Shown: positions 1 through 64,000 of the stretch, in pieces
How the letters are laid out: the number at the start of each line of letters is the position of its first letter
Position numbering within the stretch: the first letter of the stretch is position 1
Origin: Terebella lapidaria
Lineage: Eukaryota; Annelida; Polychaeta; Terebellida; Terebellidae
Assembly (NCBI GenBank): GCA_949152475.1
Contig: OX424556.1
Coordinates: 13,760,664-13,824,663, forward strand
Direction: 5' to 3'
Length of the DNA stretch: 64,000 bases
The notes under the pieces: generated by a model
Database searches by the model: none
What the model saw: only the letters and a program-made list of their open reading frames with translations
What the model was told of the DNA's origin: nothing
Made by a program: the position numbers and the translations under genes

Positions 1-249
1 GATACTGTTTGTTACCTGTAATACGAACATTATAATATATTTTTTATATAATCTTCATTCAATGATTCCCAAACAAGCAATGCTTATATGAATGGGTCTC
101 AACACAAATAAGTCAATTAAGTACACAAAGAGAATAAATGGCGGTATCAATGATACATATTTTCTGGTCAGTACAGTACAAGTGTCTTGACACATACCGT
201 GATCAATCATCCCTAGATCATCATTGGGATTTTAAATATATCGATTTTA

Positions 250-2190
250 GGGCAGGTCCCTTCAAAGATTAGTCAGTGGAAAGAGCTACGATCCACACGA
301 TAACTAAAAACGACCGGACCTTTCGATAAACTTGAGAGCTGAGTCTATTATGAATAAATTTGTATCTAGGGAATTCCGTACATCCCCGCTCATCAATATA
401 TTCGAATCAACTCGTAAGCCTTCGAGTGCTTCAAACAAAGATATCCTGGGAGCATTGTATGAAGGGCAATGCAAGAAGAAATGCTCAGGATCTTCCTGAT
501 AATGGCCACAACGACATCTCGAGCTATCAATGACATGTAGATTATGATGGAGGTGGTGATTCAATGCACTACAGCCCAGTCTGAGTCGAGTCAAAATAAC
601 GTTCCATCTGCGTTCATTCCGATATAACAAAATATTGCGCAGAGTATCATCACGAGAAAGTGCTCGTTTGAATGACAAGACGTTGGTTGTGTTTCTATCC
701 ACAATTGGAAGTAAATTCCATTCCTTGATAGTTGAATGGAAAAATGATATTCGTGATAGACTACTACTGAAATTGTGAGACGACCTCAATGAATACGACA
801 CCCGATCACCTACCAAACCTGGCAATCTATCTGTCAAATAGGGCGGGCATAGCCCGTTTACAATCTTATAGAACAGTGTTAGTTTGTGCCGTCTCCGACG
901 TTCGGAGAGCGAGTTCCAGTTAACTTCGCCCATCATTGCCGCGGTACTGCAGCGCGCATTTGCACCCGTTACGATTCGTGCAGCTTCGATTTGAACTCTA
1001 TCAAGCTTGGAAAGATCCCTCTGAGTGGCCCCTGACCATACAACATCAGCATATTCAATAGTAGGACGAACTTTCGAAATATAAAATTGTTCCAAAGACT
1101 TCCGATCGAGTTTGAATTTGAACAGCTGAAGACGATTCAATAACTTCTGAGCATTGCTCGCAAGATTGGAAATATGATTTGACCATGACAGATCCCTGGA
1201 GAGGGTTACACCCACGTGTTTGTGTTGCGACTCTTCCGTGATAAGGACCCCATCTAAAATAGAGGTGGGTGCATAATCAAGCCAGACCTATTGGATATAA
1301 TTAAACCTTCCGTTTTTGTAGCATTGAAAGATACCAACCACTGCTTTGACCATGCACTAATGGATTCGAGGTCACGGTTTACCAAAGTTGCAGCATCGTT
1401 TCTGTTGTCAACTTCTATAAATAAAGTTGTATCATCGGCGAAAAGACGAATACTACAATGTTCTATAACATAAGTGATGTCGTTTATGAAAACTAAAAAT
1501 AACAAAGGCCCCAGAACAGAGCCCTGAGGAACACCAGCGGAGATATTTGAACAATTCGAAGACTGGCCGTTCACCACTACACGTTGCTGTCGACGAAATA
1601 GAGAAACCCCGAGGAACAGGGTGTTATTCAACATGGTCGAAGGCGGCAGCCCGAGACTATGTTGAATAACTCCCTGTTACTCGAGGGGTTTCTCTATTTT
1701 AAACCATACAGAAAACTACTCAGCCGTGAACGACAGGTGTTTAACCAACATACAGCATTGATTAAACACATACGAGAACAATGCAAGTATGGTTTAAAAA
1801 ATAAGTAGTCTGACAACCAGTCCAATAGCGCACCCCCTATCTCTAGTTTTTCGAGTTTGAATATTAGGCCTTTATGCCATACGCGATCGAAGGCTTTGGT
1901 TATGTCTAAAAAATACCACCCTGACTTCTTTTCCCCTATTCATTGATTGACAAAACGTATCATACATTTCAACTATATGTGTAACAGTAGAACTGCCTGG
2001 AATAAAACCGGATTGAAATGTGGATAAAAGACTGTTAACTTTGATGTGAGCAAACATGGCATTGAATACTATAGCCGCTCCATTGTTTTACCAACAACAC
2101 TGAGTAAAGAAACTGGTCTGTAGTTTTTCACATCAGAACGATCGCCTTTTTTAAACAGCAGTATAACGCATAACATTATGATATTACCAC
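250..2190 (-). mobile_element. Non-LTR retrotransposon (LINE) reverse transcriptase, broken 3' part
   Basis: Reading the minus strand from about 2190, translated pieces match the reverse transcriptase of jockey/CR1-type LINEs: a LFKKGDRSDVKNY-like stretch, then a SGF-PGSSTV block (about 1870-2057), then GVPQGSVLGPLLF and the catalytic FADD motif (1254-1634), then the thumb and C-terminal region ending in a CRCG...HFFLHCP zinc-knuckle-like motif (304-1215). The pieces lie in different frames, with one shift near 1255 and extra sequence near 1600-1800, so it cannot make a full enzyme. The 5' part (endonuclease) is absent. Bases 1-303 are probably its 3' untranslated region. Clade assignment is from general resemblance only. 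Confidence 0.85.
1596..1700. repeat. Hairpin-forming inverted repeat inside the LINE
   Basis: About 40-base arms starting AAATAGAGAAACCCC face each other across roughly 25 bases. The right arm is a slightly altered reverse copy of the left. The LINE reading frame is interrupted around this hairpin, and the 100 bases up to about 1800 do not fit reverse transcriptase, so the inverted copy is an insertion into or a local rearrangement of the element. Confidence 0.7.
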
Positions 2191-4446
2191 ATTACCAAAC
2201 GGTATTACCACATGTCAAAAATTTACCGACATTAGTATATGACGAGACCTACTCAGCACTGATGGTTAAATGACAGAAATGATTTATGGCCAGAATCTCT
2301 AGCGCATGAGATGAATGATACTTTTATGATACATATCGGCCTACTTTGATTTTTCAAACACGGTTACACGCTTTTCTGATCGTAGAAACGGTAACAAATC
2401 ATGTTCATGTAACTTGACAAGTTCCACCTGTGAGTCAAACGGCAATTCCCTACTAATTTCATATTTCTATCTGAAAAACAGCCAGTTAATTAAATTTCAG
2501 CCCAAAACGGATTCATCACATGGGGTTAAAATTAACATAGGGGTAGATTACCAACTTTTTCCATTTTTTGAGATAACAATATCCAGCTTGGAAGTTTGCC
2601 GTTCGAGTCCAAGGAGAAGTGTGTCAATTTACACTAGGGTACCTTCTAGCGCCGCTGAACTATGGGCGAAAACGTATGTAAACAGATTAGAAAATCACAG
2701 TATAAACTCATGTTTATATCACCGACATTCTTATCCACGCCATCTTTCTATTCTCATATTGCATAAAGTAATGCTATGACTATTTTTTTTAAATATGGCT
2801 TCGGTAGGCCTGTGTGTTTTATCCTTTGCATATTATATTTAAAATTGTATGCATAAGTCTCTAACTCAACGCGATGAATTAATGGGCGTAGCCTACCCGT
2901 CCGTTTGTGTCTGAAAAAATATTTGATTCCCAGACTATGAACAGGTTGTGATGTTCCTGATAGACGGGGAAGTAAGGAGGTACATGTCTAGTCTCTCACT
3001 CAGTCATATACAGGACAGATAGAGTAATTAATCATCCCATGCACATTTTGTATGGCTCATGTCACTCGGGTCAGACATTCTGGCCAATCCCATTATACAC
3101 CATATTACCACTTCAACTAATTATAAACTTAAATTCCTCAGAAATAGTCGTCTCCAATTTGCCAGACATACTTGATGGCTTGAAAGCTATTGCAAAAACG
3201 TACAGCAATATTTTCTCAAATTGCAACAGGATCCATTTCGCCTGAACGATGTTAGTTAGTCGTAGTATTGAATTTACCTGTTTCTGATCTTTATCAAAAA
3301 GCATCTTTATACATTCAAATACTCGACATTTTCTGGAGTATTATATTTTTTCATAACAAACAATTCCTTGCACAAAGTCATTATAATGATTGTTCAAAAA
3401 TCAGAAAAAAAATCAGAGGAGTTTCAAATTTTAGCCACTTTGCGTGAGTCGACAAGTACCGATCATCCTTAAATATAGTGTCCTTAAATATATATCCTTA
3501 AATATACTGTCGTCTATTGACTGTTGCTTCAAATGGCACAATTATTCATGACCAAGACCTTTCTTGGTGGGAGATACATGTAATACTGCATGATTCGATA
3601 TCGGTCATGGCACCGCACCTCAAAGACCCTGGATTAACGCGTAAGAAATCAAACACATACAGTAGGCCTAATCCAGTCATTTGGCAAGACGTTAGGTTAT
3701 TAAATGTTATCCACATTCCACAAGGTCATACCGTACTAATGTAATGTACATAATGTTACAGACCGTGTCTGTGTATATCTTTGACTTGAATTATTAGTGC
3801 ATACAATCATAAGACGCAATGCTATAATATATATGCAATATGTATGTAGTTCAAACTCTCGATCCACCACCTGAACGGTTGGCACACGAAAGCTGATCAA
3901 ACTTTCCACAATATACGAGCGGTGTGTCACTCGTGTAGATGCATTTCAGTTGTAAAATTTCAGAATAGGATACACGATATATTAAAAAAAGAACATCTCT
4001 GTATTGCCAGGAACGGTTGTCTACAGCCTAAATCTGCAACGCAACACGGTGAGTGGCGTCAAACTTAATTATAACCTTTATTGCAAAACGCACAATCTCT
4101 CACATCAAAATACACGCATCCTTTATAGCAAAAAACATACAAATTGTATACAAACAACATCGCAAAAACAGATACCGGTAAATGATGTGGATTATTCAGA
4201 ATAATATTGTTCAAACAATGAACAAACGAAAATAGATATACGAACTTATCTTTGGCAACAGTTCAGCACAACAACTACGCAGTTGAGTGAATAGTGAATA
4301 GAACAGTATGACTGGTGCGGGCTGATTGTAACCGAACTATTGCTGATACCAAGTACACATTTAAAATATATATACAGTATACTTGAAATGTAAATAACAT
4401 TATGATATTGTGAGCATTGGGATGATACAAAGTTACATGATATATC
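2191..4446. other. Intergenic, no gene recognised
   Basis: AT-rich sequence with only short open frames on both strands, none with a recognisable domain or credible splice structure. A short degenerate tandem of CCTTAAATATA lies near 3467-3510. Confidence 0.5.
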
Positions 4447-4724
4447 GACAGACTAAAGCAAAAATGGCCTAAGTCATTTTTTTCGCAAAATGAGATTTTT
4501 GTTCCATAGTGTTCATTTCGCCATTCTGCATCAATAAAAATGAAAACATGTGCGGAGAAATGCATGGAAATTATTTATAATTAACGTTAATTATTTGGCC
4601 TAACTCGTTATGACTTAGGCCAATTTCCCACATTTGACTTAGGCCATTTTCTCACAACTGCAGTCTGTCTGCAGAGACTTAGGCCATTTGGTAAATTTGA
4701 GTTAGGCCATTTTGCATAGTGTCA
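4447..4724. mobile_element. Small terminal-inverted-repeat element, GGCCTAAGTCA family, copy 1
   Basis: The left end reads GACAGACTAAAGCAAAAATGG and the right end, reversed, reads GACACTATGCAAAATGG, giving related inverted ends. Inside, the motif GGCCTAAGTCA (or its complement) recurs several times, for example at 4612-4710. A second copy of the family lies at 9960-10252. There is no coding capacity, so this is a non-autonomous (MITE-like) element; the superfamily is not clear. Confidence 0.6.
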
Positions 4725-5231
4725 TGTTTGATTCAGGCTGTTTGTCATGTATTCATGGCGCGGGTATTTAGTATATATATACTAAGCTACATCATACTTA
4801 GCCTTAAGATACCGTGTAGCATCAATTGTTTTTCTCTTATTCAAAACTTAACATCACTACAGGACATTTCATATCACTGCAATCAGTCGGGACAGCCAAC
4901 GGACACCAACAAAATGCACAACTTTATTTTGTGCACTCACAAAATTTTGCCCTATGTCGCCTCGACAGCGGGGTCGTTTGGTCTGTCCTAGTCAAGCCTA
5001 TACTACATCATGCTTATTAGGCCTAATTAACGTAATAAACAGCGAATATTTAACTTTCCATTGGCAAGTGTGATTAGGTCAGTGGGCCCTGGCCCAGGTA
5101 GTACTATATCATAAATATTACACCGATATATGCACACATCCCATTTATAAAATGTGCGAGAAGCACATCCCCAGCCTATACCATCATCTATTGAAATATC
5201 TGTGTCCTACGATTATCCTACGAGTATCTAC

Positions 5232-5903
5232 AATGGCTGATTTCATGCCATAATCAGTTCTTCCCTGAATAGTTTTCGTCGCGAATTTAAATGTGGCGAC
5301 TGAAATCATTAAATCCGCGACCAAAACGTTTTCGCTGCAGCGAAAATATTCTCGCCGCGACCCAAACATCCTCGCCGCAGCGAAGATAGTTGATGTCGCA
5401 ACTGAAACATTTTGGTTGCAACGAAGACCATTGTTGCCACGACCAAAACAAACTCGCCGCAGTGAAAATCGTTTTTGCCGCGACCGATACATTTCTGCTG
5501 CAGCGAGAACAGTTACCACCGCGGCGATAATTACACTAACTGTGAATATTCGCTGCGGCGATAATTGCAATAATAAATAGGCCTAGTTTGTTCTCTTCGA
5601 GTTGATGGTAAAAAAGACTGTGTAGCAAGTATGGCCATTCTCGCCGCGGCAATAATCATTTTCGCTGCAGCGAGAATGTTTTAGTCGCGGCTATAAGTAT
5701 TAAAGTTGCGGCGAGAACAATTTCGCTGCAGCAAAAATGATTATGGTCGCGGCGATAATGTTCTTGCCTCAGCTAAAAGTATTTAATTCGCAGCGAGAAT
5801 ATTATTTAATGATTATGGTCGCGATTTAAATGGTTTTAGTCGTGACAATTAAATTCGCGACGAAAACTGTTCAAGGAAAACGCATTATGGCATAAATCAG
5901 CCA
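5232..5903. mobile_element. Inverted-repeat element filled with GCTGCAGCGAAAA / CGCCGCGAC motifs
   Basis: The ends ATGGCTGATTTCATGCCATAA (left) and the reverse of TTATGGCATAAATCAGCCAC (right) match, and similarity continues through GTTTTCGTCGCGAATTTAA for about 70 bases. The interior is a dense string of degenerate palindromic words (TCGCTGCAGCGA, TCGCCGCGAC) in both orientations. The open frames of 95 and 128 codons here are by-products of the repeated words; neither resembles a protein domain. Confidence 0.65.
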
Positions 5904-6731
5904 CCGCGCGCGTAAGTATCTATGTCCTGCTCGTCGAAGTAAATAGGGTCCAATGTTACACATCATCAGGCCCGGTCACACTGCCCAAACGCATGAATTA
6001 CGTATGAAGTTCGTTTTATTTTAGTCTTACGCGATACATCTGTCATCTGCGTATTTCATCATTTTTTTCTGACGTGGAACGTCAGTGGTTGTATGTGGAT
6101 GTATGCCCGATCATCGTTTTACGCGATTCCGGGTTTTGAGCAGCTCAAAAATCAATTCGTGTAAGACTTTTCGCAGTTTTAAGCTGTTTTTATGTTATTT
6201 TTGCGTACGTTGCGTAGTTCTTACGTGGACAATGCACGAAATATGCGTAGAATATTAGTGATTGTTCGCGAAAATGTTGCCGCTATCGCGTTCATCGATG
6301 GCTTTCACTGAAGAATAACAGACATCACGCGTGTTCCGCACTAGTGTGACGAATATCGTTCACGGGCCGATATCAGGCCGGAGACAGGAGTTGTACCTTG
6401 ATGTCGTACGTGTGAATAAAAAGCCGGCAGTTCAGTTCAACTGTTTATTCGGATGATAATATCCGATGTCGCAGGTATTCACAGGCCTACACTCACACCT
6501 ATGTCCAGGTGATATATAATCCCGTCACGTATATATATATTCTACAATTTAGTCCGTATATAATATCACAGTTTATCGTCTTCTTGCAATATATTGTCAC
6601 TCACTATGCAAACACGGCCAAGCCCATCTTCTAGATCAGATTCTGGACAAGTGCCCGGGGCCGAGGGACATGTGGGTGGATTTTCCCGCCTAGAGCATAC
6701 GGGGTCGTGTGATTGGCTGTGTATGTGCTTA

Positions 6732-7870
6732 TCTCATCGAGAATGGGGACACCCGAAAACGAGTTTCAAGTTCCGAGTTCCAAGTTCCAAGTTCCGAGTT
6801 CCAAATTCCAAATTCCAAGTTCCGCATTTAAAGTCCCAAGAAAGTGCAGTTATCGTTTTTATATTTCTGCATCGGGTCTCTTCAACTCAAATCACTTTCT
6901 TGTGCCACCTTTCAATATCACAAAGTCGAAAATTAACCTTCCAAGCTGATGCCTGGTACGCGCGGACGTCAGAGTGCCACGCGGGTATGATTTGAAATTT
7001 CGGATAGTTTAATTGCGGATTTGGGTATGTTTTTCATTCAATTCTATTTAGTTCAAATGTATTTTTATATCATTTCTATATTTTACATTCACAAAATTAA
7101 ATATAAATGATGGGAAAATTGAAAACAAAGGGGAATGAAAATAATTCTTATTTCATTATGACAGAATAAATTCGGATCTTGTCAATTTCTTTCATTAAAT
7201 AATTGTTCAGGTATCACCAACGAACTATGCTGTGGATGACTGAACAAATATTTAATAGAAGAAGTTGATATTCATCATTTATTCGAACGTGTAACATATA
7301 GTGGTGCTGCGCCTTCGAACTGACGCCATGATCCCTCGTCTCTGCAACTTTTAGACTCAATGTTCAAAGAACTCCTGAAAAGCGTGGCCTGTGTAGAAAT
7401 ACCGTAAAACTTCTAATAGACACCGGGTTTCTAATAGACGCCGGGTTCTAATAGACGCCGGGGGTTCAGGTATACTGAAATTAATAGACGCCGGGTTCTA
7501 ATAGACGCCGGGTCTACGTACATTGTGTAACATAGCAACGTATATATACTAATATCGACAACATCAACGCGGCCCAGTCGGGAATTTCCAGCTATTAACA
7601 TCTAAACTGTCGTCCGATTTGTCATATCGTAACACAGGCCTCGCCAATTCCAATAAACGCCGGATCCAGACAACGACTGAAATCAATAAACGCCGGGTTC
7701 TAATAGGCGCCGGGTCTATAGAGTGAAACTTTTACGGTACTGACTGAACACCGACGACACATTTTTCTTAGAACTTTAAACGCGGAACTTAGAACTTGTA
7801 ACTCGGAACTTGGAACTCAGAACTCGGAACTTGGAACTTGGAACTCGTTTTCGGGTGTCCCTCGAGGATG
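6732..7870. mobile_element. Middle nested inverted-repeat element with AAGTTCCGAGTTCC ends
   Basis: The left end carries GGACACCCGAAAACGAG followed by tandem AGTTCC(A/G) words (about 6750-6830). The right end carries the same sequence reversed: GGAACTTGGAACTCG words, then CTCGTTTTCGGGTGTCC (about 7780-7860). The subterminal AGTTCC tandem is part of both arms. The short open frames across the left arm are repeat translation, not genes. Confidence 0.65.
7400..7739. mobile_element. Innermost element, TACCGTAAAA ends with CTAATAGACGCCGGG repeats
   Basis: Both ends carry TACCGTAAAA(C/G)TT in opposite orientation, and TA at each end could be a target-site duplication. The interior has about seven near copies of CTAATAGACGCCGGG or CAATAAACGCCGG in one orientation. 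It is non-coding. Confidence 0.6.
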
Positions 7871-8980
7871 TGGGTTTTTCCATGTTCATGTCCTGACATG
7901 TTTGGTCTCGTGATCTGAGTGCAGGTGTCTGTACTTTTCCATGTACCGAAGTATATGCATGTATGTCGGTGCAGGCGGTGTCGAGTGCGCGTGAGCTTAT
8001 ATTGATCGGGGCGGTGGTTGTGTGTGGTTTTACATGTATGTATTGACCGTGTATTGATTGTGTAGTGGCCGTGTATTGTGTGCTAAGTCATGTAGCGAGT
8101 GGGTGTTTTCATGGAAATGTGGTGCGCGTAGGGACGGGCCGTTACAGTCACTAAATATTCTACACTAGTGACACGTATATTTCACTTGAAATCACTGACA
8201 AATCTTTTTTGCACTGAAGTGCATGCTTTATTAGTGATTTGTACGTGACATTTCCGTAGTTCTTGCGCAGTTCATTGGTGATTTTTCATCACGTAAATCA
8301 GCAAAAATGGTCAAATTCTCCACTAACAGTCACGCACAACCAAATCTTAACCAAATTTTCACGTGATTCATGCGTTTTCGACTGTCTGACCGGGCCTTAG
8401 AGGAGCTTGTGAGTGGCAGTAAATTTTTTTTATCTAGAATAGGCCTATAGCTATTCTTCTGAAAAATTATTTACTCACTCTTGAAACTGGGAATTGAATA
8501 TACGAAACATCAAATTAAAAGAAAGATTTGAATGTCCCTGATAAGCTTCCCTACACATCAACTGTCCGGCCTCCAATGCATGCATCTAGAACATTTTTGA
8601 TGCGTCTTAAAAAATTTCGATGCGTCTAAAACTTTTTCCGATCTGTATGAAATATTTCCGACAAATCGGAAAGTGCTGCATTTTATAATTTCGTCTTAAA
8701 GCTTCTGTTCGGGAGCAAAACTCAAAATTCTGGCAGATAGAAGCCATTGTGGACACTTGCAATACTTTCACGTTTTGTCTGCAGAGGCAGCAAAATGCTG
8801 GCCTCGAAAAATATTCCAATGACTCGGGGCCAGATGCTCCTGCAAACGTCATTGAAGAAGTCCAAAAGCAAAAGGTAGTGTAGGCCTACATCTGAATCCA
8901 CATGAGTTTATCTTTCAAATTGTACATGTGGAGTGAGTTTCGTTTGACCATGCTCAATCGATATTCAATTGATTTCACAG

Positions 8981-9380
8981 GCTCCGGTTCAGCCGAACAC
9001 ACCCGATCCACTCCTCCTCGACACGTACTCCCCTCGCCGCACTCTCAGATCAGCGTCTGATACCACGTCACTGATCAGTCACCCTGTCAACAAGCTAGTT
9101 GGTGGCTGAGCATTCAGGCACGTGCCACTGTCACTGTGGAATCGACTTCCGGCCAACATCCGAGAACTGTCATCAAACTCATTCTTTAAGAAAATTTTGA
9201 AAACAGTTTACTCTAAACTGTACCACAACTAGATTATACATTTGTTATAATGATTCATATAATACTTTTACTCCCATGTTTTCAATATTTTATACAACAT
9301 TGTATTAACCCTTTTATGTACAGTGCTTAGAGCCTCCGGGATTGGGCTCTTTTACAAGACACGGTGAAATTGTTTTTTCC
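8981..9380 (+). mobile_element. LINE 3'-end fragment
   Basis: Plus-strand translation up to the stop at 9230-9232 gives a typical LINE reverse-transcriptase C-terminus: RRTLRSASDTTSLISHPVN, then AFRHVPLSLWNRLPANIRE and FFKKILKTVY. The frame holds one internal stop. The sequence after the stop to about 9380 looks like the 3' untranslated tail. Everything upstream of about 8981 is missing, so this is a 5'-truncated dead copy of a family different from the one at 250-2190. Confidence 0.75.
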
Positions 9381-9764
9381 ATGTAACACCACGGTATAAG
9401 TGTCACCATGTTGTGAATCACCCATATAAGATAAGTGTCATATAATGAAGTGCAATATACAGAACACACATTCATGACATGACATGACGAGTGGCAACTG
9501 GTTCAGGCAACAGTTGAAATGACTGACTATATAATTTACTATACATAAGTATCAATGCACTATATCATGATGTACATGATATATACATGATATATAATTA
9601 GAGATGTTCCACGATTGTGTATTTGACAATGAGATTTTGTCATATTCCTTAAATAAATGAGAATAAATAAATAAGAAAGAATAAAAAACAGAAAATTAAT
9701 GAAAAAATGCCCCCTTCTTGAATTATTTTAAATTTTTAGAAAGATGGAACCATACACTTTAGAG

Positions 9765-9852
9765 ATAAAAATTGTGGACGGACGGATGGCTAGACGGACG
9801 ACGGACGCCACATGACGGCAATAAGTTATCGGACCATAGGTTCGGTAACCTA
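9765..9852 (-). mobile_element. End fragment of the GGTTACCGGACC element
   Basis: Read on the minus strand this begins AGGTTACCGAACCTATGG and continues through GGTCCGATAACTTATTGCCG into CGTCCGTC-rich sequence. This is the same order as the left ends of the elements at 40361 and 51195. Only about 90 bases are present. Confidence 0.65.
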
Positions 9853-9959
9853 AAAATAACAATTGTTGGTTAGCTTTGATGTTTAATAAACCTGTTACAA
9901 GATAATTCGTTCTCAGTTTGTGTACTTTCAATTCATATTGCACCAAATATTCACTTGCA

Positions 9960-10252
9960 AACAGCAAAACGCATATGGCCTAAGTAACAAGCAGTTGTAT
10001 AAAATGGCCTAAGTCACGAAAGACAAAATGGCCTAAGTCAGTCGATTTAGTCCGAATGTGGCCTAAGTCACTTTATTCCTAAATATTTGAAGATAATGAT
10101 TATAGGGTCAGATGCGTGCTTAAAGGTCATGCCAAGAAAGATGATAGCGGAAGTTTTTGCTGGTGGGATTAAAAACTACATGCAAAGACAGTTTTTTGTT
10201 TCTCCTGAAAAATCGCCTTTTTTGACTTAGGCCATTTTTGCTTTAGTGTGTC
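9960..10252. mobile_element. Small terminal-inverted-repeat element, GGCCTAAGTCA family, copy 2
   Basis: The left end contains GCAAAACGCATATGGCCTAAG and the right end TTAGGCCATTTTTGCTTTAGTG, which mirrors the left end of the copy at 4447. GGCCTAAGTCA recurs at least four times between 9976 and 10075. It is non-coding. Confidence 0.6.
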
Positions 10253-10920
10253 GATATACTTTTACGAGTATACATACGTTGGTTTTGGAAGACACAAGCA
10301 AATATGATATTAAATTAAAAAAGATATGCCATGTACTCTGACATATTATTTTTTTAAAATTTTGTTGTTATACTCAGGAAAAAGAAATAAATCACTAGGC
10401 ACAAACGCATACAAATCAGGTTCGACAGATAATGGATTCATGCACGCCTTATATTATAAAAATCAATTATTTCAAATACAATGAGAAAACAAGTAGAACA
10501 CATTGTAATAGCACTGAAAATGGGCAAACATGAGTTGCGTGAAGGTGAAATTGCATAAGCACACTCAATGTCGTCGTTCATGGTGCATAGAGTAACATCA
10601 ACATATTTGGGAAAATCGTATCACATCAAAGACCCTTCATTGTCGGGGGTCTTTGATAACATATACCGGAACCATTAATACACTGTGTGGGGCCTATTTT
10701 TCCACATAAATACAATGTATATTTGACCTATATCCTCCGAAACTCCGATGGGGTCTGTGTTGATACATTCCTTGAAACATGGTGCATTAGGTACAGCACG
10801 AGCTAATTTCATCATGATTCAGGATTGAATCAAAGGCTAGCATTACATCAAAGATCAACTCGGGAATAATTCTTGTTTATAGCTTTAAACAGTTTCCTTT
10901 CTGGGCATATACCTGTTATA
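10253..10920. other. Intergenic, nothing recognised
   Basis: AT-rich sequence with no convincing open frame, domain or repeat structure. Confidence 0.4.
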
Positions 10921-10946
10921 CGTGTACGTGAGAACGGTGATCAGAC

Positions 10947-11306
10947 CACAACCACAGGGCGGCGTGGATCAGACTGAGAAGGGCTATGGCTCCAGTGCTG
11001 ACGCCCACATGCCCCTGTCCGGCAATGTAGGTTACCATGACAACCACAGGGCAGTGAGGTTCAGGCTGAGAGCGGCTATGATTCCAGTGCTGCCGCCCAC
11101 AGCCCACTGTCCGGCTATGGTGTTACTATGACAACCACAGGGCGGTGAGAGTCAGGCTGAGAGCGGGTATGAGTCCAGCACTGGCGCCCACAGCCCCTTG
11201 TCCGGCTATGGTGTTACTATGACAACCACAGGGCGGTGAGAGTCAGGCTGAGAGCGGGTTTAGTCCAGCACTGGCGCCCACAGCCCCTTGTCCGGCTATG
11301 GTGTTA
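10947..11306 (-). repeat. 91-bp tandem copies of the terminal exon of the adjacent surface-protein gene
   Basis: Four head-to-tail copies, spaced 91 bases (starts near 10947, 11038, 11129, 11220), repeat the last part of the coding exon that ends at 11307. Each carries ACCATAGCCGGACAAGGGGC through the hydrophobic GPI-signal codons and, in the nearer copies, the TAG stop. Divergence increases away from the gene. They lie directly 3' of the true stop, so they would sit in the 3' untranslated region or flank. Confidence 0.85.
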
Positions 11307-12912
11307 CTATGACAACCATAGGGCGGTGAGAGTCAGGCTGAGAGCGGATATGAGTCCAGCACTGGCGCCCACAGCCCCTTGTCCGGCTATGGTGGTCCCG
11401 CTGTCATCGGAAGTGGTCGTCTCAACACTCGGATCAGTCGTCGTATTATGTCCCTCCGTCGACAGCTCGGGTGCGTCCGTCGTCGACTCTGGGCCGCAAT
11501 CTATTGGCAATAAAATAAATATGTATGAACCAAAATACACAGGATCAATGTCAAATGGACATTTCAAACCTCATAAATTCAGGTCAGAGCTAAGACTGTA
11601 TGACACTGACTGGGGATGGCCTTGCGGCAATAGACGTTCCTCTGCTGGCCGGGAGTGGCCGTGGACCAAATCCAGCTGGCGCCTTCGGCTATGCCCGAGT
11701 AGGAGCCCGGGAAGAAGCGATCGGGCAGTACCACGGCTGACGTCCAGGCCGAGTCGTCAAAGTCCGCCTCCGTCCAGCCCGTCACCTCGGCGTTGTTGCA
11801 CTTCCATGTGGTATCGGTGACGTAGCTGACGTGGCTATTGCTGAAGGAGGCCAGCATTCCGCCCACGAAGCCCACGTCGACACAGTGTATGGCGGCGACC
11901 CGCGGGCACTGCGCCACTGTGAAGGTTGACACGTCAGTCGAGGTATCGCTCTCAGCCCGCAGCGTGCCGTCCGTGTAAAACTGCATACGATCGTCACATG
12001 TCGCCGCAAACTGCAGCGGCTCTGCACAATCATACAAATCATTCAATAAATCGAACTAGATCTACCGAGGACTCATTCGATTGAGTATATTTTTCTTTTA
12101 ATTGACTCCATATATTATTAAAAAAAATTTAGTATTTATTTCATAAGGAGAACTGTTGGATTTCATATTGATATCGATCTCGTCTTGAAAGAAGACTTCA
12201 ATAAGGTGCCGGACTTCAAACTCGCAAGTTATTAAACCGAAGTATATTCCTGAGAAAGCATGGCTTACAGTATATATGGCCACATGTCACGTGCCTATAT
12301 CATACGAGGATTCACGTGAAATGTAATTAGTAACAATTAAAGGGAGATGGTTTTCTAATCACTTTTACATGACCAAATTATAAGCATGTTATACGTCAAG
12401 GTCACATAAACAGAGATCTTGTTGAATCAGGATGTTAAAAAATAGATACTGGGTATTTTTTTTAATAATGAGGGTCACGTTTTCCTCATACATGTAGGCC
12501 TATACCCATGATATTTTCCTTTTTCTGATTCATATATTTTGACCATTATCATGGAAGATAATTCACAAATGAATAAATCTGTTATAGAACCCAGGTTATA
12601 GACATGGATTTGATCAGATAGTTCAAATGAAGCATTAAATGACGTAAAATTCTTCATAACGTAGCTAGATCAAACAGCGGTTTGTTTGAAGCAATGATAA
12701 AGTCGTTTAGGCACACTTTAAATATCACAGAAACATGGTTCCATTTGTTTGAATCTATCCTTAATCGTTATGATTTTGTATTATAAAAATTACCATAAAA
12801 CCTGGCATTAATAAAACTAATAGTATCTTTGAGTATTCTACATACCACAGTGTATTTGAGTAAGCATCGATCCTATAATAACAGCTAGGCAGGGCAACGA
12901 TAACAACTCCAT
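11307..12912 (-). CDS. Secreted, probably GPI-anchored surface protein with a galactose-binding-like fold
   Basis: Three coding exons (12846-12912, 11611-12021, 11307-11500) join in phase to give 223 residues. Exon 1 encodes a textbook signal peptide (MELLSLPCLAVIIGSML, ending near TQIHC) and its ATG directly follows a good acceptor. Exon 2 encodes one Cys-containing domain of about 137 residues. Its WTEADFDDSAW motif is typical of galactose-binding-like beta-sandwich domains, and it ends with a W-rich stretch and CRK. Exon 3 encodes a Thr/Ser-rich stalk followed by a hydrophobic C-terminus (ALSLTLTALWLS) without a basic tail, the pattern of a GPI-attachment signal. Donors and acceptors are GT-AG, all in phase 1. 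I do not know the family name; the ligand is unknown. The fold and GPI calls are inference from motifs. Confidence 0.8.
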
Positions 12913-13036
12913 CTTCAGGGAAGAAAACACATCGAGATACCATATAAAGTGTGTCAGTGAACATAATAAATTTTTAAATTAAAAATACAATAAACTAAAT
13001 AAAATATCAATATAGAAATTTTTAATAATGTCTTAC

Positions 13037-13132
13037 CTTATGCGCTTGTTGTTGTAATATTTAAATTCCTCTGTGTGTTTTCATTCCACGATCCGATCTA
13101 ATGGAGCTGGGTTCTCGGATTCCTTTATATAT
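13037..13132 (-). promoter_or_regulatory. TATA promoter and 5' noncoding exon of the GPI-anchored protein gene
   Basis: On the minus strand an AATATATAAAGGA TATA box lies at 13123-13132. About 30 bases downstream begins a sequence that ends in a consensus donor (AAG then GTAAGA) at 13036/13037, with no coding start fitting it. The signal-peptide exon at 12912 starts right after an acceptor, so a noncoding first exon is required. The transcription start (about 13095-13100) is inferred from TATA spacing. Confidence 0.6.
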
Positions 13133-13139
13133 TGGCCTG

Positions 13140-14983
13140 TGAAGTTTTTACTTCATGAATAAACATGAGCAGGACACGGTGCGGTTATCAACCATGTGAT
13201 CATCAGCGCGCGCCCCCACAGCCATGACTAGATAGATAATTGTTACTATTTTATTCTGAAATCACTGTAGATGTTAAGCATTGATATTATTACCACAATA
13301 CCCACATCGACATGTACCGGTATAGCAAAATAAACAAACAATTTTAGTTTCAATAGTTAAGTTTTCCAGAAAGTTTACACGCACTTGCGTTTTAGCCTTG
13401 AAGGTACACAGACTTACCTTGTTTATCCCGCGTCCGATAAAATCGCGTTGTTCACAATGGGTGCAAGATGAAGTAATTTTTATTTCAGGAAATGCTTGTG
13501 TCATTCACTAAAATTAACTCGATAAGTAATATCCTCGTACTTTCCCCGGGGTTGTCGGGGGTGGGAGGGAATTGGAAGGGTTGGTTTTGTGGCTTTGTAT
13601 CCTGTATATTCACCTGGTACTAGTATAATATTATAATTCACCACTTTGTTATCTTTCATCCAACTGTCATGTATATAATTTTATACCATCCGACATTATC
13701 CGTTTTCTGTCATATGTTCGTGTTTTACCAGTATAATTCTATCACAAAGCATACATCTTGTTATCGGTTGCCAAATAAATCAAATCAAATCAAACCAAAG
13801 CTGCAGTTTTGTTCTGTAGTCATCCAACAGATGACTCATTTCCCAGGTGGGTTCCAAAATATAATGGAAACTACATGTAATTACATGTATAGCTGGACCT
13901 TTCACGGTCATGTGGTCTTCACGAGACTCCAATTCCACCAGCATCACACACGGGCCATATTTGGAAACTATCCATGCAATAATAGCTATAATAATATCCA
14001 CAGATGTAGCGACATGACTTGGGCATCTATGGTGGCATGGAGCAACGAATGGTAGGCCTATACGCAATATGAGCGGAGTATATATGTGAACTAAAAATCA
14101 ACATAATCCATCCTCTTGAGATTCTCTGTCTGCCCATGTATTGTTTTAGTTGAGTACAATACTTGATATAACCGAGGAAAAGATAATTGTTTTCCCAATA
14201 ATAATGTCAAGGTTATAGATGTAAACAGATAGGCCTATAAATGTACTAATGTGAGCGGACCGACTCCCGAGAGTGAATTCATACGTATTTTTCAGTACTT
14301 GATGACCTCAATCACACACGGATATTGTTCCTGTTTATAATACGAAATTGATCCCCACAATATACCATGTATAAAATCATGTATCCCATATCAAACGAGA
14401 AAAATTAAGTGAATACAATGTAGATACACTTCGTGAAGAAAGTGAAGAAATATGTTGAATCTTATGTTGAATATACCGTGTATAATCGCATATAAACCCT
14501 ATTTTATGTAGCAAATTGCAACAGACATTTATGTCGTTAATTGATAACCAATATGCCATTTCGATAGACCGTGATATGTAGAGGCTCGGAAAGTCCAGTG
14601 CACTCGTGTTCCCTTTCCAGCCGACCGTACACGAGCCGACCCTTATGTTGCCTGGAGACGAGGCCCACTGCGTCACACAATGGTTCAAATCTGTCAGGCC
14701 CAACCTTGGCTCTGATCCTACATTGTCAAATACCAACCATTGTCCGATCATTTATCAAATATACTCGGCTTTATTGTAGCTGGTTGCTGAATAGCATGTG
14801 ACCTGCAAATAATTGATCGTTTTTTAGGTTTGCAACAAAATACATGTATATATATGCAATACCCATATTAACAAACAATATTCACTTTGTACCGTTGCTA
14901 TTAACTCTCAGCACTTGGATAGATTATATTTGTGTAAAAGTGCAATTATAAAATATATCCAGGTATGAGTCTAGATCTTCTCG
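13140..14983. other. Intergenic, no gene recognised
   Basis: Short open frames occur on both strands, for example minus 14377-14751 (124 codons) and plus 13669-14055. None has a recognisable domain, signal peptide or splice context. No ordered repeat was seen. Confidence 0.4.
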
Positions 14984-15096
14984 ATATTATATTATATTAT
15001 ATTATATTATATTATATTATATTATATTATATTATATTATATTATATTATATTATATTATATTATATTATATTATATTATATTATATTATATTATA
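14984..15096. repeat. (ATTAT)n microsatellite
   Basis: An uninterrupted pentanucleotide run of about 22 copies. It ends in ATTATAG, 17 bases before the ATG of the LRR gene, and could itself supply the pyrimidine-poor acceptor of a 5' UTR intron. Confidence 0.95.
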
Positions 15097-15113
15097 GGTG
15101 TAGTTTGCCTGGC

Positions 15114-18100
15114 ATGGACAAGAGTCGGCTGGCACCCGGAGGTGGAGGGGGAGTCAGGGGTGAGACACATAGAGAGTCACTCCGCCCCGGGGGCACGACC
15201 CCGTACGCCGACCTAGAGAAGAACCAGAAAAAGTGCACAGAGGAAGAGTTCGACTTTGACCGTGAGTCGCGTCACTGGCGTGAGATAAACTTTCATGACT
15301 GCTTTCATTAAATTTCTACCAATCCACGATAATTTGGGACCATTAGAACCAATGAGCTCATTGATTAGAAGCATATTATTCGCTCGCATGACACATATCG
15401 TGTGACTCAATCCTCGTGAATTCAATTATCGCGTACTGCTAAAAAACAAAACTGGATTTATAAAAGCCACAATGTTTTCAAATACTTGAATTATTGTACA
15501 TATATAATAATAATATAGTAATCTTTTTATTGTGCAGTATTATTACATGTGTATGCATGGATCACATCTAGAGATGATAGAGTCTACTGAGTCATTTTGC
15601 GTCGTGTCTAAACACACGCGTGAATACGTGACAGTATTTTTGAATAAGTAAACACATGAGTATAATTCTGAAAACGTATTACTGCGTTTAATCTGGTCAT
15701 TTTTCCATGCATATATTGTTATTATAACCTATACGAACCCCAATAAGAGCCAAACATTTATTCAACATCATTTGTATTTACAATTTATTCATTTTGCTTT
15801 CGTGACACATATTTTTTCCTCGAAGCAACGTTCACCAAACATGTTCCAAAAGTGTCAACAAACTGGAATTCTTTTGAATTGTTTCACAAACACCATTAAC
15901 CTTGGTAAATATTCAAGTCCTTGAAGTGACATCAGTTTACACCAAAAGACCTATGCTGACTCGCACCATACATACATGTATATGACAGAGTATGTCTAGA
16001 ACTAGCTATACACTGTATATGTATTATAACACATACAATGGTTAAAGTACAAATAATAATATTTGAGAAATCTCTGTCGGAGAGACAGACCAGAGAAAGG
16101 CCGGCCCCGGCGGGTGAGAAATATTTGAACATCAGCAAATGGCAAAGTGACCTGACTGTAAATTTTTTTTACTTCAGTTGGTATTCTACATTCACGAATA
16201 CTGGTGATTTTTTACACTAATATTTCATCAAAATGATGTATATTAGGGGGAATAGAAGCATCCACACGAGCTCGACTCATGCACCCATTCAATGCGCTGA
16301 ATTTTGAAATTCCTCTGATTAATTCAAAACTTCTGAATTAAGAATTACAAGTAAAAACGACGAGACAGTATTTTGCTGGAATTTGTGTGAACTACTGGTG
16401 AAAAAATAGAATAATTTTGGAATAATAAAAAAGAAGTGTTACAAGCTTCAATTTCTGTTCTTTTTTTCTCGAAATTTCAGCAAATTTAATCGATTCTAAA
16501 AATAATTTTATATCAAAAACATGCGCCGGATTTGTTGATAAATGGACAATATTTCAGAAACATCTGCAGTCTGCAGAGGCCAATTTACAAAGTTCATGTT
16601 AAATGTGACCGTCAGATTCACCTATCCAGGTGGAGGTCTTTTACAATGTCACCAAACAGCCATCATATATGACTTCCTATATGCTCTTAATACAAACCTA
16701 AGCACTATCCACAAGAGTTTTGTCTGCAGAGGCCAATTCACACATTTCAGGTTAGATGTGAGCTTGCGAGTCGAGGTCAAGGTCACCAATAGATTCACCG
16801 TACATGACTTCCTATATGCTCATAATATATTTCTAAGCTCTATCTATAATGACTAATGCCTGCACAGGCCAATATACACATTTCAACTCAGACGAGACAT
16901 TGACGTTTACTACTCCAGTTCATCTGAGGTCAAGTTCACTGTCACCAAAAGATCCAATATATATGACTTCCTATATGCTCACGAAACAAACCCAGGCGCT
17001 ATCTACATGCGTTTGGTGCAGAGGCCAACTCACATATTTCAGGTCAAAAGTGACCTTGAGATTTACCACTCAACGTCTTTTTAGGTCAACCTCAAGTTCA
17101 TTCAAAACTCAAGCATACTTTATTCCAGCTCTATCTATAAGATTCATATTTACACAGGCAAATTTACACATTTCAGGTCAGACGTGACCTTGAGATTTAC
17201 CACTCAGGGTCTTCCGAGTTCAGTTTCGATGTCACCAAAAGATCCACCATATATGACTTCCTATATGCTCATAATACAAATCTAAGCTCTATACGCAAAC
17301 GTTCTGTCCCCCAGAGGCCAATTTGTGCATTTCGGCCCATTTTTGGCCTTTTGTGCCTACATTTCGAGCGATTCAATGCCTACCATATTTATACACATTA
17401 CAAATGGCCTAAAATAGCATGCTTGTACATTATAAGAAAAAAGTTATTCCGTCAATTTTTAGAAAATTATTTGTAAAGTTTGAAATTGTGTCACAAAAAT
17501 ATTACAAACCCGGGCCGGACTAAAATTGCTGTTCATGGTCACCATTGACTTTCTATATATGACTCCCCATTTGAAAGTGCCAATATTCCAACTCTTTCTT
17601 ACAGGCTTTAAAGAGTTTACCCAATATAGTTCCCATAACGAAGGCCAACAAAATGTCAATGGCTTTTGTTTTGGCTGAAAAGGGCTCAAAGCAGAGAGTG
17701 ACTTGATTTCGGGTCAATTTTTTTGCCAATCGCTCGAAAAATCAAAATGGCCACCATACGCAGTCCAGCAAATCAAAAGCACCAAACCTATACTTCACGA
17801 GTCCTATGCATAAATTAGGAAAAAACTGTTACGGAACTGACTAGTTTGTTACTGAACAGACGCCACGTCAATAGATAAAAAAAACTGTTTGGTCGTTTCA
17901 ATTAACAATTGATTTTATTGCAAATAGCCATAACTGACCCATGATTCGGGACATTTTGGGTGAAAATGAACCATAATTTCACATGGAATTGCATATTCAA
18001 TCGACAATCACAATTAAGAATTATTTGTTTAATTTTTTCAATTTTCGACACAAAAATAAACATGCTCAGTGATGAATCGAAAAGCATCACCAAGGCTGCA

Positions 18101-21100
18101 TTGTAGATTAAATTTTGTCCGGCAGTGGACGAGTTGATGGCCCCGAAGGTTGTGGAGACGGAGGGTCAGGTGACGTACACACGGGCCTGTAAGCTGTTGA
18201 AGCATCCCCCGGTACATGCCATACACAAGGGTCTGGCCGGCCCCGCCGTCGTCCTTACTAACCACGTCCTCGGCCCGGAAAAGATCAAGGCCCTCGCCAT
18301 TGCCCTCGTCGTGAGTCATCAATCCAGACACACCTGACTCTTATTAAAATTTAAAGATAATTGTATCACATATTTAACAAAGATAATTGTATCACATATT
18401 TAACAAAAAGTGTATATTCTAACACTTTTTTTTGCTAATAGAATTGCCTAAAGTAAAATAATTCGTTCGATTGAACAACGATTTCCTTACCACGAGATAC
18501 GATACCCATACAATATCCATACTCACTAATGTGATTCGTATCCATGGGTACCTCTTTAGAACAACATGGATGTGCAGAAGTTATACATGGAGTCGAACGA
18601 CGCGGGGTCGCGGGGCGCTAGATATGTGTGTGAGATGTTGGAGGAGAACCGCTGTCTCACCGACCTGGTAGGGGCTGGTTAATCGGGACCTGGTAACTCC
18701 GGGTTGTGACAACCAGGGACTTCGTAACTAAACGAACTAGCAACTTGGGCTTGGAAACTAAAGGGACCTGGTGGGGAGGAACTTGGTAACTACGAGGAAT
18801 GGCAAGTGGGAGTCAGGTAATTAAGGGACCTGGCAATTGAGAGAAATGGTAACTATATGTGGCATGAAAAATGGCAGCCTGGTAACTGTGTACCACCTGG
18901 TAAGTGGGGGGGGGGGGGGTGGTAACTATGGTGCATGAAAAGTGGGGTCTGGTAACTATGGGGCATGACAAATGGGGGCTGGTAACTAAAGGATCCATGG
19001 GGCATGACAAGTGGGGTCTGGTAACTAAGGGACCTGGTAAATGATGCTTGGTAACCATGGGGCATGACAAGTAGGGTCTGGAAACTATGAAGCATGAAAT
19101 ATGGGGGTCTGGAACTAAGGGGTCTGGTAAATGAACTAAGGGATATGGTAAATGGGGCTTGGTTATCATGGGGCATGAAAAGTGGGGGTCTGGTATGGGA
19201 CCTGGCAAATGGGGGCTTGGTAACCATGGGGCATGACAAGTGGGGTCTGGTAACTATCGGTCCTGGCAAGTGGGAGCTTGGTAAATAAGGGGCATGGCAA
19301 GTAACCAATGAACAAGTGTGAGTTTACTAGCTTTGGGACCAAAGGCGTTATGCTTTAAGCTCCTGTTAGATATTTACTTAATAACTGGAAGATTTGGTAA
19401 TAATAAGTTCAGTCCCTAAAGGGCATAGTAACTAGAAGCTTGGTAACTAAGGATCTCCTCCGCCCGACCACAGGCTCTGACGTATAACGACATCGGTAGG
19501 GACGGTATGACCTCTGTGTCCGACATGATGCAGATCAACGACCGTCTCACAAAACTCGACCTCTCAGGTGGGTCATCACACTATTGGTGAAGTGGATCTG
19601 AATAGTGCTTGTCACAAATGATGGGATAACTTTTTCTGTACACAGGGAACAAACTGGACGATCTGGACTGTAAACATATCGTCATTATACTGGAGGTAAA
19701 CAAAATCGTGCCTCGGAACTATGATCAATAACAAGGTGTAGGCATACTGTATACTGAGGTATATTGGTCATATTCTAGATTATAGATTGTCAACACGATC
19801 AATATTACAAATAGCTATAATTATTACAGGAGAACCCAATTCTACGTGAATTAAGATTGACGCACAACACTATTCAAGAGAATGGAGCCATTATGATAGC
19901 ACAAGCTCTAGGTGGGTCGGAAACAACACTATTCAAGAGACTGGAGTCATTATGATAACACAAGCTCTAGGTCGGTCTGAAACAACACTAGATAGCAAAA
20001 GCTCTAGGTGAGTTCGAAACAACACTATCCGAGAGACTGGAGCCATTATGATAGCACAAGCTCTAGGTGGGTCCGAAACAACACTCTCCAAGAGACTGGA
20101 GTCATTATGATAGCACAAGCTCTAGGTGGGTCCGAAACAACACTAGATAGCACAAGCTCTAGGTGGGTCCGAAACAACTGTCTCCGAGAGACTGGAGTCA
20201 TTATGATAGCACAAGCTCTAGGTGGGTCCGAAACAACACTCTCCGAGAGACTGGAGCCATTATGATAGCACAAGCTCTAGGTAGGTTTGAAACAACACAA
20301 TCTGAGAGACTGGAGTCATTATGATAGCACAAGCTCTAGGTAGGTTCGAAACAACACTATCCGAGAGACTGGAGCCGGTATGATAGCACAAGCTCTAGGT
20401 AGGTTTGAAACAACACTCTCTGAGAGACTGGAGTCACTATGATAGCACAAGCTCTAGGTAGGTTTAAAACAACACAATCCGAGAGACTGGAGCCATTATG
20501 ATAGCACAAGCTCTAGGTAGGTTAAAACAACACTATCCGAGAGACTGGAGTCATTATGATAGCACAAGCTGTAGGTAGGTTCGAAACAACACTATCCGAG
20601 AGACTGGAGCCAGTATGATAGCACAAGCTCTAGGTAGGTTTGAAACAACACTCTCCGAGAGACTGGAGTCATTATGATGGCACAAGCTCTAGGTAGGTTC
20701 GAAACAACACTATCCGAGAGACTGGAGCCAGTATGGTAGCACAAGCTCTAGGTAGGTTTGAAACAACACTCTCCGAGAGACTGGAGTCATTAAGATAGCA
20801 CAAGATCTAGGTAGGTTCGAAACAACACTATCCGAGAGACTGGAACCAGTATGATAGCACAAGCTCTAGGTAGGTTCGAAACAACACTATCCGAGAGACT
20901 GGAGCCAGTATGATAGCACAAGCTCTAGGTAGGTTTGAAACAACACTCTCCGAGAGACTGGAGTCATTATGATAGCACAAGCTCTAGGTAGGTTCGAAAC
21001 AACACTATCCGAGAGACTGGAGCCAGTATGATAGCACAAGCTCTAGGTAGGTTTGAAACAACACTCTCCGAGAGACTGGAGTCATTATGATAGCACAAGA

Positions 21101-23719
21101 TCTAGGTAGGTTCGAAACAACACTATCCGAGAGACTGGAACCAGTATGATAGCACAAGCTCTAGGTAGGTTCGAAACAACACTATCCGAGAGACTGGAGC
21201 CAGAATGATAGCACAAGCTCTAGGTAGGTTTGAAACAACACTCTCCGAGAGATCGGAGTCATTATGATAGCACAAGCTCTAGGTAGGTTTGAAACAACAC
21301 TCTCCGAGAGACTGGAGTCATTATGATAGCACAAGCTCTAGGTAGGTCCGAAACAATACTATCCGAGAAACTGGAGCCATTATGATAGCACAATCTCTAG
21401 GTAGATCTGAAACAAACAATCCAAGTGATGTCATTATGGTTCGATAACAGCTTAGTAATTACAAATTTGGAGCAAATCTGTTCCCTTCACTGAATTATTT
21501 CGTATCTGGTCAACTACAGTTTTCTCTCCCTTGCAGAAGAGAATGACAGTCTGCTGGTTCTAGATCTAAGCTGGAACCACATCAGAAGGCAAGGTGCACA
21601 AGCACTCGGGAATAGTCTCATAGTATGCTTCTTTTGGTAACACTTGATTACCAACTTTTTAATAAATCTGTGAGATTCGATATCAACACTCAGTAGCGAA
21701 TATTTATTCCACGTTTTCGACAGAAAAACAACACGTTGTTGGAGTTGAATGTTTCTTGGAATGGTTTTGCCGTGGAAGGTTGTAAAGCTCTTGGTAACGC
21801 CCTGCTTGAGAACTCGACACTCAACTCCCTGAATCTCAACTGTAACCGCATCGACATTAAAGCGCTTAAGGAGCTAGTGACGGGAATCAAGGGCAACCAG
21901 ACCCTAGAGGTTCTCAAGGTACGGTATACTCAAGGGTAACCAGTCACACAGGTTCTAAAGGCACTGTATGTTCAATGGTAACCAGACCCTACAAGTCCTC
22001 AAGGTATGGTATGCTCAAGGGTAACCAGAACCTAGAGGTTCTCAAGTTCGCTCAAGGATTACCATACTCTACAGGTTCTCAAGGTACGGTATGCTCAATT
22101 GTAACCAAACATTACATGATCTCAAGGTATGGTATGCTCACATGTAACCAGACCCTACAGGTTCTCAAGTTCGATATACTCAAGGGTAACTTATATACCC
22201 TGCAGGTTCTCAAGGTTAAGTATGCTTAATGGTAACCAGAGCCTACGGGGTTTCAAGCTACGGTATGCTCAATACGGGTTCTCAAGGTACAGTATGCATA
22301 GTGGTAACTGGAACCTACAGGTTCTCAAGGTACGGTATACTCAAGGGTAACCTGAATTTATTACAGATCCTAATGATACGATATGTTCCCAAATGCCAGG
22401 ATATATAGAAGTTCTGAAAGTTGAGTATAGGTGTTTACAATCTAGACCCGGGATTTGTGTGTATTTTGGAAGATCGTTGCTATGAAGTACCTGCATGATG
22501 TACATGTTGGTAACGTTATGATTGTGAACAGCTGTCGGAGAATCCGTTGACGACAGACGGAGCTATGGCTCTACTTACTGCCATAGACAACACTCCCGAA
22601 TCCGCCATCAACGAAATCGACCTGTCTGTGAGTTGAACATCGTCGGTTATGTTTTATAGTTCTTTTTTTTTTACTATGCTCTTAACTGCTGTTGCTCGAA
22701 GATACAAACATGAGTTATAACCTCGATACACGACCAGAGTCAGTCTGTGAGCACTGAGTTCGGACTGCTCCTGGAGCGCCTGAACAAGGACCGCGGGGTG
22801 CGAGTGCAGCATGGCAAGCAGCTGGAAATGGAGATGGCGGAGGAGACGATGGACACGGCCTTCGACCAGGAAGACCCCATGATGGTGCTGATGGAGTTCA
22901 TGCGGCTCCGCAGCCTGCGCCTCATCGACCTCTTCAAAACGCTTGACGCTGATGGCAGCCAGTCGCTGACTCGGGCCGAGTTCAAGTGCGGTCTTCTCGT
23001 AAGTCCTGAAACACGTCATCCTTGATGTGGTAAGACTAATAAATCACTTGATAACGCTGTGAGAGAGGCTGAATGATTTTTGTTGCAGAATGTGAACATC
23101 CCGGTGACAGTAGGAGCACTGGATAGACTCCTGGACAAACTGGACGTCGACGGCGACGGGGAAGTTGACTACGGGTAAGAACACTTCCTCAGGAAGTCGT
23201 CTCTCAATTTCATTCAACAGTGGTGGTCCCCGAGAAATCAATAAAGCATTCTATTTACATTAATACGTCGTGAACTATAGAATATTGACGACAGCAGTAG
23301 TTATATTCGTATAATATACTAAGCAGGTGCAACCCATCATATGATCTTTATGTTGAGTATTTCCATTTGGCGTCAGGGAAATGATACAGGGCCAGAAACA
23401 GCACAAGGCCAAGTTGCACAAGTTGAAGCAGCGTCAGCGGGAGGTGCCTTACGAGAAGACGGACCTCGGCCGCATCAACAGCAAGCTGCGGGCCATTATG
23501 TCGCTGCGGCGCCGTTCCGAGAAGAACCTGGTCGGGGCATTGACCCAAAAGGAGTCCAAGGCGGCGACAGCTAGAGATTCAGAAGGCGAGGCGCTTGACC
23601 TGGTAGAGGAGGAACAGGTCCCTAGAGACCAGGAGGAGGACGGGGTAGGAGATGAGGCGGCGGGTTATGGTGTCGCGGAGAAGGCTGGGAATGGCACAGA
23701 GAGACCGTTTACAGTGTAA
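15114..23719 (+). CDS. Leucine-rich-repeat and EF-hand protein, LRRC74-like
   Basis: Twelve exons, all GT-AG and phase-consistent, give 577 residues: 15114-15261, 18126-18310, 18560-18667, 19474-19567, 19646-19695, 19830-19911, 21537-21622, 21724-21918, 22532-22627, 22738-22998, 23089-23174, 23377-23719. Residues about 60-345 are ribonuclease-inhibitor-type LRRs (for example LLVLDLSWNHIRRQGAQALG, LNSLNLNCNRIDIKALKEL). Two canonical EF-hand loops follow: DADGSQSLTRAE (about 418-429) and DVDGDGEVDYGE (about 454-465), so calcium binding is expected. The tail is basic, then acidic. The LRR plus EF-hand order resembles proteins annotated LRRC74A/B in invertebrates; the cellular role is not established. 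The start is the first ATG in frame after an AG; an extra 5' exon is possible. Three introns hold large minisatellites. Confidence 0.88.
16540..17335. repeat. Degenerate ~145-bp tandem repeat inside intron 1 of the LRR gene
   Basis: TATGACTTCCTATATGCTC recurs near 16667, 16806, 16963 and 17252. GCAGAGGCCAA(T/C)T(T/C)ACA and GTGACCTTGAGATTTACC recur between. About five units are visible. The same words occur around 41050-41340 and, inverted, at 63360-63660, so this is a piece of the dispersed GACCTTGA-type family. The sequence to about 17830, with AAAATGGCC words, probably belongs to it too. Confidence 0.7.
18668..19310. repeat. Degenerate minisatellite with GG(T/A)CCTGGTAACTA words in intron 3 of the LRR gene
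   Basis: Begins immediately after the exon ending CACCGACCTG. About 25-35-base units carry GACCTGGTAACTAAGGG and GGGGCATGACAAGTGGGGTCTGG-like words, with a poly-G run near 18908. The first unit contains the exon-donor junction GACCTGGTA, but units are too diverged to prove that they derive from the exon. Confidence 0.75.
19912..21420 (+). repeat. 59-bp minisatellite copied from LRR exon 6 plus its splice donor (~25 copies)
   Basis: Each unit repeats the last 48 bases of the exon at 19830-19911 (ACAACACTATTCAAGAGAATGG through GCACAAGCTCTAG), then GT(A/G)GGT(T/C)(C/T)GAA from the start of its intron. About 25 copies follow, most with GAGAGACTGGAG. Every copy keeps a donor-like CTAG|GTAGGT but none has the exon's acceptor. 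The 59-base length is not a multiple of three. The array fills most of the intron to the next exon at 21537. Confidence 0.95.
21919..22365 (+). repeat. ~40-bp minisatellite copied from the 3' end of LRR exon 8 (~10 copies)
   Basis: The exon ends GGCAACCAGACCCTAGAGG then TTCTCAAG, with donor GTACGGTATAC. About ten imperfect units downstream repeat GGTAACCAGACCCTAC(A)GG, TTCTCAAG and GTA(C/T)GGTATGCTCAA. The unit thus spans the exon-donor junction, as in the array at 19912. Confidence 0.88.
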
Positions 23720-23960
23720 TACGACCGACTGTTGTGTGACGTGGCTCCGGTACGACAAAGCACACTGTGATGTTATACAAATATATCGTAACGCTATTTA
23801 CTGATGGGTCATGGTATGTAATACAGTTACCAAGTACATCACTAGTCTATCTACCTCCATATGTTGCAATGTTTTGATATACTGTTTATAAGATTTATAT
23901 ACAGTAAATGTGATACTTCATGAAGGACTAGCGTTTAAGTTGTTTTTTTTTCCAGAAAGA

Positions 23961-23966
23961 AATAAA
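23961..23966 (+). terminator. Probable polyadenylation signal of the LRR gene
   Basis: AATAAA lies 242 bases after the stop codon at 23717-23719, in T-rich sequence. It is the first such hexamer downstream. Confidence 0.6.
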
Positions 23967-24730
23967 TGACTAAAAAATGATGTTTGTAGTATAATTTTTC
24001 GTAAATGGTGTTTGTACATGTAGTACATGATACTGGTAGGCTCTGGTTTACACACTATTTGCCCCCGGTGGCCCGGTGTTGTGATTGGTCAGGCTCTTTT
24101 TTTATTCCAAAACTTGGCGTCATTGGATTCTCGTTCTGCCAGTTGTAAAAGGGAAAGCAATTGAGTAAATGATAAAATGGCAATTGGGTAAACGGGGATC
24201 ATAGTGAGTTTATATGGAATTCATAGCCATGAGAGGTCAGGAAGCTAACATAGAACATAAAGTAGGCTCTGGCTTCTGGGGCCCTTAAACGTACCCCATA
24301 TCCCCAGGCAGAAATTAAACGTGCTTGCGTCGCAAAGCACAGGCATCATTTGGTATTTAGGTAGAATGAATCCAAAAGAAGCAGGGGAGCTATCTTGGAA
24401 CATAAAAATGGCTATGGCATCCGGGGCCCGCTCTCTCCCCCAAAACTCTGGATCCGCCCCTGATACATGTATAGTGTGTTGGCAAAAGAAAAATCACACT
24501 ATCTAAATGTATCGGATATTATATGCAACAACATTATGTCAGTTTTTTTCACTTTAGTGAACATCTACTATTGTTGAGTTGAAAGTATATGGTTTTATAT
24601 AAAAGGTGTATAGCAGTACATTTTCAACCTTGAGAGCCTCGAGCATCTAGAGGTCGTTGGCTTCTGAGGCTCGCCTAGGACCCACGCTTTTTTGGCAGGG
24701 TCAACTGCGCCCCCTCTTTTCTAGTCTTCT
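23967..24730. other. Intergenic; possible single end of a DNA transposon
   Basis: Two imperfect copies of an ACATAGAACATAAA...GGGGCCC segment lie at about 24235-24290 and 24385-24435. At 24448-24462, CTGGATCCGCCCCTG is a common terminal sequence of invertebrate DNA transposons, but no matching opposite end was found. No gene is visible. Confidence 0.35.
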
Positions 24731-25061
24731 GTATAATAATAATTGTAGGTTTTGCAACATTCTCAAAGCGCTTTACAATTATTACCCCCGATTTTATGAA
24801 ATGGAACCACTTTCCGACCACCGTCCATTGACAATCACCTATATGTTGCAGCCATTGGCGCAAGGTGACTAAGTCATACATACATTAGCAAACACTGCCA
24901 ATCGGGTACTCATTTGTACGACTGAGTGAACCGAGACACATTGTGATACACACCTTGCCCAAGGGTGTTAGACAGCCAACACAACAGCGCCAGCGCCGCG
25001 GCTCGAACCAACAACCTGCTGGCCACGAGACGAGCGCCTTAACTGACTACGCCACCTGCCC
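24731..25061 (-). mobile_element. tRNA-derived SINE
   Basis: The minus strand starting at 25061 reads GGGCAGGTGGCGTAGTCAG, a pol III A-box region. About 35 bases later comes GGTTCGAGCC, a B box, as in a tRNA head. A body with ACACCCTTGGGCAAGG follows, and the element ends in a LINE-like tail (TGTAAAGCGCTTTGAGAATG) and TTATTATTATA. The head lacks a foldable anticodon arm, so it is not a functional tRNA gene. Confidence 0.82.
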
Positions 25062-27212
25062 TCACGTATCTGTATCCGCCTCTGCTCTTCCTGGATTCCT
25101 GATAAATAAAGCCTGCTGTGTTGGGTGTAATATTATTGGTTCCTGGTTCATTGATTATATTTGCGATACACTTGATCATCATCGCTGTCTAAATATGTAA
25201 ATGACGCACAAAGTGAAACAGTAAATCGTCCAAATACTGGAGCAATTTTTTGGTGATATCGGCCTGTTTCCGAACAGGAAATCTTCCAGGCTTGGACAGG
25301 CCTCTCACAACCTGAGAGGAATGCATGCCATGTCCTCAGACAACTCAACGTGGGCTCTTATCAGATAAAAGCTCATTCACTGGTATATGTACGTTATTTT
25401 CCATGACGAAAACGTCTGGCGAGTTATATCTAGATCCAGCAGATAGCATACGATAATCAAACTGCTCACCTTGACCCTAAGCTCGCAGGTAAATACACAC
25501 ATATATGGCTAATTTCACATGTAGACTGATAAATAGTAAGTAAATGTTAACGGACATGTGCTGTCAATATAGAATATACCTACACAAATGCAATCAATAT
25601 TATTTCTGCATCCCATCAGTGCTATATATGTAGTGTACTTGAATGTTCAGAATCGTGAGGTGAACAATAACTGATTTGTCCATGATTCTAATCAATATCA
25701 GGATTACATATTTGGAAGTTTGAATATATATATGTATGAATTCATGATACTTTAATACCATTTTTACTATTTTCTTTTTTACTGAATAAATCTAGTATTG
25801 AACGGAACGACCGAGAGAACAGATGTTTTGCACCTCGACATATTATGAAGGAAGATATGATGGGAATAAATATACAAAGATTATGCTGATTATTATGATT
25901 GATGATATGAAAATGATTGTGTTATTCAACTAAATACCCAAACTATAATTAATCATACTCGAACATGGGACTGCGAAGAGTACAAAAATGTTTAATTCAT
26001 GATCACTTGCCTACTTACTGGTATTCATTGTTGCATTATTCAATGTTATCGAATGAAAATACTGGTACTAATCATTATGTGGATTCTGGTATTTGTCAAT
26101 CATATTTTGTTCTGTTTCCCCATATGAGGTGATAATTGTTTAGAAAGTCATAACCCATTTGCAATAATGATTTTTAGTTTTTCATGGTAAATACTTCAAC
26201 TTCATCATGTTTGTATATCAAACGTTCGATAATTATACTTTTGAATAAATCAATGTTAAATCCCATCAACAGCAAAACACACCGTGTGTGACACACATAT
26301 TGTATGAGGTGTCAAGAGGTGATTCCAAAGCTTTGTGTTTTCTTTGCTTACGAAAAACCATCAAATCAATGCACAAGACAAGTAATTTGCATTGCTAAAA
26401 TATTTATTTGAGAACTTGTACATGTATTTGTATGAACGCACATATATGTTGTGTGAATGAGCCTGAAACATATCAAACTAAACGTAAATGCAATGACTAT
26501 GGTAATGGATGTATCGATATGAAATTACGTTTATTTGTTTCGTTACACGTAATGTTTTTATAACCTATATAGGTATACATGTATGACTCAAAAGTGACAG
26601 TCGTAGACATTGAAGACATACATTTGACATTATTACTTACATAACATTATCAATGGTATCCAAGATGAATGAAAAATAAGTTATAAAATACAAGTATTAC
26701 ACAATGGCCGATATGCGGTGTCAAATAAATTAAGAGAGCACCGAACTGTCTTGAAATATATTCAACCTGACGACATTATTTACGATGCGACTGGCTGGAA
26801 ACCCTCAGCCTGTGATCGAGCTTGAGTGAGGGCTAATAAAGAACCTCCACTTCAAACACGTGTAGGCCTATGCTACATGCTTGGCGACAGAATATTTATT
26901 GTGACATTAATATAGTTACTCCATAATGGCTAATGGCCAGGTCTTGACAAACACTTGAATATTAATTAGAACATTATATGACATAAACCGATGCTATGAC
27001 ACGATGTTATGACACGGATAATGGTACTTAGCTCTCATACATAGAAAAAGTAGGTGCACATTGGCTAAAAATTTCCGTTGTGTTGTTAACTTGTGTGGGT
27101 ACGTCCTCTTCTTTAGTGGAGATGAAGCTTTGTCTATGAATATGATATAGCAGTCTGACATTCGTAGCGACACTGATCAGGGAATGATGTATTCCTACGC
27201 GATGCACATGTC
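25062..27212. other. Intergenic, no gene recognised
   Basis: AT-rich, with only very short open frames. No repeat with clear ends was found. Confidence 0.5.
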
Positions 27213-27745
27213 CTATCCCACCATCGGCGCTTCCGCCACATTACCGTCCGCTCCGACCTTGATCCTCACGCGATCTGTTTTGTAGTCCATCGACATCATG
27301 TCATTGACATTGACTACTTGGGTCTGCAAGGAAAGCGAAAGCGTATTATTTAACAAATTTTCATCCATAAACCTACCACTCATATAGCATATTATTATAC
27401 ATGCAACTTGTTGCAATTTATCAAAAAGATGTCTCAATGAAGTGCTCCAATCATAGAGCAGTTTTTTTGCTCTATGCTCCAATGTTGATGCATTTAGATT
27501 CTTGACTTACATTGACGTCGGGTCGATCGGCCTTGACTGCCGCCTCTGCGTCGGCGCCACTCTGTAATGTTCAAAGTGATGTCCACGTGGTGTTACTGGG
27601 ATATATGTATTCCTAATGTTACAGGTTACCTATATGATACGGAAATATACAGCTTCTAAATTATATGCAGACATAGGTACGTGTATATGAAAACAACACT
27701 GACCTTTCCGACAAGTTCGGGCCACTTTGTCTTCTGATCAGCCAT
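27213..27745 (-). CDS. Potato inhibitor I (eglin c / CI-2 type) serine protease inhibitor, copy 1
   Basis: Three coding exons (27704-27745, 27511-27561, 27213-27323; 42, 51 and 111 bases) with GT-AG introns, all phase 0, encode 67 residues. The order is that of the family: MADQKTKWPELVGK with the conserved Trp-Pro-Glu-Leu-Val-Gly, a helix (DAEAAVKADRPDVN), then the reactive loop MMSMDYKTDRVRI and the C-terminal ADGNV...PMVG strand. By alignment with CI-2 (TMEYRIDRVR) the P1 residue is Met (MSM|DY), suiting subtilisin- or chymotrypsin/elastase-like targets. There is no signal peptide, so it is cytosolic or leaves by another route. The length is normal for the family. Upstream lie an untranslated exon and TATA box. 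Confidence 0.92.
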
Positions 27746-28328
27746 GGTTAGTTATGTATCTGTAAAATTGATTTTTGTTAATCAACGTTCGTACTTAACG
27801 TAATCAGAAAATAAAAATCAAATATATGTAATAAGGGTAAGGCTGTAATAATCCATGAAGATACGTCTCCATGGACACTACAGATGTCTAGATCATGGTG
27901 CTTGGTGCTTGGATATTTTTTTAGCCACAAGCTTAATTGAGCTTGTACCTAACCTGCATGTACATAGATTAGGCTAAATATTATACATACAATATCAGGA
28001 GAATTGTTCTGAACTAGCAAATCACGTTATGTATTTTAAACACTGATTGCAAAGATTCATGCTACTACATAAGCCTATTCGATCACCGTAGGCCTATAGC
28101 TTGATCTCATTTATCCCATCACTGATCACACCGCCGTAACCATGGTGATACTGTAGGCTAACGTGTTACACTGGACTCTATCTAGCGTGTTGCAGTTTAC
28201 CGTTCACAATACACATAGATACTTTATGTTTTAGGATTTCGGAATGGTTTAGTGCATTGACAATGCAAGTAACACATCGCTCACATGGTCTGACAACATG
28301 AGGACTACACCGACAGCCCGACACTTAC

Positions 28329-28392
28329 CTTTACTTTCGAAGAACAATTTTCCACAGAGCACGCTGAGGTTTGTAGTGTCCCGGTTATATAG
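28329..28392 (-). promoter_or_regulatory. TATA promoter and 5' untranslated exon of inhibitor copy 1
   Basis: On the minus strand CTATATAACC lies at 28383-28392. Some 20-30 bases further begins a short exon ending CGAAAGTAAAG then GTAAGTG, a strong donor, at 28329. The first coding exon has a matching acceptor (TTTTACAG) ending at 27760, 14 bases before its ATG. The start site is inferred from TATA spacing. Confidence 0.65.
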
Positions 28393-28514
28393 AGGCTCTC
28401 GGACCCATAGAGGCGTTATCTATGGACGCGGCGGGTTTTATCTCGGGCCAAGAGGATGGGCAAACAAGCCGGACCGTCCGCGTACCTAGCACAACATCAC
28501 AGCCTGTACGCGTA

Positions 28515-29701
28515 GCCAGGCCATACCAATATAGGTCACGGGTTCTCATACATGTCGTACATAGTCAGGCCACACAAATTTAGGTCACGGGTTCTTGTAC
28601 ATGTCCTATATGCAGAGTCAGGCCACGCCATTGTTAGACTGGCGGTGCTTGTACCGGACATGGCCAGGCCAAAACAATGTGGCCCATGGGTTGTTGTACA
28701 TGTAATACAAGACATGGCCAGGCCGATACAATGTGGCCCATGGGTTCTTGTACAGGTAATACAAGACATGGCCAGGCCAAGACAGTGTGGCCCATGGGTT
28801 CTTGTACATGCAATGCAAGACATGGCCAGGCCGAGACAATGTGGCCCATGGGTTCTTGTACATGTAATACAAGACATGGCCAGGCCAAGACAATGTAACC
28901 CATGGGTTCTTGTACATGCAATACAAGACATGGCCAGGCCGATACAATGTGTCCCATGGGTTCTTGTACATGTAATACAAGACATGGCCAGGCCAAGACA
29001 ATGTAACCCATGGGTTCTTGTACATGCAATACAAGACATGGCCAGGCCGATACAAGGTGGCCCATGGGTTCTTGTACATGCAATACAAGACATGGCCAGG
29101 CCGAGACAATGTGGCCCATGGGTTCTTGTACATGTAATGCAAGACATGGCCAGGCCAAGACATGTGGCCCATGTGTTCTTGTACATGTAATACAATACAT
29201 GGCCAGGCCAAGACAATGTGGCCCATGTGTTCTTGTACATGTAATACAAGACATGGTCAGGCCAAGACAATGTGGCCCATGGGTTCTTGTACATGTAATA
29301 CAAGACATGGCCAGGCCAAGACAATGTAGCCCATGTGTTCTTGTACATGTAATACAAGACATGGCCAGGCCAAGACAATGTGGCCCATGTGTTCTTGTAC
29401 ATGTAATACAAGACATGGGGAGGCCAAGACAATGTAGCCCATGGGTTCTTGTACATGTAATACAAGACATGGCCAGGCCAAGACAATGTAGCCCATGGGT
29501 TTTTGTACATGTAATACAAAACAATGTCAGGCCAAGACAATGTGGCCCACGCGTTTTTGTACATGTAACACAAGACATGGCCAGACCTAGACAATGTGGC
29601 CCACGGATTTTTGTACATGTAATACAAGACATGGTCAGGCCAAGACAATGTGGCCCACGGGTTTTTGTACATGTAATACTAGACATGGCCAGGCCAAGAC
29701 A
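28515..29701. repeat. 54-bp satellite array (about 22 copies), part 1
   Basis: The units read GACATGGCCAGGCC(A/G)A then GACAATGTGGCCCATG, GGTTCTTGTACATG and TAATACAA. The spacing is 54 bases (for example 28711, 28765, 28819). The first three units are diverged. Because 54 is a multiple of three and the unit lacks stops, long open frames appear on both strands (up to 378 codons). They are 18-residue periodic and best explained by the repeat. The array continues at 30748. Confidence 0.95.
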
Positions 29702-30747
29702 ATGCCATTTCCTGCTTGATTGTCCAAGTAACTCAGATGCGAGACGCATTCTGGCTATAGAGCTTGCCAGCCTCCTAGTACCAGGTGTGCATTATTCATT
29801 GTTTTTGCCAGAATCTACCGATGACAAGAAACATTTTATAAAATGTATTTTACATGGTTTTACTGATCTTTCATACTATGATAATAAGGTTGTATTCAAA
29901 GCTGTTCAACATTTCATTTCTATAACTAAACGCTTCTGAATTGTCTCAATATAAATATATAAAATGTCATTAGTATCCCTTGAAATTGTTTGTAATTCCA
30001 CTGGTGTCCACTGTAAAAAGTTCACTAGTAACGTTATAATATATGATCTGTTCATTATTGTTTATATGTTCATATATTCTGCGCCATACCAGTTGATATA
30101 TATATATATGCGCAGTTTTCATCTTAAAGGTTATTATGAAGTGTATTATTTAGTCGGTGTGGGTACGGTATTTTTTGGCGGGGAAGGCTTGTGCGCGGCG
30201 GCAACACGATATGACTATGCTACTGATTTTAGGCTACGATGACTGATTGGCGTGACCTTGCGTCCATGTCAGTCGGAGTGATTTTATAGAATTTGCGTTA
30301 GTATCTTTCGGATATCGTGCACACATTTTGCAAATTAATAAATGAATCATTTCCGATAACCTTTCTTAGTCCTCTGGCAATTTTTATTATTATTATTTAT
30401 ATTATTATTTTTTGGATGTCTGGATGTGTGTGTATATATCGGTATATTAGTTATAAATATTTTTCTGGGGTGCACGATCTATCACTGTTGAAAGTTGGGT
30501 ATGTATTGTTTATTATTATAACGTGGTAGAACAGACATGTTTGTCTACGGTGCATACCTCCACTGAATACACTATTGTTCTTATATATATATCACCCTGT
30601 ACTCTATGTATTTCAGTTGGAAAATAAATTACTTACTTACTTACTTACTTCCTGCACTTGTTGTACAGAGCACGGAGGAGACCCCCTAGTGGCTACGGCT
30701 ATGGGGAATCCTCCTAAAACAAATAAAGTTTACATTTACATTAAGAC
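29702..30747 (+). mobile_element. LINE 3'-end insertion in the 54-bp array
   Basis: The sequence opens in frame with HFLLDCPSNSDARR and ends TKRF-stop near 29939, a LINE reverse-transcriptase C-terminus (compare HFFLHCP in the LINE at 250-2190). An AT-rich tail follows, ending in (ACTT)n at 30625-30650, then about 95 bases of different sequence ending TTTACATTTACATT. The 54-bp array resumes at once. AAGACAATG occurs at both junctions, consistent with a 9-base target-site duplication. The element is strongly 5'-truncated. The last 95 bases may belong to a second short element. Confidence 0.75.
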
Positions 30748-30870
30748 AATGTGGCCCATGGATTCATGTACATGTAATACAAGACAATGTCAGGCCAAGA
30801 CAATTTGGCCATTTTGTACATGTAAGACAGGCCATGGTCAGGCCATGCCAACGTAGGGCAGATGTTCTTT
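30748..30870. repeat. 54-bp satellite array, part 2 (beyond the LINE insertion)
   Basis: Two to three diverged units with GACAATGTGGCCCATGG, TGTACATGTAATACAAGACA and GGTCAGGCCA continue the array in the same orientation as the copies before 29701. Confidence 0.8.
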
Positions 30871-32430
30871 TCATGGGCTATAGGCAACATCTATAGGCGA
30901 AATTATCAGAGGTTCGTTTTACTTGTGATATAAAAATTGGTTGGGCCGGGTGGGCCCACCATAAAAATGTATTTAGATTGTGTAACTGATTTATTAAGTG
31001 CAGAGAGCTGGGATTGTTCCGTGAAGGCCTATTGTTCTGAAGCAGATGACCACACAGTTTACAGGTAAAGAAGGCCTACAGGTACATTATTTTCGCCTTG
31101 GTAAATAAGAATGAAACCGAGGGACCCACACGTGTTGCTTGCGGAACAATTAGCACGTCCATCCTCTTAGTCATCTGTGTACAACTTCCTGATCATATTT
31201 TTCATCATCACTGATAATGAGTACTTATACCAGACAGTATGTATTGGAGATTGGTCTAACCCACTACACGACCATGATCGCTTGGTTACATAAAATTATC
31301 CATATCCGTTCTTATCATATAAATGGCGTCGAAAAAACCAAGCTCGATATAAATTACTATCAAGATAAGGCATTTGGTGAAGGGTTGGAAGCCATTACCT
31401 ACAAATTAGTTGAGGAGAGGGCGTCTCGAGTAACATGTAGACACACGATGATAGTGATGAAAGCGTCGCGTCACATGCAGCTGTTGAGTGGTTGCTGAGA
31501 ACCACGGAGCCTGACCAGACCGGTAACCTGGGAAACGGGTTACCTGGTTACCGGCTGGCACGTCCCCACAAACTCAAAATACGCAATATGTCATGAAACA
31601 TATATTTTTTCCACGCATATATGTATATGACAGGCATGTGTCGATCTGCCGAATTAAGTCCACCAAACTCCAGTTTATTATCGAAGACCTGGCCATTTTT
31701 CGGTGATTTGTGGTTACCAAAATGCGGATTCCCTGCAATTGTGCTGATATTCTGGCAATAACATATTGACTGCGAGTTTGTTGTTTGAGATGTGTGATAC
31801 TTGTCTATTATTCATCACGACCGTCCGCGAATCGTTAATATTTACTGTATTCTTTTTACTATAAACAAGCAATGCAGTTAACGTTATTGTTATTAGGAAA
31901 ATAATCATTATTGAAGTTTTTTTTATTGAAGGTTATGTTTGATGAGAACGGAGTGTAAAATTTGCTAAATTTCATGTATTTCTTTCAATGTACTCTAATT
32001 ATTTATTGAGATGCTAGTATCACAAGTATGTTCAACTTTCCCACGACTTCAGGCCAGCTGTTTTTTTTATCCTACACATACACTCAGTTATTCGTGCTTG
32101 AAGCAGGAACGTCGAGGGGGGTCTCGAAATATACACACTGCAGAATATTTCCCGTTGGCCACGGATGCCACACGGTATCACTACGGACTTCCAGGCAGCG
32201 CTACGGTAATGCCACGGTCGTGTCTTGGTCATCCCGGTGACACGACGGTTTCACTACGGCTCCACTACGGATCGGCAAGCTACGGTTCGGTAGCACTACA
32301 GATACACCACAATGAACCCCGGATCAGACCATTTTTCTGCCGTAGCACTGCTAGGGTGTCACCGGGGTCCCAGGGAGACTGGTACTTCAACTTTTCTGCC
32401 GTACTTCAACGTCCACATTCTCATCTTTTA
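30871..32430. other. Intergenic, no gene recognised
   Basis: A 93-codon open frame at 31217-31498 has no recognisable domain. A small GGTAACC-rich palindromic patch lies at 31519-31555. The stretch 32160-32330 repeats the words ACTACGG and CTACGG, origin unknown. Confidence 0.4.
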
Positions 32431-33266
32431 AAGTTCACGGCCGAATATTTGTGAAATTTCAAACAAAAATTCTAAAATCTAGTTCAAGTAAGTACCCCCA
32501 CCCCTCTCCTAAAAAATGGCCAAATTATGGCGAGAATAGTGAAAAAGGAGCGAATTAAGGAGCGAATTAAGTTAAAATGTAATTCAAACCAATGTAATTC
32601 TCTCTTTTTTTGGCTGGAAAATAAATGGCTTGAATTACATTTTAATTTAAATCGCTGAAAATCCATCGCAGAATCTCGCTGTTTTATTTCAGTGTGCCAC
32701 CAGGTGCTCTTTTTTCAAAAACACAATAATAGGTAACTCATCGCAGAATCTCACTGGCGGGCCAACCATTTGACACGTATACACGCCAGTCAAATCGTCC
32801 AAGTGTGACAGGCCCATAAGCGGTAATTAATCTATCGCCTCTTCACAATTGAGCCAATTAAACACTCAATGAGAGTTTTCATGAAAATAAAAACGTTTGA
32901 AATTTAGGCTAAAACTGGTTCAACCGTGTAAATTATGTTCAAAGGTATAATCCATTGTCAAAGCGTATAGTAATTTCATAGAAATATAAGCAAGGCTATA
33001 TTTTTATGGTAATTCTGGTCTGATCTTGTTTGTCGGAGTTTGAGTTTTAGTGAACATGACAATATTCTGTTTGAAAATTCATATTGTACATTTCTCATGA
33101 AGTCAAAAAAGTTGTAAACAAATAAAGAAGAGCCACCTAGAAATGATACAAACAATCAGACACGAGCGAATTCGGTCGCAACAAATGAATACATGTATAT
33201 TGTCTTTGTTTCCCACAAAGTGTCCATTCCTTCCCTGACGGTCCTTGCCGTGTACTTGTGGTCAGT

Positions 33267-36200
33267 CTACCCAATACTCGGCGTAACCGCCACATTTCCG
33301 TCATAATAGCGATCTTACGTTAATACGGTTACGGATGCGTGAATTCACAACTGAATATATAATCCACCAATGGGCTAGCAAGAAGAGGACGGTCACGGTC
33401 TGATGGCGTTCGTCGTGACCGTCATGTCTCTATTTTCAATGACTAATGAGGACTGAATATGTAAATGCCGTAAGACTTTGTTATCACGCGTGGAAAACTG
33501 TTTAATTTGGGACTGAACTTACATATGAAAACAACACATGAGTACATGCTTATAAGATATATTTCCCACAGATCATTCAAAAGTTAAACTAAAGTTGAAT
33601 GTTTGTGAAGGAAAACATACTTTTCTGTCAAATCATTGAAACAAAGTGTTATACGAAGCATTGCTGATTCATTGTGATGTGATCGATATCAGACTCAAGT
33701 CAGGGAGGTGAGGGATGTTAGCACGTTATTACAGTACTAACTGATTGTGGCCACATGGGTTCCCTCAGACTTTGAATGTACGTGTCAGTGACGAAAAGAT
33801 ATTCGTAATTTTACTCGTGGAAATGGACGCATGTAAAGTATAACATTTCTGATGATCTTGGAGTGGCGAGAGTATTGGACTTGCAGAAGTGTCGTTTTTC
33901 TATGATCATGGTCGAAATTGACATGTTTTTTATCAATATACATATATTAGGTTTATAACTGTAGCATACTTTCCGTTAGGACCCAGCCCCAAAACTTATC
34001 CCGGTGCATACACTCATGTACATGTACGCGTCCCCTTCCACGCTTTAGATTACGAACATTTTCAATGGATGTTTCAAAATTTATAGAACATTGCCGTTTG
34101 ACTCTCTGGTGCATTATGCCAATGTGCACGATGATATTTTTATCCGTTACTGAATCGCGGCCAAAAAGGAGTTTATTCATTGAATTTTGCTCTTTGTTCT
34201 ACGGCATGCATGCCCAGAACGAACATTAGCACCCTGCCAAATGGCATAGAGCGTTGTCCGGCCTAGTTCTTTTGTTTAGGGGTCAGGTCATGTTGTTGTC
34301 AACGCTGTCATGCTAACTTTTTGGCAGCTGATGCCGACACATGGGGAGTAAAGCATTTTTTCTGTAAACTTCTGACCATATTACCTTAGATCGGGGGTTC
34401 GATGCAGGGTAAGAGATACTAATGTACAACTATATGCTGTCTAATTATCCATAAGAAACTGATTTGTTCAGAAATAGGCCCTCGCCCACAGACGTGGTCC
34501 ACAAATATGTAGTGTCCAAACATTGATCACAATGTTTTCAAAACTTATGGCCCATGTACAGCAACACTGTATGAACTGGAGGTGTCAAATACTTCAAACT
34601 TCAATTGTGAGCAATATAAAGGTCTAACGTCATCTAAATAGGGCTCTAATAATTTATTATTGAATCGCTTGTGGCGTGTCAACGCTCTAAGGACGTGGTG
34701 TACGCTCTAAAGCTGCCTGGTGAATGTTTACAGTCTCGATTTGCTTGCAGTAATGGGTAGTCTTTGGGTGGAATATCCAAAACGGGTTCATGGAAACTTC
34801 ACATAAAACGCTTCAGAAAATTGTTACTTGTTCATCAAACAACCAAAAGACATTCCCATTGACTGTTTATACTTCCTGGAGAAGGTATAATAACTTCGAC
34901 CAGATAGCGTTAGAGCGTAGACCATGTCCTTAGAGCGTTGACACGCCAAAAGCATTACAATTATAAATTATTACAGCCCTATTTAGATGACGGTGTGCAT
35001 TTATTTTGCTCACAATTGAAGTTTAGAGTACTTAAAACCTCCAGTTCATACAGTGTTGCTGTACGCGGGCCGTGAGTATCGAATACATTGCGATCAATCT
35101 TTGGACACTACATAATTGTGGGCCACATCCGTGGGCGAGGGCCTATTTTTTAACAAACCAGGCTCCAATGGATAATTGGACAGCACAGGATTATACATTT
35201 GTATCTCACACACTGCATCGAAAACTCGTTCCAAAGTAATATGGTCAGTATTTTACAGAAAAAATATTTTACTCACCATGTGTCGTAATCAGTTCAGAAA
35301 AAGTTCGCCTTACAGCGTTGACAATAACATGACCTGACCCCTAAACAAAAGAGCTGGGTCGGACAACGCTCTATGCCATTTGGCAGGGTGTTAGTGTTCT
35401 TCAACAGTGCAGTTGTTTATATCGGGTGATCATTCCCGGCGCTTTGCACGAGTTGCGCTCATCGAAATTGCCTCATGCATATATTCGTCACATTAGTATA
35501 TTCTCCTCATTGAAAATAGAGACAGAACGGTCACGACGAACGCCATTAGACCATGACCGTCATTTTCTCGCTGCCCCATTGGTTGATTATATATTCAGTC
35601 GTGAAATCACGCATCCGTAACCGTATTAACGTAAGATCGCTCCTCAGACGGTAACGGGCGCCATCATGCCATGCACTCGTACCTGCTCAACAGGTGAGCA
35701 TTCTGTGTGGAGTTGGGTGGAGTGACTGAATTTCATTCTGGATATACTTCATGTGCACAAACATACAGCACATGCGGTTGGTTTATATGCACGAAAACAG
35801 CACAAATATATTCAACGCTTTGCATTTATTTTCAGAGTTTTTATTACAAAACATGTGCATGTTATACGTGTACATGTACAACAATAATAACTGGTTGTGG
35901 TTGGTACACCTGACAGATGATTAATATTTGTAGGTTTGTACACCTGGAGAGGAGTTTATCCTGTAACGGGTGCCCTGACCACCTTTCGATCCTGGTTCAC
36001 CACAATCCAGACCCTATCCTCTCTGTAGTCAGCTGTCACTGCCATCATCGGTCCTATTATCTGTGTCTGATCGAAACATCTATCATTTTAAAGTATCATT
36101 GTGAGGGGAAAAGGGCAATTCATAAAGTCGTTGTCCATATTTGTATTCATGTTTGGAATGTTGAATTCACCGTGACATCGGGTCTCTCTGCTTTGATGAC

Positions 36201-36401
36201 AGATTCTGCTTCTTCCCCCGTCTAAAAGTGCCGTGAAACATACGCGTCTTATCAGAATCAATTATCCAGAGCATGGTGAACGTGAACACTAGATTTGTTT
36301 CTATTTCGTTTATTAAGACAAGACAATAATTGAGTGTTGATATCATTTTGTGAACTCACCTTCCCCACCAATTCGGGCCATGTAGATTTTTTATCTGCCA
36401 T
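33267..36401 (-). pseudogene. Potato inhibitor I gene, copy 2, last exon split by an inserted element
   Basis: Exon 1 (36360-36401, MADKKSTWPELVGK) and exon 2 (36171-36221, TGEEAESVIKAERPDVT) are intact with good donors and acceptors. Exon 3 begins correctly at 35682 (VRVHGMMAPVT) but stops matching near 35646, just before the reactive-site Met expected from copy 3. The rest of the exon, ending in the family's PSIG-stop codons (GNVAVTPSIG when read against copy 3), is found 2.3 kb away at 33267-33306. Between them is an inverted-repeat element. About 30 bases of the exon, covering the reactive loop, are missing at the junction. As read, translation ends soon after APVTV. The gene cannot encode a working inhibitor of the usual length. 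Confidence 0.85.
33307..35645. mobile_element. 2.3-kb inverted-repeat DNA element inserted in an inhibitor exon
   Basis: The ends are mirror images: AGCGATCTTACGTTAATACGG at 33307 and CCGTATTAACGTAAGATCGC at 35620-35640, with similarity for about 175 bases. A second, inner pair of arms (34217-34725 and 34895-35403, about 500 bases, roughly 80% alike by eye) flanks a spacer of about 170 bases. The left half has some 670 extra bases (about 33480-34216) without a partner on the right. No transposase frame is visible. No clear target-site duplication was found, possibly because the exon lost bases. Confidence 0.75.
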
Positions 36402-37072
36402 CCTAGAACAAAGAAAGTCCAGTTTATTAACGAACTCTATGAAATTATGGCAATATGTTTGTTCCATACATTGCGGTTACGGTCCAATGACGCCGGCATG
36501 TGACACTGACTAACGAACTCCTAGTGCTCATGATCATCATGGCGATACAATTATGCTAACGTAGTCATGATGTAAATAAACAACTATTATACATATGCCA
36601 CAATATAGATCTACGTGATGCTGTTATATTTATACATCCGCATACTGTACAAACATACCTCTTAATTTATGTGGATGTCGTGTTTGAAAATTGACTCTCT
36701 GTCAGACGAAGATATAACCACTGCTATAATACTACCATGCGTCGTGTGATGTCCATGTGACCATGTCATCAAATGGTATCACCATGCGGAGAGAGCGAGA
36801 GGAAGGGTTAAGATGGGGGTGAACGCTCAAACGTGGCCTTTCAAATATACCGTGAACGGATAGCTATATTTCATTTTATGGCCCTGTCATACAACAACAT
36901 TTTGATCAGCGTATGTCAACGTTTTCATCTTTCATAGTTCACGGCCGAATATTTGTGAAATTCCAAACAAAAATACTAAAATATAGTTCAAATGAGAGAT
37001 TTTGAAAAAAAAATTGAATTTTCAAAAAAACGCCGAAAATGAAAAAAAAAATGTTTGTAGCCATTCAATTTT

Positions 37073-37632
37073 TATGGCGCCCCGTTCGTTCCACCAAAAA
37101 GAGAAGTTATTTTTTTATTTATCTCATACGTATGAAATAAAAAGTCATACGTAGGAGATACTAACACATACGTATGAGATAACAAGTCATACGTAAGAGA
37201 TACTAACACATACGTATGAGATAACAAGTCATACGTAGGAGATACTAACACATACGTATGAAATACTAAGTCATACATATGAGATAATATGACCGTACGT
37301 AGGAGATACTAAGTCATACGTATGAGATAATAAGTCATACGTATGAGTTACTATCTCATACGTAAGAGATACTAAGTCATACGTATGAGATACTAACTTA
37401 TTTCATACGTATGAGATACTATCTCATACATATGACTTAGTATCTCATACGTATGAGATAGTAACTCATACGTATGACTTATTATCTCATATGTATGACT
37501 TAGTAACTCATACTTATGACTTATTATCTCATACGTATGACTTTTTATCTCATACGTATGACTTTTTATTTCATACGTATGAGTTAGAAAAAAAATAAAT
37601 TCTCTTTTTTGTGGCACGAACGGGGCGCCATA
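37073..37632. mobile_element. Long-hairpin MITE with TATGGCGCCCCGTTCGT ends and TACGTATGA core
   Basis: The ends are TATGGCGCCCCGTTCGT and its reverse complement, with arm similarity continuing through AAAAAGAGAA and TTTATCTCATACGTATGA. The core is a string of palindromic (C)TCATACGTATGAG words. AATTTT at 37067-37072 and at 37633-37638 makes a likely 6-base target-site duplication. The open frames reading SHTYEI... are repeat translation. The whole 560 bases could fold into one hairpin. Confidence 0.88.
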
Positions 37633-38479
37633 AATTTTCAGCCAAGAGAGAGAGAGAAAGATAGGAAGAAATGTTTAGGATTTTAAAAAAATAACTTGGA
37701 TTCCGAAATTTTTTTTCGCGTTTTCCATCAAAAGAGTTGCATAGAGTAAACTCTTAGAACACTCCAAGATGGAGCTCAAATAATGCCACATTCAAATGGG
37801 GAGTCATGTATGGCGATTTCAATTGTGACCTTGATTTCGACCTTTAGGCTATAATGTTGAAAGGTCAAAACAGTATAGTGAAAAGAGTACTAAATAGTAA
37901 CCAGTTTTGTGGCTAACACGGGCCAACCATTTGACACGTTGGTACACGCCAGTCAAATCGTCCAGGTGTGTCAGGGCCATAAGCGTTAATTAATTGAACG
38001 TCACCTCGTCAGCATTGTGATGGATGCATTGCGCCAATTAAAAACTCAATTAAAGTTTTCCTGACAATAAACTTTTCAAATGTAGGCTACAACTGGTTCC
38101 ACCATGTAAATTTTGTTTACTCGACAATATGTAATCCATAGAAATATAGGCAAGGCTGTGTTTCTATGGTAATTCTGGTCTGATCATGTTTGTCTGAGTT
38201 TGAGTATTAGTGAATACTATATTCTGTTTGAAAATTCACACATTTGTACATTCTTTATCCAGGTTATAGCTTAATATAGTACAATGTAACTAAATATATA
38301 TATATATATATATTGTAGGCCTGCATATGTGACACGTTCATTTTTTATTCGGCTATGGCTACACATGCTGCTCAAATTATAGGTAAATTAAGCTATATAC
38401 AAATTTAAACAACTAGAAAAGAGCCACGCAGAGAAGATAAAACAATCAGACACGAGTAAATTCTATCAATACAAATGAA

Positions 38480-38485
38480 TTTATT
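38480..38485 (-). terminator. Probable polyadenylation signal of inhibitor copy 3
   Basis: The minus strand has AATAAA here, about 78 bases after the stop codon at 38563-38565, preceded by GGGAACGAGGAC. Confidence 0.6.
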
Positions 38486-38562
38486 GTCCTCGTTCCCCAC
38501 AATGTCCATGTAAAAGTGTCAATCCCTTCCCTGACGGTCCTTGCCGCCTACTTGTGGTCAGT

Positions 38563-39085
38563 CTACCCAATACTCGGCGGGACTGCCACGTTCCCGTCAT
38601 TGTCCACTGCTATCCTGACACGGTTCTCTCGGTAGTCCATGGTAACGGGCGCCATCATGCCGTGCACTTGTACCTGCCCAACAGATAACTCGTCATTGAA
38701 ATGACCATATATGTAGTACAGACATAAACTAAAGTATCGACATGGAGCCGATGTACATGACCCCAGGAGCTTTAGTAACGTTAGGTATTAACTACAAAAT
38801 GTGAACTGGTTTCATCTCTAAGTCAATACTTACGGTCACATCTGGTCTGTCAGCTTTGATGACAGCCTCTGCTTCTTCTGCAGTCTGAAATACAACAAAT
38901 CCAATCAAATAGGTAGGATCATTACGCATACGCACTGAATGTTTTTGCCTTAAATTATCTATATATATATTGTTGGATACCGTACATGCATTCATATTTT
39001 GTTTCTATATGCTGCTCGCAGAGAATCGAGGCTCGTTATTTACCTTGCCCTTCAGTTCAGGCCACTGAGTCTTCTGTTCACTCAT
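38563..39085 (-). CDS. Potato inhibitor I (eglin c / CI-2 type) serine protease inhibitor, copy 3
   Basis: Exons 39044-39085, 38834-38884 and 38563-38673 (42, 51 and 111 bases, identical layout to copy 1) encode 67 residues: MSEQKTQWPELKGK, TAEEAEAVIKADRPDVT, then VQVHGMMAPVTMDYRENRV and the C-terminal strand ending PPSIG. The reactive loop VTMDYRENRVRI is very close to CI-2, with P1 Met and the two loop-bracing Arg residues kept. There is no signal peptide. An acceptor (GACTAG) lies 16 bases before the ATG, implying an untranslated first exon that I did not locate. It is the closest relative of broken copy 2, and the two lie on tandem duplicate segments. Confidence 0.93.
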
Positions 39086-39689
39086 TGTTGTGATATTAAA
39101 TCTAGTCACAAGCCGATGTGTCACAAGCTGATGAAAGAGATACATCTAGATCGTTCATAAAACGCGGGAAAATAAGTATGTCAAATGTCATGGTTCGGTA
39201 TCGGTCACGTGACCACTACCAAGTTATATTCAGCCATATCTATCCAGACTGGGCTGCAATATCTAGGCAACATCTGTTCAAATTATATCTAATGATGTTA
39301 AAATTCAATTCACGAATATGTGATCGACATGTCTCGTATACATCCGAATTATCTGAAGCATTTAAATTGTGGAAATCTGGCTTTTTGGAAACAACTTACT
39401 GTGTAACTATTTTCGTAGCCTCGATGTGTTTAAATATCGACCAGCAGCCGTAGAGCCCACGACCGAGCTCCGTCGAGGGACCAACAGCGTGGCAAGCTAC
39501 ATGTATACAGAAACCATTACACCGCGTACTGAATATAAAAGTTGTTGTGCTCATTTCTGGCTCACAATAATGACATCATGCTCCTGTAATGTTTGTACTT
39601 GCCATATATTTTTATGGACCTCTTGGGCACAACGAAAGTCATGGCTTGCACGGTCTCGAAATTCCAGTGCATTATAACTGACATAAATA

Positions 39690-42600
39690 TGATATAAATC
39701 TTAGATCACACAGGGATTACACTTTCAATGTCATCAAAGGTCAATTTCAAAGTCACTAAACAAATCGCCATATATGACTTGCTATTCGAAAATGCCAATG
39801 TCTAAGCTATATCTTCAGTTCTATGAGTACAGTGGTGGCAGCTCCCAATATGATAAGTCAACATTTTTTTTTCAAAGGGTGAAAATTTGTTTTGCCTAGA
39901 AATGGCCCAGAATGGATAGTAATGCTATTTGGGACATAACATCAAAATGGCCGCCACGCACTGACCGGTGATTCAACAGTTCAAGGGCAAGCAAACTTAT
40001 ACACATTACAAAGGTACATAAGAGAAATCTTCTGAAACTAAAACAGTCTGAACGGCTTTTGAGAAAGTGGCCATCAAAGACCAAAAGTGGCCGTTTTTTC
40101 ATCTAAAACGGCAGCCGTTTTTAAAAAACAATAACAAAATACGTCAATCTCAAAATATTTTTCAAGGTATTTTTATGCAAAATTTCAGAAAATTATTACC
40201 GTAAACTTTGAAGATAAAATTGTTTAAACTTGTTCAAACCTTGAGTTTTGATTATCACATTTTTTTTCAAAATGGCGGTAATTTTTGACGAAAAAACCCC
40301 GACCAATTATGGACTTTGACGGTCGTTTCCTCAAAATCTGTTCAGTACACGTACCTTTTTAGGTTACCGGACCTTTGGTCCGATAACCTATTGCCGTGGC
40401 GTTGCGTCCGTCGTCGTCGTCTGTCGTCGTCCGGCGTCCGTCGTCCGTCAACATTCATATCTTTAAAGCTTACGATCGAATCTTCCTGAAATTTTGCACA
40501 AAAATGCTTAAAAATATTTCGAGAGGGAGGTATTTTTTAGTTTTTTGATTTTCGAATTATTTTCAAAATGGCGGCCATTTTTGACGAAAAACAGTTAATT
40601 TTGGACTTTGACGGTCGTTTTCTCAAAAACTGTCTGATCAGATTTGAGATTTTTGTTTCAAAAGATTCTCCTTATGTACCTCTGTGATGTGTATAAGTTT
40701 AGTTGCCCTTGAATCGCCGGTCTGCGTATGGCGGCCATTTTGAATTTTCGACGGGTCGACGAAAAAAAAATTTTTCGGCCCAAATCGCATTACTATCCAT
40801 TTTGGGCCATTTCTAGACAAAAAAAATTTTTTCCCCCTTTGAAAAAAATTTTGGACTTAGAAAATTTTCGGCACTTTTTTCCTTCATAATGGGAGCTCTC
40901 AGGACTGTTCTCATAGAACACTTGAAGATACAGCTTAGAAATTGGTACTTTTAAATGGGAAGTCATATATGGCGATTTGTGTGGTGATCTTGAATTTGAC
41001 CTTCGATGACCTTGAAAGGTCGGAACAGCCATTTTTGGGTCAAAAATTGCCCAGATTTGCCTCTATAGATGAAATGCTTGCAAATAGAACTCATGTTTGC
41101 ATTATGAACATATAGCAAGACATATATGGCACATCTGATGATGACCTTGATCTTGACGTCAGATGACCTTGAGTGCCAAATGTCTGACTCGTAATGTGTA
41201 AATTGACCTGAGCGGCCTAAACGATTCCACCCAGATGTATCTTTGTATTATGAACATTTAGAATATCGATGCCGCACACATACATGTAATGGTGACATCG
41301 AAGTTCACACAGATGACCTTGATTGGTAAATCTCAAGGTCTGTTACCTGCCAATGCTGCCATGGCCAAACCAAAATTGTCCGGTAACCTGTCTTAGCCTT
41401 TGGGCTAATTTTTTCTTATTGATGCTTAACACTTCTCATATATACCCCTGTGACGTGTATAAGTTTCGTTACCCTTGAATTGTTCGAAGTGGGCCATTTT
41501 GGGTCCAAACTCGGCCCAACTGGGACTTTCCCATGTTAATTTCTCCTATGATTTATAATGGGACACATTTTGCTTAATATCTCAATTACTTTTGAGATTA
41601 GGAATCAATTGTGGACATATAGGAAGTGATATACGCCGAATATTCTGATGACCTTGAATTTTACCTTAGACCTTATTTTCAAGGTCATAGCACAAAATGG
41701 CTAATATCTCACTTATTATCGTCTTTACAGCTTATGAACCAATTGTGGACCAATAGGAACTTGACGCCCTGTTATCAGACGTCCTGTTATTTTAGTTACC
41801 TAAAAAGAAAAGCATGAAAAATAGGGGGGGGGGGGGGGGGTCCTCACAAACATGGACGATCTGAAAATTGCCTTTTAAATATGGTCTTTGCAGATCGAAA
41901 ATGGTAACTTGAATAAAATCAAGTGTGTTAGTCAATATTGTACATTTCTGACCGACTATCGGCCAGAAATTTTTGGCCGACTACAGTCATAGGACCCAGA
42001 AAATCATAGGGCCCTTTCACTTATTAGGTCCGATAACGTATTCTGGTCGCATTGCTTGTGTCCCTCATTTACATTTTTTATGGTCATTTTTCCCCAAAAA
42101 AGTTGGGAATAACAAATAATTCAAGATTGGTAAATTCGAAAATGCCAATGTCTAAGCTATATCTTCAGTTGTTCTATGAGTACAGTGGTGGCAGCTCCCA
42201 ATATGAAAGAAGTCAACATTTTTTTTTCAAAGGGTGAAAATTTGTTTTGCCTAGAAATGGCCCAGAATGGATAGTAATGCTATTTGGGGCATAAAATCAA
42301 AATGGCCGCCACGCACTGACCGGTGATTCAACAGTTCATGGGCAAGCATACTTATACGCATTACAAAGGTACATAAGAGAAATCTTCTGAAACAAAAACA
42401 GTCTGAACAGCTTTTGAGAAAGTGGCCATCAAAGACCAAAAGTAGCCGTTTTTAATCTAAAACGGCAGCCGTTTTGAAAAAAAAAACAACAAAATACGTC
42501 AATCTCAAAATATTTTTCAAGGTATTTTTATGCAAAATTTCAGAAAATTGTTACCGTAAACTTTGAAGATAAAATTGTTTAAAGTTGTTCAAACCTTGAG

Positions 42601-43440
42601 TTTTGATTATCACGTTTTTTTCAACATGGCGGTCATTTTTACAAAAAAACGACCAATTTTGGACTTTGACGGTCGTTTCCTCAAAATCTGTTCAGTACAC
42701 GTAACTTTTTTTCTTATTGATGCTTAACACTTCTCATATATACCCCTGTGACGTGTTTAAGTTTCGTTACCCTTGAATTGTTCGAAGTGGGCCATTTTGG
42801 GTCCAAACTCGGCCCAAATGGGACTTTCCCCATGTTAATTTCTCCTATGATTTATAATGGGACACATTTTGCCTAATATCTCACTTACTTTTGAGATTAG
42901 GAATCAATTGTGGACATATAGGAAATGATATACACCGAATATTCTGATGACCTTGAATTTTACCTTAGACCTTATTTTCAAGGTCATAACACAAAATGGC
43001 TAATATATCACTTATTATCGTCTTTACAGGTTAGGAACCAATTGTGGACTAATAGGAACTTGACGCCCTGTTATCAGGCGTCCTGTTATTTTAGTTACCT
43101 AAAAAGAAAAGCATGAAAAATAGGGGGGTCCTAACAAACATGGACGATCTGAAAATTGCCTTTTAAATATGGTCTTTGCAGATCAAAAATGGTAACTTGA
43201 ATAAAATCAAGTGTGTTACTCAATATTGTACATTTCTGACCGACTATCGGCCAGAAATTTTTGGCCGACTACAGTCATAGGACCCAGAAAATCATAGGGC
43301 CCTTTCACTTATTAGGTCCGATAACGTATTTTCGTCGCATTGCTTGTGTCCCTCGTTTACATTTTTTCATGGTCATTTTTTCCCCAAAAAGTTGGGAATA
43401 ACAAATAATTCAAGATTGGTAAATGGGGGCCGTTTTCGTA
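39690..43440. repeat. Tandemly duplicated ~1.3-kb repeat block (GACCTTGA / AAAATGGCC family)
   Basis: Segment A (about 39790-40360) equals A' (about 42135-42705), and segment B (about 41409-42130) equals B' (about 42711-43430), nearly identical by eye. In the second copy A' runs straight into B'; in the first the element at 40361-41408 lies between them. The block contains words shared with 51.2-52.3 kb and 63.3-64 kb, such as CAATTGTGGACATATAGGAA and GACCTTGAATTT. There is no real gene; the open frames are repeat translation. Confidence 0.88.
40361..41408 (+). mobile_element. GGTTACCGGACC element, copy at 40.4 kb
   Basis: Begins AGGTTACCGGACCTTTGGTC followed by CGTCCGTCGTCGTC-rich sequence. 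Ends GTCCGGTAACCTGTCTTAG, then CCTTTGGGCTAA. GGTTACCGGAC at the start and GTCCGGTAACC near the end are inverted. Its site is known exactly because the uninterrupted duplicate at 42701-42720 (GTAACTTTTTTTCTTATTGA) is an empty site; the T run may be duplicated. No transposase is present, so it is non-autonomous. Confidence 0.8.
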
Positions 43441-44700
43441 AAAGAAGCTGCCAAATATTTTGTTTCATTTAATTTTTGCAATGGATTCCCCATATGTACC
43501 CTTGTAAGGATTCATTGCCCGGAAGCACCAGTCTGTGCATGGCAGCCATTGTGGTTCTCCAACGGATAGGCAAAAACATTTTTTGCACTCAAAATTTCAT
43601 CTAATTTTTACCTCATAATAGGAACTATATGGAGTATATCCCAAAATATGAGCTTAGATATTGGCACATTCTAATGGGTAGTCATATATACCGATTTCAG
43701 TGATGACGTTGAACTAGACCTTCAACAACTTCGAAAGGTACAATTTCGGTGAAACAACAAAAAAAAAACCTCATTCTCGAAATATTTTTAGGCATTTGAA
43801 AAAATTCCAGAAAGATTTGACCAAAAACTTTAAAGGTAACAAAAAGTTATCGACGACGGACGAACTGATGCTGGACAACACACAATCGCTAAAGCTCTGC
43901 TGCCATTCGGCATAGCGGAACTGAAAACAGTTGTGGCTCAACACCATACATTTCTCCAGTAATCTCTCTAGCCCTTGGGCTGATGTTAAAGCATACCGGG
44001 TATAAGTATCAAACAAAAACACCAGTGTTACAAGTTTATTTCAGAAAAAAATATAATCAAATGCAAGGACTGCAATAAAGTAGACTCCTAGCATTTTCCA
44101 ATTCATGTGTACATCATACATCACCATCCAGAGGGGTGACACAAACACAAGTATCTCTTTCATTCAAACCCTCATTATTCTACACTGGCTGTTTTTTCAT
44201 TTGTGCTGCTGTATTCCATGCTTTGAAGGCAAAGCATCCATCAATACCCTTCCATTTTTATGCAGGGGAGGGTGTCCAAGTTACTCACAAAATCAACTTC
44301 TTTGAAAACGAACTTTTCTTATAATCAACAGCCAATGTACAATAAATACTAAAACCTTTCATACACTTTGACAGAATGGAGATATCTCCATTTGGGATCC
44401 TAGGCAGTTTTTGTCATTGTATCGACAAATCAAATGCAACATCCGGTGTTTGCATACTTTGCTACATCAACAGTGATCATACTCACACTGCAGATATAGA
44501 TAATACTAGTTTAGCCATGAATATTCTTTCGTTAATACCATCTAATTTAGATACTGAATATATTGTTTTTTCGTACTAAGTTCCGAATCAATAGCTGTAT
44601 TGAGTACATGTACACCAATTTTGATGTTTTTTGCATGTTTTAGAACAGCATATTTCTTACAGTAAACCAGCTGACAATGTTACATGTATGGAGAATATTT
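43441..44700. other. Intergenic; decayed repeat then unique sequence
   Basis: To about 43990 the sequence has further words of the GACCTTGA family (TGGGTAGTCATATATACCGATT, AAGGTACAATTTC). From 44000 to 44700 there are only short open frames without domains. This is the 3' side of the NUP98 gene; part may be its untranslated region. Confidence 0.4.
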
Positions 44701-44701
44701 A

Positions 44702-45578
44702 GTTCGACACGAGCGGTTCCATCAGGACGTTGCGACGGCCATCAGGTAACAGCGCGTGAGCTGGTGGAGCTCCTATTCGACACGAGCGGTTCCATCAGGA
44801 CGTTGCGACGGCCATCAGGTAGCAGCGCGTGAGCTGGTGGAGCTCCTGGTCGACACGAGCGGTTCCATCAGGACGTTGCGACGGCCATCAGGTAACAGCG
44901 CGTGAGCTGGAGGAGCTCCTATTCGACACGAGCGGTTCCATCAGGACGTTGCGACGGCCATCAGGTAGCAGCGCGTGAGCTGGTGGAGCTCCTGGTCGAC
45001 ACGAGCAGTTCCATCAGGACGTTGCGACGGCCATCAGGTAACAGCGCGTGAGCTGGAGGAGCTCCTATTCGACACGAGCGGTTCCATCAGGACGTTGCGA
45101 TGGCCATCAGGTAACAGTGCGTGCGCTGGAGGAGCTCCTGGTCGACACGAGCGGTTCCATCAGGACGTTGCGACGGCCATCAGGTAACAGCGCGTGAGCT
45201 GGTGGAGCTCCTATTCGACACGAGCGGTTCCATCAGGACGTTGCGACGGCCATCAGGTAACAGCGCGTGAGCTGGTGGAGCTCTTGGTCGACACGAGCGG
45301 TTCCATCAGGAGGTTGCGACGGCCATCAGGTAACAGCGCGTGAGCTGGTGGAGCTCCTGGTCGACACGAGCGGTTCCATCAGGACGTTGCGACGGCCATC
45401 AGGTAACAGCGCGTGAGCTGGTGGAGCTCCTATTCGACACGAGCGGTTCCATCAGGACGTTGCGACGGCCATCAGGTAACAGCGCGTGAGCTGGTGGAGC
45501 TCCTGGTCGACACGAGCGGTTCCATCAGGACGTTGCGACGGCCATCAGGTAACAGCGCGTGAGCTGGTGGAGCTCCTG
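44702..45578 (-). repeat. 73-bp minisatellite copied from the terminal exon of NUP98 (12 copies)
   Basis: Twelve units at exact 73-base spacing (starts 44703, 44776, 44849 ... 45506) repeat, on the minus strand, GGAGCTCCACCAGCTCACGCG, CTGTTACCTGATGGCC, GTCGCAACGTCCTGATGGAA and CCGCTCGTGTCGA. This is the last 54 bases of NUP98 coding sequence with its TGA stop plus 19 bases of flank. The copy nearest the gene is the true exon end. Units differ by only a few bases, so the array is young or homogenised. Confidence 0.96.
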
Positions 45579-48500
45579 GAGAGCGTAGTCCTCCGGCAAC
45601 GGCAGGTCCGACGTCTCCGTCACCAGCAGTCTGTAACCATGGAAACAAGGTCAACAACAGGCACATCGACACATCTAATACATGCCAGTACCTGGAGGGT
45701 TTTTGGATGTGTTTGAATTTATTGGTGTTACTCACTCGTTGATGTCCTCATCTTCCCGCATCAAGAGGAGTGTCCTCATCAGGTTGGCTGTTCTCTTGGC
45801 CATCTCAGACTTACACAACCTGGCAACAAGGATCAAGTACAACATAGTTAGCAGTGGAGTATATCCAGAAAAATGTGGAGAAGTAGGGCATACTAAGACA
45901 CAGCATTCACTGCAGGGAACCTCGAGATTTGTGATTTGTGTTCCCGAAATTAACATCATTATAATTTATTTGAGATACACAAACCGTGCCTCATATTTTA
46001 ATTCCAAGGTATAACTACCCAAAGTGGTTATAACTGGAGTTAGGGAGATCAGGATAACATGAAAGTTACCTGTCAGTAGCTGTACGACACTCCAGGCCGA
46101 TTATTCGCTTGCTGAGCTGCGACACCTCCGTCTGTAGCTTCTCCAACTCGTATGCACTGGGTTCACTCTGAAACATACACAGGAGATGTACACACAACCC
46201 TTCGTCCACATCGCAAACATTGGTATTGTATTGTGTTTTATCTCTATACCAGGTAATCCTAGAATCTTGACTAGCCCCTGCCCTGACCTGCTGTAGCTGC
46301 TCTAGTGTCTCTATCATGGTGATGTAGTCCAGGTACACCTGGCCACCCTTGTCCCAGTCCTCAATGTTCCGACAGACTTCCGGTGAGCCGAGCTCACACA
46401 GTAGACACTTCAGATCTTCAAAATTGTCTGTGGCGAAGTGCAATACACGATTAGGAATGATTCATACAATTCTTTTAAATAACTGCTCATTGAACAATGG
46501 CAAACTGAAGTTACAAGATTCCATGCAGCACTACAGAGCACTCGGTGAGAGAACACAAGAGAGTAGTAGCACGTTAGCGGTGAGTACAGACCGTTGACGA
46601 TGGCTATAGAGGCGAGGTGTGTGAGGATAAGCTGGTGGGACTTGTTCCACTGCTCGGCTCTCAGCCAGTGCCACGCCTCTTCCTCTCGCAGGTCCAAGTG
46701 ACTCGCGTGTACTGCCTTCAACACAAACACATGAGAAATTTGAACTTGTCCTGTTACAAATACAGGATCGATTTCAGGAATTCCAGACTTCACATAACTG
46801 ACTGACCTTTGCATGATGTATCCAGGACGATGGCACTTTGAGCGCTACCTGCAAGAATTCCTCTCTAGTCTGTGCCTCCTCGTCGCTATGGAGACGAATG
46901 TGCCGCTGTAATAGTTGTCTCACAGAGTGCTCTCGTCTGCAAGACATACATGGAATGATCAGCGTTTGGACACAATCAATTCCACGGATTGGAACAAGGA
47001 AAGAGTTGTGATGTCCTCAGTGTTCAAGCAATCGGTGCGTATTACTCACTGTCTGCTGTCGGTGATGTGAAGGAGGACAAAGACGGCCCAGTGCCAGAGG
47101 CCGAGCTTCTCAAGCTGAGCGGCGTAGCTGGTGGACAGCATGGCCGCGTGGTACTTGGACAGGTGGGTGTACTCCAGCGCCTGTAACACCTGCGACAGCT
47201 GCCAACTGTCACATGAAATACATTTTTTTTCAGTCAAGGTTTCCCAGAACGCAATGACAGTGTTTCATGTATGTCTTTCACGTAGTCAAGCCTTTACTAT
47301 ATCACCAGCATGCCAGACATACCTGAGTCTGAAGTCGAGATGGTTGGGTGTGGCTGAGGTTGGACAGAGCAGGTCATGCAGTGGGTGGCTCCTGTCACAG
47401 TAGAGCCTGACCAGCTGGTAGCACACGTCGGCCTTGCTGGGCGGAGTCTTAGAGTTAACAGGGAGATGCTGGAAGTAGTCAGGCAGCGGGGGCGCAGCAT
47501 AGCTGCCCTCAGCCATGTCTGCCTGGTGAGATCTGTTGTAGGCAGCCAACGCCTCATGTATTGTGGCCATGGGTGGGCAATGGTACCTGTTTATGATAAT
47601 GTTCAGGGTAAATTATGACTAGTTTTTGAATCAAGAATCCACAGGTCACTGACAATTCAAGAATCTACACAGATTGGATATGTGTGGTTGGATATCATGC
47701 CATGAGGTAACAGCTGTTAGAGTCAACTTACCAGAGGTGGACAGCGAGGGCACGTTTCCAGTCCAGATCCTGACAGGTATTGACTCGCAGACCATTGGAG
47801 GTCGTCCACACCATGTTGCCCGAGAGTAAAGCGTAGATCCTCAGTCTGTCCTCGTCAACAAACTCATCCATCTACAAACAGCCAGCAACCGCTTGATCAA
47901 TACATGGTACAGCTTGATTTATATATGGTACAGCTTGATCAATACATGGCACAGTTTGATCAATACATGGTACAGCTAAATCAATACATGATACAGCACA
48001 GAGTACAGTTTGATTAATACACGGTAAAGCTTGATCAATATATGGTAAAGCTCGATCAATACATGGCACAACTTGATCAATACATGGCACAGCTTAAATC
48101 AATACATGGTACAGCACAGAGTACAGTTTGATCAAAACATGGTACACTGTACAATAGATTGCACAAAAGAACAACAACACAATTTCATTCCTGTTTCTTC
48201 CCAGTTCATTCCAAACTGGAACAGCACAATTTGCCATGCTAACAACAAGACATTGAAAGTTTGACTGGTGGCAGTTCCCATGTGTACCTGAGACTGTTCC
48301 CACATGGCCAGCTGTTTCTGGACCATGCCACGACACATGTCGGTGCTGGAGGCCTGTGACAGGAGTAAAGCCAGGCGATGGTCACCTTTGTCCTGGGCGA
48401 CCTGGCATGCTGTCTCCAGCTGGTGACCGCTTAGGTGCTGGAAAATCATCGCGGCCTCGCCCTCAGTCTGCACATGGTCATAAACGAAAAGGACTCGGTG

Positions 48501-51500
48501 AGTGTGAGAGAGGCTATGACCAGTAATGGTACGGATCATTTCACATACTGAGAGGCTGTGTAATTGTACTACTTTTGTGTCAATTGCTGTATGAAATGCT
48601 GAATGAAGAGTTTACTGACATCTACTTTGATGGCATCCACGGTTTTGTCGACTTGGTCCACAACGGCACGAGTCAGCCACTCTGAGAACGCCTCCTGTCG
48701 TCCGAGGTGATATGCATAGCTGTTCGAACGTGCTTCTGCCAGACACAAGAGAGAATCGTCATGTCTAGCTCAATCAGGGACTTACTACAGGGATCAGGGA
48801 CTGTACTCATTTCATGAACTACTGGTAACTATGGATTGGTGTATATGGGCACATATTGAAAGAACGTCTTGACTACTGAAAAAAAGATGAACAGTACACA
48901 AACAAAGCTGCTTCAGATGCAGACCACTGACCTTGAACTGGCAGATTTTTCAGGTCTCCCCAAAGAGCCATACACAGTTCCCATACCAGTCTTGATTGCT
49001 TGTACAACTCACAATCTGACAGCCCATCTACAAACAAGTAATGTACAAAATGAGAGCCTGATACTAGTCCTATCTCTGAGACAGAGTCCTATGTAAGCAA
49101 TGACAAGAATTTACCGACGGAGTGGGGAATTCCCGCGCCAACGAACATCGGGTTATATTCGACGAATAGAACGATTTACCCTTAAAACAACATGTGAATC
49201 CTGATGAGGGTGATAAATATACTCAATTTGCTATGTTCGAATAAGCTGTTAAGCGATATATTCCAAAGAACATTGAATTAACATCAGATGACAGCAAATA
49301 TTGCAAATCACCGCCTTCCCAGCATGTTCGCCTTCCCAGGATGCTTTGCGAAGAACCCCTTTAATTTGGATTTTTATTTTAGGCGGAGCCTATATGTTTT
49401 GATAAATCGCACGATACAATGAACGCAGAGAAATATTTCCCGATATAGCTGACACAGCTCATGCAAATGATCCGAATTCAAGGCCAGAAAATATATAAAT
49501 ATCTATGTACTCAAAGAGTATACGGATTGGGAAGAGGAACTCTAAGTATGAGAGAATCCCCCCTTCAGTTTGAAATGTATGGGGGATTTTCAAAAGTTAT
49601 GGGGGATTTTCAAAAAGTTATGGGGGATTTTCTAAAAGTTGTGACACATTTTGGGTTTGTACTTTTAAAAACGATTTTATTCAATCATCAACTGCGGTAG
49701 TCGTAGCTATAATTGTGTGCGTGTGCACTGCGTGAGAATCCTGTCATTGTCATCATCACGATCTGAATCACCACCGTGAATGCCTGCTGTCAGTGTGTAT
49801 ATGTCAACAGTAACACGTGGTTGTTGCCGGTGACTGTGTGGGCTGCTTCGTGCCGCTGCAGCTCAGTTCAATCTTTCATCGCATGAAACAAAGTTTCTTT
49901 GTCATTGTGTTTTTTTTTTTACTAAATTGCCATGGATGCAGAATTTACGATAATCAACTTATTTGGAGGCACTGACAACTCCCGAGAGCGGTGTCAAAAA
50001 CTGTCAGTGGATGTTTGTAAATCTAGAAACCGTCAACTATGACGTCATGGGATACCCCAAATTATGCTCAGCCAGCCAATCTGTTCAGCGGTTTCTAGAC
50101 TAAGTCTAGAGACCGTCTGACACTGACATCAAGGGCGCCCCAACATAATGGAAGATCGTCATACGATTGATTTGCAAACTTTCGCAATAATTCCAATAAA
50201 AACATAACATTCGCAAATATTTACAGTGCGCGCATTGGGCGCACTGATAAACTGTTGTATGCGGGATATTTCGAAGTTATGCGCGATTCGCGCAATCCCG
50301 CACGTCTTCCTAATCACTGAGTTTAGAAGGTGAATAAGCCTGTTGTAGATGAACGGCATAGGAAGTAGCCAAGTATGTACAATTATAGCCTCGTGTTTAT
50401 TAGCCAGTAGATGATGCTACATTTGCGTACAGGTCACTTTGTATTTGTGAGATAATGAGAACAAAACGTATTAGCCAAATCCTGACAATTGTGGTTATAA
50501 TGAATGTTTGAGAATGAGCCATGGTCACATAAAATATTACTTGCTAAAATCTTAATAATTTTACAAATTAAGGAGATAATTTTAATGAATCGCAATCAAA
50601 AAGGTGATTATCTGATTGGAATACACAGAGAACCTAAATGTAATTGAAGAAAATATTGCCCCATTGCCGTAGATCAACAGGCAGGGGCCCACACTAAATG
50701 CCCCGGAAGTGTGCGAGCCTTGGATTTGTCAGGACTAAAAAATGTGGCGCCCAAAGAGTGCTGGGCCTGGGCCCCCAAGTTGGATCTTCACAGCTGTGGG
50801 GCCCCAAAACTGCACACGTCCAGCCCAAACACCTGTGTATCCAGTATGGGCCACGGCCCACTGCACGCAATGCATCACGAAGCCCTGTTTCGCAGCACGT
50901 TCGCGCGCGTGATTTTTGGGGCCTCATGGGGCCCCCCAAACTGTGGGGGCCCTAAGCCATGGCTTATTTGACTTGGTGGCTAATCCGGCCCTGTCAACAG
51001 CAATAGCAATATTCGACACGTAATGGAGCAATGTATGGGAGTGTTTTCTGAGTGATCAGATAGCAATTACTTTGTTCCTGTTCGGGTTTAACTCAGTATT
51101 CTTTGCATGCATACAAGTCATGATATACCAGGAAAAAAAAACTCGAGGAAATATCCGAAGATTACGCGCAAACACATGCACATATTCATATATTAGGTTA
51201 CCGGACCTATGGTCCGATAACCTATTGGCATGGCGTTGCGTCCATCGTCCGGCGTCCGTCGTCGTCGTTGTCGTCGTCCACATTTTTATCATTTTTGTTT
51301 ACGGGCGAATTTTTCTGAAATTTTGCACAAAAATACTTAAAAATAATTCAAGAAGGAGGTATTTTTTAGTTTTTTGATTTTCACATTTTTTTCAAAATGG
51401 CGGCCGTTTTCGATGAAAAATGCCTGATTTTGGACTTTGGCGGCCATTTTCTCAAAATCTGTTCAGTAACTTTTTTTCTTTTTGATACATAACACTCCTC

Positions 51501-54500
51501 ATATGTACTCCTATGATGTCTATGAATTTCGTTGCGCTTGAATCGCTCGAAGTGGGCCATTTTGGCCCAAACTCGGCCCAAATGGGACTTTCCCATGTTA
51601 AATTCTCCTATGCTTTATAATGGGACACATTATGCCTAATATCTCACTTAATATTGATATCAGAGAATAGGAATGAATTGTGGACATGGACATGACAGGA
51701 AATGATATATGCTGAATATTCTCGTGACCTTGAATTTGACCTCTGACCTCAGTTTCAAGGTCAGAGCACAAAATGGCTTATATCTCGCTTATTATCGACT
51801 CTACAGCTTAGGAATCAATTGTGGACATATAGGAAATGATATATGCTGAATATTCTCGTGACCTTGAATTTGACCTTCGACCCCATTTTCAAGGTCATAG
51901 GACAAAATGGCTAATATCTCACTTATTATGGATTTTACAGCTTAGGAATCAATTGTGGACATATAGGATGATATATGCTGAATATTCTCGTGACCTTGAA
52001 TTTGACCTCTGACCTCATTTTCAAGGTCACAGGACAAAATGGCTCATATCTTGCTCCTCTATTGACTCTATGTCTCGGGAATCAATTGTGGACATATAAA
52101 AAATGATATACACTGAATATTTTGATTACCTTAAATTTGACCTTTGCCTTCATTTTCAAGGCCACAGCACAAAATTGCTAATATCTCTCTGATTATTGAA
52201 TTTACAACTTAGCAATCAACTGTGGACATGATATATGCTTAATATTATATATGCTGAATATTCTCTTGACCAGTGACCTGGCTAACATCTAAAATATTAA
52301 ACATTGTCCGGTAACCTATCTTCGGCCCTTGGCCTAATTTTTTGTTTACTTATCGAAATTGAAAAGCAAAGTCAAAGTCAAAGAACGGTATACCGTTCTG
52401 TATACCGTAGGCATCAAATGTAGCTTTCTGATCCGCCATTAGTGCTATTAGTGGCGACACAACCAGCACGATGTGTGGAGCATTATCCGGTTCAATCTGA
52501 TTAACATGAATACATCTCAAGTTATCTTCACTTTCTTATCAGACTGTGGGGGAGTTGTTTAAAACATATATGTGGGAGTATATGATAAATCTATCTAATT
52601 TAATCTAGCACTATTTGACTGCATATACATTTCACCATATCGCTTATTTATCTCAATAATCATTTCGCTATTGTCCTGGAATAGGCCAAAATTATTGTTG
52701 TGTTTATTTCATTCACTTCTAGGATCATATAGACTAATTCCCTACAATAATTTGTATTTACATACCACTAATGTCCAAGTCAATAACACGTGTCTTCTCC
52801 AGCAAGATTCTAAATGTTTTTACATCAATGTACATTAGGTGTACATCATGCCTATTCTCAATGAATTATCAAAGACTTTTTTCAAATAGTAAATGGGCAT
52901 ACCTTGTCCATAAGGTGCAACTGTGTACACAAAACTTTTCCCGTATCCCGTTGGAAGCACTCCTAAAACATTTTTTCTGTTGCATATGTGCCAGATTATG
53001 TCCAGTTGTTCCTGCTTTAACTGTATCTTGAATCTTTCTTCATAGTGGTTCTTGTATCCACTGATTTCTTCTTTGGAAAACATTGTCGACAAAAAATTAA
53101 AATACTTCTGTTGATGTCAAAGGTTACTCGTTGTCAAGTGTCACCTCGTACATCTCCTGTCCAGTCTATGTGTGTGATATTCAATGTGTTTACGCCTTTT
53201 TTAAATCTTGTTCTAGTTTACATTCACCAATAAACCTTGCCCTCACCTGATTGGCTGAGCGTTTGACAGTCAGCTGAAAGCGGGGGGAGGCGCCATTCAA
53301 TTGTAAACACAAAAAAACCGCGAGATGTAGCGGGTGGATTATGATAGATTATTTGATAATGTCGCCATATGTCAGACACCTAATTGCGTTTATAGAAGGA
53401 CAACAACACACAGTATGTGGAAATCAAGTTTATTTCAGCATAAAATGCAAACTTTGGAGGAAAAAACAACAACCGTTATAGCCGGTTATAGCGGGAATCT
53501 CGTAGGGAATTTTATGCATGGCCTTACGCGTAACTCTGTTACGCTGCGGAATTAGCCTGATACTGACTGTTAACACAGGCATATCTAACTACATGTAGTA
53601 AATGTGTTGTCTTACCGAGGAGGTTTTCGGCCGATGCTGAGCATTCAATGAGCGGCTGTAGGATGTTGTTTCCCACCTTTGGTACAGCCTGTGGACAGCC
53701 GTCCTCCACAGAGAGGGCGCTGTGGGCCAGCTGTATGACCAGGTGCTCATCTATCACCTGCAAACAGTAGACGTCTGTATGAGACAACTCTACAAACATC
53801 ACACACAAGCGTGGCCGATGGATGGCCGATGGATTAAGAATGAGACACGTCCTACCATCCCCTCACAATGATCATACCTCTCCGAGCCTCGGCTGCTTGT
53901 CTGGGCTCTGTTCTGAAGGGCTCACATACATCTGTTCAACAGTCAGCTGCTGGGCGTCCGTGCCGAGTCGAGATCTCTCCACACTTCCCTTGTGTTGTAG
54001 CAGGATCATTTTCTGGCCTTCAGTTGGTGTGATTTCTGGGATAACATCAGCAGTTCAACCAGTGTACAGTGTAAGTGTGAATTTTTTTCTGTATTTTCAA
54101 ACTCAAATCTTTGCTCAATTGTGTTTAACTTGTGGATCACTGTTATTACCTTCTCTGGGTATGATGGCTTTGCCAGCATGAACCAGTCTGAAATCAGGGC
54201 CCCAGCCCACCCGGAAACTTTGGGCTCGGATGAGTCCTTCATCCATGACGATGTGCTCACGACCCGCGAAGAGGGAATCTCTGAGCTTGGGAGCCTTGCG
54301 CTTGATCCTTGTGCCGACAACGGTGCGAGTCTTGGCCTGATAGGCGGTGCTGGTGGGCAGCAGGATCTGGTCCATGGGGCGCGCTGTTGTCTTTGGCGTC
54401 TTGCCAAGTGTGGATCCAAATGGGATCCCTGCTGCAAACACATTGCACTATTTTAACCCTGTACATTGTACACTCAATATGACTTCTGGGTATTATACTT

Positions 54501-57172
54501 GTCCCTCCTCGAACTGCTAAATTCACAACAGCTCTACCGAATCACATCTTGGAGCCCAGATACCACATTGTGTTCCCCTAGCAATACACAATTTTCCTCA
54601 TTGTAAACACTGATCATTCCACAAACAGACCTGCGGACAGTGGATGAGGTCTCTTCAGTGGGCTGGGCGGCTTGGGGCCCTGTTTGGAGAAGCTTGTGGA
54701 GAGGAGAGGTCTTGCTGGGCTCCAAGGTAACTGTGTGGCCTGGTGTACGACCTCAGGCTCTGGCAGTAGTCCAGGCTGCAGCAGGCTCTTAGATGGCTGA
54801 CTCATGCCGACTGTGCACACAAATCACAGTGATACCCATTAATAGCATAGCATATCCTTCAATTTGCACAAGATGTATCTTTGACAGTGTTACCTATAGA
54901 TTGTAGTATGCAAAACCAACCTTTCCATTTGGGTACAATCTCCTCTTCCTCTTCACCAAAGAAAGATGCCTTCCTGAGCTGCAGCTCCTCCGCAAGCACA
55001 CCTAGTCTGTTTGCGAGTCGGTGGCTGGAGGGAGCAACTTCCAACTCATCCATCTCATCTACAAGTGACAAAAAAGTATTAAACGGGATCTGTTTTCAAT
55101 TTAATAGTGTGGTTGCTGTGGAAACAGCTTTATCATCTAAGCCCCATTATCCCTGTCACTGATCAGTAAATTCCAGTTTCACTATGTAATCAGTGCCTCG
55201 CAACTTGAATATCACAGATGCAGATATAACATTCACAAATTCATTAGCCCTATGCTCATGATGCTAGCTGAGTTAATTTCAGAATCACCCATGAGAATCT
55301 GAATTAATTTGCAAATTCTGAGGTGTCAGTGGGTTTTGGCATTTTATACCAAACTATTTAGTACAAGTAACATTCACAAATTCATTAATTCAGGTAACAC
55401 TTCATCTGCAAGTTGGCCCTGTTCGGTACTTTTGGGAGATGAACTCAAACAGGGAATGGGCAGCAATCAATGAGCGAATCATATCTTCCACGAATCAGAC
55501 ATGTGTTCAAATACATTTGTATTTTGATGTATTTAAATACTTTTTAAAAGTATTTGTATTTATATTTGACACTCTGAAAACCAAAGTATTTGTATTTAAA
55601 TACATTGCAAAAGTATTTGAGAATTCAAATGGTGTGTGCCCTGTGCTCATTGTTAGAGCGCCTTCGATGAAGATATTATCTTCCTCATTTGTACTTGTGT
55701 CATAAACATAAATTCACAGATTTTGTTCAGAAAGGAATTCATTTGAGAGATTCACGGTATTCAAGGGAGGGGGATGGGGGGGAGACAATGGATTGAGAGC
55801 ATGTCCTAGTGATTGAAGTGTTCAATGTTTATGAATTACAGTCTGTACAATGTAGCTGATGTTGTCGAATGTTAGGATAACAAAACTGATTGGTGAACAT
55901 AATCATGTACCCAGCAGTGTGACATGGAACTGATCCAACGATCCAGATGCATTGTACTAGATGTATTAATCAAATTCATCACCCATTCTGGATCCAGTTG
56001 ACCAACCAATCCAGATCCAGTGTACTAATAATAAGATTGATCAACCAATCAGGATAAACAGTACTAGTAATCATGGACATAAATTTATGTGTCATTTACC
56101 CTGTAGAAAGTATTTGTATTTGAAATACTTTTCAAAGTATTTGTATTTAAATACTCTGGTTTGAAAAGTATTTGTATTTGTAATTGACTCATTTGGAAGT
56201 TTTTGTATTTGTATTTAAATACTTTCATAAAGTATTTGAACCATGTCTGCCACGAATCAGTCATCTGAACAACACCCACCGATCTCGCCCATTTCCCGAG
56301 GCTGGCCTTCCTCCATGAGGTCATCAATGTCCTCATCATCAGTGTAGAGAGGCTGAGCCTGGGGCAGCTCCACTGGGGCCTGGGGTTCCTGTACCCTGGC
56401 TGCCTGACCCTCAGACCACTGTACACCAGACACCGGGACTTGAGGGGCCTCAACTGGAGCTTGGCCGGGGAGCGGCTTCTGACCGGGTACTTGCTCGATC
56501 TTCTGCTTCTGTACCAGGTCATCAACCACAGGGTATTAGCCATGTATATTGAATGAATACAGGAACAACTTGTCAAGGTATACCAGAAGAACTCAACAAA
56601 ACATTTATTGTGTAAAATTAAGTGTCCATGCATTTATTACACAGCAATTTAGTACAATATTTATTTTATAACTCATATGCACTTTGTCATACACACAATA
56701 CACAGTGCTGATAATTGAGAAAATGCAGTACTACAAAGTTTATCTTCACAGTTATGTCACAAAATAGCATATATATCACATATATTGTACATCACACATT
56801 ATACACATGTATTATAAATACAGTGGTCCCCCTCAGATAAGACCTACCCTTCTGCCACAAAATTAAGGTCTTATCTAAGGCGATGTCTTATCAGAGGGGT
56901 TCATTTACATGGTAAAGTCATTCTAGCGCCACAACAAAGTCTTTCTTGAGGGGGGTCTTATCTGAGGGGGACCACTGTATTGACATTGTGTAGTAATATC
57001 CAGTGTTTCATGTTTCCAATGCTGACACAGTACCAGGTTGATTGCTACAGGGGGCTATCGGTACCTGAACGGCCAACTGCTGTTGTTGCTGCTGCTTTAA
57101 AAGAAGCAACTTTTTGGGGTCAATGCTGGCTTCGTCTTCATCATCGGAGTCATCCACAAGTCCATACTTGGA
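45525..57172 (-). CDS. NUP98: NUP98 precursor, Nup96 half (nuclear pore outer-ring scaffold)
   Basis: Continues the NUP98 transcript from Ser894 to the stop: rest of 57065-57184, then 56280-56508, 54921-55058, 54631-54810, 54150-54431, 53878-54035, 53616-53757, 48932-49027, 48620-48735, 48288-48467, 47732-47871, 47323-47586, 47050-47205, 46807-46936, 46592-46715, 46288-46427, 46070-46167, 45736-45819, 45525-45630. After autocleavage it makes Nup96 (about 956 residues), a Y-complex subunit that pairs with Sec13. An acidic N-terminus (SKYGLVDDSDDEDEA) is followed by SFRVGWGPDF (the Sec13-binding insertion region in homologues), then an alpha-helical ACE1 domain with WELCMALWGDLKNL, GDHRLALLLSQ, DLDWKRALAVHLW, WAVFVLLHI, VYLDYI and a final PLPEDYALQELHQLTR. 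Exon 54150-54431 has a NAGNAG acceptor (alternative edge at 54428). The 4.6-kb intron 49028-53615 holds mobile DNA. Confidence 0.95.
47880..48135. repeat. Intronic minisatellite of CTTGATCAATACATGGTACAG units
   Basis: About thirteen imperfect 18-23-base units (GATCAATACATGG(T/C)ACAG with variants) fill most of the intron between the NUP98 exons at 48288-48467 and 47732-47871. Unlike other arrays here, the unit does not match the neighbouring exon. Confidence 0.85.
49028..51194. other. Intronic sequence of NUP98, no gene
   Basis: Contains three tandem copies of a ~23-base TATGGGGGATTTTCAAAAAGT word (49579-49640) and a GC-rich patch at 50690-50960 with overlapping short frames on both strands. 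No domain was recognised. Confidence 0.4.
51195..52336 (+). mobile_element. GGTTACCGGACC element with internal ~130-bp tandem repeats, in a NUP98 intron
   Basis: Begins AGGTTACCGGACCTATGGTC and ends GTCCGGTAACCTATCTTCGG, then CCCTTGGCCTAA, the same ends as the copy at 40361. From about 51630 to 52260 there are about five units of 130-135 bases, each with GGAATCAATTGTGGACATAT, GTGACCTTGAATTTGACCT and CAAAATGGCTAATATCTC. It is non-coding and lies antisense to NUP98. Confidence 0.8.
52406..53092 (-). pseudogene. RecQ-like DNA helicase N-terminal fragment, two exons
   Basis: The minus strand from 53092 encodes KIQLKQEQLDIIWHI (a RecQ motif-0-like stretch) followed by NVLGVLPTGYGKSFVYTV, a helicase motif I (Walker A) in the form typical of RecQ-family proteins; it ends at a donor at 52903. 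A second exon-like piece, 52406-52496, follows a CAG acceptor and encodes HIVLVVSPLIALMADQ, motif Ia. It ends in a donor. The simplest splice leaves the two pieces out of phase by one base, and motifs II-VI were not found. This is a dead fragment in the same orientation as NUP98, inside its intron. It may be a retro- or transposon-carried copy. Confidence 0.7.
55496..56249. mobile_element. hAT-like MITE with 8-bp target-site duplication
   Basis: The ends are CAGACATGTGTTCAAATAC and GTATTTGAACCATGTCTG (inverted). They are flanked by the perfect 8-base direct repeat CCACGAAT (55488-55495 and 56250-56257). CAG...CTG ends and 8-base duplications are the hAT superfamily signature. Subterminal AAGTATTTGTATTTAAATAC words occur near both ends. 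There is no transposase. It sits in a NUP98 intron, with its right end 30 bases from the donor of exon 56280-56508. Confidence 0.88.
56821..56977. mobile_element. 157-bp Tc1/mariner-pogo-like MITE
   Basis: CAGTGGTCCCCCTCAGATAAG at the left is mirrored by CTTATCTGAGGGGGACCACTG at the right (with one G-run length difference), flanked by TA on both sides. CAGT ends and TA target sites suggest a pogo/Tigger-type non-autonomous element. It lies in a NUP98 intron. Confidence 0.85.
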
Positions 57173-60100
57173 GAAATGCTTCACCTGTTCAAGAGAAACG
57201 ATTTTTAATTTCTTTTTCTTCACGAGAAACGAATTCATATTCATTCCTTCAAAGACATTAGGTGTAATGTGACCACCAGTAATTGAATATCCAGCGGTGT
57301 GATTGTATTTACTGCTGAAAACTTACCTCGAACACCCATGAGCCCGTCTCTGGTCTGTAGTCTATGAACTTTGCGCCGATCTTGGCTGTGGCTCGTTCAA
57401 GCTTGTCCTGGTAGTGCATATTCTGTAGACGTTCTGGGCTCTGCAAACAGTGCAAAGTAATGAAATAATCTTCACATCTCATCATGCAAATCATGTGTTT
57501 GGGAGTACTTATATGTATATATTTTGTTGAATACCTTAATATAATCACGAGTGGTTTTGTCCGACGGCCACACACAATCCAGCGTGACCTGAGCCTTCTT
57601 GTTGAGTCCATTCCCCTCACGTGGTTTCTTGTCGTCTTCTGGATAAATCGTGATCTCTTTTCGTCGGAAAAACACTGGAAGTGTAAAGTACTACTTCGTC
57701 AATATATACATTCTGCAAGACAAATGTTACATGAGACTGCACCAATACATCAGAACAATGCATACCTATTTCATCCAAATTCATATTGGCAAGATTTGTT
57801 GACCCTGGGAACATGACACTCCCATAGCCATGACGACCAATGACGACATCATCCACAACACAGTCCCCGTTACCGTCGACTACAGCTCGCAGTTCATCCA
57901 GGGACGGTATGATGTAGTAGTGTGGGCGGTTGAGAACAATCCCTGCGGGGTGGGGAGGTGTCGGCACTGGACTATCAGTCTGTGGACGGAGTGTCAAACA
58001 GTATTACAGCTTAGTAGTAGCCTTTAACTTCACATCAAGTATATATATAGCCCATTCAAGATAACATACCCCAGTGTTCTGAGTATCATCCTCGCCACCT
58101 GTGGAACTGGTCTGAGTCATATCCAGAGATGTTCCCATGCGACTTCTTGCCGTAAAGTCAGAAATCGTGTCATTCAGGAAACTCTCATTGACGCTGAAAC
58201 ACATAGGAAGGAATGATTTTAATGTCAGTCTCACAATGTAATTTAATATATAATAGGTACACAAATGGAAGTACCAGTGCAGTATACTCACTTTTTGAAG
58301 AGGCCTGTGGCTAGATTTTTCTCTCGTGTCTCCTTTGACAGGGTGCTAGGAGTCACAGTAGAGGAACCTTCATCTTTGCTCAGGATGGAACTGGAAAACT
58401 TGACTCTGGAACTACAACATACGCATCCATTCTATATGACTGGTTAGATAACACCAAAACGACAATTTTTGTGACATTACCACCGTCGCTGTGACCATAG
58501 CTACGCGGCTACTCACTTGTCATGCTTGATCCCGTTGCCGTTGGTTACAGGTTCGGGGGAGGGTGGGGCCTGCGACACGTCCAAGTCCTCTGTCTGAGAG
58601 CTGTGTTTGCTGGCCACTGAGGCATTACTCATCGAGTCGTTGTTCTTTATCACAAGTTTCTTGATGCTCCGTCGAGGCACAAATGTATCGTTCCCAAAAG
58701 ACGATTCTTCATCCTCCAAGCCATCAAATAACTGGGACTGAAATACATCAGACAATATCGATGATGTATTTTATTGAAATGTTGTATTTTATTTGTTTGT
58801 AATATAGATGTAGATAGGTAACAAAATGATACAAGATGGGGAAATACCTTGTTTCCAACAAGCGAGTGGAGTGGCTTAGGTTTGATTTTGGCCGTGGGTC
58901 TCGGGCTGACTTTGTACTGGCTGCCGGATGCCAAAGCAGCTTTCTGAGCGACGGGATTGGTTGGCTTCAGCAGCTCTTCTCGTTTCTTTGTGTCCTGTAA
59001 ATGATCACGGCACTGGATCATACATACACCTCAGCGCTGATATACAATTGACCTATCCCAAATCCAGTTTGTCCGAGTCTTTTTACGTCATTTTCACCGT
59101 ATTTTGCAAAACGTTACTATTGGCCAAAGAGAAGTTTTCTGACGTAATTCGGACAACATGAATGAAACTCGGACAACATTTGGGGGCATTTGGGATAGGT
59201 CAATTACCTTCATACATGCACTAGCCCCAAGTCAACACAAATCAATCTCAAAAACATAAACTGAAGATACGGCAGTTAGATAGATAAGTAGTAATGTAAT
59301 TGCTTACATCATTCAGGTTGCGGAAGAGAGGGGAGTCTCCATATGGTGCATTAGCCAATGTCAGTAGCTGCTGCTGCACCTGTTCTTGGGCTCCTTGACT
59401 CGCTCCAGGTCTGAAAAATGAGGATGGACAGCTCAAGATGGTATGCGCAAAAAGTCAATAACTTACTGAATTGTCCTAACGATAGAAGAGGAAATGATAT
59501 ATATACAACATGATGAATACGTTTAAGACAAATGATCAAGTGGGGATACTTACTGCGCGAGGGGATTGTTCACTGCAGTGTTTTGCGTCAAGCCAGCATT
59601 ACCAAGTCCACCAAAACCTGGAAAGAAACAGAGTGAAACTTACAAACTCTTCACACAGGCAGATGTATAATGTTGTGCATTACAAAGAGAACACAGCCTA
59701 CCTGTGGATGCGCCAGTGAATCCACCAAAGCCGACTGTTGGTTTGTTTTGCGTAGTGTTGAAGAGCCCCCCAGAGGTACCAGTGCTTCCCAAACCTGTCC
59801 CAAACCCTGCAGTACCACCAAGAGTGTTTGTCCCAGTACCAAACCCAGTAGGCTTGTTACCAAACAATCCACCAGAAGTGCTTGTTGCACCTACAATAGA
59901 GTGGACCCGAACGGGATTATTTTAGAGGTTGTAGTATGGCAACAAATGAGAATGCTTCGGTGCCAAACTTGTTGAGAGAGATTCTATTATGTTATAGTTA
60001 TCAATGCTATAGTTATCAATGCTATAACATGAACTGTCAGTTACCAAAGCCACTTGTGTTGGTCTGTCCAAAGCTGAAACCGCTTGTGGCCTGTCCAGCT

Positions 60101-62095
60101 GGTTTACTGCCAAACAGTCCACCAGCGGTTGATGTATTCTGTCCAAATGTTAAGCCTGTCCCGGTGCTTGCTGGCTGGCCAAAACCAGTTGTCTTGTTGC
60201 CAAACAGACCTCCAGCTTGTTGTTGCTAGAAAACATAATCACTCATGTATTTCCACCAAAAACTGAAATGAGATAAAGAAAGTCAGCGATGTGTTGAATA
60301 CTTACTGTCTGTGTGTTAGTTCCAAAGCCTGAGAAGCCTGTGGACCCAGCGGCTGCCTGCTGTGTGTTACCAAACAGAGAGGGTGTGCCAGTACTGGTAG
60401 TTTGTCCAAACAAGCTCTGTGAAATAACAGGCACCATATGTATAACACCAAACAAAGTCTCAAATTCCAGAACTGTTCAATTACATTCACTAAACAATAC
60501 AAAAGATGCTGATAAGCTTGCAAGTATCTACTTGTAACATACCTTGTTCTGCGTGCCAAACAGTGCGTTGCCAGTATTGCCCATGGTTCCAAAGCCTGAG
60601 GAGGCAGTGGTGGTGGTGGTGGTCCCAAAGAGGGACTTGGTGGTGCTGGCTCCAAACAGACCACCCGACTGTGATTGCTGCGGCTGGGAGAACAGACCAC
60701 CACCTGTTGTTGCTGATGTGCTGGATTGACCGAATGCTGCAACAGAATGACCAGTCATTTTCTTCAAATGCCTCTGAAGACATTCATCAGAACACAGCAC
60801 TTCAAATATGGGTAGTGAGGATACAAAACAAGTTGATCAAGTATACAAATGTACTGGCTTATAATAAATACACAGAAATGTAGCATGTTGACTTACAGAA
60901 TCCACCAGGTTTGTTCTGTTGCCCGAATGCGCCGAAGCCTGAGCTCTGTGCCTGTGCGGGTTGAGTCTGGTTGAAGAGCCCTGTGCTGCCCGGCTGAGGC
61001 CCCTTCCTGTTGGCCGTGTAGTCCTCTGTGCGTAGCTCCTCAAGACTTTTGGACTCATACTCCTTCATGGCGGTGATGCACTGGTGGCGTGTGTTGATAT
61101 TGGTCGTCACTCCACTCTTCAGCATCGTGTCCTGACCAGACGGGGGATTGAACTTGACCGTGGTGCCACTCTGTGCTGTACCCCCAGCTCCAAAGCCACC
61201 TGAAATATATGCATACCCCTTTTGAGTCCTCCCTCCTAAGAATGAATCTCTAGGTGTATCAGTTATGAGTGATGCTGCTATGAGTAGTAGTTACCATGAC
61301 TACCTGTGTTGCCAAAGAGACCTCCGGTTCCCGCAGCAGGTGCTGGGGTAGTTCCACCAAAGAGTGATGTGTTGCCAGCTGCTGGAGTTGAGGAACCAAA
61401 CAAGTTTCCTGTTAAGGAAGTACAAAACGTTTCCCATACACACTTAATGTGCATGATCAAATTTGAGCATTATTTAGCATGTTTAGAACTGGAAGTTAAC
61501 ACTTACCTGTGGCTGGAGTTTTGGCTCCGAAGGTAGACGCAGCTGGAGTTCCAAATAGTCCAGTTGATGGCTGACTCGTGCCACCGAACATACCGCCACT
61601 GGTTTGTTGTTGTGCAGGTGTCTGGCCAAACCCTTGGCAAACATAAAGTTTTCAAACTATAAACTATCATTCGAGAATGGAGTATGCATCCTGGTTGACA
61701 AAATGGTCTTTATTTTAGCCTAAATGTCATAACAATTTATTGACACTGTACAAAATACGTTATGACTTCTGTACCTCCGAATGTATTCTGTGTTGTTGAC
61801 TGTCCGAAGGCGGAGGATGTGTTACCGAAGATCCCCGTAGACTGAGTGGTTGCCGTGGCTGTCTGCCCTCCACCCCCAAAGAGGCTGTTACTAGCCGCTG
61901 GGGTTGTGCTTCCAAACAAGCTTGTTGTCCCGAATCCAGACTGGGTACCAGCTACAACACAAGTGATCAAATTCATCGATCTGTCACTGGATCCAGGCAG
62001 CAATCCAAGATTGTATCTAATGATTATGTTGTTGTGTTTCAAGTCATTTTTTTACCTGGTTTGTTGAAAGTGCTGTTCATGGTTCCTCCAAACAT
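57173..62095 (-). CDS. NUP98: NUP98 precursor, Nup98 half (GLFG nucleoporin with autoproteolytic domain)
   Basis: Exons: 62056-62095, 61775-61951, 61507-61632, 61304-61408, 60897-61199, 60543-60736, 60306-60416, 60045-60225, 59702-59890, 59554-59617, 59308-59410, 58848-58994, 58517-58737, 58292-58405, 58070-58193, 57766-57979, 57535-57674, 57327-57440, 57065-57184. All are GT-AG and in phase; the entire precursor is 1849 residues (human about 1817). FG/GLFG repeats bind transport receptors; the GLEBS motif ([20 protein letters not shown], exon 5) binds RAE1/Gle2. Then come [19 protein letters not shown] and the autoproteolytic domain ([45 protein letters not shown]). By homology cleavage falls between Phe893 and Ser894 of HFS. 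The ATG (62093-62095, [10 protein letters not shown]) follows an acceptor at 62125, so a noncoding first exon lies upstream. Confidence 0.97.
59046..59205. mobile_element. 160-bp MITE with AATTGACCTATCCC ends
   Basis: AATTGACCTATCCCAAAT at the left is matched by ATTTGGGATAGGTCAATT at the right, a perfect inverted repeat. The interior holds TCGGACAACAT twice. It is non-coding, in the NUP98 intron between exons 58848-58994 and 59308-59410. Superfamily uncertain. Confidence 0.8.
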
Positions 62096-62124
62096 TCTGA
62101 CTTGGTTTGCTATAGATCTGAATT

Positions 62125-63290
62125 CTGTATGGAAAAAAGTCATTGTTGAACTACCGAGAACAAATGCTGCTATGCAATAAACATTGTTAGATATTATGAA
62201 TGAATTACAGCAAATCATCTTTGTCTTGATAAATATATAGTACCATATAAAATGTAAATGGTACTATCGTACAATATCGATGAACCAAGGTACAGCATGT
62301 ACAAGTTCAATATACTGATTGTTGCACTATGCCACGATTATTACAGGGACACAAACTTAGTAAACCTCACATAGGATGAGCGCATACTCAAATTTGACTT
62401 ACTATAGCTGCAAGAAAGATTGAGACTGCAGAATGATTGATGGTTGGTTATGACTTGAGGCAAGAATTCTCTGTTGCTCAGAAACTAATGTTGTCAATAT
62501 TAATACACACACACATAGTAATTGTGATTTGAGTCACAATTGCAATCGTGGTAACGATACTGAAAACTCTGATATTTTGACAACAGCTTACAGATCTTAT
62601 TTTGAGAATATCCATCTGTGAACACAGAAGAAAAGCAGCAAAAGGAAGCGGCAGTGATGAGTCATACATCTAATAACCTACTTTCCTTGGTGCAAGAAAA
62701 TCAGCGACCTTGATCTTATACGGCTTGACAATCTCAGGGCATCCCTACAGCCATCCTGATCCTCCGCAAATAAGACTATAGTTGCATTTTTTTTTATAGT
62801 ACCGTGAAAACTGAGCTAAGTTACAGTAGGGAGTTACTAAGTTACTGAGCTAAGTTACAGTAGGTTACAGTCGGGAGAGATGCCGTGTGAACTGGGAGAA
62901 ATAGTCAAATACAGTCAAATACACACCAATTCCGTTTTTGAACTGGAGAATGATAGCATATCATCCCCTTTCATGAAAAACAGCACTTGTTCACAGCCTG
63001 TGTACCGGGCCGAAAACCAGCCTGTAATCTGATGACAAATAATTCATAGCATATTCCCTTGGAATACGTTGATAAGTAACCGATACAGGACAGGTGCCGC
63101 AACTATTTACTGTAAAGGACTGTAACACTGCGAGTACTACTCCAGCTATACATAGCCAACTGGGTTCGCGTTAGCCTTTCGCCATTCGCCATAGGCGAAA
63201 CTCTCCAGTATCTGGTGAATGTAAATACAGAACTTTCGCCAAAAATGGCGAAAGCCGCTATCATCTACAAGTACCGTTCATACATAAAAA
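62125..63290. other. 5' region of NUP98, no coding sequence recognised
   Basis: An untranslated first exon and promoter should lie here, but no TATA box or unambiguous donor was singled out. A short tandem of GAGCTAAGTTACAGTAGG lies at 62813-62870. A small inverted repeat (TTTCGCCATTCGCC against GGCGAAAGCC) lies at 63176-63258. Confidence 0.4.
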
Positions 63291-64000
63291 ATTAGCCCAA
63301 AGGCTAAGATAGGTTACCGGACAATTTTGGTTTGGCCATGGCAGCATTGGCAGGTAACAGACCTTGAGATTTACCAATCAAGGTTCGCAGTGTAAACATA
63401 TGACCTTGGGATTTACCAATCAAGGTCATCCGTATGAACTTCGATGTAACCATTACATGTATGTGTGCGGCATTTGATATTCTATATGTTGGGTGGAATC
63501 GTTTAGGCCGCTCAGGTCAATTTACACATTCCAAGTCAGACATTTGGCACTCAAGGTCATCTGACGTCAAGTTCAAGGTCATCATTAGTTGTGCCATATA
63601 TGTCTTCCTATATGTTCATAATGCAAACAGGAGCTCTATCTGCAAGCATTTCATCTACAAAGGCAAATCTGGGCATTTTTTGACCCCAAAATGGCTGTTT
63701 TGACCTTTCAAGGTCATCCAAGGTCAAATTCAAGGTCACCACACAAGTCGCCATATATGACTTCCGATTTGAAAGTGCCAATTTCTAAGCTCTATCTTCA
63801 AGCGTTCTATGAGTACAGTCCTGACAGCTCCCATTATGAAGGAAAAAAGTGCCGAAAATTTTCTAAGTCCAAAATTTTTTTCAAAGGGTGAAAATTTTTT
63901 TTTGCCTAGAAATGGCCCAAAATCGATATTAATGTTATTTGGGGCGAAAAATTTTTTTTTCGCCGACTCGTCAAAAATTCAAAATGGCCGCCACACTGAG
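63291..64000 (-). mobile_element. GGTTACCGGACC element, inverted copy running off the window
   Basis: Starts ATTAGCCCAAAGGCTAAGAT then AGGTTACCGGACAATTTTGG, the reverse of the right end of the element at 40361. Continues with ACCTTGAGATTTACCAATCA, GGTCATC and AAAATGGCTG words seen in the 16.5, 40-43 and 51 kb repeats. The other end is beyond base 64000. Confidence 0.75.

Follow-up and report, generated by a model that had tools for sequence, protein, structure and literature searches.

Why should the minisatellites of several genes lying in one stretch of 64,000 nucleotides (hereafter, the window) begin inside coding sequence and extend from there only in the downstream direction? In the first-pass annotation this arrangement was taken as the sign of a genome-wide process, for example one linked to transcription or based on the copying of RNA; were the claim of direction true genome-wide, a mutational process with polarity would be indicated. 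The analysis presented here favors, with a probability of roughly 0.75, the premise that these are mirage-type minisatellites, which arise and turn over as ordinary minisatellites do, while selection retains those placements that leave the exon intact. The polarity seen is the result of geometry, the window happening to contain 3′-edge cases only.

Anatomy of the arrays in the window

TRF and unit-by-unit alignment confirmed that four arrays of the window start within coding sequence and run downstream, the 5′-most unit in gene orientation being coding sequence in all four (Table 1). The accompanying claim that the units cross the 3′ edge of an exon is valid for two of them, the 59- and ~43-bp arrays, which cross a splice donor, whereas the 91- and 73-bp arrays cross a stop codon instead.

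Unit 1 of the 91-bp array (11394-11304) is the end of a last coding exon, stop codon included, as indicated by ORF 11307-11570 (minus strand); the gene is called GPI-like from a C-terminal tail read by eye, Pfam giving no match; units 2-5 display 95.6, 97.8, 86.8 and 80.0% identity to unit 1. The fourth gene, that of the 73-bp array, ends in exons matching NUP96, with residues 1-139 of 143 aligned on residues 521-668 of a 673-residue chain, and since the alignment reaches to within a few residues of the C terminus, the gene is identified as the NUP96 end of NUP98-NUP96. Unit alignment also revealed that two unit variants mostly alternate in the NUP96 array, yielding a dimeric higher-order unit of 146 bp. 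On the gene strand an AATAAA is found ~870 nt beyond the 91-bp array (at 10077) and ~660 nt beyond the 73-bp array (at 44040); because stop codons are crossed and AATAAA follows, both the four downstream units of the former and the portion of the latter past the stop codon are probably 3′UTR sequence, so that no exon edge would be crossed by either.

In the LRR gene, the 59-bp array contains 26 CTAG/GTNR sites, and when five of the window's LRR exon stretches are linked so as to skip the arrays, a coherent LRR protein with four LRR_6 stretches (Pfam) results. A further array, past the donor of another LRR exon (18.7-19.3 kb), had been described as starting at a donor and being diverged; the donor motif GACCTG/GTA is indeed repeated, with three exact copies in 18656-19480 (the exon's own counted) vs. 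two in the rest of the window on both strands, but the array has nothing longer in common with the exon.

Table 1. Exons and tandem arrays of the window (upper rows) and edge arrays found elsewhere in the genome (last five rows)
Feature	Position	Strand	Basis and remarks
91-bp minisatellite, 5 units (4.9 copies)	10948..11394	-	TRF, unit alignment
LRR exon whose donor (GACCTG/GTA) opens the most diverged array	18560..18669	+	sequence, exon scan, motif count
Diverged ~30/61-bp array past the donor of the preceding exon	18670..19302	+	TRF rows 18920-19302
LRR exon (ENPILRELRLTHNTIQENGAIMIAQAL)	19830..19911	+	sequence, Pfam, exon scan; last 48 nt = first part of the 59-bp unit
59-bp donor-spanning array, ~25 units, CTAG/GT repeated in each	19864..21422	+	TRF, unit alignment
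LRR exon ending ...GNQTLEVLK	21724..21918	+	sequence, Pfam, exon scan; last 32 nt = first part of the ~43-bp unit
~43-bp donor-spanning array, diverged, ~9 units	21887..22344	+	TRF, unit alignment
73-bp array, 12 units (12.0 copies)	44704..45579	-	TRF, unit alignment; unit 1 holds the stop codon with the ~55 coding nt before it
Last coding exon of NUP96 (NUP98-NUP96), ending ...LHQLTRCYLMAVATS*	45525..45630	-	alignment to solved chains
Intronic 21/42-bp array between NUP96 exons, touching no exon (comparison case)	47891..48146	-	TRF
Donor-side array, myosin-I-like gene, exon ...GTGGCAGCAT/GTGAGT; 44-bp unit with 10 nt of exon, ~156 units	C6:376338-383210		
Donor-side array, upstream exon of the same C6 myosin-I-like gene; 43-bp unit with ~10 nt of exon			
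Weak donor-side case in a kinesin; 20 bp x 2.2			
Acceptor-side array upstream of a kinesin exon, unit ...TTCTCAG/TTATGGCCA; 67 bp, ~12 units, the exon being the 3′-most unit	C9:677365-678174		
Small acceptor-side array, C6 myosin gene; 26 bp x 3.1, ~5 nt of exon only			

Of the 51 exons used, a list compiled by exon scan and reading by eye, none is overlapped by the remaining long arrays (28.7-29.7, 37.1-37.6, 47.9-48.1 and 51.7-52.3 kb); a 29-bp repeat (39105-39133) lies across the 5′ edge of a predicted exon. The first of these long arrays (28657-29704, 54 bp x 19) has several reading frames on each strand that are free of stops for hundreds of codons, but its unit is a multiple of three, so that coding need not follow. 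The window also contains, all on the minus strand, a potato-inhibitor-I-like gene at 27213-27561 (Pfam PF00280 for 27213-27506) that, with two similar sets of predicted exons (35980-36402 and 38563-39127), probably forms a small tandem family, and the reverse transcriptase remains of a mobile element (PF00078) in several frames at 304-1939.

That the exon is always the 5′-most unit is true of all four arrays, yet it follows by construction. An array lying over the 3′ edge of an exon has the exon body upstream, so that the true exon is necessarily its 5′-most unit, the mirror image applying to the 5′ edge; thus, the statement “always 5′-most, always downstream” adds nothing to the statement that 3′ edges are involved.

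Arrays at both exon boundaries in one genome

A sample chosen irrespective of repeats was obtained by searching the 761.6-Mb genome for the myosin-head and kinesin families and taking exon positions from the matches. Of 100 myosin matches 97 were kept, three in small ciliate-like contigs being dropped, and 118 kinesin matches were used among those listed (at least 151) after removal of the rows from ciliate-like small contigs and of five low-scoring ones; the repeat survey covers the 150 of these 215 matches that were flanked on each side by at least 200 bp. In small contigs such as C150, C186, C351 and C414 the kinesin and myosin genes continue across numerous TAA and TAG codons, as is the case in ciliates where both codons encode glutamine, and probably come from a ciliate associated with the animal.

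Around the 150 exon matches five edge arrays in three genes were accepted, three of the five in a single myosin gene. Three lie on the donor side, one of them weak; the other two, one of them small, lie on the acceptor side and run upstream. The genes of the window are indeed unrelated, as first noted, and its geometry recurs elsewhere in the genome, with two donor-spanning arrays in the C6 myosin-I-like gene. On the other hand, the contention that arrays extend only downstream is contradicted by those lying upstream of their exon in the C9 kinesin (67 bp) and in the C6 myosin. A sixth hit, on the donor side (TRF, C15:27970024-27970063), was judged on visual inspection to be a short coding repeat and discarded, yet is counted in both placement tests described below. 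At a score of at least 80, no array lay over the match in any of the 30 p450 loci.

The larger C6 array occupies ~6.9 kb and fills its intron up to ~34 bp before the next exon match, so that this myosin intron is almost entirely one 44-bp minisatellite, whose units show 97-100% identity and each contain a splice donor that looks intact. Exact copies of the donor GCAT/GTGAGTAC number 35 in L031 and 33 in L016, two sample loci of this array, whose middle 3.9 kb is covered by sequence matches except for ~30 bp near 380126-380155.

Placement, splicing and origin of the units

Within the window, the donor/stop side of exons is overlapped more often than expected from placement that spares exons, with four overlaps vs. 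0.43 expected for the nine arrays of at least 150 bp (P = 0.0007) and vs. 1.15 for all 25 arrays (P = 0.031); unrestricted placement gives P = 0.016 and 0.084, respectively, and a rate null gives P(≥4) = 0.0008 to 0.0067. However, it was for these very arrays that the window had been singled out and, being the discovery set, its enrichment cannot test the hypothesis that it raised.

The sample displays no such excess. In a test against exon-sparing placement comprising 136 exons (46 matches with internal stops dropped, 24 of the 30 p450 loci included), four donor and two acceptor overlaps were seen vs. 5.2 and 4.4 expected, and two and one vs. 3.5 and 2.8 for arrays of at least 150 bp; two intron-bearing matches had been split by hand since they held both acceptor arrays, a choice that favors acceptor finds. 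Since arrays truncated where a segment ends, together with short segments, inflate this null, a rate null was added (180 matches, 68 arrays, nine of them cut), which predicts 1.7, 2.9 and 5.1 overlaps per side at depths of 30, 50 and 90 nt. Against unrestricted placement, four donor, one acceptor and one internal overlap were seen, the last being in reality the small acceptor case, vs. 3.5, 3.4 and 3.3 expected. In the same test whole exons were never spanned vs. 5.5 expected; arrays avoid covering exons, which fits a selection filter.

As to the side of the exon, no significant preference emerged for arrays near exons; the ratio of donor to acceptor arrays within 100, 200 and 400 nt is 6:5, 11:10 and 15:16 at score 50, and leans to donors at score 40 (13:6, 22:13 and 28:23, with p of 0.17, 0.18 and 0.58). 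A modest donor bias is possible.

These data bear on the proposal that a process linked to transcription, or polar in some other way, seeds arrays at the 3′ ends of exons and extends them only downstream. It can draw on the fact that four of the nine long arrays of the window lie on the donor/stop side and none on the acceptor side, and on the ratio of seven to two obtained by pooling the window with the accepted sample arrays (two-sided p = 0.18). Nevertheless, acceptor-side arrays run upstream, the sample overlaps exon edges no more than random placement does, and identity to the exon unit changes with distance from it in no consistent manner (rho = -0.50, -0.34, -0.67, -0.34, 0.22 and 0.46 in six arrays, none with p < 0.05). 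With signs so mixed and none significant, a distance gradient was rejected as an indication of growth direction; the exon unit is less similar to the other units than these are to each other in four of seven arrays, and more similar in three. Furthermore, the units hold unspliced exon–intron junctions, which offers no support for copying from spliced RNA, and RNA-templated copying was rejected for want of positive evidence. An edge-targeted process was likewise discarded in view of the lack of excess over random placement. The first-pass annotation had itself specified that arrays at 5′ edges as common as those at 3′ edges, or an overlap not above random, would speak against a genome-wide process, and in this small sample of five accepted arrays the outcome went against it. 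A process of this kind is thus unlikely and, as a genome-wide, exon-directed or transcription-linked mechanism, the proposal is unsupported and not needed by the present data. The narrower version, in which long edge-spanning minisatellites arise preferentially at exon 3′ ends and stop codons by a transcription- or strand-polar process, acceptor cases being a minority, is judged quite improbable; were it true, natural arrays in which nearly identical splice donors compete would number in the thousands in this genome.

What such competition may amount to can be appreciated from the splice signals, scored with matrices built from 71 donors and 47 acceptors. Each donor array offers many donors of nearly equal strength. 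The true donor of an LRR exon scores 6.5 bits vs. 8.9 bits for one of its array copies, and at the acceptor-side locus L082 six upstream copies score 9.1-10.7 bits vs. 11.6 for the true acceptor. With up to ~156 copies of one donor, one every 44 bp, in the C6 myosin intron and ~12 acceptor copies preceding the true acceptor in the C9 kinesin, these arrays represent a natural stress test for splicing; how the copy adjoining the exon gets chosen is a question that can be tested directly with RNA reads. For those donor arrays that were read, splicing at a wrong copy would lead to a stop codon or a change of frame. Indeed, if the first donor is ignored, an in-frame stop is met 41 nt past the true exon end in the 59-bp array, 18 nt in the ~43-bp array, and 83 and 45 nt in the two other donor arrays read, the last value being that of L031.

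The same stops speak against the idea that the arrays are functional cassettes, in which repeated pieces of LRR exons would serve as alternative exons or in-frame extensions; some LRR units do read as an LRR-like peptide (VRNNTIRETGASMIAQAL, exon scan), but none of the unit lengths (59, 44, 73, 43 and 91 bp) is a multiple of three, and this alternative is very unlikely. Equally improbable is an artefact of assembly or of the reads, a concern raised by the foreign small contigs present in the assembly and by the circumstance that the arrays were observed in a single assembly; the units differ among themselves in patterned ways, the arrays sit in contigs of 37-101 Mb, and the same structure has been confirmed in lancelets by cloning or resequencing, according to the portions cited of two reports (PMC3087553, PMC3902484).

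Finally, the 59- and 73-bp units were found to match only their own locus in a search of the 761.6-Mb genome that skips very common words, as were those of the C6 (44-bp) and C9 (67-bp) sample arrays, so that the units of these four arrays were made in place. Insertion of existing dispersed satellites whose ends were captured by exons, of which this search of four units yielded no evidence, can accordingly be regarded as very unlikely, the first unit belonging moreover to a conserved coding exon.

The preferred reading and its relation to known systems

Mirage-type minisatellites subject to a selection filter could originate as follows. A founding short tandem duplication would by chance take in the end of an exon or of coding sequence, and the resulting array would then, as is usual for minisatellites, grow through slippage or unequal exchange and in part become homogenised. 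Selection would then keep those placements that leave one intact exon and one usable edge, with the true exon as the 5′-most unit of a 3′-edge array or the 3′-most unit of a 5′-edge array, and splicing would continue to take the edge adjoining the exon body.

Three systems resemble the present one in part. In the tandem genomic duplication model of intron gain, with its potato RdRp case (PMC4974935), a tandem duplication over an intron–exon boundary likewise supplies ready splice signals, whereas the arrays described here stay in existing introns or in probable 3′UTRs. The internal tandem repeats reported at exon–intron boundaries of human genes in segmental duplications (PMC2812944) are similar in that minisatellite variation at these boundaries is able to alter gene structure, but the portion cited deals with variation that arose recently among human paralogs, in which introns are retained or new. 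Earthworm metallothionein genes have a minisatellite in the first intron (PMC12783039), another case of an intronic minisatellite in an invertebrate gene; unlike the present ones, units spanning an exon edge are not described in the cited part of that report.

The closest relatives are the lancelet “mirages”, minisatellite-like tandem repeats whose unit, of 10-160 bp, spans an exon–intron boundary and carries splice signals; they are reported at both exon boundaries, occur in Adh3, in the globins BflGb6 and BflGb9, in troponin C and in PGBD5, and are said to leave splicing undisturbed (PMC3087553, PMC3902484). The structure thus has a name, contrary to the earlier impression that no named mechanism exists, although the mechanism itself has none. 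Judged by their sequence, the arrays match lancelet mirages in anatomy. They are minisatellite-like tandem arrays; the unit spans an exon–intron boundary in the 59- and ~43-bp arrays of the window and in sample loci L031, L013 and L082, and does so weakly in L076 and L006; GT or AG splice signals recur in the copies (59-bp array, L031, L016 and L082); and donor and acceptor cases coexist in one genome. Two differences can be noted: in the 91- and 73-bp arrays of the window it is a stop codon, and not a splice site, that the unit spans, and the C6 array, with its ~6.9 kb and ~156 units, is longer than the lancelet cases described in the portions cited of those two reports. As to the host, a family search of the genome gave no match to GFP, which a lancelet would be expected to yield; this leans against a lancelet, although a lack of matches does not prove absence. 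Haemocyanin likewise gave no match, and C1q gave 55. A limited search of the open-access literature found no report of mirages outside lancelets and, if the host is not a lancelet, mirages would have a wider distribution than that of the lancelet reports found.
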